A DNA stretch of 47,139 nt from Anaerolineales bacterium (lineage in GTDB: Bacteria; Chloroflexota; Anaerolineae; Anaerolineales; RBG-16-64-43), in assembly GCA_016928575.1 (NCBI GenBank), contig JAFGKK010000007.1, positions 1-47,139 of the forward strand, written 5' to 3'. Positions 1-47,139 of the stretch are shown one piece after another (position 1 is the first letter of the stretch; every line of letters starts with the position of its first letter). A program made the position numbers and the translations under genes. The notes beneath the pieces are model-generated. The model had not been told where the DNA came from, made no database searches, and saw nothing but the letters and a program-made list of their open reading frames with translations.

Positions 1-290
1 CTCCTCGTGTCTTTGTGCCTTTGTGGTTAAGTGCCAATTACCATTATTTTTTGACCACGAAGACACGAAGACACAAAGGAGTTCTGAATTCCTTGTCTAT
101 TCTCTTCGTGTCTTTGTGCCTTTGTGATTAAGTGCCAATTACCATTCAATTTTTGACCACTAAGACACGAAGATATAAAGCAGTCCTGAATTCTTTATTG
201 GATTTCTTCGTGTCTTTGTGCCTTTGTGCCTTTGTGCCTTTGTGGCTAATTGCCAATTTGCGTTTAATTTTTTGACCACCAAGGCATTCA
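1..290. repeat. three tandem ~101-bp copies of a 'cttcgtgtctttgtg' hairpin repeat
   Basis: Three imperfect units begin near 1, 102 and 204. Each has cttcgtgtctttgtgcctttgtg, in short a CTTCGTGTCTTTGTG core, then 'taagtgccaattaccatt', then the inverted form (gaccacgaagacacgaag), so each unit can fold as a long hairpin. The third copy has extra 'cctttgtg' repeats and a degenerate right arm. The same core recurs at 818-965 and 10591-10985. No open frame of note lies here. Confidence 0.85.
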
Positions 291-387
291 TTTTTTCAGG
301 AATTAGCGGTTATGTGATATACTCGGCATGATAATGGAACCATAACACCCAATCCATTTTTATACGCCAACAAATAAAGGGGGATCA

Positions 388-780
388 ATGATTTTTCCAC
401 CGCTTATGGAAAATGAAGAGGAGCTCGCCCGCGTAATTGTGGATTCTGCCTTTGCCGTCCATGCGGCGCTTGGGCCCGGATTATTGGAAAGCATTTATGA
501 GACGTGTTTTTGTCACGAATTGTGCAAGCGAAAAGTTGCCTTCCGCCGCCAGGTCGCCGTTCCGATCGTGTACGATGGTGTAACCTTTACCGAAGGACTA
601 CGACTTGACGTGATGGTGCAGGAGAAGGTGATCTGTGAATTAAAGTCCGTCGAGTTTATGCATCCCGTCTTTACTGCCCAATTGCTCACATACCTGAAAT
701 TATCAGGGAAGCGGCTCGGATTTTTAATTAATTTCAATGTTCCGATAATCAAACGCGGCATTAAGCGCCTGATTCTATAA
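388..780 (+). CDS. GxxExxY family protein (PD-(D/E)XK-like fold)
   Basis: A 130-residue protein with the family signature GPGLLESIYE near residues 30-39 (G-x-x-E-x-x-Y). A D...ELK pattern (LRLDVMV, then ICELKSVE) near residues 72-88 fits a PD-(D/E)XK nuclease-like core, and the QLLTYLKLSGKRLGFLINFN segment is typical of the C-terminal half. The ATG at 388 follows AAAGGGGG at 375-382; a second Met (codon 7) is less well placed. The family's length is about 120-130 residues, so this is full length. Its cellular role is not established. The gene is alone, flanked on both sides by the same hairpin repeat family and AT-richer than what follows, so it may belong to a mobile or repeat-associated unit (inference). 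Confidence 0.88.
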   Translation: MIFPPLMENEEELARVIVDSAFAVHAALGPGLLESIYETCFCHELCKRKVAFRRQVAVPIVYDGVTFTEGLRLDVMVQEKVICELKSVEFMHPVFTAQLLTYLKLSGKRLGFLINFNVPIIKRGIKRLIL

Positions 781-817
781 TCCTCTATGTGTCTGCAGTG
801 GTATGCATTCTATTTCC

Positions 818-965
818 CGCCAAGGCACGAAGTAATTCCATGTCCCATCAGATCTTCTTCATGCCTTCGTGTCTTTGCGGTTCACCTCTCAACCGGCCCA
901 AGCCGCTTACCACCAAGACACGAAGTAATTACATATCTCAACAGATCTTCTTACTTCCCCGTTAA
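818..965. repeat. degenerate copies of the 'cacgaag / cttcgtg' repeat
   Basis: Two units (ccaaggcacgaagtaattccatgtcc and ccaagacacgaagtaattacatatct, quoted only in part here as 'gcacgaagtaatt' and 'acacgaagtaatt') each lead to 'cagatcttctt'. They are related to the arrays at 1-290 and 10591-10985. The short open frame across this stretch is a by-product of the repeat. The rest of the 330-bp gap up to 1110 is AT-rich promoter DNA. Confidence 0.7.
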
Positions 966-1030
966 GGCGCTTTCCCTTTTATTTACCAAAATATACATCA
1001 TGTTCATTTATATACTTTATGTTTATTTTA

Positions 1031-1039
1031 TGATATGAT
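1031..1039 (+). promoter_or_regulatory. possible extended -10 promoter for the TetR gene
   Basis: TGA-TATGAT fits an extended -10 element in an AT-rich stretch (about 975-1040) that stands out from the GC-rich surroundings. No good -35 is seen, as is common for extended -10 promoters. It would leave a leader of about 65 nt. The AT-rich block could also hold a TetR operator, but no clean palindrome is visible. Confidence 0.35.
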
Positions 1040-1110
1040 GAATTTGCAGACCGGCGGAGATCCCTCACTCAGTAATTGTCGGGCTGATACCGCTCGCACA
1101 GGAGTTTTGT

Positions 1111-1710
1111 ATGGACGCCCCCCAACCTTCCCGGCATGCCCGCCGGCGCCGTCAGACCCGCCGGCAACTGATCCAAGCCGCCGTGCAGTTGGTGCTGGAA
1201 AAGGGGTATGAGGCGGTGACGATCCAGGAGATCACCGACCGGGCGGATCTGGGCCGCGGCACGTTTTATATCCACTTCAAGGATAAAGAAGAGGCGGTCT
1301 GGTCCGCGATCGAAGACGGTTTGCGCGCCACCGAGGAGGATGCGCACCGCCAATTCGCACGCGGCCTCCCCGTACAGGCGGAGTATTATGCCTATCGGAA
1401 CATTTTCCGCCACGCGGAAAAGAACAAGGATCTATACCGGGTGATGCTCGGCGGGAAAGGCTCGGCGGTGATGACGACCCGGGTTCAACAACACCTTTCG
1501 TCCGAACTGGCTCGGGATCTGGCGGCTCTCCCGGTGAAGGTGTTTTTGGAGTTCCGGGTCCCGGCGGAGGTCCTGGCGCAGGTGGTCAGCGGCGCCGCGA
1601 TTCAGCTGGTGCGGTGGTGGCTGGAAACCCCAAACAAATATTCTCCGGACGACATGGCCGGGCTGCTTTATACATCCCTCCACCACAAATCTCCTCCAAG
1701 AAACGTCTGA
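1111..1710 (+). CDS. TetR/AcrR family transcriptional regulator
   Basis: A 199-residue protein with an N-terminal TetR helix-turn-helix at about residues 10-60: RRQTRRQLIQAA, then VTIQEITDRADLGRGTFYIHF with the family's F-Y-x-H-F ending. The C-terminal two thirds is the variable ligand-binding and dimerisation domain. AGGAG at 1100-1104 sets the ATG at 1111. TetR proteins usually repress a neighbouring gene in response to a small hydrophobic ligand. The large methyltransferase block begins about 2 kb downstream, so it is a candidate target, but the Fur unit lies in between and no operator is seen. Ligand unknown. Confidence 0.9.
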   Translation: MDAPQPSRHARRRRQTRRQLIQAAVQLVLEKGYEAVTIQEITDRADLGRGTFYIHFKDKEEAVWSAIEDGLRATEEDAHRQFARGLPVQAEYYAYRNIFRHAEKNKDLYRVMLGGKGSAVMTTRVQQHLSSELARDLAALPVKVFLEFRVPAEVLAQVVSGAAIQLVRWWLETPNKYSPDDMAGLLYTSLHHKSPPRNV

Positions 1711-1721
1711 TTTTTCCTAAA

Positions 1722-1740
1722 AAACCGCCGACAGCGGTTT
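1722..1740. terminator. hairpin after the TetR gene
   Basis: AAACCGC-CGACA-GCGGTTT forms a 7-bp stem with a 5-nt loop, 12 nt after the TetR stop. The T-run is on the minus-strand side (TTTTTT), while the plus side has only 'tttattc', so as a plus-strand terminator it is weak. Confidence 0.4.
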
Positions 1741-1797
1741 ATTCTCTACGATTCCCCGTGAAGTGGTGCCTGTGCAATAGAAAGTGACAATCCACCC

Positions 1798-1826
1798 TTG
1801 ACAATTCGGCAAAGGGAACTTACTAT
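1798..1826 (+). promoter_or_regulatory. sigma70-type promoter of the fur operon
   Basis: TTGACA (1798-1803), a 17-bp spacer, and TACTAT (1821-1826): a perfect -35, optimal spacing and a 5/6 -10. Transcription would start near 1833, inside the Fur box at 1829-1851, which is the arrangement expected for repression by steric block. Confidence 0.8.
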
Positions 1827-1828
1827 TT

Positions 1829-1851
1829 TGAGAATGATTACTATTATCATT
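1829..1851 (+). promoter_or_regulatory. Fur/Zur-type operator
   Basis: The sequence TGAGAATGATTAC-T-ATTATCATT closely follows the GATAAT-type hexamer array of Fur boxes. Its core TGATTAC-T-ATTATCA is a 7-1-7 inverted repeat with two mismatches. A wider inverted repeat GAGAAT (1830-1835)...ATTCTC (1861-1866) surrounds it. It covers the predicted start site of the fur operon, so autoregulation is likely (inference). Confidence 0.75.
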
Positions 1852-1943
1852 TAGAAGGCGATTCTCATTTCCAAGGCCGAGCTGTCCCGGCGTGCCGGCG
1901 GGGTGCATTGGCCGATCCGGGAAACCTATCGAAAGGACGCCCC

Positions 1944-2396
1944 ATGGGAAAACGAGAGGATTTCGCCGATGCCGTCCGCCGGCAAGGTTTAAAACTCACC
2001 CGTCCGCGCCAGGTCATCCTGGAAGTGCTGGAAAACGACCGCGGGCATCTCGACGCCGAGACTATCTACCGCAAGGCTAAGGACAAGGATCCGCGGATCG
2101 GCATCGCCACGGTCTACCGCACCCTTGCGCTGCTCAAACGGCTCGGGCTAGCGGAGGAACACGATCTGGGCGAGGATCACGGACACTTCGAAGCCGTCGA
2201 CGGGACCAAGCCGCACTTCCATTTCACCTGCCTGCGGTGCGGGAAGATCATCGAATTTGAATCTCCGCAGGTCATGCGGCTGTCGCAGAACCTGTGTGAG
2301 AAGGAAGGATTGCTGGTTTTGGAAGTCCATCTGCGCCTGAGCGGCTATTGCCGGCAGTGCCGGCCCCCCGGAAAGGGGTGCAAGGAGAAGCCATGA
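1944..2396 (+). CDS. fur: Fur family metal-responsive repressor
   Basis: A 150-residue protein. The N-terminal winged helix (about 8-80) contains LTRPRQVILEVL and IGIATVYRTLALL, the Fur DNA-recognition helix. The C-terminal metal and dimer domain has HFHFTCLRCG (Cys96, Cys99) and a second CxxC at 136-139, the structural zinc site. Whether it senses Fe, Zn or Mn cannot be read from the sequence. The ATG at 1944 is chosen over an upstream in-frame TTG at 1908 because AAGGA at 1933-1937 is well spaced. Its promoter carries a Fur-type box, and its stop overlaps the next start (ATGA), so the metal transporter that follows is translationally coupled to it. Confidence 0.92.
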   Translation: MGKREDFADAVRRQGLKLTRPRQVILEVLENDRGHLDAETIYRKAKDKDPRIGIATVYRTLALLKRLGLAEEHDLGEDHGHFEAVDGTKPHFHFTCLRCGKIIEFESPQVMRLSQNLCEKEGLLVLEVHLRLSGYCRQCRPPGKGCKEKP

Positions 2397-3658
2397 GTCG
2401 GAAAACGCGCAACCGCCGCCACGACAACCGCGACATGATCCTGATGGCCCTGGCCGATTCGCCCCAGACGACGGCGGACATCAAAGAGCATTTTTACGCC
2501 CTGCCCCGGCGGTTCGGCGTGTTTTCCCCGTTGTACCGCTTGTCCGCGGCCGAGGACGCTTCCTTCGAACAGGAGTTGGCGCATGACTTGGAGCGCATGG
2601 CGGCCCAGGGGTGGCTGTTCCGGGAGGAAAACCGTTACGCCCTGACTGCGGTCGGCCGCCAGGAAGCCGATCGGCGCCTGGCCGGGGTGCGCCGCGCCGT
2701 CGCCCTGGCCGCCGGCTGGATGCAACCGGAAGCCGTCTCGCGGGTCGCCGTGGCCGTCCACCTGATCTTGGCGGCGGTCAAACTGCCCGCGGCGGTCCTT
2801 TCGGGAAGCATGGGGCTGCTCAACGATTCCGTGGACACGCTGTTGGACGGCCTGTCGAGCCTGCTGGTGTTTTTCGGGGTCAAGTACCAGAGGGAGCGGG
2901 CGGTGAATTTCCTGCTGGTGGCGATGATGCTCCTGACCGGCGGCCTGGCCCTCTATGCCTCCCTGCGCCGCGTATTCGTTCCGGCCCCGCCCGAAGTGGA
3001 TCTGTTCGCTTTCCTTTCCGCCATGCTGTCGGGGTTGGTCTGCCTGGGGCTCGGCCTGTACCAGCGCTACGCCGGCGTGCGCAACGGATCGATGACGCTG
3101 ATCATGCAATCCGTGGATTCCCGAAACCACGTCCTGGTCGCCGCGGGCGTGACCGCCGGGTTGATCGCCGCCCTGCTGGACTTTCCCCTGCTGGACACGG
3201 CGGTCGGGATCGCCGTGGCGGCGCTGATCCTGCGCAGCGGGATCGAACTCGCGGCCGAGTTGCTGCAGGCCGGCCGAGACGGCGGCGCGGATCTTTCCCG
3301 CTATCCGATGTTTTTCGCCGAACAGTACCGGGGGTTTCGCCGGACGCAATTGCAGGATTGGCTGCTGCACCTGGTGGAAACCCGCCAGGCGGTCACCCTC
3401 GAAGCGCTGCGAAACAAAGCCTCCCAGGATATGACCTTCGATTCCTTTCCGATCCTGCGGGAGATCGGCTTGCCGCAGCGCAGTCAGACGGAGGAAAGCA
3501 TCGTCCATTCCATCGGCGAGTTGTTCGAAAAAGGCTGGATCAAGGAAATCGACGGCAAGCTGTGGCTGACCCATTCGGGAACGTACCGTCTCCACTGGCA
3601 GATCGGAAGGATGCGCCGCATCACCAGCCGGGCGCTGGTGGATAGCAAACCGCACTAG
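2393..3658 (+). CDS. CDF-like cation efflux protein with N- and C-terminal winged-helix-like domains
   Basis: A 421-residue protein with three parts. Residues 10-105 read like a PadR-type winged helix (DMILMALADSPQTTADIKEH ... LAHDLERMAAQGWLFREENRY). Residues 115-292 are a membrane domain of the cation diffusion facilitator type, with TM2 motif SGSMGLLNDSVDTLLD (Asp145, Asp148) and TM5 motif SVDSRNHVLVAAG (Asp242, His246), the usual metal-site positions. Residues 310-410 do not look like the normal cytoplasmic CDF dimer domain but again like a winged helix (SIGELFEKGWIKEIDGKLWLT). The start ATG at 2393 overlaps the fur stop and has AAGGAG at 2382-2387. Coupling to Fur argues for export or sequestration of Fe, Mn or Zn. 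The winged helices could bind DNA or just proteins. Confidence 0.78.
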   Translation: MSRKTRNRRHDNRDMILMALADSPQTTADIKEHFYALPRRFGVFSPLYRLSAAEDASFEQELAHDLERMAAQGWLFREENRYALTAVGRQEADRRLAGVRRAVALAAGWMQPEAVSRVAVAVHLILAAVKLPAAVLSGSMGLLNDSVDTLLDGLSSLLVFFGVKYQRERAVNFLLVAMMLLTGGLALYASLRRVFVPAPPEVDLFAFLSAMLSGLVCLGLGLYQRYAGVRNGSMTLIMQSVDSRNHVLVAAGVTAGLIAALLDFPLLDTAVGIAVAALILRSGIELAAELLQAGRDGGADLSRYPMFFAEQYRGFRRTQLQDWLLHLVETRQAVTLEALRNKASQDMTFDSFPILREIGLPQRSQTEESIVHSIGELFEKGWIKEIDGKLWLTHSGTYRLHWQIGRMRRITSRALVDSKPH

Positions 3659-3729
3659 AAAGCCGCGGATCCCGCTCACCCTGCGGGAGGTCTTTCTCCG
3701 CCGGCCATCTCCGACTCCGAGGAGACGTC

Positions 3730-4173
3730 GTGAAAAAAAAAGGCTTTGCCGATGGGCACCGTATGGATCACCCTGGCGGCGACGCTGACCCTGCTCCTCC
3801 TCCCGCGTGCCGCGTTTGTGCCGATTCCGTGGACCCGGCTCGGATTCCTTGCATCGGCATGCGGGATCGCGTCAATTTGGCGGCCGACAACTTTTTCCGC
3901 AAGGCGGGAACGACGGTGAAGCCTTGCGAGGAGACCGCGGTGCCGGTCGGCGGAGCCCTGTGCCGGGTCAGCCGCAACCCGATTCACTTGGGATGGGCGT
4001 CGATCGTTTCCGGAGCCGCTGAGCTGCCCGGCTCGTTCCCACCGCGGGTCGCCGCGTCTGCGTTCGTCTTTTTCATCGACCGGCGGGTCATCGCCGTGGA
4101 AGCAGGCATGTTGAAAGCCCGGGGCGGGGAATCCCGGCGGGCGTACACGCCCCGCATCCGCCGGCGGCTCTGA
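3730..4173 (+). pseudogene. ICMT/PEMT-type membrane methyltransferase, doubly frameshifted
   Basis: The GTG at 3730 follows GAGGAG and reads into a run of nine A (3733-3741). Removing one A opens a hydrophobic segment (ALPMGTVWITLAATLTLLLL) that continues to about 3870. A second, opposite shift near 3870 returns to the first frame, giving AADNFFRKAGTTVKP, SRNPIHLG and a terminal RRAYTPRIRRRL. These match the order of motifs in PEMT/ICMT-like methyltransferases (AGTTVKPF, SRNPMYLG, E-x-x-ML, YRAYxxRVRRW). The motif region is also degenerate (GGALCRVSRNP for GPFRFSRNP). It may be a decayed gene, an assembly error, or a gene relying on slippage at the A9 run; the second shift makes slippage alone insufficient. 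Confidence 0.7.
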
Positions 4174-4193
4174 TTCTCAGGAGAGAAACAGCC

Positions 4194-4790
4194 ATGGACC
4201 AAGAAACGGTATTCCGCGGAATTCTGCTCTTATCGGTCGTCGTCATCGGCGCCGTCCGGATTTACTACCAATCCAAAATCAGCCGCGATACCGGGAAATT
4301 TCACTTCCGCGAAGGCCCCGTGACCCTGGCGCTCGCGGGTACCGCCGCGCTGGTCAATATCGTGTTCGGCGCGGAGTACGTTTTCTTTCCCGGAACGTTC
4401 GCCTTCGCCTACGCGCTCCGCTTTCCCGCCGCCGTGCGCTGGACCGGCGCCGCAATGCTGGTTCTGGGGATCGCGGTCCTGTGGCTGGCCCACCATCATC
4501 TCGGCCTTTCCTTCTCTTCCTTCGTCGGATCGAAAGAGCTGCACGCGCTGGTGCAATCCGGCCCCTACCGGATCATTCGCCACCCGATTTACACGGCCTA
4601 TTTGCTGATGTACCTCGGGGGAGGGTTGGCCGCAGGCAACTGGGTGCTCGTCGTTATTCCGGTGACCTGCTTTTTCCTGAACGCCTGCCTCCGCATGCCG
4701 CAGGAAGAGCGGATCCTGACCGAGTTGTTCGGGCCGGAGTACACCGCCTACATGCAGCGGACGGGCAGGCTGTTGCCGCGGCTGCGGTGA
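4194..4790 (+). CDS. isoprenylcysteine carboxyl methyltransferase (ICMT)-like membrane protein
   Basis: A 198-residue protein with about five membrane segments and the C-terminal SAM-binding signature of ICMT/PEMT proteins: SGPYRIIRHPIYTAY (residues 122-136), then Glu171-Glu172 and FGPEYTAYMQRTGRLLP. Family members transfer a methyl group from SAM to a membrane-facing carboxylate, amine or other group; eukaryotic ICMT methylates prenylated cysteine, but bacterial substrates are mostly unknown. The ATG at 4194 follows AGGAGA at 4179-4184. It is the first intact gene of the methyltransferase block and is 10 bp from the next gene, so co-transcription is likely. Confidence 0.86.
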   Translation: MDQETVFRGILLLSVVVIGAVRIYYQSKISRDTGKFHFREGPVTLALAGTAALVNIVFGAEYVFFPGTFAFAYALRFPAAVRWTGAAMLVLGIAVLWLAHHHLGLSFSSFVGSKELHALVQSGPYRIIRHPIYTAYLLMYLGGGLAAGNWVLVVIPVTCFFLNACLRMPQEERILTELFGPEYTAYMQRTGRLLPRLR

Positions 4791-4800
4791 AGGAAACGCG

Positions 4801-5439
4801 ATGTACCGGCACCGCTTCACCGATTTCACCAATGCACTGATCCCCGTCTACGACAAGCTCTTCCACGCGTGGATGGGCAAAGCGCATGAGCAATTCCGCG
4901 GGCGCGTCCTCGAGCTCGCCGCTTTGCGGAGCGGCGAGCGGATCCTCGACGCGGGATGCGGCACCGGCCTGACGGCATCGCGAATTGTCGAACGTTGCCC
5001 CGGAGTCAAAGTGGCCGGGATCGACATATCGCCCAGGATGATCGCCGCCGCGCGGAGGAATGCGGAAACCCAAGGCCTCCGGGCGGAGTTCCGGGTCGGT
5101 TCGATCACCGCCCTGCCCTACCCGGACGGGTCGTTCGACGCGGTGATCACCTGCATCATGTTCCATCATCTCGACCTGTCGGAAAAACGCCGGGCGGTTG
5201 GGGAATTGGCGAGGGTTCTCAAAGCCGGCGGACGCTACATCTCGGCCGAGTTCGGCCCGCGGGCGGCCAACGCCCTGCAGCGCAGACTGGCCAAGGGAGA
5301 TTACACGCTCTACCCCTCGCACCTTGAGGAAGCCGGCTTCGTCATCATGCGCTACGAGATCGGGCCGTTCGCGCTCGGCAAAAAGGTTTGCTACCGGACG
5401 GCGGTCAAGCCGGATCGAGCGGCGGCCGGGCCGGCCTGA
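4801..5439 (+). CDS. class I SAM-dependent methyltransferase
   Basis: A 212-residue soluble protein with a Methyltransf_11-type Rossmann core. Motif I is ILDAGCGTGLTA (about residues 46-57), the acidic end of beta-2 is VAGIDISPRM, motif II is GSFDAVITCIMFHHL, and the post-II loop is ELARVLKAGGRYI. The short insertions and the MFHHL pattern are common in methyltransferases of quinones, lipids and small molecules, but no substrate can be assigned. AAGGAAA just upstream overlaps the end of the preceding ICMT-like gene's stop, so the two are surely one transcript. Confidence 0.86.
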   Translation: MYRHRFTDFTNALIPVYDKLFHAWMGKAHEQFRGRVLELAALRSGERILDAGCGTGLTASRIVERCPGVKVAGIDISPRMIAAARRNAETQGLRAEFRVGSITALPYPDGSFDAVITCIMFHHLDLSEKRRAVGELARVLKAGGRYISAEFGPRAANALQRRLAKGDYTLYPSHLEEAGFVIMRYEIGPFALGKKVCYRTAVKPDRAAAGPA

Positions 5440-5457
5440 TTTCTCCGGCGGCTGCCA

Positions 5458-5508
5458 TATTCAAAGGCCGCGCGCGTCCGGTCGCGGTTGCTGCCCTCGA
5501 TCTGGTGA
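5458..5508 (+). pseudogene. vestigial C-terminus of an ICMT-like gene
   Basis: Read from 5458, this 51-bp stretch encodes YSKAARVRSRLLPSIW and a TGA. The intact paralogue ending at 10564 finishes EYAQRVRSRLLPLVW. The two share a run of at least 20 identical bases (around 5472-5494 and 10528-10551). The rest of the gene is absent: upstream lies the end of the class I methyltransferase. I read it as the tail left after deletion of another ICMT copy. Confidence 0.55.
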
Positions 5509-5573
5509 CAGCCGATGGGTTGAATCGGCCAAGGGCATCCTTTCATCGACTCAGTTTGATAAGGAAGCAAACC

Positions 5574-6200
5574 ATGCAATCGGGACAAGTCTTCAAGATC
5601 GCATTTTTCGCGCTCTTCCTCGCGCTCCTGGGAATCCGGGGGTTCTTCGGCTGGAAGGTCCGCCAGAAAGGGGAAAGCAGCTGGTCGGTCGATAAGGACG
5701 CCGCCCGGCGGGAAGGAACATGGAGCCTTCTACTGCGCCCGTTGATGTTCCTGGCGATCCTCGTGCTGGTCGGTCTGTACGCGCTGATCCCCAGTGAACC
5801 GGCGTGGCTGGTCCTCCCGCTGCCGGCCGGAGTGCGGGCCGTGGGGGCGGGGCTCGGGATTCTGAGCCTCCTGTACCTGGTCTGGGTGCATCACACCCTG
5901 CGGGAATTCTGGTCGACCGTCCTGCAGTTGCGCCAAGAGCATGCGTTGATCACAACCGGACCGTACCGGTGGATCCGGCACCCGATGTACTCGGTGTTGA
6001 CGGCTTGTTTCATCAGCCTGGCGCTCCTTTCCGCGATGTGGCCGCTTCTGCTGCTGACGCTCCTGACCGTCCCGTTCTTCTACCGCGCCACGGTTAAGGA
6101 AGAAGAAATGATGATCGCCCAATTCGGCGACGAATACCGCGCCTACCGGGAACGCACCGGGCGGTTTTTGCCGCAATTTGGCGCACCTGTCAGGTCTTAA
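5574..6200 (+). CDS. ICMT/PEMT-like membrane methyltransferase
   Basis: A 208-residue protein. An N-terminal membrane segment (VFKIAFFALFLALLGIRGFF) is followed by a charged loop and further membrane segments. The catalytic region has TTGPYRWIRHPMYS, Glu-Glu-Glu, and FGDEYRAYRERTGRFLP. The ATG at 5574 follows AAGGAAG at 5561-5567; the frame is open further upstream, but that part is the vestigial tail and has no good start. The last residues (APVRS) and the stop codon come from a 34-bp palindrome that has landed at the gene end, so the original C-terminus was probably nearer the 'RFLPQF' position. Confidence 0.86.
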   Translation: MQSGQVFKIAFFALFLALLGIRGFFGWKVRQKGESSWSVDKDAARREGTWSLLLRPLMFLAILVLVGLYALIPSEPAWLVLPLPAGVRAVGAGLGILSLLYLVWVHHTLREFWSTVLQLRQEHALITTGPYRWIRHPMYSVLTACFISLALLSAMWPLLLLTLLTVPFFYRATVKEEEMMIAQFGDEYRAYRERTGRFLPQFGAPVRS

Positions 6201-6215
6201 GACCTGACAGGTGCG
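6182..6215. repeat. perfect 34-bp palindrome, 'acctgtcaggt' family
   Basis: CGCACCTGTCAGGTCTT is followed at once by its exact reverse complement, with the centre between 6198 and 6199. It contains the TAA stop of the upstream gene. A relative with an 18-bp stem lies at 43554-43593. Both contain ACCTG(T/A)CAGGTCTT, so they form a dispersed family. It could fold as a hairpin in RNA and act as a terminator or processing site, or be a small mobile palindrome. Confidence 0.9.
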
Positions 6216-6231
6216 AAATCAGGAGAATCAC

Positions 6232-6921
6232 ATGAAATACCTCAAAGGATTTGCGTCGTTTCTGTGGACCTGCATCCTCTACGCGGGATTGCCCCTGCTG
6301 GGCTGGGGATTGGATGATCTCCCCGGTTATTTCGCCCTTCCGCCGCGGCTGATTTACGTCGTCTCCATCGCCCTGTTCGGGACGCTCGCCGCATGCCAGA
6401 TGATCCTCCTGCCGGAAAGCTTCCACGGCGGGATGGGCCAGGCAGAGAAGTTCGTCCCGCGTCAGCGCGTCGTGCGCGTCGCCGTCACCCTGATGCTGTT
6501 CGCCGGCTTGGTGCTGATCCCCTTAAGCGACCGACGCAGTCTGCTTACGATGGCGGATTCTTCCCCTCTGCGTTGGATCGGTCTGATCCTGGCGATCCTC
6601 GGGCTGGGGCTGATCTTCTGGTCCGGGCTGGCGCTCGGCCGCTTCTACAGCCAGGAGGTGACGCTCCAGGAAGGCCACCGCCTGATCACCCGCGGGCCAT
6701 ACCGGCTCGTCCGCCATCCGCGCTACCTCGGCATCGCCGTGATGGGAATCGGGCAATCCCTGCTGTTCCGCTCCTGGCTGGGGTTGGCCCTGACCGTTTT
6801 GGCGATGGTCGTCGTCCTGATCCGCATCCGCGATGAGGAGATCCTGATGCAGAAGGAATTCGGCGCGGAATGGGAAGCGTACGCCCGGAAAACCAAAAGG
6901 CTGATTCCCTTCGTTTGGTGA
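6232..6921 (+). CDS. ICMT/PEMT-like membrane methyltransferase
   Basis: A 229-residue protein with roughly six membrane segments and the family signature RGPYRLVRHPRYLG (about residues 162-175), followed by RDEEILMQKEF and WEAYARKTKRLIPF. It is somewhat longer at the N-terminus than its neighbours. The ATG at 6232 has AGGAG at 6221-6225; an in-frame GTG at 6211 lies inside the palindrome and is rejected. Substrate unknown. Confidence 0.86.
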   Translation: MKYLKGFASFLWTCILYAGLPLLGWGLDDLPGYFALPPRLIYVVSIALFGTLAACQMILLPESFHGGMGQAEKFVPRQRVVRVAVTLMLFAGLVLIPLSDRRSLLTMADSSPLRWIGLILAILGLGLIFWSGLALGRFYSQEVTLQEGHRLITRGPYRLVRHPRYLGIAVMGIGQSLLFRSWLGLALTVLAMVVVLIRIRDEEILMQKEFGAEWEAYARKTKRLIPFVW

Positions 6922-6946
6922 AGATTCATTCAAAGGAGGAATGAGC

Positions 6947-7507
6947 ATGGAACCCTTTCCCGCTTTATCCCTCGGTTGGCTCAACGGTTGGGTGCCTTTG
7001 GTTTTGATGGCGCTGGTGGATCTTGGATTGTTCCGGATCCTTCCCAAGGAAGTGGTCGCACGGCTGTACGGCCGCGTGAAGGTGGAAGGCTGGCAGAGGG
7101 TCATCGCCGCCATCGGCAACCTGGTCTTCACGGCCAGCCTGGTTCTGGTTGTGTTCACCCCTTTAAAAATCGGCGATCCGGTTTTCGCCGTCGGTTGCAT
7201 CGTTTCCCTGGCCGGCCTGGCCGGACAGGTCAAATCCTTTCTGGATTTCCGGGATACGCCGCCGGATCAACCGGTAACCCGCGGCATTTACCGGATATCG
7301 CGTCATCCGCAAAACGTGACTTCGAGGGTGGCGGCGCTTGGCATTTGCATCGCCGTCGGATCGTGGGCGGCGGTAACCCTATGGACGGTCGGCAATGCTC
7401 TGTGCCACTGGGAGAAACTGGCGGAAGAGCAAACCTGCCTGGAACAATATGGGGAGTCATACCGGCAATACCTGCATAAAGTTCCGCGGTATTTCTTGTT
7501 CTTCTGA
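6947..7507 (+). CDS. ICMT-like membrane methyltransferase, tandem copy A
   Basis: A 186-residue membrane protein starting MEPFPALSLGWLNGWV and ending KVPRYFLFF. The signature TRGIYRISRHPQNV replaces the usual tyrosine after RHP, and Glu-Glu-Gln plus YGESYRQYL close the motif. AAAGGAGG (6932-6939) fits the ATG at 6947 (7-nt spacing) better than the ATG at 6941 (1 nt). It is a tandem duplicate of the gene at 7553: same length, same first 15 or so residues apart from small changes, and the same ending. The lack of the RHPxY tyrosine in both suggests a shared altered specificity (inference). Confidence 0.84.
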   Translation: MEPFPALSLGWLNGWVPLVLMALVDLGLFRILPKEVVARLYGRVKVEGWQRVIAAIGNLVFTASLVLVVFTPLKIGDPVFAVGCIVSLAGLAGQVKSFLDFRDTPPDQPVTRGIYRISRHPQNVTSRVAALGICIAVGSWAAVTLWTVGNALCHWEKLAEEQTCLEQYGESYRQYLHKVPRYFLFF

Positions 7508-7552
7508 GAAATCCCAGCGGCCGCCTTCCACTTTTTAAAAAAGGAGTTGGCG

Positions 7553-8113
7553 ATGGAACTCTTTCCCGCACTGTCCCTTGGCTGGCTCAACGGTTGGATC
7601 GCCCCGGTGCTGCTGGCCCTGACCGACGCGATCCTGTTTCGTTCGTTCCCCAAGCCGGTCGTCGCCCGGCTGTGGGACCGCTCACAGTGGAGCCGCAGAC
7701 AGCGGATCTTCACCGTCATCGGCAAGCTGATTTCGCTCGGCGTGTTGATTCTCCTCCTGCTTACCCCGCTGAAACTCGGCGCGCCGGTGTTCGCCGTTGG
7801 CGCCGCGATTTTCCTGCTCGGACTGGCGACGGTGATTGTTTCGGTCCTAAATTTCGCGGCGACCCCCCTGGATCAGCCGGTGACGCGCGGGTTGTACAAG
7901 ATCTCGCGCCATCCGCAGGTAGTCGGCGCGGGATTGGTGCTCTTAGGCGCCTCGATCGCGATCGGCTCCTGGGCGGCGGTGATCTTGTGGACGCTCGGAC
8001 ACCTCTTCGGCCACTGGGGAATTCTGGCGGAGGAGGAAGCCTGTCTCGCGCAGTACGGCGAACCTTACCGGGAGTACCTGCGGCGCGTACCGCGGTACTT
8101 CCTATTTCATTAA
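7553..8113 (+). CDS. ICMT-like membrane methyltransferase, tandem copy B
   Basis: A 186-residue protein, the near-twin of the gene at 6947: it begins MELFPALSLGWLNGWI and ends RVPRYFLFH. Signature TRGLYKISRHPQVVG, then AEEEACLAQYGEPYREYL. The ATG at 7553 follows AAGGAG; an in-frame TTG six bases earlier is too close to it. At least four membrane segments are visible. The gap to copy A is 45 bp, and the next gene starts 12 bp after the stop, so these genes form one transcription unit. Confidence 0.85.
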   Translation: MELFPALSLGWLNGWIAPVLLALTDAILFRSFPKPVVARLWDRSQWSRRQRIFTVIGKLISLGVLILLLLTPLKLGAPVFAVGAAIFLLGLATVIVSVLNFAATPLDQPVTRGLYKISRHPQVVGAGLVLLGASIAIGSWAAVILWTLGHLFGHWGILAEEEACLAQYGEPYREYLRRVPRYFLFH

Positions 8114-8125
8114 GAGAGGAACACT

Positions 8126-8851
8126 TTGCTCGGGATCGTAGGCAACGCCGTTCTCATCGTTCTGGTTGTTCTGTTCAGCCTGTCCTTCTTCTGGCTGGTG
8201 GTCCTGAAGTTCGCATCCAGAGCCGCGACGCGCCTGGGACATTCCTCCCCCTGCCCGGCCGCCATCGGCTGGATTGTGAACAACCCCATCCGCCGGCACT
8301 ACATGCAGCCGGTCCTCGAACGGGTGGGGATCCGACCCGGCGAGTTCGTCCTGGAACTCGGGCCCGGGCCGGGCGCCTTCTCGCTCGACGCCGCCCGGAT
8401 GGTGGGGAACAGCGGCCGCTTGGTCGCGGTTGACCTCCAGCCGGAGATGATCGCGCGGCTGGAGCGGCGCGCGCGGGATGCCGGAGTGGATAACATCGAA
8501 ACGCACGTCGCAAGCGCGTATGATCTGCCGCTGCCGGATTCGAGCGTCGACCGCGCCTTCCTGGTGACGGTTCTTCCGGAAATACCGGACCGCGCGCGGG
8601 CGCTCGCGGAACTGCGCCGGGTGCTCAAGCCCGGGGGAACGCTCTCCATCACCGAGGAGTTCCTCGATCCGGATTACCTGTTCGCCGGCGAAACCATTCG
8701 GCTGGTCGAATCGGCGGGGTTCCGCCTGACCCGGCTCGCCGGCGGCTTCTGGATCTACACGGTGAATTTCGAGGCTACCGGACCGAACGAAAAAAACACA
8801 ATCCATCCCAGATATGGGAAGAAAGCGGGGAACCATGCGCAAACCGAGTAA
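8126..8851 (+). CDS. class I SAM methyltransferase with N-terminal membrane segment
   Basis: A 241-residue protein starting with TTG at 8126, spaced 5 nt from AGAGGA. Residues 3-27 (IVGNAVLIVLVVLFSLSFFW) are a membrane anchor. The catalytic domain follows: HYMQPVLERVGIRPG, motif I VLELGPGPGAFS, beta-2 LVAVDLQPEM, and LRRVLKPGGTLSITEEF. The pattern resembles UbiE/Methyltransf_11 enzymes that act on lipophilic substrates. The membrane anchor would place it beside the ICMT-like proteins encoded on each side. Its 3' end overlaps the next gene by 17 bp. Confidence 0.85.
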   Translation: MLGIVGNAVLIVLVVLFSLSFFWLVVLKFASRAATRLGHSSPCPAAIGWIVNNPIRRHYMQPVLERVGIRPGEFVLELGPGPGAFSLDAARMVGNSGRLVAVDLQPEMIARLERRARDAGVDNIETHVASAYDLPLPDSSVDRAFLVTVLPEIPDRARALAELRRVLKPGGTLSITEEFLDPDYLFAGETIRLVESAGFRLTRLAGGFWIYTVNFEATGPNEKNTIHPRYGKKAGNHAQTE

Positions 8852-9353
8852 GTGGAGTTTCCAGATGATGTCGTTAATCCACGAAACGCTGTACGGCCTG
8901 TTTCAGGACCCGTACCGGGCGCTGGCCGACGCCGGCCTTCAAGCCGGACAAGCCGTCCTGGAAGTCGGCTGCGGACCCGGATTCTTCACCGTTCCGGCCT
9001 CCAGGATCGTCGGCGCAACGGGAAGCGTCCTGGCGCTGGATATCAATCCGTTCGCCGTGGAACACGTGCAACGAAAAATCGAGCAGGAACGCGTGGCCAA
9101 TGCCCGCGTCATGCTGGCCGACGCCGCGCAAACGAACCTTCCCGGCCGAAGCTTCGATCTGGCATTCCTGTTCGGTTTCCCCCACCCTGTCGGGGATATG
9201 GGGAGGATCTGGAATGAAATCCACCGCCTGCTTAAACCGGCCGGGATTCTGGCCGTGAAAGGCCGGCGGCTTCCGCCCGGAGGGCTTTTCCGGCCTTCGG
9301 AGTGCCGGGGAAGGATCTCCTGCTTTATCCGAACCAGGAGCGGCGAAAAATGA
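8835..9353 (+). CDS. class I SAM methyltransferase
   Basis: A 172-residue protein. After a short N-terminal helix (SFQMMSLIHETLYGLF) come motif I VLEVGCGPGFFTVPA, beta-2 VLALDINPFAVEHV, LPGRSFDLAFLFGF and IHRLLKPAGILAVKGR. It is short but has the full Rossmann core. Start at ATG 8835, preceded by GGGGAA and overlapping the upstream gene; an in-frame ATG at 8814 is possible. The stop overlaps the next start (ATGA at 9350). The overlap on both sides shows strict co-translation in the block. Confidence 0.8.
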   Translation: MRKPSKWSFQMMSLIHETLYGLFQDPYRALADAGLQAGQAVLEVGCGPGFFTVPASRIVGATGSVLALDINPFAVEHVQRKIEQERVANARVMLADAAQTNLPGRSFDLAFLFGFPHPVGDMGRIWNEIHRLLKPAGILAVKGRRLPPGGLFRPSECRGRISCFIRTRSGEK

Positions 9354-10564
9354 TCCGACAATTCTCCTTGAAACGCATCCTTATCGACGGCACCCTCATG
9401 AATGTGCTGATCAGCATCGTCGTGTATGGTTTTATCTACCTTAACCCGTTGATCTGGGTCAGCGATTATCCGCCCGATATCCAAGCGGCGGTGGGTCCGG
9501 TCTCGGCACCCATCGGCCAACAGCTCGCGATGGGCGTGCTGTTCCTCCTCATCCTCGCCGGTGTGCCGCTTTGGTCGAGCGCCAGACTCCGGCGGGAAAA
9601 CCGCGGCGAGCTGTCGTTTCCCTCGGCCTTCGTTCACAATGCGCTGCTCGCGTTGTTCTTCGCGAGCTGGGATCTCCTCATCCTCGACTGGCTGATCTTC
9701 GTCACAATCCAGCCGGCGTTCATCGTCATCCCGGGCACGGAGGGCTTGGCGGGATACCAGGATTATTGGTTTCACCTTCAGGTGAGCTTCCTGGGATGGA
9801 CACAGTGGATCGCGATCCTCGCCGCCGGCCTGATCCTCGGCGGCCTGGCGATGATACGGCCGGGAGGCCAGCCGATGTCTGAAAAAAACCGCGGCACCGC
9901 AGGGTATTTTGCGCAGCTGGTGTTTTTCCTCGGCGTTTGGGCAGCATGCCTGTTCGTCTCCGCCGGGCGTCTGGATTGGGGCGCGGGGTGGGTATTCCTC
10001 GCCCTCAGCGCAGCCGGGCAGATCGTCACCGCCGTGATCCTCCGAATACGGTATCCCGGATTGATGGGCGAGCGCGCCTCGCTCGAAGGGAAATGGGATT
10101 TGGACCGGATCCTGGCCGGCGTGTTGGCGCTCTGGGGTCCGGCCGCGATCTGTATCGTCGGCGGATTAGACCAGCGCCATGGGTGGCCGCCGGAGATTCC
10201 CCTGGCGTGGCAACTGGCGGGGGTCGCGATCGCCGCGGCGGGGGCGGCACTGACGGCCTGGGCGATGGCGGCCAACCGTTTCTTCTACGGCGTCATGCGG
10301 ATCGCCAAAGAGCGGGGACATGCGGTATGCGATTCCGGCCCATACCGGTTCGTCCGCCATCCGGGCTACTTGGGCGCGATCGGATTCGATTTGGCGGCGG
10401 CGCTCGTCCTCCAATCCGTTTGGGCGCTCATCCCGGCGGCGGTCACCGTGCTCGCCATCGTGATCCGCACGGCCCGGGAAGACAAAGCCCTGCAGGCCGG
10501 GCTGGACGGCTACCGCGAATACGCCCAGCGCGTCCGGTCGCGGTTGCTGCCGCTCGTCTGGTGA
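9350..10564 (+). CDS. two-part membrane protein: N-terminal 4-TM domain fused to an ICMT-like methyltransferase
   Basis: A 404-residue protein. Residues 1-170 hold about four membrane segments with no motif I recognise. From residue 176 (MSEKNRGTAGYFAQ) it reads like a complete ICMT-like enzyme of about 225 residues: LDWGAGWVFLALSAAGQI, then DSGPYRFVRHPGYLGA, REDKALQ, and GYREYAQRVRSRLLPLVW. It is about twice the family's usual length, so either two genes have fused or an accessory membrane domain was added. The ATG at 9350 overlaps the upstream stop and has AGGAG at 9336-9340. Its C-terminal DNA matches the vestige at 5458-5508. Confidence 0.82.
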   Translation: MIRQFSLKRILIDGTLMNVLISIVVYGFIYLNPLIWVSDYPPDIQAAVGPVSAPIGQQLAMGVLFLLILAGVPLWSSARLRRENRGELSFPSAFVHNALLALFFASWDLLILDWLIFVTIQPAFIVIPGTEGLAGYQDYWFHLQVSFLGWTQWIAILAAGLILGGLAMIRPGGQPMSEKNRGTAGYFAQLVFFLGVWAACLFVSAGRLDWGAGWVFLALSAAGQIVTAVILRIRYPGLMGERASLEGKWDLDRILAGVLALWGPAAICIVGGLDQRHGWPPEIPLAWQLAGVAIAAAGAALTAWAMAANRFFYGVMRIAKERGHAVCDSGPYRFVRHPGYLGAIGFDLAAALVLQSVWALIPAAVTVLAIVIRTAREDKALQAGLDGYREYAQRVRSRLLPLVW

Positions 10565-10590
10565 ATTCGTACCGATACGCCTGAGCCCTC

Positions 10591-10985
10591 GTGTCTTTTT
10601 GTCTTCGTGGTGTAAACCCTTTTTACCACGAAGGCACCAAGGCACTAAGGAAAAAAGGGAAAGTTTTTCTTCGTGTCTTTTTGTCTTCGTCGTGTAAACC
10701 CTTTTTACCACGGAGGCACTAAGGTACTAAAGCACTAAGGGAAAAACGAAAGCCTTTCTTCGTGTCTTCGCGTCTTCGTGGTGTAAATCCTTTTCCCCAC
10801 GAAGTCACCAAGGCACGAAGGAAAAAGGGAAAGCTTTTCTTCGTGTCTTTGTGTTTTCGTGGTGTAAACCCTTTTTTACCACGAAGGCACCAAGGCACTA
10901 AGGAAAAAAGGAAAGCATTTCTTCGTGTCTTTGGGTTTTCGTGGCGTAAACCCTTTTTACCACGAAGACACCAAGGCACAAAGAA
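10591..10985. repeat. five tandem ~82-bp hairpin repeats
   Basis: Units start near 10591, 10671, 10760, 10841 and 10923. Each has CGTGTCTTTxTGTCTTCGTGG, 'tgtaaaccctttt', then the inverted arm (ACCACGAAGGCACCAAGG) and an A-rich linker 'ggaaaaaaggaaag'. Each unit folds on itself (CTTCGTGGT ... ACCACGAAG). It is related to the arrays at 1-290 and 818-965 but with its own spacer. It fills the 456-bp gap between 10564 and 11021 and divides the methyltransferase block. Open frames across it, on either strand, are produced by the repeat. Confidence 0.9.
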
Positions 10986-11020
10986 GAGGAATCTTCAATC
11001 GCGAAAGAAGGGAGATCCTT

Positions 11021-11914
11021 ATGAAACACCTTGCAGGTCTCGACGATCCGAAAATCGCCAAGCTCTACGCCGGCGTCCCCGAGGATGAACTGCGCAAGTT
11101 CCACGCCTTTTGCGAGGCGTATCCCTACCGCAGTATCCGTTACCGCGGGATCGAATGGCCGTACCTGATTTCCTCCGGCGGCGGCGAGCCTTTGCTGATG
11201 CTTTCCGGCGCGCTGACCCATCCGGACATCAGCTGGAATTCGATCGCCTACTTCGGGGGAAAATACCGGATCGTCGTCCCCGCTTACCCGGCGGTGCGCA
11301 CGATGGACGAGTTGTGCGACGGCATGGCGGCGGTGTTGCAGCACGAAGGGGTCACCCGCGCGCACGTGATGGGCGGCTCGTACGGCGGATTTGTCGGCCA
11401 GGTTTTCGCGCGCCGATTCCCGGCCGTCTCCCGCTCGCTGGTCCTTTCGCACACGGCCGCGCCCGATCCCACCGGGCTTGGGAACGTGGAGCGGATGGTG
11501 CGCGGGTTGTCGCTGCTGCCGGCGTTTGCCCTGCGCGGGTTGCTGGGCCGCTCGCTCGGCAAGCTCATGCCGGCGGATTCTTCTTCCCCGGAAATGCTTC
11601 TGATGCTCGCCCAGTTCCGCGAAATCATGGATCACCATCTGCAAAAGCCCGACTTCCTCGGCATCCTTGAGCGGACGCTGGATTTCTACCGACGGGCGTG
11701 GTCCGCGGAGGATTTGGCCGGCTGGTCCGGGAGGATCCTCCTGGTACTCGGCGAGGAGGACCCGGCGTCGCCGGAGCGGGTGCGCGCCGCCTTCCGCCGC
11801 CTCTATCCGAACGCGGAGTGGAAAATTTTCAAAGGGAGCGGGCATACGACCTCGGTCACCGATCAGGCGGAATACCAGGCGGCCATCGACGGGTTCCTGC
11901 AGGCGCAATCCTGA
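11021..11914 (+). CDS. alpha/beta hydrolase
   Basis: A 297-residue soluble protein of the alpha/beta hydrolase fold. The nucleophile elbow is MGGSYGGF (Ser120), the acid is probably the Asp in LGEEDPASP near residue 246, and the histidine lies in GSGHTTSV near 271, so the triad looks complete. The oxyanion region is PLLMLSGALTHP. The ATG at 11021 follows AAGGGAG. A frame open further upstream runs into the repeat array and has no start signal. Sitting among carboxyl-methyltransferase-like genes, a methyl esterase or lipid esterase role is tempting but not shown. Confidence 0.86.
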   Translation: MKHLAGLDDPKIAKLYAGVPEDELRKFHAFCEAYPYRSIRYRGIEWPYLISSGGGEPLLMLSGALTHPDISWNSIAYFGGKYRIVVPAYPAVRTMDELCDGMAAVLQHEGVTRAHVMGGSYGGFVGQVFARRFPAVSRSLVLSHTAAPDPTGLGNVERMVRGLSLLPAFALRGLLGRSLGKLMPADSSSPEMLLMLAQFREIMDHHLQKPDFLGILERTLDFYRRAWSAEDLAGWSGRILLVLGEEDPASPERVRAAFRRLYPNAEWKIFKGSGHTTSVTDQAEYQAAIDGFLQAQS

Positions 11915-11952
11915 CCGTTGTGTTCGCTGGATAAAGAAAGAAGGAAACGGGA

Positions 11953-12840
11953 ATGGCGGGAAAACGAATCGAAACCAAAGCATCCCAAACAGCCGGGTAT
12001 ACCTGTTTCTCGCGCGCCTGCGCCGCGCGCGAGAGAGATCCGCGCCTCCGCGGCCCGGATTACTTGGCGGAGCGGATCTTGCCCTTCGGCGCCCGGTTGA
12101 TGGCCGCCATCCCCCCCGTCCGCCGGCTGGTGATGGCCAAGATGTTCCCGGCGGGGATCTATGAATACGTTCTGGCGCGGACGAAGGAGCTAGATGCGGC
12201 GTTTCTCGCAGCGCTCGAGGCGCGCTTCGACCAGATCGTCCTCTTGGGCGCCGGATTCGACACCCGCGCGCTGCGTTTTGCTGGACGCAACCGCGGGACG
12301 CGGATCTTCGAGCTGGATGTGGCGCCCACGTTGGATCCGAAAGTGGAGATCCTGCGCCGGAAGCGCATCCCCCTTCCGGACGAATTGACCTTCGTGCGGA
12401 TTAATTTCGACAAGCAGGAGCTTGCCGCAGCGCTGGCGCAGGCGGGTTTTCGGCGCGGGCGTAAGGATCTTTTCCTCATGGAAGGCATCACCATGTACCT
12501 CACTGCATCGGCGGTGGACCGCAACTTCGCCTTCATCCGGCAACACGCCGCGCCGGGCAGCCGGGTGGTGTTCGATTACATCTATGCATCCGTCCTGCGG
12601 CGCGAGAACCGGCGTTACGGTGAGCGGGAGATTTTCGAAACCGTCTCCCGGGCGGGCGAGGGCTGGACCTTCGGCCTGGAGGACGGCGAGGCGGAATCGT
12701 TTCTGGAGCAGCGCGGCTTCCGGCTCATCGCGCACCACACCCCCGCGGAGCTGCAACGGAAGCACCTCACTGCCAAAAACGGAACCCCGCTCGGACGCAT
12801 CAACGGCACGCACTGCATCGCCGTCGCCGAAGTGCGCTGA
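11953..12840 (+). CDS. leucine carboxyl methyltransferase (LCM/PPM)-like SAM methyltransferase
   Basis: A 295-residue protein of the LCM family. SAM motif IVLLGAGFDTRALRF (about residues 96-110), then the acidic RIFELDVA, LFLMEGITMYL (family motif E-G-x-x-M/L-Y-L) and SRVVFDYIY. The C-terminus GRINGTHCIAVAEV matches the paralogue at 15641. Bacterial relatives include O-methyltransferases of polyketide pathways. AAGGAA precedes the ATG at 11953. Substrate unknown. Confidence 0.87.
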   Translation: MAGKRIETKASQTAGYTCFSRACAARERDPRLRGPDYLAERILPFGARLMAAIPPVRRLVMAKMFPAGIYEYVLARTKELDAAFLAALEARFDQIVLLGAGFDTRALRFAGRNRGTRIFELDVAPTLDPKVEILRRKRIPLPDELTFVRINFDKQELAAALAQAGFRRGRKDLFLMEGITMYLTASAVDRNFAFIRQHAAPGSRVVFDYIYASVLRRENRRYGEREIFETVSRAGEGWTFGLEDGEAESFLEQRGFRLIAHHTPAELQRKHLTAKNGTPLGRINGTHCIAVAEVR

Positions 12841-12925
12841 GGAGGCGGAAGGGAAGGGGAAACGAAGGCAGTTCGGAATACCTTCCACAAAACCCAGCGC
12901 CGCTTCCGCAACGACAAGGAGCAGC

Positions 12926-13561
12926 ATGAATCTGATCGGCAAATTTATGGACCAATACAGAAAACCCTCCGGCTGGCTCGGCCGGGTGGTGGCCCGGGGG
13001 ATGAACGCAGGGCATTGGGAATTGACCGAATGGGGATTGGGGCACATTGACATCGCGAAGTATGGTTCCGCGCTGGATATCGGCTGCGGCGGAGGGGAGA
13101 CCATCCGCAAACTGGCGGAAGCCGATCCGCACAGCCGCCTGTACGGAATCGATCATTCGCCGGAAAGCGTCGCGGTGGCCGTGGAAAGAAACGCGCCCCA
13201 AGTCCGCGCGGGCCGCGTCGACATCCGGCCGGGATCGGTTTCGTCCCTGCCCTTCCCCGGCGCCATGTTCCACCTGGTCTTGGCCATCGAGACCCATTAC
13301 TTCTGGCCCGATTTGGAATCCGACGCGCGGGAAATCCTCCGGGTGATGCGAGGCGGCGGAACATTGATGATCATCGGCGAAGGATACGCGGGCGGGAAAT
13401 TCGACGATCGGAATCGCAAGCTGGCGCGATGGGCGGGCATGCGGTTCTACGGCATCCGGGAGATAGAGGAAATCCTAACCAGGGCCGGGTTTGCGGAGAT
13501 CCGGATGTTCGAAGAGTACGACAAAGGCTGGTTTTGCGCCTTAGCCCGCAAAGGCGTTTGA
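12926..13561 (+). CDS. class I SAM-dependent methyltransferase
   Basis: A 211-residue protein: motif I ALDIGCGGGETIRKL (about residues 50-64), LYGIDHSPESVAVA, SLPFPGAMFHLVLAIETHYF, and EILRVMRGGGTLMII. The pattern is that of Methyltransf_11 enzymes. AAGGAG at 12916-12921 fits the ATG at 12926; the same frame is open for 500 bp upstream, but that part is antisense-like shadow of the LCM gene and has no codon logic. Substrate unknown. Confidence 0.85.
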   Translation: MNLIGKFMDQYRKPSGWLGRVVARGMNAGHWELTEWGLGHIDIAKYGSALDIGCGGGETIRKLAEADPHSRLYGIDHSPESVAVAVERNAPQVRAGRVDIRPGSVSSLPFPGAMFHLVLAIETHYFWPDLESDAREILRVMRGGGTLMIIGEGYAGGKFDDRNRKLARWAGMRFYGIREIEEILTRAGFAEIRMFEEYDKGWFCALARKGV

Positions 13562-13658
13562 AGAACAGCGGAGCATAAGGCATACAGGCGGTTGCCGCAC
13601 GGTGCGGATCTTTCCGGCTCGCGGAAAAAACCTTAATCCGACACGGAGGAAACCGAAC

Positions 13659-14723
13659 ATGAAAATCCTAGTTTTTGGTGCAGGCCCCTTGGGAAGCTTC
13701 TTTTCCGCGCGATTGCTGGAAGCCGGGCACGAGGTCGCCCTGCTGGCGCGCGGCCAACGGCTGACGGATTTGCGGCAGCACGGGCTGGTTCTGGTCGATA
13801 CGGAATCCGGAAAAGAGTCGGTCAGCCGGCCGCGGATCGTCGAACGGCTCGAACCGGAGGACGCCTACGATCTGGTGATGGTGGTGATGCGCAAGAACCG
13901 TGCGCTGGAGATACTTCCCGCGCTGGCCGCGAACACGCGCACGCCGAACATCCTGTTCCTGATGAACAACGCCGCCGGCCCGGATGCGCTGGTTCAAGCG
14001 CTCGGTGCGCAACGGGTAATGATGGGCTTCCCGATGGCGGCCGGCTACCGCCGGGGGTACAAGATCCATTACCTGTTCGGCGGAAAGCCGGACAAGCCGG
14101 TGAAGATCCCGCTCGGCGAGGCGGACGGCAGCATTCGTCCGCGGACTCGCGACATCGCTGCGGTGTTCGACGGAATGCCGGGCTTTGCCGGCGAGATCCG
14201 CACCGACATGGACGCTTGGCTCAAGACGCACGTCGCGCTGCTGATGCCTTCGCTCGCTCCGGCGATGCGCGCGGCCGGCCGCGATAACGTGCGCATGGGG
14301 CGCACGCGCGACGCGGTCGTCCTGGCGGTCCGCGCCATGCGCGAGGGGTTCGCCGTGGTGCGCAAGCTGGGGTATCCCGTCGTTCCCGCCGGCATCCGGC
14401 AGATGGAATTGCTGCCCGAACCCTTGCTCGTTTGGTACCTGCAGCGGATGCTCCCCCATCCGCGGATGCGGACCGCGATGCTCGAGCATGCCGACGCAGC
14501 CCAGGACGAGATCCGCCACCTGGCCGGGGAGTTCGACGAATTAATCCAGAAGGCGGGCGTCCCGACTCCGGTTATCGACGGGTTGAGGAAATATTTTGAT
14601 CCCGACACCCCGCCGCTCCCGGACGGCAGCGCCGAGATTCCGCTGGACTGGCGATTCTTGTACACCGTCGCCGGGATTGTGGTCCTCGGAGCGGTCGTCC
14701 TTCTTGGTTTGTGGCTGCTGTAA
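13659..14723 (+). CDS. ketopantoate reductase (ApbA/PanE)-like protein with a C-terminal membrane anchor
   Basis: A 354-residue protein. The N-terminal NADP-binding fold has ILVFGAGPLGSFFSARLL (GxGxxG). DAWLKTHVALLMP near residue 190 contains the lysine that family members use in catalysis (W-x-K-x-H). PanE reduces 2-dehydropantoate in coenzyme A synthesis, but it is usually about 300 residues and soluble. Here the tail FLYTVAGIVVLGAVVLLGLW is a clear membrane span at the very C-terminus. With this context it is more likely a diverged oxidoreductase working at the membrane than the CoA enzyme. GGAGG precedes the ATG at 13659. Confidence 0.78.
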   Translation: MKILVFGAGPLGSFFSARLLEAGHEVALLARGQRLTDLRQHGLVLVDTESGKESVSRPRIVERLEPEDAYDLVMVVMRKNRALEILPALAANTRTPNILFLMNNAAGPDALVQALGAQRVMMGFPMAAGYRRGYKIHYLFGGKPDKPVKIPLGEADGSIRPRTRDIAAVFDGMPGFAGEIRTDMDAWLKTHVALLMPSLAPAMRAAGRDNVRMGRTRDAVVLAVRAMREGFAVVRKLGYPVVPAGIRQMELLPEPLLVWYLQRMLPHPRMRTAMLEHADAAQDEIRHLAGEFDELIQKAGVPTPVIDGLRKYFDPDTPPLPDGSAEIPLDWRFLYTVAGIVVLGAVVLLGLWLL

Positions 14724-14761
14724 GCCGCCGGCCTGCCGGCCGGATAGAAAGAAGAGTATCC

Positions 14762-15574
14762 ATGTCCCAGAAAATGCACGTGACGCTGAGCGACGTTCCC
14801 AAGACTCTGCTCCTGCCCTTGTGGGGCCGGGCACGCGAATCCCGCAAACCCGATCCGCTGCTGGTCGACAAAAAAGCGCTGGAGATCATCGACGGCGTGG
14901 ATTTCGATTTTTCCTCGCTTGCGGGGAACATCACCGAACTCAGCCAAGCCGGATGGATCATGCGCAGCTTGTCCATCGACCGTGCGGTCCGGAAGTTGCT
15001 CGCAGTCCATCCGCAAGCCACGATCGTCGACCTCGGCTGCGGACTCGACACCACCTTCGACCGGGTGGACAACGGGCTGCTCCGCTGGTTCGATCTGGAT
15101 CTGCCGGAAGTCATCGCGCTGCGGAAGCAATTCATTCCCGAAACCGCGCGACGCAAGGCCCTCGCCGCCTCCTTCCTGGAGAAGGGCTGGCGGAAGGAGA
15201 TCCGGCCGTCGAGCAAAGTGCTGTTCCTCGCCGCGGGCCTCTTCTATTTTTTCCGCGAAGAGGAGATCAAGGGCTTCCTCCGGGATCTGGCGGACGAATT
15301 CCCCGGCGGAGAGATCCTCTTCGACGCGGTCTCCCCGCTGGGGGTGAAAACCGCCAACCGGATGGTCGTCCGTCGGGCGGGGATGGACGAGCGCTCCTTC
15401 CTCACCTGGGGATTGGAGAAACCGGAGCGGATCCTCTCCTGGGACGACCGTTTCACCTTCCTCAAGTCGACCTTCTACTTCGGCGAGAAGCGATTGCCTC
15501 TGCGGGTGCGAATCCAGGGCTTCTTCTCGGACCTGCTGAAGATCCAATACATGGTCCATCTCGGCTGGGCGTAA
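14762..15574 (+). CDS. LCM-like SAM methyltransferase
   Basis: A 270-residue protein of the leucine carboxyl methyltransferase type, more distant from the pair at 11953 and 15641. It begins with VTLSDVPKTLLLPLWGRARE and has SAM motif IVDLGCGLDTTFDR, then WFDLDLPEVIALR and VLFLAAGLFYFFREEEI. The latter two fit the LCM subgroup in which carboxylate and phospho-compound methyltransferases are found. A weak AGAAGAG precedes the ATG at 14762; an in-frame start at 14711 would overlap the upstream gene. Confidence 0.82.
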   Translation: MSQKMHVTLSDVPKTLLLPLWGRARESRKPDPLLVDKKALEIIDGVDFDFSSLAGNITELSQAGWIMRSLSIDRAVRKLLAVHPQATIVDLGCGLDTTFDRVDNGLLRWFDLDLPEVIALRKQFIPETARRKALAASFLEKGWRKEIRPSSKVLFLAAGLFYFFREEEIKGFLRDLADEFPGGEILFDAVSPLGVKTANRMVVRRAGMDERSFLTWGLEKPERILSWDDRFTFLKSTFYFGEKRLPLRVRIQGFFSDLLKIQYMVHLGWA

Positions 15575-15640
15575 GCAGCGTAATGATACGGCGGATTGCG
15601 GCCTCGGAATGAATCTTGATGAGAAGAAGGACAACCTAAA

Positions 15641-16546
15641 ATGCATCAGAAACGGATTGAAACGAAAATCTCGCGGACGGCGGAACTTTGCTGCCTGTGC
15701 CGGGCGGTATCCGCGCTGGAGAAAGACCCCCTCTTCCGGAGCGGCGACCGGATCGCGGTGTCGATCCTGCCGGACTTCATGCGGGCTTTGGTCCGCATTC
15801 CCGGCGCCGGAAGGCTGCTGGTCCGCGCGATCACGGCCCGCGGGATCTATGAATACATCATCGCCCGGACCAAGTACATCGACGCCGCCTTCCGGGTAGC
15901 CCTCGCGGGCGGGGTGGATCAGATTCTGATCATCGGCGCGGGGTACGACACGCGGGCGGTCCGCTTCCGGGAAGAATCCGGCCGGACTAAGTTTTTCGAA
16001 CTGGATGCGCCGATCACGCTCCAATCCAAGATCGACCAATATCGCCAACGCCGGATCGCAACGCCGCCCAATCTGGTGTTCGTGCCGATCAATTTCGACA
16101 AGGAATCCATTCCCGAAAAACTCGCGCAGGCCAGGTTCCGCCGCGGGGTAAAGACCCTCTTCCTTATTGAAGGCGTGCTGGAATATCTTCAGCCCGAATC
16201 GGTGGACCGGACATTCCGGACGATCCGGGATGTCGCCGGAGCGGGAAGCGAAATCGTCTTCAACTATGCCTATGCCTCGGTCATTCGCGGCGAAGGCCAG
16301 CTTTACGGCGAGAAGGGCGCACTGCAGACCCTCTCGAGCGTCGGGGAAGCGTGGCATTTCGGGATCGAAAAGGGGGCGATCGGTTCTTTCCTGGCGAAGT
16401 ACGGATGTGAAATACTCGACCACCGGGATACGCGGGAATTGGAGGAATTGTTTTTCAAGGATCCCTCCGGACGGATCGTCGCCCGGATAAACGGTACGCA
16501 TTGCCTGGTGCGGGCGGGAATCGCTTCTCCGCTGCGGATTGCCTGA
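15641..16546 (+). CDS. LCM-like SAM methyltransferase
   Basis: A 301-residue paralogue of the gene at 11953. They share KRIETK at the N-terminus, ARGIYEYIIARTKYIDAAF, IIGAGYDTRAVRF, KFFELDAP, LFLIEGVLEYL and ARINGTHCLV. AAGGAC precedes the ATG at 15641. The two copies are separated by three other genes, so duplication was not recent or was followed by insertion. It completes a trio of LCM-type enzymes in the block. Confidence 0.87.
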   Translation: MHQKRIETKISRTAELCCLCRAVSALEKDPLFRSGDRIAVSILPDFMRALVRIPGAGRLLVRAITARGIYEYIIARTKYIDAAFRVALAGGVDQILIIGAGYDTRAVRFREESGRTKFFELDAPITLQSKIDQYRQRRIATPPNLVFVPINFDKESIPEKLAQARFRRGVKTLFLIEGVLEYLQPESVDRTFRTIRDVAGAGSEIVFNYAYASVIRGEGQLYGEKGALQTLSSVGEAWHFGIEKGAIGSFLAKYGCEILDHRDTRELEELFFKDPSGRIVARINGTHCLVRAGIASPLRIA

Positions 16547-16590
16547 CTCCAGGCGGCAGGCCCTCACCTCTTACGGAAAAGGACCGAAAA

Positions 16591-17238
16591 ATGCGGTTTG
16601 AATTTACGCAAGTCTTTCTGCTGGTCTGGATAATCGCCTTCTGGATCTTCTACCTTCTGACCTACGGGAAGTACGAAGAAAAACACGAACGATCCACCCG
16701 GGCGCAATACGGGGTGCGCTCCAAATGGGCGCCGTTTTTCGGCTTGGCCTTCCTGGGATGGACTCTGGTTATGCTCGTATATTTCTTCCACCCTGCCAGC
16801 GCAACTTGGCTATGGAGATTTTCCGCGCTCGATCGGGAGCCGGTAAAATGGGCCGGCGTCTTCCTAATGTGCATCGCCTTTCTGCTGAACATCCTCTTTA
16901 CGCTGTCGATCGGGAAATCCATACGCGACGCGCTCGCCACGGGCGGGAAGGCGCAATTGATCACCACCGGAGTGTACCGGCTGGTCCGCCATCCCGGGTA
17001 TGCGGCGTTTTTTCTCGTCGGGCTCGGATGCTTTCTGATCCTCCCCAACGTGATCGTCTTGGGGTTGCTGCTCTATACCTGTATTGCAATTCACGGACAG
17101 ACCCTGGAGGAAGAGGAGAAACTGGTGAAGATGTACGGAGAATCCTACGAGCAGTATCGGCGGAAAACGGGGCGTTACTGGCCAAGGGCGCCGCGGTCGA
17201 CGGGCCGCCCGGATCCGGCCGAGCAAATCCCCGGATAA
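16591..17238 (+). CDS. ICMT/PEMT-like membrane methyltransferase
   Basis: A 215-residue protein and the last gene of the block. N-terminal membrane segment VFLLVWIIAFWIFYLLTYG, then three to four more segments. Signature TGVYRLVRHPGYAAF, LEEEEKLVKMYGESYEQYRRKTGRYWP. The C-terminus adds about 18 polar residues. The ATG at 16591 follows AAAGGA; the in-frame start upstream would overlap the LCM gene. It encodes the seventh intact ICMT-like protein of the window. Confidence 0.86.
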   Translation: MRFEFTQVFLLVWIIAFWIFYLLTYGKYEEKHERSTRAQYGVRSKWAPFFGLAFLGWTLVMLVYFFHPASATWLWRFSALDREPVKWAGVFLMCIAFLLNILFTLSIGKSIRDALATGGKAQLITTGVYRLVRHPGYAAFFLVGLGCFLILPNVIVLGLLLYTCIAIHGQTLEEEEKLVKMYGESYEQYRRKTGRYWPRAPRSTGRPDPAEQIPG

Positions 17239-17262
17239 CAACCCGACGAACCAGGAGGTTGT

Positions 17263-17702
17263 ATGCCGCAACTTGCCAAAGGCGGAAAGTGGGTGTTCGG
17301 GTGGTCGGTGGTCTCCGCGCGGCGGGAAATCCGCATCCCGCCGGAAGCGTACGCCGAGTACGGGTATCGGGACGGGGAGGAGATCGTGTTCCTCGCGGGC
17401 AGTCGGACTTCGGGCGGGTTCAGAATCGGCCGGCCGGAAAAACTTGCAACGGCGAAAATCCCCCTCGAGGCCCGCGCCGTGTGCCGGGGAAGCATCGGGC
17501 CGCAGGGGCGCATCGAGCTTCCGCCCAAGGTGGGCGCCCAGGGCCCGGCGAGCGGCTGCTGGTCGGCCGCGGAAGCGGTCTGGCGCTGTGATTTCTCCGC
17601 CGGGGCTCGATTTTCGAAGAGGCAAGGAAACACCCCGTGCTCAAGCAATTCCTCGCCGAGGACGGAGATTCCGATCCGCCGGGTGTCCAAACGGCGCGGT
17701 AA
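17263..17702 (+). pseudogene. decayed small DNA-binding-like (AbrB-like) gene
   Basis: The first frame, after AGGAGG, reads MPQLAKGGKWVFGWSVVSAR, EIRIPPEAYAEYGYRDGEE and GRIELPPKVG: a protein with two IPPE/LPPK beta-hairpin halves that recalls SpoVT/AbrB domains. Near 17535 the frame shifts to GERLLVGRGSGLAL, then meets TGA at 17587-17589 (GGA in a working copy would fit), then FLRRGSIFEEARKHPVLKQF to a TAA at 17700-17702. One frameshift and one stop therefore interrupt what looks like a single gene. Confidence 0.6.
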
Positions 17703-17891
17703 AGCAGGTCCGGAAACCAGTCCGCCGCGAGGCGGTCCTTCTTTCCATGATCGGGCAATTCCGCGATCGGCGCGGGAATACGGTCATCCCCAGCCATGCC
17801 ATGTCGGGAAGGGCTTCCCGGAGGAAAAGCCGCGGGATATTCATCATTTCACGCAAGCGGGATACAATTTTTGATCCCTGAAGGAGATAGA

Positions 17892-20261
17892 ATGCGCAAT
17901 CGTCAACATCACGGCCAATTTTTAAATTTTTCGCGCTTTTTCCACAGGAGAAGAACCGCCCCCTGCGGAAAAACAGACGCCGATTCCGGAAGCCAGCAGG
18001 TCCGGCTCGCCGACCTGCATGCGGGAGATCACGGTTCGGTCGTAGATTTGCATGGGGGGATGGAGTTCATCGCCCGGATGACGGCGCTGGGCTTTACGCC
18101 CGGCGCGGAGGTGGAGGTTGCCCAGAATGACGGACGCGGACCGCTGCTGTCGGTGATCCGCGGCACACGAATCGCGCTGGGAAGAGGCGCGGCCTTCCGG
18201 ATCACGGTAAAGTACCTTCCGCGCAGCCCGTCTCCGGAACCGCATCCCGAAGCAATTCCTCCGAAACACGTCCGTCCGTCCGACCAGGTGGTGGTCGCAA
18301 TTGCCGGCCAGCCCAACTCCGGCAAATCCACGGTGTTCAACCTGCTCACCGGCCTCTCGCAGCACGTCGGCAACTGGCCGGGAAAAACGATCGAACAGAA
18401 GCGCGGCACCCACCGCACCGAATCGCGGACCCTCGAGTTGGTCGACCTTCCGGGTACCTACAGCCTTTCCGCCCATTCGCCGGAGGAATGCGTCGCCCGC
18501 GATTTCATCGTCCGCGAGCAGCCGGATCTAGTGGTCGCGGTGGTCAACGCCGCCACCCTGGAGCGCCACCTCTACCTGCTGAGCGAGCTGCTCGTACTTC
18601 CCGTGCCCGTGGTGTTGGGGCTGAACATGATGGATGTGGCCGAGGCGCAGGGTTTGCAGATCGACGTCCGCGCCCTGGAGCAAGCCCTGGGGTTGCCCGT
18701 CATTCCCATGGTGGCGAGCCGGAATCAGGGCATCCGGGAACTGGTTACGGCCATCGAACAACTGCTGGATAAGCCGGATACCTTCCAGCCGGTCCGGCCC
18801 GCCATCCGCGCCGATCATCAATCGGTGTTGGAGGAAGTCCACCGCCTGACAGCCGGCTCGGTTCCGGAACCGTACCCGCCGGACTGGGCGGCCTTGAAAC
18901 TGTTGGAAGGCGATTCGGAAATCACGGAGGTACTGCACTCCCGCCTGGCGCCGGCGGATTGGGAGGCGGTGCAGGCCGTCTTGATGGCCCACGAGGATGC
19001 GGTCGTGGCGATCGCCGGCGGTCGCTATGCCTGGATCGGAAAGATTCTCCGCGCGGCGGTTAAAAAACCCCGCGCCGGTCAGATCACCTTGACGGAAAAG
19101 ATGGACCGCCTGGCCATTCACCCGGTTGGAGGGTTTCTCATCCTGCTGGGAATTCTGGGCGCCGCGTTCGGCCTCACCTTCAGCATCGGCGTCCCGCTGC
19201 AGGAGGCACTCGACTTGCACATCGTGCAAGCCGTCTCCGATTGGGCGCACACCGCCCTGGCGGGGGCGCCGTGGTGGTTGCGGGGCTTGCTGGTGGACGG
19301 CGCCTGGGCCGGCGCGGGGATGGTGCTGACGTTTGCCCCGGTGCTGGCGGTCTTCTTTGCCATCCTCGGATTCTTGGAAGACACCGGCTACATGGCGCGC
19401 GCCGCCTATGTGACCGACCGGTTCATGCACGCGATGGGCCTGCACGGGAAATCCTTCCTGCCGTTGTGCCTCAGCCTGGGATGCAACGTGCCGGGCGTGC
19501 TGTGTGCGCGGATCATCGATTCCCACCGGGCGCGGATCCTGACCATCCTGCTCGTACCCTTCGTCCCCTGCACGGCGCGGTTGGCCGTCCTGGCGGTCCT
19601 GGCGCCGCTCTTTTTCGGAGAGTCGGCGGTGTGGGCCGCCCTGGCGGTTCTGGGCATCAATCTCGCCGTGCTGATCGGGACCGGCTACGCGTTGCACAAG
19701 TTGGTGCTGGGCGGGGAGCATACGGCCTTCATTATGGAACTGCCCCTGTACCACTGGCCCAACAGCCGGACGATCGGACTCTACATTTGGCAGCATCTGC
19801 GGGAGTTCTTGGCCAAAGCCGGAACCGTGATTGTCGCCGTCTCGATGATCATCTGGGGGATCTCCTACCTTCCCGGCGGGGATTTTCAAAGCGGGTACCT
19901 GTCCACCTTCGGGGAATGGCTGACGCCGGTCGGCCGCCTAATGGGATTGGAATGGCGGATGGTGGTGGCCTTGCTCACCAGCGTGGTTGCCAAGGAAAAC
20001 ACCCTTGCCGCGCTGAGCGTGCTGTATCAAATTCATGACACGACGGGCGGATTGTCGGCGGCCCTCTCCGGAGCCATCACTCCCGCTGCCGGGTTGGCCT
20101 TCCTGGTCGTCCAAATGACGTTCATCCCCTGCATCGCCACGCTGGCCGCGATCAAGCAGGAAACCCGCTCCTGGAAGTGGACCTTCTTCAGCGTCGCGTT
20201 GATGACGATCGTATCGCTGGTGGCCGGCGCCTTGGTGTACCGCATCGGATTGCTCTTCTGA
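17892..20261 (+). CDS. feoB: ferrous iron transport protein FeoB with fused N-terminal FeoA domain
   Basis: A 789-residue protein. After a short basic leader, residues 36-108 form a FeoA-type SH3-like domain (VRLADLHAGDHGSVVDL, MTALGFTPGAEVEV). The G domain follows: G1 GQPNSGKS (139-146), G3 DLPGTYSL and G4 NMMD in place of NKxD. The rest is the polytopic Fe2+ channel, with ATG-free motifs typical of FeoB such as LGCNVPGVLCAR and FVPCTARLAV. It drives GTP-dependent Fe2+ uptake across the inner membrane. AAGGAG at 17880 sets the ATG at 17892; upstream in-frame codons lie in the decayed gene. No Fur or DtxR box is visible before it. Confidence 0.93.
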   Translation: MRNRQHHGQFLNFSRFFHRRRTAPCGKTDADSGSQQVRLADLHAGDHGSVVDLHGGMEFIARMTALGFTPGAEVEVAQNDGRGPLLSVIRGTRIALGRGAAFRITVKYLPRSPSPEPHPEAIPPKHVRPSDQVVVAIAGQPNSGKSTVFNLLTGLSQHVGNWPGKTIEQKRGTHRTESRTLELVDLPGTYSLSAHSPEECVARDFIVREQPDLVVAVVNAATLERHLYLLSELLVLPVPVVLGLNMMDVAEAQGLQIDVRALEQALGLPVIPMVASRNQGIRELVTAIEQLLDKPDTFQPVRPAIRADHQSVLEEVHRLTAGSVPEPYPPDWAALKLLEGDSEITEVLHSRLAPADWEAVQAVLMAHEDAVVAIAGGRYAWIGKILRAAVKKPRAGQITLTEKMDRLAIHPVGGFLILLGILGAAFGLTFSIGVPLQEALDLHIVQAVSDWAHTALAGAPWWLRGLLVDGAWAGAGMVLTFAPVLAVFFAILGFLEDTGYMARAAYVTDRFMHAMGLHGKSFLPLCLSLGCNVPGVLCARIIDSHRARILTILLVPFVPCTARLAVLAVLAPLFFGESAVWAALAVLGINLAVLIGTGYALHKLVLGGEHTAFIMELPLYHWPNSRTIGLYIWQHLREFLAKAGTVIVAVSMIIWGISYLPGGDFQSGYLSTFGEWLTPVGRLMGLEWRMVVALLTSVVAKENTLAALSVLYQIHDTTGGLSAALSGAITPAAGLAFLVVQMTFIPCIATLAAIKQETRSWKWTFFSVALMTIVSLVAGALVYRIGLLF

Positions 20262-20266
20262 GGAAC

Positions 20267-20307
20267 GGAGGACGCCGGGCGGGAGGAATCCCGGCCCGGC
20301 GTCCTCC
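20267..20307 (+). terminator. strong hairpin after feoB
   Basis: GGAGGACGCCGGGC (20267-20280) pairs perfectly with 20294-20307, and the loop holds a further GGGA/TCCC stem. It starts 6 bp after the feoB stop. There is no T-run, so it may stall or protect the transcript rather than end it by the classical route. Confidence 0.5.
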
Positions 20308-20367
20308 AAGCATCCGGTCCAACCTTGTTCCGGAGCGATTCCTCAGCGGCACGGGAGGAATAACACC

Positions 20368-21318
20368 ATGACCGACTTCGTTTCCGGCCCCGTACACTCC
20401 AGAAGGCTCGGACACAGCCTCAGGATCAACAACATTCCGCCGAAAGTATGCATCTATTCCTGCGGATACTGCCAGGCGGGGCAAACCCTCACCATGCGAA
20501 TCGGCCGCGAAACGTTCTATGGCCCCGAAGACATTCTGCATATGGTGTAAAAGAGGATGGAGGGAGTACAAGCCGCCGGGGAACCGCTTGAGCATCCGAC
20601 CTTCGTCCCCGACGGGGAATCCAACCTGGGCATCAACCTGCAACGCACAATCCGCCTGTTGAAGCCGTTGCGCATCCCGATCGCCGTCATCAGCAACGCC
20701 TCGCTCATCTGGCAGGAGCAAGTGCGGGAAGCGCTCCTGGAGGCGGACAGGGTTTCGCTGAAGGTGGATGCCGTGGATGAACCGGTTTGGCGCCGGGTCG
20801 ACCGGCTGCATAGAAGCCTGAAGCTGGATGCGATCTTGGAGGGCGCGCTGACCTTTGCCCATGCATTTCCGGGCCGGTTGGTCACCGAGACCATGTTGGC
20901 GGCCGATGTCAATGACGGAGAGGAAAGCTTGCGCCACGTAGCGGACTTCCTGGCGCGTCTGAATCCTTCCGCGGCGTACCTGGCCATTCCCACGCGGCCC
21001 CCCACGGTGAAATCAGTGGACCCGCCCGAAGAGCGGGTCGTCAACCGCGCCTACCAAATTCTCAGCACAAAAGCCGCTTCCCTGGAATACCTGACCGGGT
21101 GCGAAGGCAACGCCTTTTCCTCCACGGGGAGCATCCAGGAAGATCTACTCAGCATCACCGCCATCCATTCGATGCGCCGGGAGGCCGTCGACGCGCTCCT
21201 CCGAAAGGCCGGATCGTCCTGGGAGAGCGTCCACGCCTTGGTGGCGCAAAACCGGATCTTGGAAACGGAGTACAGCGGGGAGACCTATTATGTTCGGAGG
21301 TTCCAACGCTTGCCATGA
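20368..21318 (+). pseudogene. radical SAM protein interrupted by one TAA
   Basis: From ATG 20368 the frame encodes GPVHSRRLGHSLRINNIPP and the iron-sulfur motif CIYSCGYC (C-x3-C-x2-C) of a radical SAM enzyme, then reaches TAA at 20548-20550. The same frame resumes without a shift: KRMEGVQAAGEPLEHPTFVP, VSLKVDAVDEPVWRRV, LVTETMLAADVNDGEES, and EYLTGCEGNAFSSTG, to a TGA at 21316-21318. Together this is one radical SAM protein of about 316 residues, a family often found beside metal or AmrS genes. A single base change could explain the stop. The second half alone lacks the cluster motif, so the product is probably inactive unless the stop is a base error or is read through. Confidence 0.75.
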
Positions 21319-22370
21319 AAAAGCCGCTACTGGACGATCCGCCCAAGGAAGCGATGCTATACGACAAGCTGCCCGGGGGAAAAGTGCGCTGCCGCTTGTG
21401 CGCGCATCGCTGCATCATCCCCGACGGCGGGAAAGGCATCTGCCAAGTCCGGGAAAACCGCGGAGGGGTGCTGTATACGCTCGCTTACGGGAAGACCATC
21501 GCGCAGCATGTCGATCCCATCGAGAAGAAGCCGCTCTTTCACTTCCATCCCGGCACGACCGCCTACTCCGTGGCCGCGCCGGGCTGCAACTTCCGCTGTA
21601 GCTGGTGCCAGAACTGGGAGATCTCCCAGATGCCGCGGGAACGGCATCTTCTCCTGGGTGAGCTTGCCGCGCCGGACGAGATCGTCGCCGCCGCCCGCAG
21701 AGCCGGATCACGGAGCATCGCCTATACGTACACCGAGCCGACGGTCTTTTCCGAGTACGCCCTCGACACCGCGCGCATTGCGCACAGCAGCGGGCTGGCC
21801 AATCTGTTCATCACCAACGGGTACATGACGGAGGAAATGCTCGAACAATCCGCTCCGTTTTTGGATGCCGCCAATGTGGACCTGAAGGCCTTCCGGGAGA
21901 AAACCTATCAACAGTATGTCGGCGCGAAGCTCGCTCCCGTTTTGGAAAGCTTAAAAACCATCCGGCGTCTGGGCATCTGGCTGGAAGTAACCACCCTGGT
22001 GATCCCCGGGATCAACGACGATCCGGCGGAATTGAAGGACGCGGCGGGTTTCATCGCGCAGGAATTGGGCCCGGATACGCCCTGGCACATCAGCCGCTTC
22101 TTTCCCGCCTACCGGATGAACGATCGGCCGCCGACACCCCTCGAAAAACTGGAAGAGGCTCGGGAGATCGGGCGAGCGGCCGGTTTGCATTACGTCTACC
22201 TGGGCAATGCGGCCGACGGCGAAGACACCCTCTGCCCACACTGCGGCCGTGCGGTGATCCGGCGCATCGGGAACCGGATCCTGGATTGCGGCGTTACAGG
22301 GGACGATCGGTGCCCCGCTTGCGGGACCGGCATCGCGGGCGTCGGACTGGGGAACCCCTCCGCCGGGTAG
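21315..22370 (+). CDS. amrS: AmmeMemoRadiSam-type radical SAM enzyme (PflA-like)
   Basis: A 351-residue protein. Residues 20-40 have a Cys pair (CRLCAHRCIIPDGGKGIC), and the radical SAM cluster motif is CNFRCSWCQNW. Family-typical stretches follow: YTYTEPTVFSEYALDTA, FITNGYMTEE, NVDLKAF and PWHISRFFPAYRM. The end carries a zinc-ribbon-like pair, CPHCGRAVI and CPACGTGI. Proteins of this type (TIGR04337) work with AMMECR1 and Memo proteins in an uncharacterised pathway; neither partner is in this window. The ATG at 21315 overlaps the stop of the broken radical SAM gene (ATGA), so both were one operon. Confidence 0.85.
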   Translation: MKKPLLDDPPKEAMLYDKLPGGKVRCRLCAHRCIIPDGGKGICQVRENRGGVLYTLAYGKTIAQHVDPIEKKPLFHFHPGTTAYSVAAPGCNFRCSWCQNWEISQMPRERHLLLGELAAPDEIVAAARRAGSRSIAYTYTEPTVFSEYALDTARIAHSSGLANLFITNGYMTEEMLEQSAPFLDAANVDLKAFREKTYQQYVGAKLAPVLESLKTIRRLGIWLEVTTLVIPGINDDPAELKDAAGFIAQELGPDTPWHISRFFPAYRMNDRPPTPLEKLEEAREIGRAAGLHYVYLGNAADGEDTLCPHCGRAVIRRIGNRILDCGVTGDDRCPACGTGIAGVGLGNPSAG

Positions 22371-22435
22371 GTCCCGTATCCGGAAGACCGTCGGGCATCC
22401 GTTCCGGCGCGCCATCCCGGCGAACACGCCCGGCG

Positions 22436-23137
22436 CTACCCCTCCACCGCATCAACCTGTATGCTTTCCCCCGTCGCCGCGCTGAGCGCCATCCCCTGAC
22501 CGCTTTCCAGCAGTTGGATTTGCAAAGCTCCGTCCGCCGGATTCCGATCCGTCACAAGGATGGTCGACCCCGGTTGAAGTCCGATGGCGTTCAGGGCAGC
22601 CAAAGCCTTCTGATCGCCATGGACAATCTGACGGACCACGCCGCTTTGTCCGGGACGGAGGCCGGAAAGCGGGATCAGATTCCGCGGGTCATGCAGCGTC
22701 AAATTCCAATCCGGTATCGGATGGCCGTGCGGATCGAAATTCGGGTCCTGCATCAACCGAACGATCTGCTCGATAAAAAACGGCGAGACGGCATGTTCCA
22801 ACTCCTCGGCCTCCGGGTGCACTTTCTCCAAGGGGTAGCGAAGGATTTGGAAAAGGAATTGCTCGATCAGACGGTGACGCCGGATAACCTGCAAGGCGGC
22901 CTTTTCGCCCTTCGGAGTGAGTGTCACACCACGATGCTTTCGATACCGGATCAAACCCGGCTTTTTGTCCGCTAGGCTTTGCAGCATGTTGGTCACCGAG
23001 GCCGGCCGGATCCCCAGGGCTTCCGCCAGCGACAGGGTGCTGGTGGGCCGTCCCTCCCGTGTCTGCCAATAAATGGTTTTCAGATAATTCTGGATGGTGG
23101 GGCTGAACCCGCCCCTGTCGGCAGCGTCCAAGATCAT
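22436..23137 (-). CDS. DtxR/MntR family metal-dependent repressor
   Basis: A 233-residue protein. The winged helix (about 10-75) has SLAEALGIRPASVTNMLQSL and KHRGVTLTPKGE. The metal and dimer domain has HRLIEQFL, HPEAEELEHAVS and DPHGHPIPD, all DtxR/MntR ligand regions. Residues 160-230 form a FeoA-like SH3 domain. It represses metal genes when bound to Fe2+ or Mn2+. Its ATG at 23137 is in an ATGA overlap with the FeoB channel stop and has GGAGGGGG, so it is the last gene of the feo operon. An upstream in-frame start would extend into feoB and is rejected. Confidence 0.87.
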   Translation of the reverse strand: MILDAADRGGFSPTIQNYLKTIYWQTREGRPTSTLSLAEALGIRPASVTNMLQSLADKKPGLIRYRKHRGVTLTPKGEKAALQVIRRHRLIEQFLFQILRYPLEKVHPEAEELEHAVSPFFIEQIVRLMQDPNFDPHGHPIPDWNLTLHDPRNLIPLSGLRPGQSGVVRQIVHGDQKALAALNAIGLQPGSTILVTDRNPADGALQIQLLESGQGMALSAATGESIQVDAVEG

Positions 23138-24531
23138 CCCCCTCCAAGCAAGCGCACCACCGATGCAGTCGTAAAGGTGGCCAAGAAAGCCAACCCGAGA
23201 GTAATCACGACGCTCAGGAAAGTCCATCGATAGCTTTTGGTTTCCTTATAAATCGTCAGGATGGTGGTGGCGCATGGGTTGTGCAACAGCGAGAACAGCA
23301 TCAGGTTGACGGCCGTCAGCATGGTCCACCCGTGGCCGTCCACCAGGAGCGTGTGCAGCGATTCCAGGTCCGGCGGATCCGTCATCATGCCCACGCCCAT
23401 ATACACCATCATGATCGTCGGCACGACGATCTCATTGGCCGGAATGGCGATGATATAGGCCAGAAGGATCACGCCGTCGAGGCCCAGGAGAAGGCCGAAG
23501 GGATTCAAAAAAGCGGCTATCTCCTGCGCCAAGGTTTGGCCGCCAACCGGAATATTGCCCAGGATCCAAATCACCGCGCCGGCCGGAGCCGCCGTGAGAA
23601 TCGCCCGCCACAACACAAACACCGTGCGGTCGATCAAGGACGTGTAGAGGATCCGGCCGATATTGGGACGCCGGTAGGAGGGCAATTCCAGGGTGAACGC
23701 CGAAGCCTCGCCTTGCAACACGGTGCGCGAGAGGGCCCAGGAGACCAAGAGCGTCACCAAAACCCCGATCAGCACCACCCCGAGCACCGTGCCGGTCGCG
23801 GCAAACGAAGCCAGGCCGGCCGGAAAAGCAGGGGCCACAAACAACGTGGCAAGTAGGATCAGGGTCGGGAAGCGTCCGTTGCAGGGCACAAAATTGTTGG
23901 TCAAAATGGCGATCAGGCGCTCCCGCGGAGATTCGATCACCCGGGCGGCGATCACACCCGCCGCGTTGCAGCCGAAGCCCATGGCCATAGTCAGGGATTG
24001 TTTGCCGTGCGCCCCCACCCGCTTAAACAGCCAGTCCAAATTAAACGCCACCCTCGGCAGATACCCCAGGTCTTCCAAAATGGTGAACAGGGGGAAGAAA
24101 ATCGCCATCGGGGGCAACATCACCGACACCACCCACGCCAAGCCGCGGTACACGCCATGCCAGAGAAACCCGACCAGCCACCAGGGGAATCCCCACCCGG
24201 TGAACAGCGCCGCCGCTTTCTCTTCAAGGTAGAAGAACGCATCCGCCAGCATGGCCGAAGGGACATTCGCCCCGACGATGGTCACCCAGAACACAGCCGC
24301 CAACAGCAACAGCATGATCGGCAGCCCCCAGACCGGCGACGTGACAATCCGATCGATGCGCTGGTCCAGATCGGAACGGCCCTGCGCATCGATCCGCACC
24401 GCCCGCTTCGTGATGCGTTCCACTTCGGCGTACAAAGATTTCACCATTTCATCACGGAACCCGCTGGCCAGTGTCGCCCGCAGGCCTTCCGCGCGTTCCA
24501 GAATGTCTTGCGGAGTGATGGTATCGGCCAT
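23134..24531 (-). CDS. feoB: FeoB-like membrane channel subunit (split FeoB, C-terminal part)
   Basis: A 465-residue polytopic protein matching the membrane half of FeoB but lacking the G domain: LPIMLLLLAAVFWVTIVGAN, FTILEDLGYLPRVAFNLD, MAMGFGCNAAGVIAARVI, NNFVPCNGRFPTL and FSLLHNPCATTILTIYKET. It has the two Gate-type domains with Cys residues in GCN and PCN, as in ordinary FeoB. The preceding gene encodes the separate G domain, so together they should make one Fe2+ transporter. The ATG at 24531 has AGGAG that overlaps the upstream stop. Confidence 0.9.
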   Translation of the reverse strand: MADTITPQDILERAEGLRATLASGFRDEMVKSLYAEVERITKRAVRIDAQGRSDLDQRIDRIVTSPVWGLPIMLLLLAAVFWVTIVGANVPSAMLADAFFYLEEKAAALFTGWGFPWWLVGFLWHGVYRGLAWVVSVMLPPMAIFFPLFTILEDLGYLPRVAFNLDWLFKRVGAHGKQSLTMAMGFGCNAAGVIAARVIESPRERLIAILTNNFVPCNGRFPTLILLATLFVAPAFPAGLASFAATGTVLGVVLIGVLVTLLVSWALSRTVLQGEASAFTLELPSYRRPNIGRILYTSLIDRTVFVLWRAILTAAPAGAVIWILGNIPVGGQTLAQEIAAFLNPFGLLLGLDGVILLAYIIAIPANEIVVPTIMMVYMGVGMMTDPPDLESLHTLLVDGHGWTMLTAVNLMLFSLLHNPCATTILTIYKETKSYRWTFLSVVITLGLAFLATFTTASVVRLLGGG

Positions 24532-24540
24532 CGTATGCTC

Positions 24541-25365
24541 CTAGGCGTTCCCTTCGGCGGAAACCACGCCGGCGCCCTCGTCAACCCGGCCCGCCGCGTG
24601 AACGAATTCGTCCAACTCCCCGTCTCGAATCGCCTGCTGTATCAGGGCATCGCCGTCCAACAGGCGGATCGCAAGCCATCGCGCATTGGGGAGATCCGGA
24701 TACAGCGATTGAATTTGCCGGCTCAGAAGGGAAACCGCGCGCCGCACTCCCGGTGTCCCTTCCACCCGTAACGGTTTGGTCCGCAAGCGTCCGGAGGCCA
24801 CCGCATGGGTCGCCGTCAGCAGTTCGGGTATCCCCTGGCCGGTGCGCGCCACGAGAGGAACCGCCGGAACGCCCAGATCGCGCGAAAGGCTCCGGGTATC
24901 CACACGAATTCCCTTCCGTTCCGCCTCATCCATGAGATTGACCGCGATCACGACACGGTCCGTGATCTCCATAACTTGCAGCGCAAGGTTCAGGTTCCGT
25001 TCCAACGCGGTGGCATCCGAAACCACCACCACGCAATCCGGTTGTCCGAAAAGGATGAAATTGCGCGCGATTTCTTCGTCTTGCGACGCGGACAGCAGGG
25101 AGTACGTGCCGGGTAAATCGACCAATTTGTAGCGGACGCCTTCGTACAGGAAGCCGCCTTCGGCCCGGGAGACGGTTTTCCCCGGCCAGTTTCCCGTATG
25201 CTGGTTCAGGCCGGTCAACCGGTTAAAGACCGTGGATTTGCCGGTGTTGGGGTTGCCGGCCAACGCCACCACCTTGTCGAATTTTTCCAAGGTCAAACCC
25301 ATCTGTTTCATCCGGGCACCCTCCGGAGGCGCGCCGCTCCTGGCGGCAAGTTTCTTCTTGGGCAT
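24541..25365 (-). CDS. feoB: FeoB G-domain subunit (split FeoB, N-terminal part)
   Basis: A 274-residue soluble protein: G1 GNPNTGKS, the G2-region TGNWPGKTV, G3 DLPGTYSLLS, G4 NLMD, then the helical guanine dissociation-inhibitor region (about 180-260). All lie in normal FeoB order. FeoB is usually one chain of about 700 residues or more; here the chain is cut just before the first channel helix. The intact motifs and separate ribosome site downstream suggest a stable split, not decay. AAGGAA precedes the ATG at 25365. Confidence 0.9.
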   Translation of the reverse strand: MPKKKLAARSGAPPEGARMKQMGLTLEKFDKVVALAGNPNTGKSTVFNRLTGLNQHTGNWPGKTVSRAEGGFLYEGVRYKLVDLPGTYSLLSASQDEEIARNFILFGQPDCVVVVSDATALERNLNLALQVMEITDRVVIAVNLMDEAERKGIRVDTRSLSRDLGVPAVPLVARTGQGIPELLTATHAVASGRLRTKPLRVEGTPGVRRAVSLLSRQIQSLYPDLPNARWLAIRLLDGDALIQQAIRDGELDEFVHAAGRVDEGAGVVSAEGNA

Positions 25366-25381
25366 TCTTCACCGTTCCTTC

Positions 25382-26413
25382 CTAGGGTACGACCGGGACC
25401 GGACGAACCCGGATCATCGCCGCCTGATCGCTGCGCAACGCGATCAAGGTTCCCCGCACGCGGTAGGCGCGGGGATCCCGGAAAGCGTTTTCCAATTCGG
25501 GATAAATCACCGTTCCCGGAGTCAAGCCCAGGTCCAAAAACCGGCGGCGCGTCAAGCCCTGACAGCGGTCATCAATGGCGACGATCTCCGCCTTGACTTC
25601 ATGGCCAAGATGGGAAAGCGAGACTCCGGAAAGAGCAGGCTGCGCCGCGGGCCCTTCGATCTGCACGCAGATATTTTCCGCGATGGGCCGGGCGAGACTG
25701 TGCCGTGTAGCGCCGCTGGTAAACACAATGCGGTGCGGGCTTTTTTCCACCAAGCGGATTTTTTGGCCGACGAACAATCCCTCGGCCAACAACTGGGCAT
25801 ACACCAGCGGAGGCTCGTCCTCCAGATGGACGATTTTTCCGCGTTGCCCGGCCTTCAAGCGGACCAGCGGATATCGGGTTTTGGTATTGCGCAGTTTTCC
25901 GGTCGCACTGGGGATCGGATCTCCGTGCGGATCCAACGCCGGGTGCCCCAAGGCGGCGTCCAATTGATCCACCTCTTCCACGCTTAATCGGTGTTCCCGA
26001 CGATGGGCGGCGGTATGGATCCGCTGCAGGGGCATGCGCGCTTCATCCGCCAGATACTTCTCCCATAACCGGTGGGCCCGGATCACCTGCAAGGCCCACC
26101 GCTGCCCTTCCTTCGTGAGAACGACGCGAGTATCATCCGTCCGAATCAGCTTCAGGGTTTCCAGACGTCTGATCAACTCCCGAATCGCCTCGATCGTGAG
26201 ATCCAGCTCAACGGCCAAGCGGTATTGATCGACGGGCAGCCCCTCATGCTGCAAATTAAAAACCAGCTTCAGGGCATCTTCCACCCGCCTGCGCCGATTC
26301 TCCCGGGTTTGGACAACCCAACTTCGGCGCATGCGCGTGACGATGTACCATGCCCCTGCCGCAGCGATGACGATCCCGGATACCCAGATGACCAAACGGA
26401 TACCAGATTCCAT
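25382..26413 (-). CDS. membrane-anchored DtxR-like regulator with two FeoA domains
   Basis: A 343-residue protein with three parts. Residues 4-27 are a membrane helix (GIRLVIWVSGIVIAAAGAW). Residues 40-170 are a DtxR-type winged helix and metal/dimer domain (HRLWEKYLADEA, HTAAHRREHRLS, ALDPHGDPIP). Residues 183-253 and 264-337 are two FeoA-like SH3 domains; the second has LDLGLTPGTVIY. It is therefore a regulator anchored in the membrane and joined to two copies of the FeoB activator domain. It is the first gene of the feo operon. Of two adjacent ATGs, the one at 26413 fits the GGAGG better (5-nt spacing) than that at 26416. Confidence 0.82.
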   Translation of the reverse strand: MESGIRLVIWVSGIVIAAAGAWYIVTRMRRSWVVQTRENRRRRVEDALKLVFNLQHEGLPVDQYRLAVELDLTIEAIRELIRRLETLKLIRTDDTRVVLTKEGQRWALQVIRAHRLWEKYLADEARMPLQRIHTAAHRREHRLSVEEVDQLDAALGHPALDPHGDPIPSATGKLRNTKTRYPLVRLKAGQRGKIVHLEDEPPLVYAQLLAEGLFVGQKIRLVEKSPHRIVFTSGATRHSLARPIAENICVQIEGPAAQPALSGVSLSHLGHEVKAEIVAIDDRCQGLTRRRFLDLGLTPGTVIYPELENAFRDPRAYRVRGTLIALRSDQAAMIRVRPVPVVP

Positions 26414-26416
26414 CAT

Positions 26417-26696
26417 TCCCTCCGCGTTATCCGATCCGATGCATTCACTCCCAACCGCCTGAAGAATACAGGAAACACCCGCGCTTGCCCCGGATCCGAT
26501 GATTTCCGTATCCTGCGGTCATCCGATCGCCCTGCCGACGCCACCTCTCCGCGGCTTCTTTCGTTCCTCCCATAGGGAGCAACCGCCGCCTTTCCAAAAA
26601 GCGGATCAGGCGCCCTCCAGCCGAGCGTCCTTCTGCGGCATTCCTCTTGGTTATCTATAAAACGAGAGTTATTTTAACCTAATTTTTTATTTAGTC
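26417..26696 (-). other. long structured 5' leader of the feo operon
   Basis: About 280 nt separate the predicted start site from the first gene. No gene is seen in it on either strand. It has a stem CTCCC-ATA-GGGAG (26567-26579) flanked by GTT/AAC, and an outer GCGG/CCGC pair (26551-26554 with 26583-26586), so a folded RNA is plausible. I do not recognise a known riboswitch class. It could also be a leader without regulatory function. Confidence 0.35.
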
Positions 26697-26704
26697 TAAC
26701 CTAT
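26686..26704 (-). promoter_or_regulatory. DtxR/IdeR-type operator
   Basis: The plus-strand sequence TTTATTTAGTCTAACCTAT matches 14 of 19 positions of the DtxR/IdeR consensus TTAGGTTAGSCTAACCTAA, with one half-site (CTAACCTA) perfect. A second half-site, TTAACCTAA, lies at 26674-26682. It overlaps the -10 and start of the predicted minus promoter, so iron-bound DtxR should block transcription (inference). Confidence 0.65.
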
Positions 26705-26730
26705 TTTATCGTTTTCGTTATATTTGTCAA
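26703..26730 (-). promoter_or_regulatory. promoter of the feo operon
   Basis: On the minus strand TTGACA (26730-26725), a 16-bp spacer, then TAAAAT (26708-26703). The -35 is perfect. Start predicted near 26696, inside the DtxR-like box. The next upstream DNA on the plus strand is the decayed DUF6064-like gene, so the promoter region seems to abut a deletion boundary. Confidence 0.7.
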
Positions 26731-27341
26731 GGATGGCAGATCCATTTGTACCTGCTCGGCTGGATCGGACTGGCCGCCTTCCTCCGAAAACCGTCGGCTT
26801 CCACCGAGCGTCTGGTCAAGGCGTATTTCGTCCTCTGCTTCGGGTGGATAGGAATTGTCTTCTTCACGGTTTTCGGCCAGCAGCTTCCGGCCCACGTCGC
26901 GCAATCCGTGTTGTTCCTATCGCTTGCCGCACTCTTCGGCGTGGACCTGGCCGCCGGAGCGACCCGCTATGCCCTGCCGGCTGCAGGCTGGCGCAGGATA
27001 ACCTGTGGATCGGCGTGGGGTTGGTGATGGTTGCCTATCCGCTGGCGGGCTTGCTGCACGGGCCTCCGGCGTCCAAATGGCTCCTGCCCGGGGTTTTCCC
27101 CTGCCCGACGACCGCCTTGGCGCTGATCTTGATGGCGTTCACCGCGCCGATTCGTCTCCGGGGGATCCATTGGATGACCTTCGGCTTGTTGCTTTTTTGG
27201 GCGATCCCCTTTCCGCTGTTGATCCAGATTCCGAAGTTCGGCTTGTTCGAGGACGGAATCATGGTGGCGGCGGGGGCATTCGCGGCCGTCGTCCGAATCG
27301 CCGACCGAAGGCGCTCCGCAACGCCCGGGCGGGAAATATAA
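26731..27341 (+). pseudogene. truncated and frameshifted DUF6064-like membrane protein
   Basis: Read from 26731: WQIHLYLLGWIGLAAFLRKP, AYFVLCFGWIGIVFF, then near 26985 a shift to another frame reading LWIGVGLVMVAYPLAGLLHG, PGVFPCPTTALALILMAF and FGLLLFWAIPFPLL. This order and the CPTT segment recall small DUF6064-type membrane proteins. The N-terminal 20 or so residues are missing and no start is seen, so the 5' end is lost at the feo promoter. Family assignment is tentative. Confidence 0.5.
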
Positions 27342-27474
27342 AAAAAAGTAATTACTCAGCCTCGATGTTGCCCCAAATTCTAAATAAACCATTCTTCGGC
27401 GCGTTTGGGTTGTTGATTTTGATTGTCACCCCGGCGTGTTCGTAGCCGGGGTCCAGTTACTCCGCCCGGAGCTA

Positions 27475-27539
27475 TGGATGTCGGCTTAGTTCACACCCGG
27501 CGAAGAACGCGCCGAGGGCGGGCGCCGGCATGACGATCG
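27475..27539 (-). repeat. 65-bp dispersed repeat, copy A
   Basis: Inverted copy of 32653-32717; the two run in parallel from CGATCG through ATGCCGGCG, CGCCCTCGGCGCGTTCTT and GCCG(A/G)CATCCA with few mismatches. A nearby 'gtcaccccggcgtg' (27426-27439) also recurs, inverted, near 32850. The stretch from 27342 to 27600 otherwise holds no gene. Confidence 0.7.
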
Positions 27540-27554
27540 CTTGGCTGAGCAGTC

Positions 27555-27593
27555 ATAAAAAAAGACACCATGGCTTGTCCGCCTTGGTGTCTT
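27555..27593 (-). terminator. intrinsic terminator of the Dps-like gene
   Basis: On the minus strand AAGACACCA ... TGGTGTCTT forms a 9-bp stem (27585-27593 with 27562-27570), extended by GGC/GCC inside, followed by a run of seven T. It lies 226 bp past the Dps-like stop, with a MITE-like element in between that may have separated gene and terminator. Confidence 0.6.
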
Positions 27594-27604
27594 CCAATCT
27601 TAGC

Positions 27605-27758
27605 AGGGTGCTGAAAAAGGCACGAGATGCCATTGCCAGCCCCGCCCAGGCGCCGTTGTGGCGGGCGGGGCAATCCCATTTATTGTACAGAAGAAGAGAT
27701 TGCTTCGCTTCCTACGTTCGCCTGCCATGACGTTGTTTATAGCCTTTTTCAGCACCCT
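27605..27758. mobile_element. MITE-like element with 17-bp perfect inverted ends
   Basis: AGGGTGCTGAAAAAGGC at 27605-27621 is repeated in exact inverted form at 27742-27758. The 154-bp unit encodes nothing. Inside is a GC-rich hairpin and 'gagattgcttcgcttc...catgacg', a sequence type seen as dispersed repeats in many bacterial genomes. The ends look like transposase-recognised termini, but no transposase is in the window and no clear target duplication is seen. Confidence 0.6.
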
Positions 27759-27818
27759 TGTGGAAAACGGAAAGCGGAACGGCAGGAGGGTTTCCCTTCC
27801 GTTCCCCCCAACCCCGAG

Positions 27819-28370
27819 TCACTTCAGGAATTTCCCCACGAACGGCGAAGTCTCCCCGCGGCGCAGGAAGTGGCCCGACGGCCCCTCGCCGAGAAATTCC
27901 GAGAACCAGGATTCGTGCTCGATCTCCTCGTTGAGGATCGCCAGGCACAGGTCGTAGGTGCGGTGATCCTTGCCGGCGGTGAGGTTGCAGATGTGGGTGT
28001 ATCCGCGCACCGCGCAGCGTTCCGCCTCCACCAGCGCCTTGAGGATGCCTTTCACGTCGGCGGGATTCTTGGGCAGGTTCGCCGGCGGGCAGGCGGAGAG
28101 ATTGTGGAAATCCACCATGCTGTCCGGAAGGTTACCGCCCAGCTCGTAGATCCGCGGCATCAGCGCTTCGAAGTGATTGCGGTCCTCGATCCGCGCGGTT
28201 TCGGCGATCTCCTTGACCCCTTCGCCCTCCAAGTCGATCAGGTTGGCGCGCAGGATGGTGTAGTAGTAATAGGTGGTGAGTTCGGCGGACGCGTTCTTAA
28301 TCAGGAGCTCGACCAGCTGCTTGAGGTCCACGCCGGATTTCTCGACCATTTCTTGTGCGACTTTCGCCAT
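27819..28370 (-). CDS. thioferritin/Dps-like (DPSL) ferritin-fold protein
   Basis: A 183-residue four-helix ferritin-fold protein. Iron ligands appear in order: Glu30 (SAELTTYYYY), Glu62 and His66 (EDRNHFE), Glu117 (VEAERCAVRGYTHIC) and Glu149/His152 (LNEEIEHESWF). The Cys94, Cys119 and Cys128 pattern with CPPANLP, and WFSEFLGEGPSGHF at the end, mark the Dps-like thioferritin group rather than classical Dps. It should oxidise Fe2+ with peroxide and store iron in a protein cage, protecting DNA. AGGAGG fits the ATG at 28370. A PerR-like operator lies upstream. Confidence 0.88.
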   Translation of the reverse strand: MAKVAQEMVEKSGVDLKQLVELLIKNASAELTTYYYYTILRANLIDLEGEGVKEIAETARIEDRNHFEALMPRIYELGGNLPDSMVDFHNLSACPPANLPKNPADVKGILKALVEAERCAVRGYTHICNLTAGKDHRTYDLCLAILNEEIEHESWFSEFLGEGPSGHFLRRGETSPFVGKFLK

Positions 28371-28379
28371 TTCGGCCTC

Positions 28380-28442
28380 CTAGGATTGTTCTTTTTTGAT
28401 GTTTTCCATCGGTTCCGGGTCGATCCGCTGCAGGTTGACGAT
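28380..28442 (-). other. possible leader peptide behind a perfect Shine-Dalgarno
   Basis: On the minus strand AAGGAGGTGAT (28455-28445) is a perfect match to the 16S 3' end but has no ATG, GTG or TTG at normal distance in the frame that stays open. That frame, from ATC at 28442, reads IVNLQRIDPEPMENIKKEQS and stops at TAG within the AGGAGG of the next gene. An ATG six nt past the SD would be needed; an inner ATG gives only nine residues. It may be a leader peptide with a non-standard start or a chance match. Confidence 0.25.
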
Positions 28443-28498
28443 CCATCACCTCCTTCACCGCCCGTTGGGCACTTTCCGGGCCAATCTATATATGGAAT

Positions 28499-28520
28499 AT
28501 TATTTTCTATTGATAATAAT
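28499..28520 (-). promoter_or_regulatory. Fur/PerR-like operator before the Dps-like gene
   Basis: An AT-rich inverted repeat ATTATTTTC-TATT-GATAATAAT (arms 8 of 9 complementary) lies between perR and the Dps-like gene. It resembles the palindromes bound by Fur-family proteins. It sits about 130 nt before the Dps-like start. The promoter elements are not clear. Confidence 0.5.
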
Positions 28521-28550
28521 TCTCCATAACAAGGAAAAAAAGAAACGCCG

Positions 28551-28979
28551 TTATTTCCGGCATTCAGGACAAACCCCGAAGATGGTCAACTGGTGCCGCT
28601 CAATGCGGTATCCGGATTTATTTTCCATCCGCCGCACCCACTCCGGATCCAGGTCCATCGTGCCGTCCACGATCTTCCGGCATTTAATGCAGATCAGATG
28701 CGGATGAGGCTCCGGCCGGTTGCCGTCGTAATGGCTGTCGTCGTGAAAATCGATTTCGCACACCTCCCCCAACTCCTTGAGCAGCGCCAGCAATTTATAC
28801 ACCGTGGCCGGGCTGGTGGTGGGAAACCGCCGCCGGAGACGGTCGTACAGCTGGGCGGCGTTCGGGTGCCCTTCGCTGCGGGCGATCAGGTCCACCAAAG
28901 CCAGCCGCTGGGGGGTCAGCCGGTATCCCTGATCGCGAAGTTTTTGAACGAGCTGTTCAGAACGGATCCTGACGTCCAT
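28551..28979 (-). CDS. perR: Fur family regulator, PerR-like
   Basis: A 142-residue Fur-family protein: YRLTPQRLALVDLI and SPATVYKLLALLKELGEV for the winged helix, CIKC (97-100) and CPEC (137-140) for structural zinc. His38, Asp85, His92, His94 and Asp105 fall where Bacillus PerR has its regulatory ligands (H37, D85, H91, H93, D104), which argues for a peroxide sensor rather than Fur proper. The ATG at 28979 has GAAGGA at a long spacing (11 nt). It probably controls the Dps-like gene and itself. Upstream DNA (28985-29040) is AT-rich and should hold its promoter. Confidence 0.86.
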   Translation of the reverse strand: MDVRIRSEQLVQKLRDQGYRLTPQRLALVDLIARSEGHPNAAQLYDRLRRRFPTTSPATVYKLLALLKELGEVCEIDFHDDSHYDGNRPEPHPHLICIKCRKIVDGTMDLDPEWVRRMENKSGYRIERHQLTIFGVCPECRK

Positions 28980-29194
28980 GCCGCGGGCAATCCTTCAAGA
29001 AAATTAATCCTAACTAATAATCGTTCTTATGTATTACTATACCAGGGATTTCGCCGGACGCAAGCCCTCCGGGCGCTGCCGGACGGAGAATGGAACCGCC
29101 AGCCTCCTGCAGGCAAGCAGGATTCTCTGGGAGTGCGGATTTTTCACCGATTCCGTCGGTATCGGATTTCAGAGTCGGCTATCGCATTGGGGTT

Positions 29195-29237
29195 GGGGGA
29201 ACCCTTGCCAACCCTTAGGGTTCCGAAAGGTTCCCCC
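29195..29237. terminator. nested hairpin between perR and cupin
   Basis: GGGGGAACC (29195-29203) pairs with GGTTCCCCC (29229-29237), and the loop has AACCC-TTA-GGGTT. It may end the cupin transcript on the minus strand, but there is no T-run. The 415 bp from 28980 to 29394 hold no gene. Confidence 0.35.
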
Positions 29238-29394
29238 GGACCCGGTTGGGGGCCGGCCTGCGCAGCCCTGCCCGGCCATCCGCGCCCCGGCGAAACAAGA
29301 GATCTGGAGAGCGGAGAACGCTCTCCGGATCGATCTCCGATCCACTCCGCCAGCGGACGCCCTGGAAGGCGCATCGTCCGCCTGCGCGCACTTC

Positions 29395-29787
29395 CTATCC
29401 GTGGTGTTCGTGCTGCTCGGCTTCGTCCGCCTCGGCTTTGTCCCTGTGGACCGTGCCGTCCGGATGGTTCGGCGGGGCGTAGATGGTGTACAGCTGCAGC
29501 TTCTTTTTCTCCGATGCGTTGATGATGTTGTGGTAGGTCCCGGCCGGGATGATCGCCGCTTCGTCCTCTTCCACAAAATGCTCTTCGGTTCCGTTCAGGA
29601 CGAACTTGGCTTTTCCTTCTTCGATCCGGAAAAACTGGTCCACATCGTTGTGGACCTCGTTGCCGATCTCTTCGCCCGGCGGAAGGCACATCACCACCAA
29701 CTGGCAGTATTTCCCGGTGTACAGCACCTTGCGGAAATTCTGATTCTCTTCCGTCTGTTCTTCGATCGGACCGAAATAGGCTTTCAT
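29395..29787 (-). CDS. cupin domain protein
   Basis: A 130-residue single-domain cupin. Motif 1 is GEEIGNEVHNDVDQFFRIEE (His46, Asp50) and motif 2 is IIPAGTYHNIIN (His87). The C-terminus is rich in Asp, Glu and His (DKAEADEAEQHEHHG), possibly a metal-binding tail. Cupins of this size are often annotated as mannose-6-phosphate isomerase-like but their substrates are unknown. AAGGTG precedes the ATG at 29787. It is the outermost gene of the minus-strand stress and metal group, though nothing shows it is co-regulated. Confidence 0.82.
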   Translation of the reverse strand: MKAYFGPIEEQTEENQNFRKVLYTGKYCQLVVMCLPPGEEIGNEVHNDVDQFFRIEEGKAKFVLNGTEEHFVEEDEAAIIPAGTYHNIINASEKKKLQLYTIYAPPNHPDGTVHRDKAEADEAEQHEHHG

Positions 29788-29951
29788 GCGGGCACCTTCC
29801 TTTTTGGCAACTGGAAACCGGTTTCTTCCAATTATAGCCGGTCGGATGCGGGAAGGAGGCGCGGCGTCTCGGCCTTCCGCGGGGAAATTTGAGTTGGAAT
29901 TCCGATTTTTCCCGTTTCGCCGGATGAGAATAATTCGAACGTGGACCGCAT

Positions 29952-32420
29952 TCATGCCGCCGTCTTTTTCCAGATGGCGAAATGAATGCGGAGCGGAATC
30001 CTGTCGAAGGGGAAGTGCTTTTCCAAATCCGGGATCGCCGGGTAGAGACGCAGTCGATGCATACCCTCCCGGCCGCCCGGGGATGTACCGGCCGATTTCC
30101 ACCCGCTAAGAAACAGGGCGCCGATCGGTCTCCGCATCGGGAGGCAATCGGCCACTTTAAAGAATGAACAACTTAACCCGGGCGGGAATCCCCATCGCGG
30201 ATGGCAGATCGGGGAGAATTCCGGGGGCGCGAAGATCGCCACCACTTCCTTTCCTTCCGCCGTCCGGATCCGGCATGGATCCTTGCCCGCCTCCCGCAGG
30301 ATTTTCTCGACATCCTCCTGCCATCCGGCGTGAGAGAAGGGGAGGAGGAACACCATCGTTGCGGGATCGGCCAGGGATTCCAAAACCGGCTTGGGCATGG
30401 GCCCGCCGTCGACCCGGTAATCTGAAATCTCGGCGCCCCCAAGGACTTGCGGGTACACCGATTGCAGGATCCGCAATCCGGCCGCCGTCCAGGAAGAATC
30501 GGTCAGGAAAAGGTAGCGGCGGAAAGATCCCGGCCGGATTCGGGTGGCCTCCTCCGCCGAACGCAGGAAAATCGATTCCAGCGGGGGCCGGCTGGCGTAG
30601 AGATCATAGGCCAGGACCTGCGCCTGGTAGAGATTCACGCCGACAATGAACAGCAGGATTGCCCCCCGGACCCCGAGCAGAACCTTCGGCGGCAATCGGA
30701 AAAGGGCGGTCAACCCTTCCAGTAGGTATTCCAGACCGGACGCGGCAAACACCATCCAGCACGGAAGCATCAGGAACATGCGCGTGGTGGGCGGGACATC
30801 GTACCCGTGCGACATCCCCACCAAAAACAGCAGGCAGAAGAAACTCGCCATCCAAAAAGAACAGAAACGGCTCCTCCGGAAGTTGGCGGCCCATACGCCG
30901 AAGCCGATGAGGATCAACGCCCCGGTGATCGGATCCGCGTAGGAAACCGCGATGAAATGCGTTTCCTGCTGGACGTAGAGGAACGAAAAAAACGCATACA
31001 AACCGTTTGCCAGAAAATGGTCGACCGTCCTCCAAAGCGTTTGCAGGGCGTTGGGATTGGCCAAGACGGTCCCAGGGATTTTTTCGGCCCAATAATCCGG
31101 TTGCAGAAAGAGCGGAAACGCCAGAGTGGCGAACGCCGCCAGCAGAATCCCCCAATCCGCCGCCGCCCCGCGCGTTTTCGGAGGATGATGGAAGCCGAGA
31201 AACAGAAATGGAAGCGGGAGGACGTACAACGCCGCCGGAAAGGTGTAGCCGCAGAAAGCCAGCGCCGATCCCAAAAGGAAAAACGCCGTCCGGGACTTCG
31301 ACCGCGCGGCTTCCGCGGAGAGGAACAGGACCAGCGCGAGGGCGAAGAAGGCTTGCAGGTTGGTATATCCGATCTTGGCGAAACCGATCAGGTATGCGGA
31401 CCCGGCCAGCAACGCGGCGGCCGTCAGCGCGATCCGCTCGGCGAGGAATTTTCTCAAAAAGCCGTACAGGAGGGCGATCCCGGCCGCGCACAGGTAGGCG
31501 TTGCTGAACCGCCAGCCGAATCCGTCGAGGCCGAAAATCTTCATAAAGAAGACCTGGATGTAGGTGGCGACGAGCGGTGTGGTGCCGAAATTCCCCTCGG
31601 TGTTGAACAGGTTGCCGCCAAACCAGACCCAATCCCGCTCCCGGGCGACGGAGGAATTCAAGATAAACTGCGAATACTCGTCCCCGACGAGGGAACTCCA
31701 CCACGTATCGTTGCCCAGCGTGAAGAGGAGGATCGCCGTCAGGAAAAGAAAGTAGGCCGGGGACAGGCGGCGCCGATGGGGCCAAAGGGCGGCCAGGGAG
31801 ATCAGAAAAGCCGCCGCGGCGGGAATTCCCCAAGCGCTTCGGCCGGCAACGGCGCGAAGCGAGGCGAGGAACAGCATATGGTTCAACAGGATGGCAAGCC
31901 AAAAGCCGGCGTTGCGCTTCCACCCGTCCGCTATCCGCACGCGCTCGCCGAGCAGGAATCCCGCGAGGCCGCAGGCATACACGGCGATCAAGTTCCAGCC
32001 CGGGATCCGTCCCGAGATCAGGCTGTCCGCCGCCGTCAGCAGAAAGCCGACGCCCGAGACACCAAACAGGATCCGGGCAAGGATCTTCCGCCGGCGCGGC
32101 GGCGTTTCCTCCGCCGCGGCCGGCGGGGATTCGGCGGCCGCCAGGGCGACGGTCCGGCTCTTCCGTTGGATGGCCAATACGACGATGATGGAGGCCGCGC
32201 AAACCAAAAAACCGAACAGGACGATTACCGGAATGTGGGATTGGCAGAGGAGCTGCCAAGAACACCACCCGTACATACTGCGGATCAGCCGGTTTCCGGG
32301 GATGGGATCGAACCAACGGGTTTTCACGACCCAAAGCGGGGGCAGGGCCGCCAGAACGCATACCAACATCGCACCGATCAAATGCCTGCGGCTCGCCGGT
32401 TTGGAGGATTCCGCATTCAC
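29952..32420 (-). CDS. GT39/ArnT-like membrane glycosyltransferase
   Basis: An 822-residue protein with about 13 membrane segments. After N-terminal segments, the stretch LVGDEYSQFILNSSVARERD has the acidic DE typical of the first external loop of GT-C glycosyltransferases (GT39/GT83, PMT_2). A large extracytoplasmic domain (about 610-740) follows the membrane part. It would use a polyprenyl-phosphate sugar donor. The start is unclear: the longest frame begins with GTG at 32420 and has no good ribosome site; Met18 is an alternative. The last 80 residues, rich in Arg and Pro, look unlike the family. Confidence 0.75.
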   Translation of the reverse strand: MNAESSKPASRRHLIGAMLVCVLAALPPLWVVKTRWFDPIPGNRLIRSMYGWCSWQLLCQSHIPVIVLFGFLVCAASIIVVLAIQRKSRTVALAAAESPPAAAEETPPRRRKILARILFGVSGVGFLLTAADSLISGRIPGWNLIAVYACGLAGFLLGERVRIADGWKRNAGFWLAILLNHMLFLASLRAVAGRSAWGIPAAAAFLISLAALWPHRRRLSPAYFLFLTAILLFTLGNDTWWSSLVGDEYSQFILNSSVARERDWVWFGGNLFNTEGNFGTTPLVATYIQVFFMKIFGLDGFGWRFSNAYLCAAGIALLYGFLRKFLAERIALTAAALLAGSAYLIGFAKIGYTNLQAFFALALVLFLSAEAARSKSRTAFFLLGSALAFCGYTFPAALYVLPLPFLFLGFHHPPKTRGAAADWGILLAAFATLAFPLFLQPDYWAEKIPGTVLANPNALQTLWRTVDHFLANGLYAFFSFLYVQQETHFIAVSYADPITGALILIGFGVWAANFRRSRFCSFWMASFFCLLFLVGMSHGYDVPPTTRMFLMLPCWMVFAASGLEYLLEGLTALFRLPPKVLLGVRGAILLFIVGVNLYQAQVLAYDLYASRPPLESIFLRSAEEATRIRPGSFRRYLFLTDSSWTAAGLRILQSVYPQVLGGAEISDYRVDGGPMPKPVLESLADPATMVFLLPFSHAGWQEDVEKILREAGKDPCRIRTAEGKEVVAIFAPPEFSPICHPRWGFPPGLSCSFFKVADCLPMRRPIGALFLSGWKSAGTSPGGREGMHRLRLYPAIPDLEKHFPFDRIPLRIHFAIWKKTAA

Positions 32421-32652
32421 TGGGTCAATCCGTCGCCTGCCGAATGGAAGGTTGAAAGGATTTTACTATATCCATCCCCGCGCTCTGCGCCGGCTGTCGG
32501 CTGATTGCGCTGCGGCGAATTGGGATGGCGTTGTTTCAAACTTGGAAAGCCGTGATCCTATTCTTTTTCGGCCGGTTGGGGCGGGCTGCCGCCCACCAAA
32601 AAAGTTTATCAGCCTATTCAATATTGAAAAGAAATCGGTAATACTCAGCTGA

Positions 32653-32717
32653 CGATCGTTATGCCGGCGACCGCCCTCGGCGCGTTCTTTGCCGGGGGTG
32701 TTTTTAGCCGGCATCCA
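32653..32717 (+). repeat. 65-bp dispersed repeat, copy B
   Basis: Inverted partner of 27475-27539. It includes CGATCG, ATGCCGGCG, CCGCCCTCGGCGCGTTCTTT and GCCGGCATCCA. The whole stretch from 32421 to 32931 has no gene that I can support; two short frames in it follow repeat sequence. Confidence 0.7.
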
Positions 32718-32737
32718 GTAGATCTTCAATAAATACT

Positions 32738-32862
32738 AGCCCCCGGCTTTGAACCCCGCTTCGCGCGCTTCCCCCGCTTCCCCCGCTCCGCGAGGGCAAG
32801 CGCGAGGGCGGGAGCGGAGGCAGACGCGAGGGCAGGCGCGGGGAAGCCACGCCGGGGTGACG
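32738..32862. repeat. GC-rich low-complexity repeat
   Basis: Short direct repeats such as 'cttcccccgc' (two or more) and 'gcgagggc' (three), between 'cccccggctttgaa' and 'cacgccggggtgac'. The last matches, inverted, 27426-27439. No coding sense; an open frame across it has the composition of the repeat. Confidence 0.6.
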
Positions 32863-32931
32863 GATAAAATCTATAACACTGGTGATGTTAAGCTGAGATT
32901 ATTCAGTCGAAAAAAGCTGCCTGAGCGTTAC

Positions 32932-32959
32932 AAAAAAGAAAACCTACGGATGTAGGTTT
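32932..32959 (-). terminator. intrinsic terminator after tRNA-Pro
   Basis: On the minus strand AAACCTAC-ATCC-GTAGGTTT (32959-32940), then TCTTTTTTG. A perfect 8-bp stem with T-run, three bases after the tRNA CCA end. Confidence 0.85.
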
Positions 32960-32961
32960 CC

Positions 32962-33039
32962 TGGTCGGGGCGGGCAGATTTGAACTGCCGACCTCACGGT
33001 CCCGAACCGTGCGCTCTAGCCGAGCTGAGCCACGCCCCG
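32962..33039 (-). tRNA. tRNA-Pro (anticodon CGG)
   Basis: The 78-nt minus-strand gene folds as a cloverleaf: acceptor CGGGGCG/CGCCCCG, D stem GCTC/GAGC, anticodon stem CACGG/CCGTG with loop TTCGGGA (anticodon CGG, codon CCG), variable loop AGGTC, T stem GGCAG/CTGCC with loop TTCAAAT, discriminator A and encoded CCA. C1-G72 is the normal bacterial tRNA-Pro pair. A TATAAT lies just upstream and a terminator just downstream, so it is a single-gene unit. Confidence 0.96.
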
Positions 33040-33048
33040 AAGGCCAGT

Positions 33049-33054
33049 ATTATA
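33049..33054 (-). promoter_or_regulatory. -10 element for tRNA-Pro
   Basis: A perfect TATAAT on the minus strand ends 9 bp before the tRNA 5' end, which puts the start site about 3 nt before it. No convincing -35 at 16-18 bp; the candidate position reads TACTTT, from the T-run of the kinase terminator. Confidence 0.5.
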
Positions 33055-33067
33055 TCCCGCCGGTCAC

Positions 33068-33109
33068 AAAAAAAGTAGGGCGGGTTGGAAATCGGCGGTC
33101 CCCAACCCG
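33068..33109 (-). terminator. intrinsic terminator of the histidine kinase gene
   Basis: On the minus strand CGGGTTGG (33109-33102) pairs with CCAACCCG (33088-33081), followed within 7 nt by a run of seven T. It separates the kinase from the tRNA. The loop also contains ACCGCCGA, reused near 36062. Confidence 0.65.
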
Positions 33110-33186
33110 TCCAGCGCAAGACACGAATGGTCTTTCCCCTTTGAATAGTTGTGATTTTCAGGCAAATCCGGTGAGGAAGTTGGAGA

Positions 33187-34482
33187 CTAATGCGGCTTTT
33201 GGCCGTTGGGGTTGTTCTTCGGCTGGCGGGCCGGGAGGCGGATGCAGAAGCGGCTGCCTTTTCCCTCCACGCTTTCGACTTCGATCTTGCCGTGGTGGAG
33301 TTCCGCCATCGATTTCGCCACCGGCAGGCCGAGGCCCAGCCCCCCCTTGCGGCGGATCATATGATTCTCCACCTGGTAAAAGCGCTCGAAGATCTTGTTC
33401 AGTTTGGAACCGGGAATGCCGATCCCGTCGTCGACCACCTCGAGATCGACCCAGCCGGAACGCTCCTTGGAATCCGGCTCCCTGCCGCCGGCCGCGATCA
33501 GCACGTGGCCGCCGGTGTCGGTGAAGGAAATCGCGTTGTCGATCAGGTTGCCGAGCGCCACCTGGATCTTCTGCCGGTCGGCTTCGACCACCAGCCCGAT
33601 CGGTTTGCATTCTGTTTCCAGCGACAGGTATTTTTCCTTTGCCGCCGGGGCGAATTTGGCGGCCACCTCGTCGAGCAGCTCCTTGACCGGGAACACCTGG
33701 AGGTTCAACCGGGTCATGCCCTGGTCGGAATGGGTCAGGCGCGAAAGCTCCTCGAGGATGTCCTTCAGGCGTTCGGCGGCGCGGATGATGACCGAGAGGT
33801 GCTCGGCAACGTCGGGGGTTGCGCCGTCCTGGAGGAAGGCCGCGTGTCCGAGGATCAGCCCGAGCGGGGTGCGGAATTCATGGGAGGCGATGGCGATGAA
33901 ATCCCCCTTCATCTGGTCCAGGCTGGCCAGCCGCTCGTATTGGCTCTGGACCTGGGAAATCAGCCGGGAATTCTCGATGGCCACCGCCGCCTGCGCGGAA
34001 AGGGTCTCTAGGATGGATACGTCTTCTCCGGTATAATTCACCCCGCAGCGTTTGTTGAGCGCCTCCAGCACCCCGATCGGCCGCTCCCGGAACACCAGCG
34101 GCACGGCAAGCATCGAACGGGTGGCCAGGCCCACCTGTTCGCCCACCGAACGATACAGCCGCGGATCCTTGCTGCCTTCCTGCACGACCACCGGACGCTT
34201 TTCACGGAACACCTGTCCGGCGACGCTTCGGTCGATGGGCACGGTCATCGATTGCAAGGAGGCCTTCTGAAACCAGGGCGAGGCGGCGAAACGGAGCTGC
34301 TGGATTTCCGGATCGTAGAGCAACAGCGAGGCGACCTCGCTGTCGGTGAGTTCGGAAGCGACGTCGACGACCGTCTGCAGCAAAGGCTCCAGATCCAACG
34401 TGGAAGAAAGCACCCGGTTGGTTTCGAGCAGACGCTCCAACCGGTGGATCCGATCCGTGGGGGAATAGAGAGGGGCGGTCAT
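33187..34482 (-). CDS. GAF-domain sensor histidine kinase
   Basis: A 431-residue soluble kinase. GAF domain at about 30-170, a short coiled linker, HisKA with IASHEFRTPLG (His201), and HATPase_c with N box ALGNLIDNAISFTD, G1 VVDDGIGIPGS, F box FERFYQVEN and G2 KGGLGLGLPVAKSM. No membrane segment, so the signal is cytoplasmic. No response regulator is adjacent. The ATG at 34482 lacks a strong ribosome site. It diverges from the inositol phosphate synthase gene, with 89 bp between them. Confidence 0.92.
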   Translation of the reverse strand: MTAPLYSPTDRIHRLERLLETNRVLSSTLDLEPLLQTVVDVASELTDSEVASLLLYDPEIQQLRFAASPWFQKASLQSMTVPIDRSVAGQVFREKRPVVVQEGSKDPRLYRSVGEQVGLATRSMLAVPLVFRERPIGVLEALNKRCGVNYTGEDVSILETLSAQAAVAIENSRLISQVQSQYERLASLDQMKGDFIAIASHEFRTPLGLILGHAAFLQDGATPDVAEHLSVIIRAAERLKDILEELSRLTHSDQGMTRLNLQVFPVKELLDEVAAKFAPAAKEKYLSLETECKPIGLVVEADRQKIQVALGNLIDNAISFTDTGGHVLIAAGGREPDSKERSGWVDLEVVDDGIGIPGSKLNKIFERFYQVENHMIRRKGGLGLGLPVAKSMAELHHGKIEVESVEGKGSRFCIRLPARQPKNNPNGQKPH

Positions 34483-34571
34483 CTTTTTCAGCGACCGGAT
34501 TATAGCACAGCGAAATGACCGAAAAAGAATTAAATCATCATAAAAAACGAAGACGCAAGGAGGTTAGTACC

Positions 34572-35654
<1,083 letters not shown>

Positions 35655-35656
35655 CC

Positions 35657-36040
35657 ATGCCGCCCGTCCGGCGCTTCATCGGCGAACCGATCCAAGTCGA
35701 ATTCACCGGGCAGCCGCTGCTGAAGAAGCAGGCCGGCTGCCCGGCCGCTTTTGTGTGGCGCGGCCAACGCTTCGCCGTCGCCGAAATGCTGGCCGAATGG
35801 CACGATTACTCCCGCCGCGGGCGGATGGCGGACAACATGACGCCGGCCCACGCCCGGACCGCCGCAATCCGCGGATCCCGCGGCGTGGGCCGGGATTTCT
35901 TCACGATCCGGGCGGAGGGCGGCCGGACCTTCACCCTCTATTACGACCGCGCCCCAAAAAACGCTGGCGACCAGGCGGGAGCATGGTTTTTGTTCAGCGA
36001 GGAAGCCGGCGGGGAAGCGGGCGGCAGGATCGAGAAATAA
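35657..36040 (+). CDS. DUF6504 family protein
   Basis: A 127-residue protein: RRFIGEPIQVEFTGQPLLKK at the start, AAFVWRGQRFAVAEMLAEWHDYSRRGRM, RGVGRDFFTIRAE-like SRGVGRDFFTI, and FTLYYDRAPKNA. These follow the DUF6504 pattern as I know it. Function unknown; the W-H-D-Y and YYDR segments are the most conserved. Its ATG lies 2 bp after the ino1 stop, so it is in the same operon, and it may be a partner of that pathway or just co-expressed. Confidence 0.78.
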   Translation: MPPVRRFIGEPIQVEFTGQPLLKKQAGCPAAFVWRGQRFAVAEMLAEWHDYSRRGRMADNMTPAHARTAAIRGSRGVGRDFFTIRAEGGRTFTLYYDRAPKNAGDQAGAWFLFSEEAGGEAGGRIEK

Positions 36041-36061
36041 CGGCGGGACGGCAAAGAGTCC

Positions 36062-36107
36062 GACCGCCGACTCTGGGATCGGCGGTCCCGTCCAAGAGAA
36101 GGACGGG
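36062..36107. repeat. paired hairpins after DUF6504, recurring downstream
   Basis: GACCGCCGA/TCGGCGGTC (36062-36070 with 36079-36087) and CCCGTCC/GGACGGG (36087-36093 with 36101-36107). The second hairpin with following 'caggcttt' recurs at 44927-44960. Confidence 0.6.
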
Positions 36108-36168
36108 GCAGGCTTTCCAATGCCGATCCTGCGTGATGGAAGCGGTTTGGCCCTTTTTTTTGTTTTTT
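36105..36168 (+). terminator. probable terminator of ino1-DUF6504
   Basis: A weak stem (CTTTCCA near 36113 with TGGAAG near 36137, and possible GGG/CCC closing) followed by a strong T-rich stretch of 15 nt (36154-36168). The T-run is convincing, the stem less so. Confidence 0.4.
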
Positions 36169-36224
36169 AGCCGACAGCCGGCGGAATTCCCGCTCCCTTA
36201 ATCTTCGCCGGGACGGCTTGATCC

Positions 36225-36230
36225 TATAAT
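36225..36230 (+). promoter_or_regulatory. -10 element for the DegV gene
   Basis: A perfect TATAAT 43 bp before the start codon. No good -35 is visible at the usual distance, so only the -10 is claimed. Confidence 0.4.
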
Positions 36231-36272
36231 TCCGAATATCGGATCGGACCGGTCCGGACCAGGAGGTGCTTC

Positions 36273-37145
36273 ATGCACATCGTCACCGACAGCGGCTGCG
36301 ACCTGAACCTCACCGCGGAACAACGCGAGGATTTAGGCATCCGCGTGGTGCCCCTCAGCGTCACCCTCGGCGGATCCACCTACGAGGAAGGGCCGGATCT
36401 GAATCCGGCGGAGTTTTATTCGCGCCTGGAAACGAGTAAGGACCTGCCGACCACCTCCCAGCCGCCCTCCGGAGTATTCGTGGAGCTGTACCGCAAACTG
36501 GCTAAAACCTCGCGGTCCATCTTCTCGATCCACATTTCCTCCGGCCTGAGCGGGACGCTGGATTCGGCCCGCACGGCCGCGGCCCAGGTCCCCGAAGCCG
36601 AGGTGACCTTCTTCGACACGAAGACCCTTTCCGCCGGCGCAGGCTGGATGGTGGAAGCCGCCGCGCGCGCCCGGCGCGCCGGCTGGGAGAAGGAACGGAT
36701 TCTGGGACTCTTGGAGAGAATCCGCGCCTCGACCCAGACGATCTTCACCCTCAAAGAATTGCGGTTCCTGATTCACGGCGGGCGGATCAGCCACCTGAAG
36801 GGGCTGATCGCTTCGGTGCTCGACATCAAACCGATTCTCGGCGTGGACAACCGCGGGGACGGGAAATACATACAGCTCGGACAGGCGCGCACCATCACCG
36901 GCGCGATCAAGGGGCTGGCCGACACCCTGAAGGAACGCCTGTCGCCCGACGGGCCGTACCGCGCCCAGGTGGTGTACGCGTTGAATCCGGAGGATGCCGC
37001 CGGGCTTCAGCAGACCATCGCCGAAAAAATATCCTGCTATTGGCTGGCGGCCGGCCGCCTGTCGCTCGTCCTCGGCGCGCACACCGGCCCGTCGCTGATC
37101 GGGGCGGTCGTGGCGCCGCGGTCCGTGTTTGAGGGGGTCAGCTGA
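36273..37145 (+). CDS. DegV family fatty-acid-binding protein
   Basis: A 290-residue protein with the DegV layout: MHIVTDSGCDL at the start, VVPLSVTLGGSTYEEG, PTTSQPPSGVF, SIHISSGLSGTLDSA, and LKELRFLIHGGRIS. The N-terminal T-D-S-x-C-D-L and the S-S-G-L-S-G-T are lipid-headgroup contacts in structures of the family. Such proteins bind fatty acids; some (FakB) present them to a fatty-acid kinase. AGGAGGTG precedes the ATG at 36273. No fakA is adjacent. Confidence 0.92.
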   Translation: MHIVTDSGCDLNLTAEQREDLGIRVVPLSVTLGGSTYEEGPDLNPAEFYSRLETSKDLPTTSQPPSGVFVELYRKLAKTSRSIFSIHISSGLSGTLDSARTAAAQVPEAEVTFFDTKTLSAGAGWMVEAAARARRAGWEKERILGLLERIRASTQTIFTLKELRFLIHGGRISHLKGLIASVLDIKPILGVDNRGDGKYIQLGQARTITGAIKGLADTLKERLSPDGPYRAQVVYALNPEDAAGLQQTIAEKISCYWLAAGRLSLVLGAHTGPSLIGAVVAPRSVFEGVS

Positions 37146-37254
37146 ATTTTCATTTGCCCCTGCCAAGCGCCAGGCCGATCTTCACCGAAGCCTCGCATTG
37201 GGCCGTCCGAGATCCGATCTCCGCTTAGGAAGACACGGACAACCGGTTCTTTTT

Positions 37255-38274
37255 TCACGATCCGATGAGTTGGTTCGTCCGGACCGGCTCCTTGCGCTCC
37301 GGTTCCGGTTCAGCCAGCTTCAGGCGCAGGAACAGCCAAGGCGCGAGGAACACCGCCCAAAAACCCACCGACGCGTAGCGCAGGTACCGCAGGAGCGGAG
37401 CCCAGGCCACATCAAAGCCCTGGAAAAGAACCGCCAAGCCGCTGCGCAGGAGGACCGCGATCGAAACCCCCAAGGCAAACCGCAACAGTCGGCGCCCGGG
37501 GGTTCCCCCCGCGGAAAACGGTGCCCACCGCCGTTGGCAGGCCAACCCGGTTCCCAATCCGAGGATTAATCCCGCCAGAGAGACGATCGAATCGGGGCTG
37601 CGGGGCAGGATCGCATTGATTCGGGCGGCGTTGTCCGCCCATTGGGCGGGGTCCGCTGCCGGCGCGATCATTGCGAGGACTGCGGTTTGCGCCATGAGGA
37701 GCGCCGCCGACCCCGCGGCGGCGACGGCCAATTGGATCAGGATTCCCCCGCGGACCAGAACCGGGCCGAGGAACCGGATTCCTAAATCGACGCCGACCCA
37801 CACCAGCGCGCCGGCCGCGATTCCCGCGAACACATCCTGGGGGAAATGCACTCCCAGCATCATCCGCGAGAGGGAAATTCCCGCCGCCAGCGCAGCGCCG
37901 ATCGCGAAGCCTGCGCCGCGGCGGAGGCGCGCGCCGAGCCACGGCGCCGCCGCCCAGGCGTTCAGGGTGTGGAGCGACGGCATCCCGTACCCGCTTTCAC
38001 CGGCCAGCGGCTCCACCCGCAGTCCGCACCAATACGGGCGCGGCAGATGAAACGCCAGTTTGAGCAGGCTGCCGATCGACGAGCCGGCCATCAGCAGAAG
38101 GCCGAGCCGCGCGCCGGCTTTTCCGTCGAGGCACCAATAGACGGCCAACCCGAGCAGGAGAAGAAATTCGCTGCTTCCGAGGAAGGTCAACCCGCGCATC
38201 AGCGGCTGGAGGAAGGCGAAATTTCCCTGCAGCCATACGACGGCGTCCACGCCCCATTCCGAGCAACCCTGCAT
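37255..38274 (-). CDS. PAP2 family membrane phosphatase
   Basis: A 339-residue protein with about eight membrane segments. The three-part phosphatase signature is present: KLAFHLPRP (motif 1), GYGMPSLHTLNA (motif 2, with PSLHT for PSGHT) and SRMMLGVHFPQDVFAG (motif 3, Arg...His...Asp). PAP2 enzymes remove phosphate from lipid phosphates or undecaprenyl pyrophosphate. AAGGAG precedes the ATG at 38274; the longer open frame upstream is Arg-rich and lacks a start signal. C-terminal residues after 220 extend beyond the usual domain. It converges on the DegV gene. Confidence 0.88.
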   Translation of the reverse strand: MQGCSEWGVDAVVWLQGNFAFLQPLMRGLTFLGSSEFLLLLGLAVYWCLDGKAGARLGLLLMAGSSIGSLLKLAFHLPRPYWCGLRVEPLAGESGYGMPSLHTLNAWAAAPWLGARLRRGAGFAIGAALAAGISLSRMMLGVHFPQDVFAGIAAGALVWVGVDLGIRFLGPVLVRGGILIQLAVAAAGSAALLMAQTAVLAMIAPAADPAQWADNAARINAILPRSPDSIVSLAGLILGLGTGLACQRRWAPFSAGGTPGRRLLRFALGVSIAVLLRSGLAVLFQGFDVAWAPLLRYLRYASVGFWAVFLAPWLFLRLKLAEPEPERKEPVRTNQLIGS

Positions 38275-38460
38275 CCCGCCACACTCCTTGGAAACGACGC
38301 CGGCAAACGACCCGCCGGGAACAGCCGGAATTTTTCCCAACGCGGCCCGGGTAAAATCCCACAACCGGCTCGGATTTATCTTGCACGCCCAACCGGCCGG
38401 GCCGGACGGGTTTTCCCGACGGCGCGGCCGGTTCCGGCGAAAGCGCCGGCCGGAGGGGGT

Positions 38461-38490
38461 ATAATACCCAAAAAACCAACCGCGCTTCAA
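38461..38490 (-). promoter_or_regulatory. possible promoter of the PAP2 gene
   Basis: On the minus strand TTGAAG (38490-38485), 18-bp spacer, TATTAT (38466-38461), giving a leader of about 180 nt. The same spot carries TATAAT on the plus strand (38460-38465), so a divergent -10 for nifJ is possible, but no plus-strand -35 is seen. Confidence 0.4.
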
Positions 38491-38608
38491 GGTTTTTTTC
38501 TTCTTCCTTTATAAAACCACTACCCCAGGAACTCCCAGACTCCGCCTCCGGCGCACGGCCGACAGGCGGAGTTTGCCGGGGCCCTGCGGAAAAAAAACGG
38601 AGGAACGG

Positions 38609-42187
<3,579 letters not shown>

Positions 42188-42197
42188 AAAACCAACC

Positions 42198-42241
42198 GGA
42201 TGTCCTCCCGCCCCCCCACTGGGGGGTTCGGGAGGACATCC
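42198..42241 (+). terminator. 44-bp hairpin after nifJ
   Basis: GGATGTCCTCCCG (42198-42210) pairs perfectly with 42229-42241, and the interior C6/G6 (42112-numbered run at 42212-42217 with 42221-42226) extends the stem to 19 bp. It starts 10 bp after the stop. No T-run follows, so it may stabilise the nifJ message as well as, or instead of, ending it. Confidence 0.55.
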
Positions 42242-42247
42242 GCAGTA

Positions 42248-42405
42248 CGTCATTCCGAGGCCGCGTCGGCGGCCGTGAAATCGGCGGCGCGTGGACGGCG
42301 GATAAGGACGCACCATAAAGCGTCACCGATCCCTCGCCCCTTCCGGGGCTCGGGATGACGTCCGCACAGGACCGATCCCCCGCCCCGGCAGGGCTCAGCA
42401 TGAGA
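42248..42405. repeat. REP-like 'cgtcatcccgag' repeat, two units
   Basis: CGTCATTCCGAG (42248) and CTCGGGATGACG (near 42349) are near-inverted ends. A unit ACCGATCCCTCGCCCC...GGGGCTCGGGATGA is followed by a degenerate direct copy (ACCGATCCCCCGCCCC...GGGCTCAGCATGA, to about 42405). This type of element is common between genes in GC-rich genomes. It fills the gap between nifJ and the next gene. Confidence 0.65.
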
Positions 42406-42427
42406 CCCTCCTCGAAAGGAGTCCCGC

Positions 42428-43435
42428 ATGACCGATCTTTCCACGACCTACCTCGGCCTGAAGTTGAAAAACCCCCTCGTCGCCGCCTCGTCCCCCTTTT
42501 CCAAGAAAACCGATACGATCCGCCGCATGGAAGACGCCGGGCTTTCGGCCGTGGTGATGCACTCGCTGTTCGAGGAACAGATCAACCATGAAAGCAATGC
42601 GCTGGACCATTTCCTCAACTACGGCACGGAATCCTTCGCCGAAGCGCTCACCTACTTTCCGGACCTGGAACATTACAACCTCAATCCGGACGCCTATCTC
42701 GAATCGATCCGCCGGGCGCGCGAAGCGGTGCAGATTCCGGTCATCGCCTCGCTCAACGGGATCACCAGCGGCGGATGGGTGGATTACGCCCAGCGGATCG
42801 AGCAGGCCGGCGCCTCGGCCCTCGAGTTGAACCTGTATTACCTGCCCACCGATCCGAACCTGAGCGGGGCGGAACTCGAGGAGGAATACGTCCGCTTGGT
42901 GCGCGACGTCGCCGCCAAAGTGAAGATTCCGCTGGCGGTCAAGCTAAGCCCGTTCTTCACCGCCTTGCCGCAGATCGGGAGGCGGATGGCCGAAGCCGGC
43001 GCCGGCGGCCTAGTGCTCTTCAACCGGTTCTACCAGCCGGACCTCGACCTGGAAAACCTTGAGGTTAAGCCGCAGCTTGTGCTGAGCACGTCGGAGGATC
43101 TGCGCCTGCCGCTGCGTTGGATTGCTATCCTCTATGGGCGCGTGAAGGCGGATTTCGCGCTCTCAAGCGGAGTCCACGCCGGGACGGACCTGATCAAGGC
43201 CGTCATGGCCGGCGCCAGCGTGGCAATGACCGCCTCGGCGCTGGTGCGGAACGGGCTTACCCACGCGGGGAAGATCCTCAAGGAAGCGGAAGCGTGGATG
43301 ACCGAGCGCGAATACGCCTCGGTCCGGCAGATGCAGGGCAGCCTGAGCCAGAAATCGGTGGCCGAGCCGGCCGCCTTCGAGCGCGCCAATTACATGAAGG
43401 CTTTGCAGACGTACGACGACCGGATGCCGCGCTGA
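42428..43435 (+). CDS. dihydroorotate dehydrogenase-like protein
   Basis: A 335-residue (beta/alpha)8 flavoprotein of the DHODH superfamily: [66 protein letters not shown], and [23 protein letters not shown]. It belongs to the variant (PRK07565-like) that lacks the normal pyrimidine context and is often found next to nifJ. The true reaction is unknown. AAAGGAG precedes the ATG at 42428. No other pyrimidine gene is in the window, which favours a link to PFOR metabolism over uridine synthesis. Confidence 0.87.
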
Positions 43436-43553
43436 GGGCACTCTCGCCCCGGATCAGACCAGCGCGGCCTTGAAGGCCGCTCCTTTCCGGTTTCAGTCCT
43501 GTATCGGGCGCGAAATCACGCCGACACCTACTTCGGCTGGAAGCCCACACCCG

Positions 43554-43593
43554 CTCGACACCTGACAGGTCTTCCGACCTGTCAGGTGTCGAG
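43554..43593. repeat. 40-bp palindrome, 'acctgacaggt' family
   Basis: CTCGACACCTGACAGGTC (43554-43571), loop TTCC, then its exact reverse complement (43576-43593). It shares the ACCTGxCAGGTCTT core with the palindrome at 6182-6215. It lies just before the GT1 gene, so it could end upstream transcription. Confidence 0.88.
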
Positions 43594-43599
43594 TTCCTG

Positions 43600-43605
43600 T
43601 ACAAT
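43600..43605 (+). promoter_or_regulatory. -10 element that may give a leaderless mRNA
   Basis: TACAAT ends 6 bp before the ATG at 43612, so a start site at the usual distance would fall on the start codon itself. No Shine-Dalgarno is seen before that ATG. No clear -35 is visible; the palindrome occupies that position. Confidence 0.4.
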
Positions 43606-43611
43606 CACCCC

Positions 43612-44850
43612 ATGCGCATCCTGCTGATGACTTACGGCACGCGCGGCGACGTGGAACCTTTCCTGGCGCTGGCGCAGGGATTCCTCAAAGCCGGACATTC
43701 CGCGCGCCTGGCCGCCCCGGAATCGTTTGCGCATCTTGCGGCGGGGAGCGGCGTCGAGTACGTCCCGCTGCCCGGCGACCCGGCGCGGCTCGCGGCGGCG
43801 ATGGCCCGGCAGGCGGGCGCAAACCCGCTGCGGATGATCGGCGTGATGTCGCGCTTTGTCTTCCCGCTGGCGGCCGAAGTCTATGCCCGGCTGCGGGAAG
43901 CCGCGCCGGGCGCGGAGGCGGTCGTGCACTCGTTTCTTTTCACCCACGCCGGCTACGAGCTCGCGCGGTCGCTTGGCGTGCCGGATTTCTCCGCCCAGAT
44001 GTTCCCGATGTTCGCCCCGACCGCAGCCTTCGCCGCGCCGGGCTTTCCGGACCGGCCGCTGCCCGGCCCGATCCGCAAGCTGACGCACACACTCTTCAAT
44101 AATATTTTCCGCCGCGGCGGCGGAATGCTGTACAACCTTGTCCGCCGCAACCGGCCGGAGCTTCCGCCGCTCACCGGCTGGCCTTTCGAGAGCACGGCGG
44201 ATCGGATTACCCCGCTGTTGTTCGGTTTCAGCGGACACGTCGTCCCGCGTCCGGCGGATTGGCCGGCTTGGGCGCGGATTACCGGATACTGGCAGTTGGA
44301 TCCGCCGCGGGATGCGGAGATCGCCGGCGGATTGCGGCGCTTCATCGAAACCGGTACGCCTCCGGTTTTCATTGGCTTCGGCAGTTATTCCTCGCAGGAT
44401 GCAGACCGCCTCACGAAAATTGCGCGCGAAGCGCTCAGGCTTACCGGCCAACGCGGAATCTTGTCCACCGGGGAGCCCTCTCCCCCGGCCGAAGAACAGC
44501 CTGGAGACATTCTCACCGTCGGATCGATCTCCTATAGTTGGCTCTTCCCGCGGATGGGCCCGGTCGTGCATCACGGCGGCGCGGGCACGACCGGCGCCGG
44601 GTTGCGCGCGGGCGTTCCCAACATCGTGATCCCCTTCACCGCGGACCAGCCGTTTTGGGCCGGGCGCGTGCGCGCGCTGGGCGCCGGGCCGGAGCCGATC
44701 CCGCTGCGGAAGCTGACTGCCGCGCGGCTCGCCGCGGCGATCGACCGCGCGCTCACCGACGGGGCGATGTGCGAGCGCTGCCGCGAAATCGGGAAAAAGA
44801 TCGACGGCGAAGACGGGGTGGCAAAGGCGGTGGAGAGGATCACTTCCTAG
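43612..44850 (+). CDS. GT1-family glycosyltransferase (UGT/MGT-like)
   Basis: A 412-residue GT-B enzyme. N-terminal RILLMTYGTRGDVEPFLALA, typical of sterol/macrolide-type glucosyltransferases; C-terminal donor site VVHHGGAGTTGAGLRAGVP followed by IPFTADQPFWAGRV, with the Asp-Gln pair that binds the nucleotide sugar. It transfers a sugar from a nucleotide donor to a lipid or small acceptor. The TACAAT six bases before the ATG and the lack of an SD suggest leaderless translation. Confidence 0.9.
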   Translation: MRILLMTYGTRGDVEPFLALAQGFLKAGHSARLAAPESFAHLAAGSGVEYVPLPGDPARLAAAMARQAGANPLRMIGVMSRFVFPLAAEVYARLREAAPGAEAVVHSFLFTHAGYELARSLGVPDFSAQMFPMFAPTAAFAAPGFPDRPLPGPIRKLTHTLFNNIFRRGGGMLYNLVRRNRPELPPLTGWPFESTADRITPLLFGFSGHVVPRPADWPAWARITGYWQLDPPRDAEIAGGLRRFIETGTPPVFIGFGSYSSQDADRLTKIAREALRLTGQRGILSTGEPSPPAEEQPGDILTVGSISYSWLFPRMGPVVHHGGAGTTGAGLRAGVPNIVIPFTADQPFWAGRVRALGAGPEPIPLRKLTAARLAAAIDRALTDGAMCERCREIGKKIDGEDGVAKAVERITS

Positions 44851-44926
44851 GAAAACCGATCTGGAAAGAGGCGTTCGGCGAAGAATTGTAATGGGTTAAG
44901 GAAGTCAAGTACCGCCGGAGGCGGCG

Positions 44927-44951
44927 GCCCCGTCTTGGATCCCGACGGGGC
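44927..44951. repeat. hairpin related to 36087-36107
   Basis: GCCCCGTC (44927-44934) pairs with GACGGGGC (44944-44951), then 'aggctttgg'. The same design (CCCGTC stem, then CAGGCTTT) follows the DUF6504 gene. Both are just past a plus-strand stop. The rest of 44851-45369 holds another hairpin near 45067-45091 (GGAAT/ATTCC with C/G runs) and no gene. Confidence 0.55.
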
Positions 44952-45306
44952 AGGCTTTGGCATGCGGCGCCTGGAAGTTGCGTTCCCGCCGGTTCTATTT
45001 GCTCGAACCACTCCCCCAATAGAGAGACGTTCTCCCCGGTCTCCCTCCCCCCAAGTTCACTTCCCCCTATTCCTTCGGAATGGGGGGATCAGGACCGTAC
45101 CCGGCGGCGGAGAAACTCAGGGGGGGAGTGAAATCGACCCGGATGCGGAGGATCGTAAACATCTTCCCGAATCCATCGCGCTCAATGCATCCGCTAGGAT
45201 AGGATTCGATTTTTCCTCCATCACAGAATTGCCCACTCCGACGGCAGAACCTTTTCAAGGTGCTCACTTTCATAGGCGGTGGTTTTAAAAGCGCATAAAT
45301 AATGGG

Positions 45307-45334
45307 CGGGGAACCGCATTCTGCGCATTCCCCG
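45307..45334 (-). terminator. hairpin after the repeat protein gene
   Basis: CGGGGAA/TTCCCCG (45307-45313 with 45328-45334) with an inner CGCA/TGCG stem. On the minus strand it follows the gene ending at 45370 by about 35 bp. The bases after it (CCCATTATTTATG) are only moderately T-rich. Confidence 0.4.
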
Positions 45335-45369
45335 TCCGTCTTCTGATTACGACTCGCCTCCGATTCCCA

Positions 45370-47139
45370 TCAAGGATTACCGGTTTTCGGCTTCGGCCCG
45401 GTGTAGTACGGCAATTCCACCGGATTTCCTTCTGCGCCTTTGTAATACGCCTGAGGCGGACAGGGCGAACCGTCCGCCGTATTCACCGTCTGGATAACCG
45501 GCTGGGAGGGAAGCGGTTTGCCGTCCGCGTCCACCACCACCGGCTTCCCGTCCGCGCCGACGTAGATCGAACAGCCGTCCAGCGGCGCCGAATAGGCGGA
45601 TACGGAAACCGGATTCTCTTCCCCGCCCTGGTAATAGATCTTCGGCTCGCAGGGCTGGCCATTCTCATCCACCGTCCGGATGATCGGCTGGGAAGCGAGC
45701 GGCACGCCGTTGGCGTCCACCACCACCGGTTTGCCGTCCGCGCCGGTGTGCAGGTGACAATTCTCCAGATTTTCGGAATAGTACGACATCCCGACCGGTT
45801 CGGCTTCGAAGCCCTGGTAAAACACCTTCGGCTCGCAGGAAGATCCGTCCGGGTTCGTCGTCTGGATGACCGGCTGGACCGCGAGCGGCTTACCGGACGC
45901 GTCCACCACCACCGGCTTCCCGTCCGCGCCGACATGCACCGAACACCCGTCCAGGATGTTTCCGGAATAGTACTTCAGCGCATATCCATTTTTTCCAGAG
46001 CTGTCGAGGGAGATTGTCGGATTCAGAAGGGTTCCGCTTTCATCCTTAAGTTGAATGTGCGGCTGAAGGGCTTTCGGATTGCCGTCCGCATCGACGAGGA
46101 CCGCTTTTCCATCCGCCCCGACGAGGATGGAACAGCCCTGAAGGTAAAGGCCGGCGTCCAAAAAGGTGAACTCCTGCAGTTCGACCGGCTTTTGGTCGGA
46201 GCCGGGATAGTACACCTTCGGCGCGCAGGGCGAGCCGTCCTCCGGATTGGTCATCTGGACGACCGGCTGGAGAGGCAACGGATTTCCATTCATGTCGACG
46301 ACGATCGGTTTGCCGTCCGAATCGATGAATATCGAACAGTTATCCAGAGAATCGCTGTAGTACGGCAATTCCACTCCGTCGGCGCTGCCCGGATAAAAAA
46401 CCGTCGGATCGCAGGGGGAGCCGTCGGCCGGATTGACCGTTTGCACCTGAGGCGGGGATTCCACCGGGTTGCCGTCGGCGTCGACGACAATCATCTTTCC
46501 GTCCGGCCCGATGGCGAGATACCAATCCGGCGGAGGAGTCCACTCCCCGCCTTCCCCCGCGCCCGCCTCGCCGGCGGGCGTCGTTTCCGCTCCGGCGTCC
46601 TCCTCGCCGGCGGTCCCCTCTCCTGCTTCCGGCAAGGGAGCAGGATTCTCCTGACCGGGGAGGGTTATGGGAGTCGCCTCCATTTTTTCGCCGGCCGACT
46701 CCACCGCCGTCCGATCACCGAATTTCACGACGGTTTCCGGCCCCGCACCGCGGACCGCCTGCACATCCGGCAGGTTGATCGGCGTAGCCTTGTCCCCCTC
46801 AGGGCTTCCGGTTATCGATTCCGCCTGGTCCAGATCCCCGCGGACGGCCGGAGGTTCCAACGAAGTCGGCGCTGGAATCGGGACCGGCAGGCTGCTGCCT
46901 TCTTCGGCCGCCGTCGATCTCGGCGAGGGGATCGGGAGCGGCAGGCTGCCGGCTTTTTCCACTCCCGGCGAGGGAAGCGGCACGGGCAAGGTGCTGACTT
47001 CTTCCATCCCCGGTGAGGGAAGCGGCACGGGTAAGGTGCTGACTTCCTCCATCCCCGGCGAGGGAAGCGGCACGGGCAAGGTGCTGACTTCCTCCATCCC
47101 CGGTGAGGGAAGCGGCACGGGTAAGGTGCTGACTTCCTC
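45370..47139 (-). CDS. repeat-rich protein, 5' end beyond the window
   Basis: About 590 residues of a protein whose start lies off the right edge; no in-frame stop or credible start codon occurs before position 47139. The part seen begins with a Pro/Ser tract built of 15-residue repeats (MEEVSTLPVPLPSPG), then an acidic Ala/Pro/Glu linker (about 120-190), then six units of about 62 residues. Each unit reads close to CSIYVGADGKPVVVDADGKP, LPSQPVIQTVN, GSPCxPxxYYxG and ends near a Tyr-Tyr or Phe. Conserved Cys pairs and the DGK/DGN turns suggest a beta-rich, perhaps disulfide-linked extracellular array. No signal peptide can be seen because the N-terminus is missing. No family recognised. Confidence 0.85.
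   Translation of the reverse strand, partial: EEVSTLPVPLPSPGMEEVSTLPVPLPSPGMEEVSTLPVPLPSPGMEEVSTLPVPLPSPGVEKAGSLPLPIPSPRSTAAEEGSSLPVPIPAPTSLEPPAVRGDLDQAESITGSPEGDKATPINLPDVQAVRGAGPETVVKFGDRTAVESAGEKMEATPITLPGQENPAPLPEAGEGTAGEEDAGAETTPAGEAGAGEGGEWTPPPDWYLAIGPDGKMIVVDADGNPVESPPQVQTVNPADGSPCDPTVFYPGSADGVELPYYSDSLDNCSIFIDSDGKPIVVDMNGNPLPLQPVVQMTNPEDGSPCAPKVYYPGSDQKPVELQEFTFLDAGLYLQGCSILVGADGKAVLVDADGNPKALQPHIQLKDESGTLLNPTISLDSSGKNGYALKYYSGNILDGCSVHVGADGKPVVVDASGKPLAVQPVIQTTNPDGSSCEPKVFYQGFEAEPVGMSYYSENLENCHLHTGADGKPVVVDANGVPLASQPIIRTVDENGQPCEPKIYYQGGEENPVSVSAYSAPLDGCSIYVGADGKPVVVDADGKPLPSQPVIQTVNTADGSPCPPQAYYKGAEGNPVELPYYTGPKPKTGNP
46967..47139. repeat. 45-bp in-frame tandem repeats
   Basis: Units begin 46967, 47012, 47057 and 47102 (the last cut by the edge), each 45 bp and almost identical; silent C/T changes alternate (ggcgaggg, ggtgaggg). 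A more diverged unit precedes. They encode the 15-residue Pro/Ser repeat. The array runs to the window edge, so its full number is unknown. Confidence 0.9.

Follow-up and report, generated by a model that had tools for sequence, protein, structure and literature searches.

A dense, partly reshuffled block of methyltransferase genes in an iron-homeostasis region of an Anaerolineales genome

In this work we have examined a 13.5-kb block of about 14 methyltransferase genes, half of them encoding membrane proteins according to Pfam and NCBIfam matches, which lie head to tail in the window, that is, the whole stretch of 47,139 nucleotides that was analysed. The block sits in an iron-homeostasis region with genes for Fur, a CDF transporter, FeoAB, DtxR-FeoA, ferritin and a second Fur. 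The features, with coordinates and strand (a dot where none is assigned), are the following.

1111..1710, +, TetR-family regulator (78% identical, position kept in a same-genus genome, G001)
1798..1826, +, sigma70-like promoter TTGACA-17-TACTAT (-35 and -10 conserved in G001)
1830..1848,., Fur box (16/19 consensus match; 17/19 at the same place in G001)
1944..2396, +, fur1, Fur-family regulator (profile match)
2348..3658, +, CDF-type cation efflux protein, winged-helix-like N terminus, overlaps fur1
3670-3688, terminator-like site 3' of CDF (scan near background)
3734..4164, +, psi-ICMT0, frameshifted ICMT (intact homologue in G001)
4194..4790, +, ICMT1, membrane methyltransferase (Pfam, motif)
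4801..5439, +, MT1, class I methyltransferase (Pfam)
5467..5508, +, probable remnant, ICMT6-like C terminus (weak match)
5574..6200, +, ICMT2 (Pfam, motif)
6232..6921, +, ICMT3 (Pfam, motif)
6941..7507, +, ICMT4, duplicate of ICMT5, 59% identical (Pfam, motif)
7553..8113, +, ICMT5 (Pfam, motif)
8126..8851, +, MT2, class I methyltransferase, N-terminal TM anchor (Pfam)
8838..9353, +, MT3, class I methyltransferase, window-specific, C terminus probably altered (Pfam)
9350..9874, +, X6N, 4-TM domain without Pfam family, fused in frame to ICMT6
9875..10564, +, ICMT6 (Pfam, motif)
10589..10996,., array of five ~74-nt repeats
11021..11914, +, HYD, alpha/beta hydrolase, esterase-like (Pfam)
11953..12840, +, LCM1, TIGR00027 (NCBIfam; structure model)
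~12929..13561, +, MT4, class I methyltransferase, window-specific (Pfam)
13659..14723, +, ApbA/PanE-like reductase, C-terminal TM helix (Pfam)
14762..15574, +, LCM2, divergent LCM-type methyltransferase (profile match)
15641..16546, +, LCM3, paralogue of LCM1, 46% (NCBIfam)
16591..17238, +, ICMT7 (Pfam, motif)
17263..17640, +, AbrB-like small protein (named by eye; no Pfam match)
17796..20261, +, FeoA-FeoB ferrous iron transporter, start uncertain (Pfam)
22436..26416, -, second iron cluster, made up of the next three features
22436-23227, -, DtxR-FeoA
23134-25365, -, FeoB in two ORFs
25382-26416, -, DtxR-type repressor with FeoA domain
27819..28994, -, ferritin and second Fur region, made up of the next three features
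27819-28370, -, ferritin
28506-28530, -, Fur-box-like site, 5 mismatches, between ferritin and second Fur
28551-28994, -, second Fur (Fur2)

The initial annotation had listed seven intact ICMT/PEMT enzymes, four class I and three LCM-type methyltransferases, a hydrolase and a reductase, and the Pfam and NCBIfam matches find all of them at the same positions; the iron-homeostasis setting and the Fur box were absent from it and are new here. The frameshifted ICMT copy which it proposed is real, as the intact G001 homologue matches in two successive frames (residues 2-48 in frame 2, 3734-3871; residues 49-146 in frame 1, 3871-4164). Its vestigial tail is plausible, since 13 codons at 5467-5508 match the end of ICMT6 (83% over 42 nt), although the match is weak (protein E 0.11). 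The clustering is not due to chance: 7 of the ~18 PEMT matches of the 3.84-Mb genome fall within these 13.5 kb (P about 2e-13). An assembly artefact is ruled out because a separate genome bin, that of G001, carries a collinear block, with 16 methyltransferases. Thirteen genes are common to both blocks and are under purifying selection (dN/dS 0.12-0.27 over 13 ortholog pairs). Four block genes of the window have no counterpart in G001 and seven of G001 have none in the window, while one further gene is intact in G001 and broken here, so that about one third of the block content differs between species whose RpoB is 90% identical. The block is thus conserved and selectively maintained, with about seven to ten divergent ICMT copies.

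All seven intact ICMTs keep the motif G-x-Y-(R/K)-x-x-RHP ... E ... Y ... R and score above the cut-off of PF04140 and/or PF04191, which makes them members of the ICMT/PEMT superfamily. None reaches the models of narrower function: for protein-S-isoprenylcysteine O-methyltransferase (NF040696, at least 160 bits) they score 21-114, the best being ICMT1 with 113.8; several reach 20-28 bits against MddA (NF045656, at least 270 bits); and scores against LmtA, the Leptospira lipid A 1-phosphate methyltransferase (TIGR04571, at least 325 bits), are at most 35 bits. Tandem amplification is ruled out except for ICMT4/5, the one case of duplication in place, as the paralogues are ~30% identical and the tree separates the block copies into lineages interspersed with non-block genes. 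Their closest kin often lie in other, smaller methyltransferase clusters within the class. ICMT6 relatives on plasmids have no common neighbourhood theme; one of them adjoins siderophore-uptake genes. ICMT6 itself is part of an ORF (9302-10564) in which X6N is joined to it in frame, the two being separate genes in the sister genome; the structure model of X6N (pLDDT 68) has no PDB match below E 1.9. Together with the TM anchors on MT2 and ApbA, the seven ICMTs and X6N give the block a membrane bias. CAAX-style processing was rejected: the Rce1-like protein of the sister block scores below cut-off (19.3 vs 22.4), and the search of the window for a homologue was negative.

Among the LCM-type enzymes, LCM1 (193.4 bits) and LCM3 (165.5 bits) exceed the TIGR00027 cut-off of 93.55 bits and LCM2 (37.6 bits) does not. 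The LCM1 model (pLDDT 86) matches mycobacterial class I enzymes, human LCMT1 and ordinary class I O-methyltransferases. On this modelled structure LCM proteins fold as class I, and the three unrelated folds of the initial annotation are therefore better described as two folds and three families. A phage search with LCM1 yielded one weak match, to an Acinetobacter phage and present in two records. MT1-MT4 score at most 82.5 bits against ArsM models (NCBIfam cut-offs of 240 bits or more, depending on the model), and the last ~30 residues of MT3 (8838-9353) appear altered. No PADLOC model for anti-phage defence matched among 10 proteins of the region.

How might such a block be expressed? The Fur box at 1830-1848 is the sole site in the window with at most three mismatches, with 0 expected in shuffles. 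The promoter scan of the window as a whole did no better than chance, and the promoter at 1798-1826 is supported by its conservation: at the head of the block, promoter and Fur box in front of fur1 are kept in both species, and it is only at fur1 that such a box overlaps or adjoins a promoter. The fur genes are frequently autoregulated, so the box need not control the methyltransferases. A single terminator-like site after CDF (3670-3688) also counts against a joint unit, although the terminator scan is near background. Within the block the gaps are at most 97 nt, except for the 456 nt that hold the repeat array (10589-10996); this gap divides the block and is probably the start of a second transcription unit.

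In relatives the homologues are indeed clustered, contrary to the condition that the initial annotation had named as speaking against its reading: besides the collinear block of G001, an ICMT lies within 6 kb of the ApbA-like reductase in 6 of 22 class-wide ortholog loci (0.20 expected, P 8e-8), a count which is a sample of the class and whose accompanying control loci, not being a clean random sample, are not used as evidence. This clustering occurs at 8 of 26 Chloroflexota loci and at 0 of 25 in other phyla. Independent modules were found in G334 (ICMT x3-Fur-FeoB-ICMT-HYD-MT-ApbA) and G474 (HYD-MT-ICMT-ApbA); elsewhere in the class there are only subsets of the block genes. The recurrent core is a membrane-tethered ApbA-like reductase, an alpha/beta hydrolase, ICMTs of the ICMT6, ICMT3 and ICMT5 types and class I enzymes of the MT1 and MT2 types, and in this genus it is expanded to about 14-16 methyltransferases. 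Independent clusters in other families of bacteria adjoin Fur, DtxR or FeoB. Iron genes are neighbours of 4 of the 14 module loci and of none of the 27 ApbA loci lacking the module (P 0.01), an association that consists of four loci, with a few contigs being duplicates; module loci outside the genus are mostly on short contigs without iron genes. A homologue of the AbrB-like protein flanks ApbA at two loci (L042 and L054) and lies near Fur, FeoB and ICMT genes in G017. Some block genes appear to have been exchanged horizontally, judging from their identities: X6N shares 62% identity with its counterpart in the sister species but 71% with that of G513, from another family of the class (RpoB only 68%), and MT2 is 68% identical to that of G203, whose RpoB is 60%. 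Because relatives hold smaller, reshuffled versions of the block, our results suggest a real, undescribed iron-linked methylation system. The initial annotation knew of no operon of such make-up, and our literature search likewise found none described.

We tentatively propose, at somewhat short of an even chance, that the block forms a modular island of SAM methyltransferases associated with the membrane, reshuffled by horizontal exchange, which responds to iron and caps lipophilic small molecules. When Fe(II)-Fur is off the box in front of fur1, a fur1-CDF-methyltransferase unit would be transcribed, and the enzymes would then methylate acidic groups (carboxyl, phenol, thiol) on small lipophilic molecules within the membrane, with the reductase perhaps acting on keto and the hydrolase on ester groups within this class of compounds. 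Chemical capping is the purpose that we consider most likely: lipophilic compounds that bind metals or are toxic would be detoxified or inactivated. We favour it because the gene set resembles a changing repertoire and not a fixed pathway. It is possible, if doubtful, that this amounts to a Fur-controlled system of the Anaerolineae in which a mobile methyltransferase repertoire, with the reductase, the hydrolase and the new X6N family, caps many lipophilic compounds when iron changes and exchanges its members singly between lineages.

Could the enzymes instead tailor one endogenous lipophilic metabolite with a scaffold supplied by genes at another site of the genome? Examples would be a quinone, a lipophilic metallophore and a lipid of the phenolic or alkylpyrone-like kind. 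The reductase and the hydrolase travel with the methyltransferases, iron control would fit a metallophore, and BpsB, a small methyltransferase capable of such a step, is ICMT-like. Its gene, co-expressed with bpsA, gives pyrone methyl ethers (PMC4901931). However, no scaffold enzyme is present in the block among the genomes seen, and PF02797 (chalcone-synthase-like PKS) is absent from this 97%-complete genome, which thus has no type III PKS and no type III PKS-methyltransferase alkylpyrone cluster. A gene set that differs by about one third within the genus and is reduced to subsets across the class would also be unusual for a single ordered pathway. We therefore consider this explanation unlikely, and the earlier suggestion of enzymes working one after another on a single product is unsupported.

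Slightly less probable is a TetR-controlled island for methylation of xenobiotics or antibiotics, coupled to ABC export in relatives, with the iron genes as chance neighbours. The conserved TetR gene at the block head would accord with this, as would the MacB/FtsX or HlyD exporters and PadR, TetR or TrmB regulators near similar ICMT clusters in several relatives and a PadR-ABC-HYD-ICMT set elsewhere in the window's own genome. Yet the block itself has no exporter, and the Fur box and the Fur/Feo context recur in several families. Accessory genes for metal resistance seem improbable. The flanking CDF, Fur and FeoAB genes recall the single ICMT genes that accompany metal-handling genes in czc clusters (czcN) and in copA copper islands, the copper case being on genomic islands (PMC8478169, PMC12029693), but neither an RND pump nor a P-type ATPase turned up within the block or beside it, and such a role would leave the genes for the hydrolase, the reductase and the LCM and class I enzymes unexplained. 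Least probable of all is the conversion of sulfide or methanethiol to volatile dimethyl sulfide, even though MddA is a membrane-bound SAM methyltransferase (PMC5607357) and several ICMTs weakly match its model, as their scores are far below its cut-off and one enzyme would do where there are 14, many of them paralogues diverged to ~30% identity.

Returning to the proposed capping island, a conserved ICMT cluster that comes with a Fur box and a defined set of partners would offer testable handles on several orphan families together. Bacteria commonly have small membrane methyltransferases of the ICMT/PEMT superfamily and, to our knowledge, the majority of these have no known substrate. Should the iron link be borne out, iron limitation in anaerobic Chloroflexota would be tied to the methylation of small molecules, a link of which we know no description. 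The block ICMTs share with the superfamily (PF04140/PF04191) its domain and the RHPxY...E...YxxY motif, and ICMT3 matches the ICMT structure 4a2n (1.6e-16); here, however, seven divergent copies stand together instead of one, all below the isoprenylcysteine methyltransferase cut-off. The LCM1 model superposes on the structures of two TIGR00027 enzymes, Rv0731c of M. tuberculosis and ML2640 of M. leprae, but clustering with ICMTs and iron genes is no part of that family's definition and LCM2 lies below its cut-off. With bpsA-bpsB of Bacillus (type III PKS and methyltransferase) the likeness is the proposed methyl capping of a lipophilic hydroxylated product, whereas our genome combines many methyltransferases, not one, with no such PKS. 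With czcN and the copA islands the block shares an ICMT adjoining metal-handling genes. These genes, however, serve iron import and regulation together with a CDF protein, not RND or P-type ATPase export, and the block brings together at least 14 methyltransferases of three families in place of a single ICMT.

In this work we examined a run of methyltransferase genes that lies within an iron-homeostasis region, on one contig of a 3.84 Mb bin that is 97% complete. Family searches bore out the initial annotation: the block holds seven ICMT/PEMT membrane methyltransferases with a common catalytic motif, four class I enzymes (MT1-4), three LCM-type enzymes (LCM1-3), an alpha/beta hydrolase (HYD) and an ApbA/PanE-like reductase (ApbA), and every gene in it does run rightward. 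The three folds described earlier become two, because LCM1 has the class I methyltransferase fold. An eighth, frameshifted copy (ICMT0) is clear, its halves joining at about 3871, whereas the supposed vestigial tail is a probable remnant of an ICMT6-like end. The close packing claimed for the genes holds (spacing -38 to 97 nt) except at one gap of 456 nt. Purine-rich sequence resembling a ribosome-binding site, judged by eye, precedes most starts.

1798-1826, promoter-like sequence just upstream of fur1, a fur-family gene
1830-1848, predicted Fur box just upstream of fur1, 16/19 match
3730-17238, rightward, methyltransferase block
5467-5508, 42-nt probable remnant of an ICMT6-like end
9302-10564, rightward, single ORF holding X6N and an ICMT
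9350-9874, X6N, member of a family of 4-TM proteins for which Pfam has no model (also at 2683-3204 of locus L137)
10589-10996, ~74-nt repeat in five copies, with dyad symmetry inside the repeat (CTTCGTGGTGTAAACCC...ACCACGAAG), inside the block's only large gap
22436-26416, second iron cluster, with FeoB in two ORFs and a pair of DtxR-type repressors that carry FeoA domains
27819-28994, ferritin and second Fur, separated by a Fur-box-like site

The block is present and maintained in the closest relative, the same-genus genome G001. In both genomes TetR-Fur-CDF borders it on the left and AbrB-like-FeoAB on the right, and they share the collinear core ICMT0-ICMT1-MT1-ICMT2-ICMT3-ICMT5-MT2-ICMT6-HYD-LCM1-ApbA-LCM2-ICMT7, with dN/dS of 0.12-0.27 across 13 homologous pairs (the core minus ICMT0, plus X6N). 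In G001 ICMT0 is intact, and X6N and the ICMT are two genes at separate places in the block. ICMT4, MT3, MT4 and LCM3 occur only in the window; ICMTa, ICMTb, ICMTc, two TM-anchored class I enzymes, an Rce1-like protein and one more membrane protein only in G001. Nearly all of this turnover is further methyltransferases gained or lost, and since RpoB is 90% identical between the two species, it is fast. The Rce1/CAAX-protease-like protein, which scores under the Pfam cut-off, heads the G001 block (G001:C108, reverse-complement coordinates 8578-9405, in L002); its company with ICMTs recalls CAAX processing.

Where did the copies come from? Block ICMTs share about 30% identity (ICMT4/5, 59%), and in a tree of 93 sequences, with low support on some deeper branches, they form separate lineages with non-block genes interleaved, which speaks against tandem amplification for all but ICMT4/5. 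Judged from tree and identities, the block is assembled, not amplified. For several members the closest relatives lie in other clusters of methyltransferases: ICMT6 in L050 and L043, ICMT3 in L054 and G017, ICMT5 in L046, ICMTa in L066, ICMTb in G513 and ICMTc in G521. X6N is present in 22/396 genomes of the class; the window's copy shares 71% identity with the one in G513, from another family of the class, and 62% with the one in G001, whereas RpoB gives 68% and 90%; MT2 is 68% identical to its G203 counterpart and RpoB 60%. These values would fit horizontal exchange. G513, whose 6.6 kb contig carries four ICMTs, shares the order MT1-ICMTb-X6N with G001. It also has a fusion of an ICMT with a metallo-beta-lactamase domain (L137, 4508-5671), and in L147 a metallo-beta-lactamase ORF lies next to an ICMT.

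Homologues do cluster in other relatives. The ApbA-like reductases whose C terminus bears a membrane helix make up a clear ortholog group, found in 22/396 genomes of the class-wide sample, and six of the 22 loci examined have an ICMT within 6 kb (expected 0.20, P = 8e-8). In a named collection excluding G001, which shares some contigs with that sample, an ICMT lies within 5 kb of ApbA at 8/26 Chloroflexota loci and at 0/25 loci of other phyla. Among independent examples the strongest are G334 (ICMT x3-Fur-FeoB-ICMT-HYD-MT-ApbA), G474 (HYD-MT-ICMT-ApbA), L054 (ApbA-AbrB-ICMT3-ICMT-HYD-PadR-MT-MT-LCM1) and L066 (LCM x2-ICMT-ApbA-LCM x2). L042 (ApbA-AbrB plus an LCM1 remnant) and L078 (ICMT-CDF-ApbA) are without a large block. 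Outside Chloroflexota, an MT4-like gene, a distant ApbA homologue and an MTb-like gene are adjacent in Treponema sp. UBA4873 (L105, 9342-11756).

The iron setting is seen on both sides. The rightward run begins with fur1; sites with three or fewer mismatches to the Fur box occurred in 0 of 100 shuffles of the window, and at the equivalent place in G001 stand a predicted 17/19 site and a promoter that matches. On the 3' side follow FeoAB, a DtxR-FeoA protein, a second FeoB and a further DtxR-type repressor with a FeoA domain, then ferritin, the Fur-box-like site and the second Fur; the sister contig has no syntenic counterpart of 22436-26416. Fur, DtxR or FeoB lies within 10 kb at 4/14 module-bearing ApbA loci (G001, G203, G017, G334) and at 0/27 without the module, the latter including a few duplicate contigs (P = 0.01), a link that is significant, though on few loci. 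A second G017 locus has FeoAB-Fur together with AbrB and an ICMT3 relative. Autoregulation is common among fur genes, and Fur control of the methyltransferases is therefore something we infer from gene spacing only.

Could the enzymes act in turn on one product, as first proposed? The make-up changes between close relatives, and therefore speaks for a repertoire capping lipophilic small molecules and against one fixed sequential pathway. The enzymes have a membrane bias, and in profile searches none fitted a substrate-specific family model. We tentatively favour iron-responsive capping, in which this repertoire would cap lipophilic small molecules. Tailoring of an endogenous metabolite seems less likely: the block has no scaffold-building partner, the genome no type III PKS, and the changing make-up is unusual for one fixed pathway. 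Elsewhere ICMT clusters adjoin exporters of the MacB/FtsX or HlyD type, some of them identified by eye from their ORFs, as well as PadR, TetR or TrmB regulators, a context likewise consistent with a role in dealing with lipophilic or toxic compounds. We consider a xenobiotic island independent of iron slightly less likely still than tailoring. The window's own genome has, consecutively, a PadR-like regulator, MacB-like ATPase, FtsX-like permease (labelled by eye), HYD paralogue and ICMT (L233, 1382-7313, G000:C80).

Literature searches for a similar cluster gave nothing relevant, in line with the initial view that no such operon is described. ICMTs beside metal genes are described as singletons, in copper islands (PMC8478169) and as czcN (PMC12029693), unlike the seven found here with class I and LCM enzymes. 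The methyltransferase BpsB is described as capping the product of a type III PKS (PMC4901931), an enzyme that the window's genome lacks. The protein families are known; their arrangement, dynamics and iron setting appear to be new.
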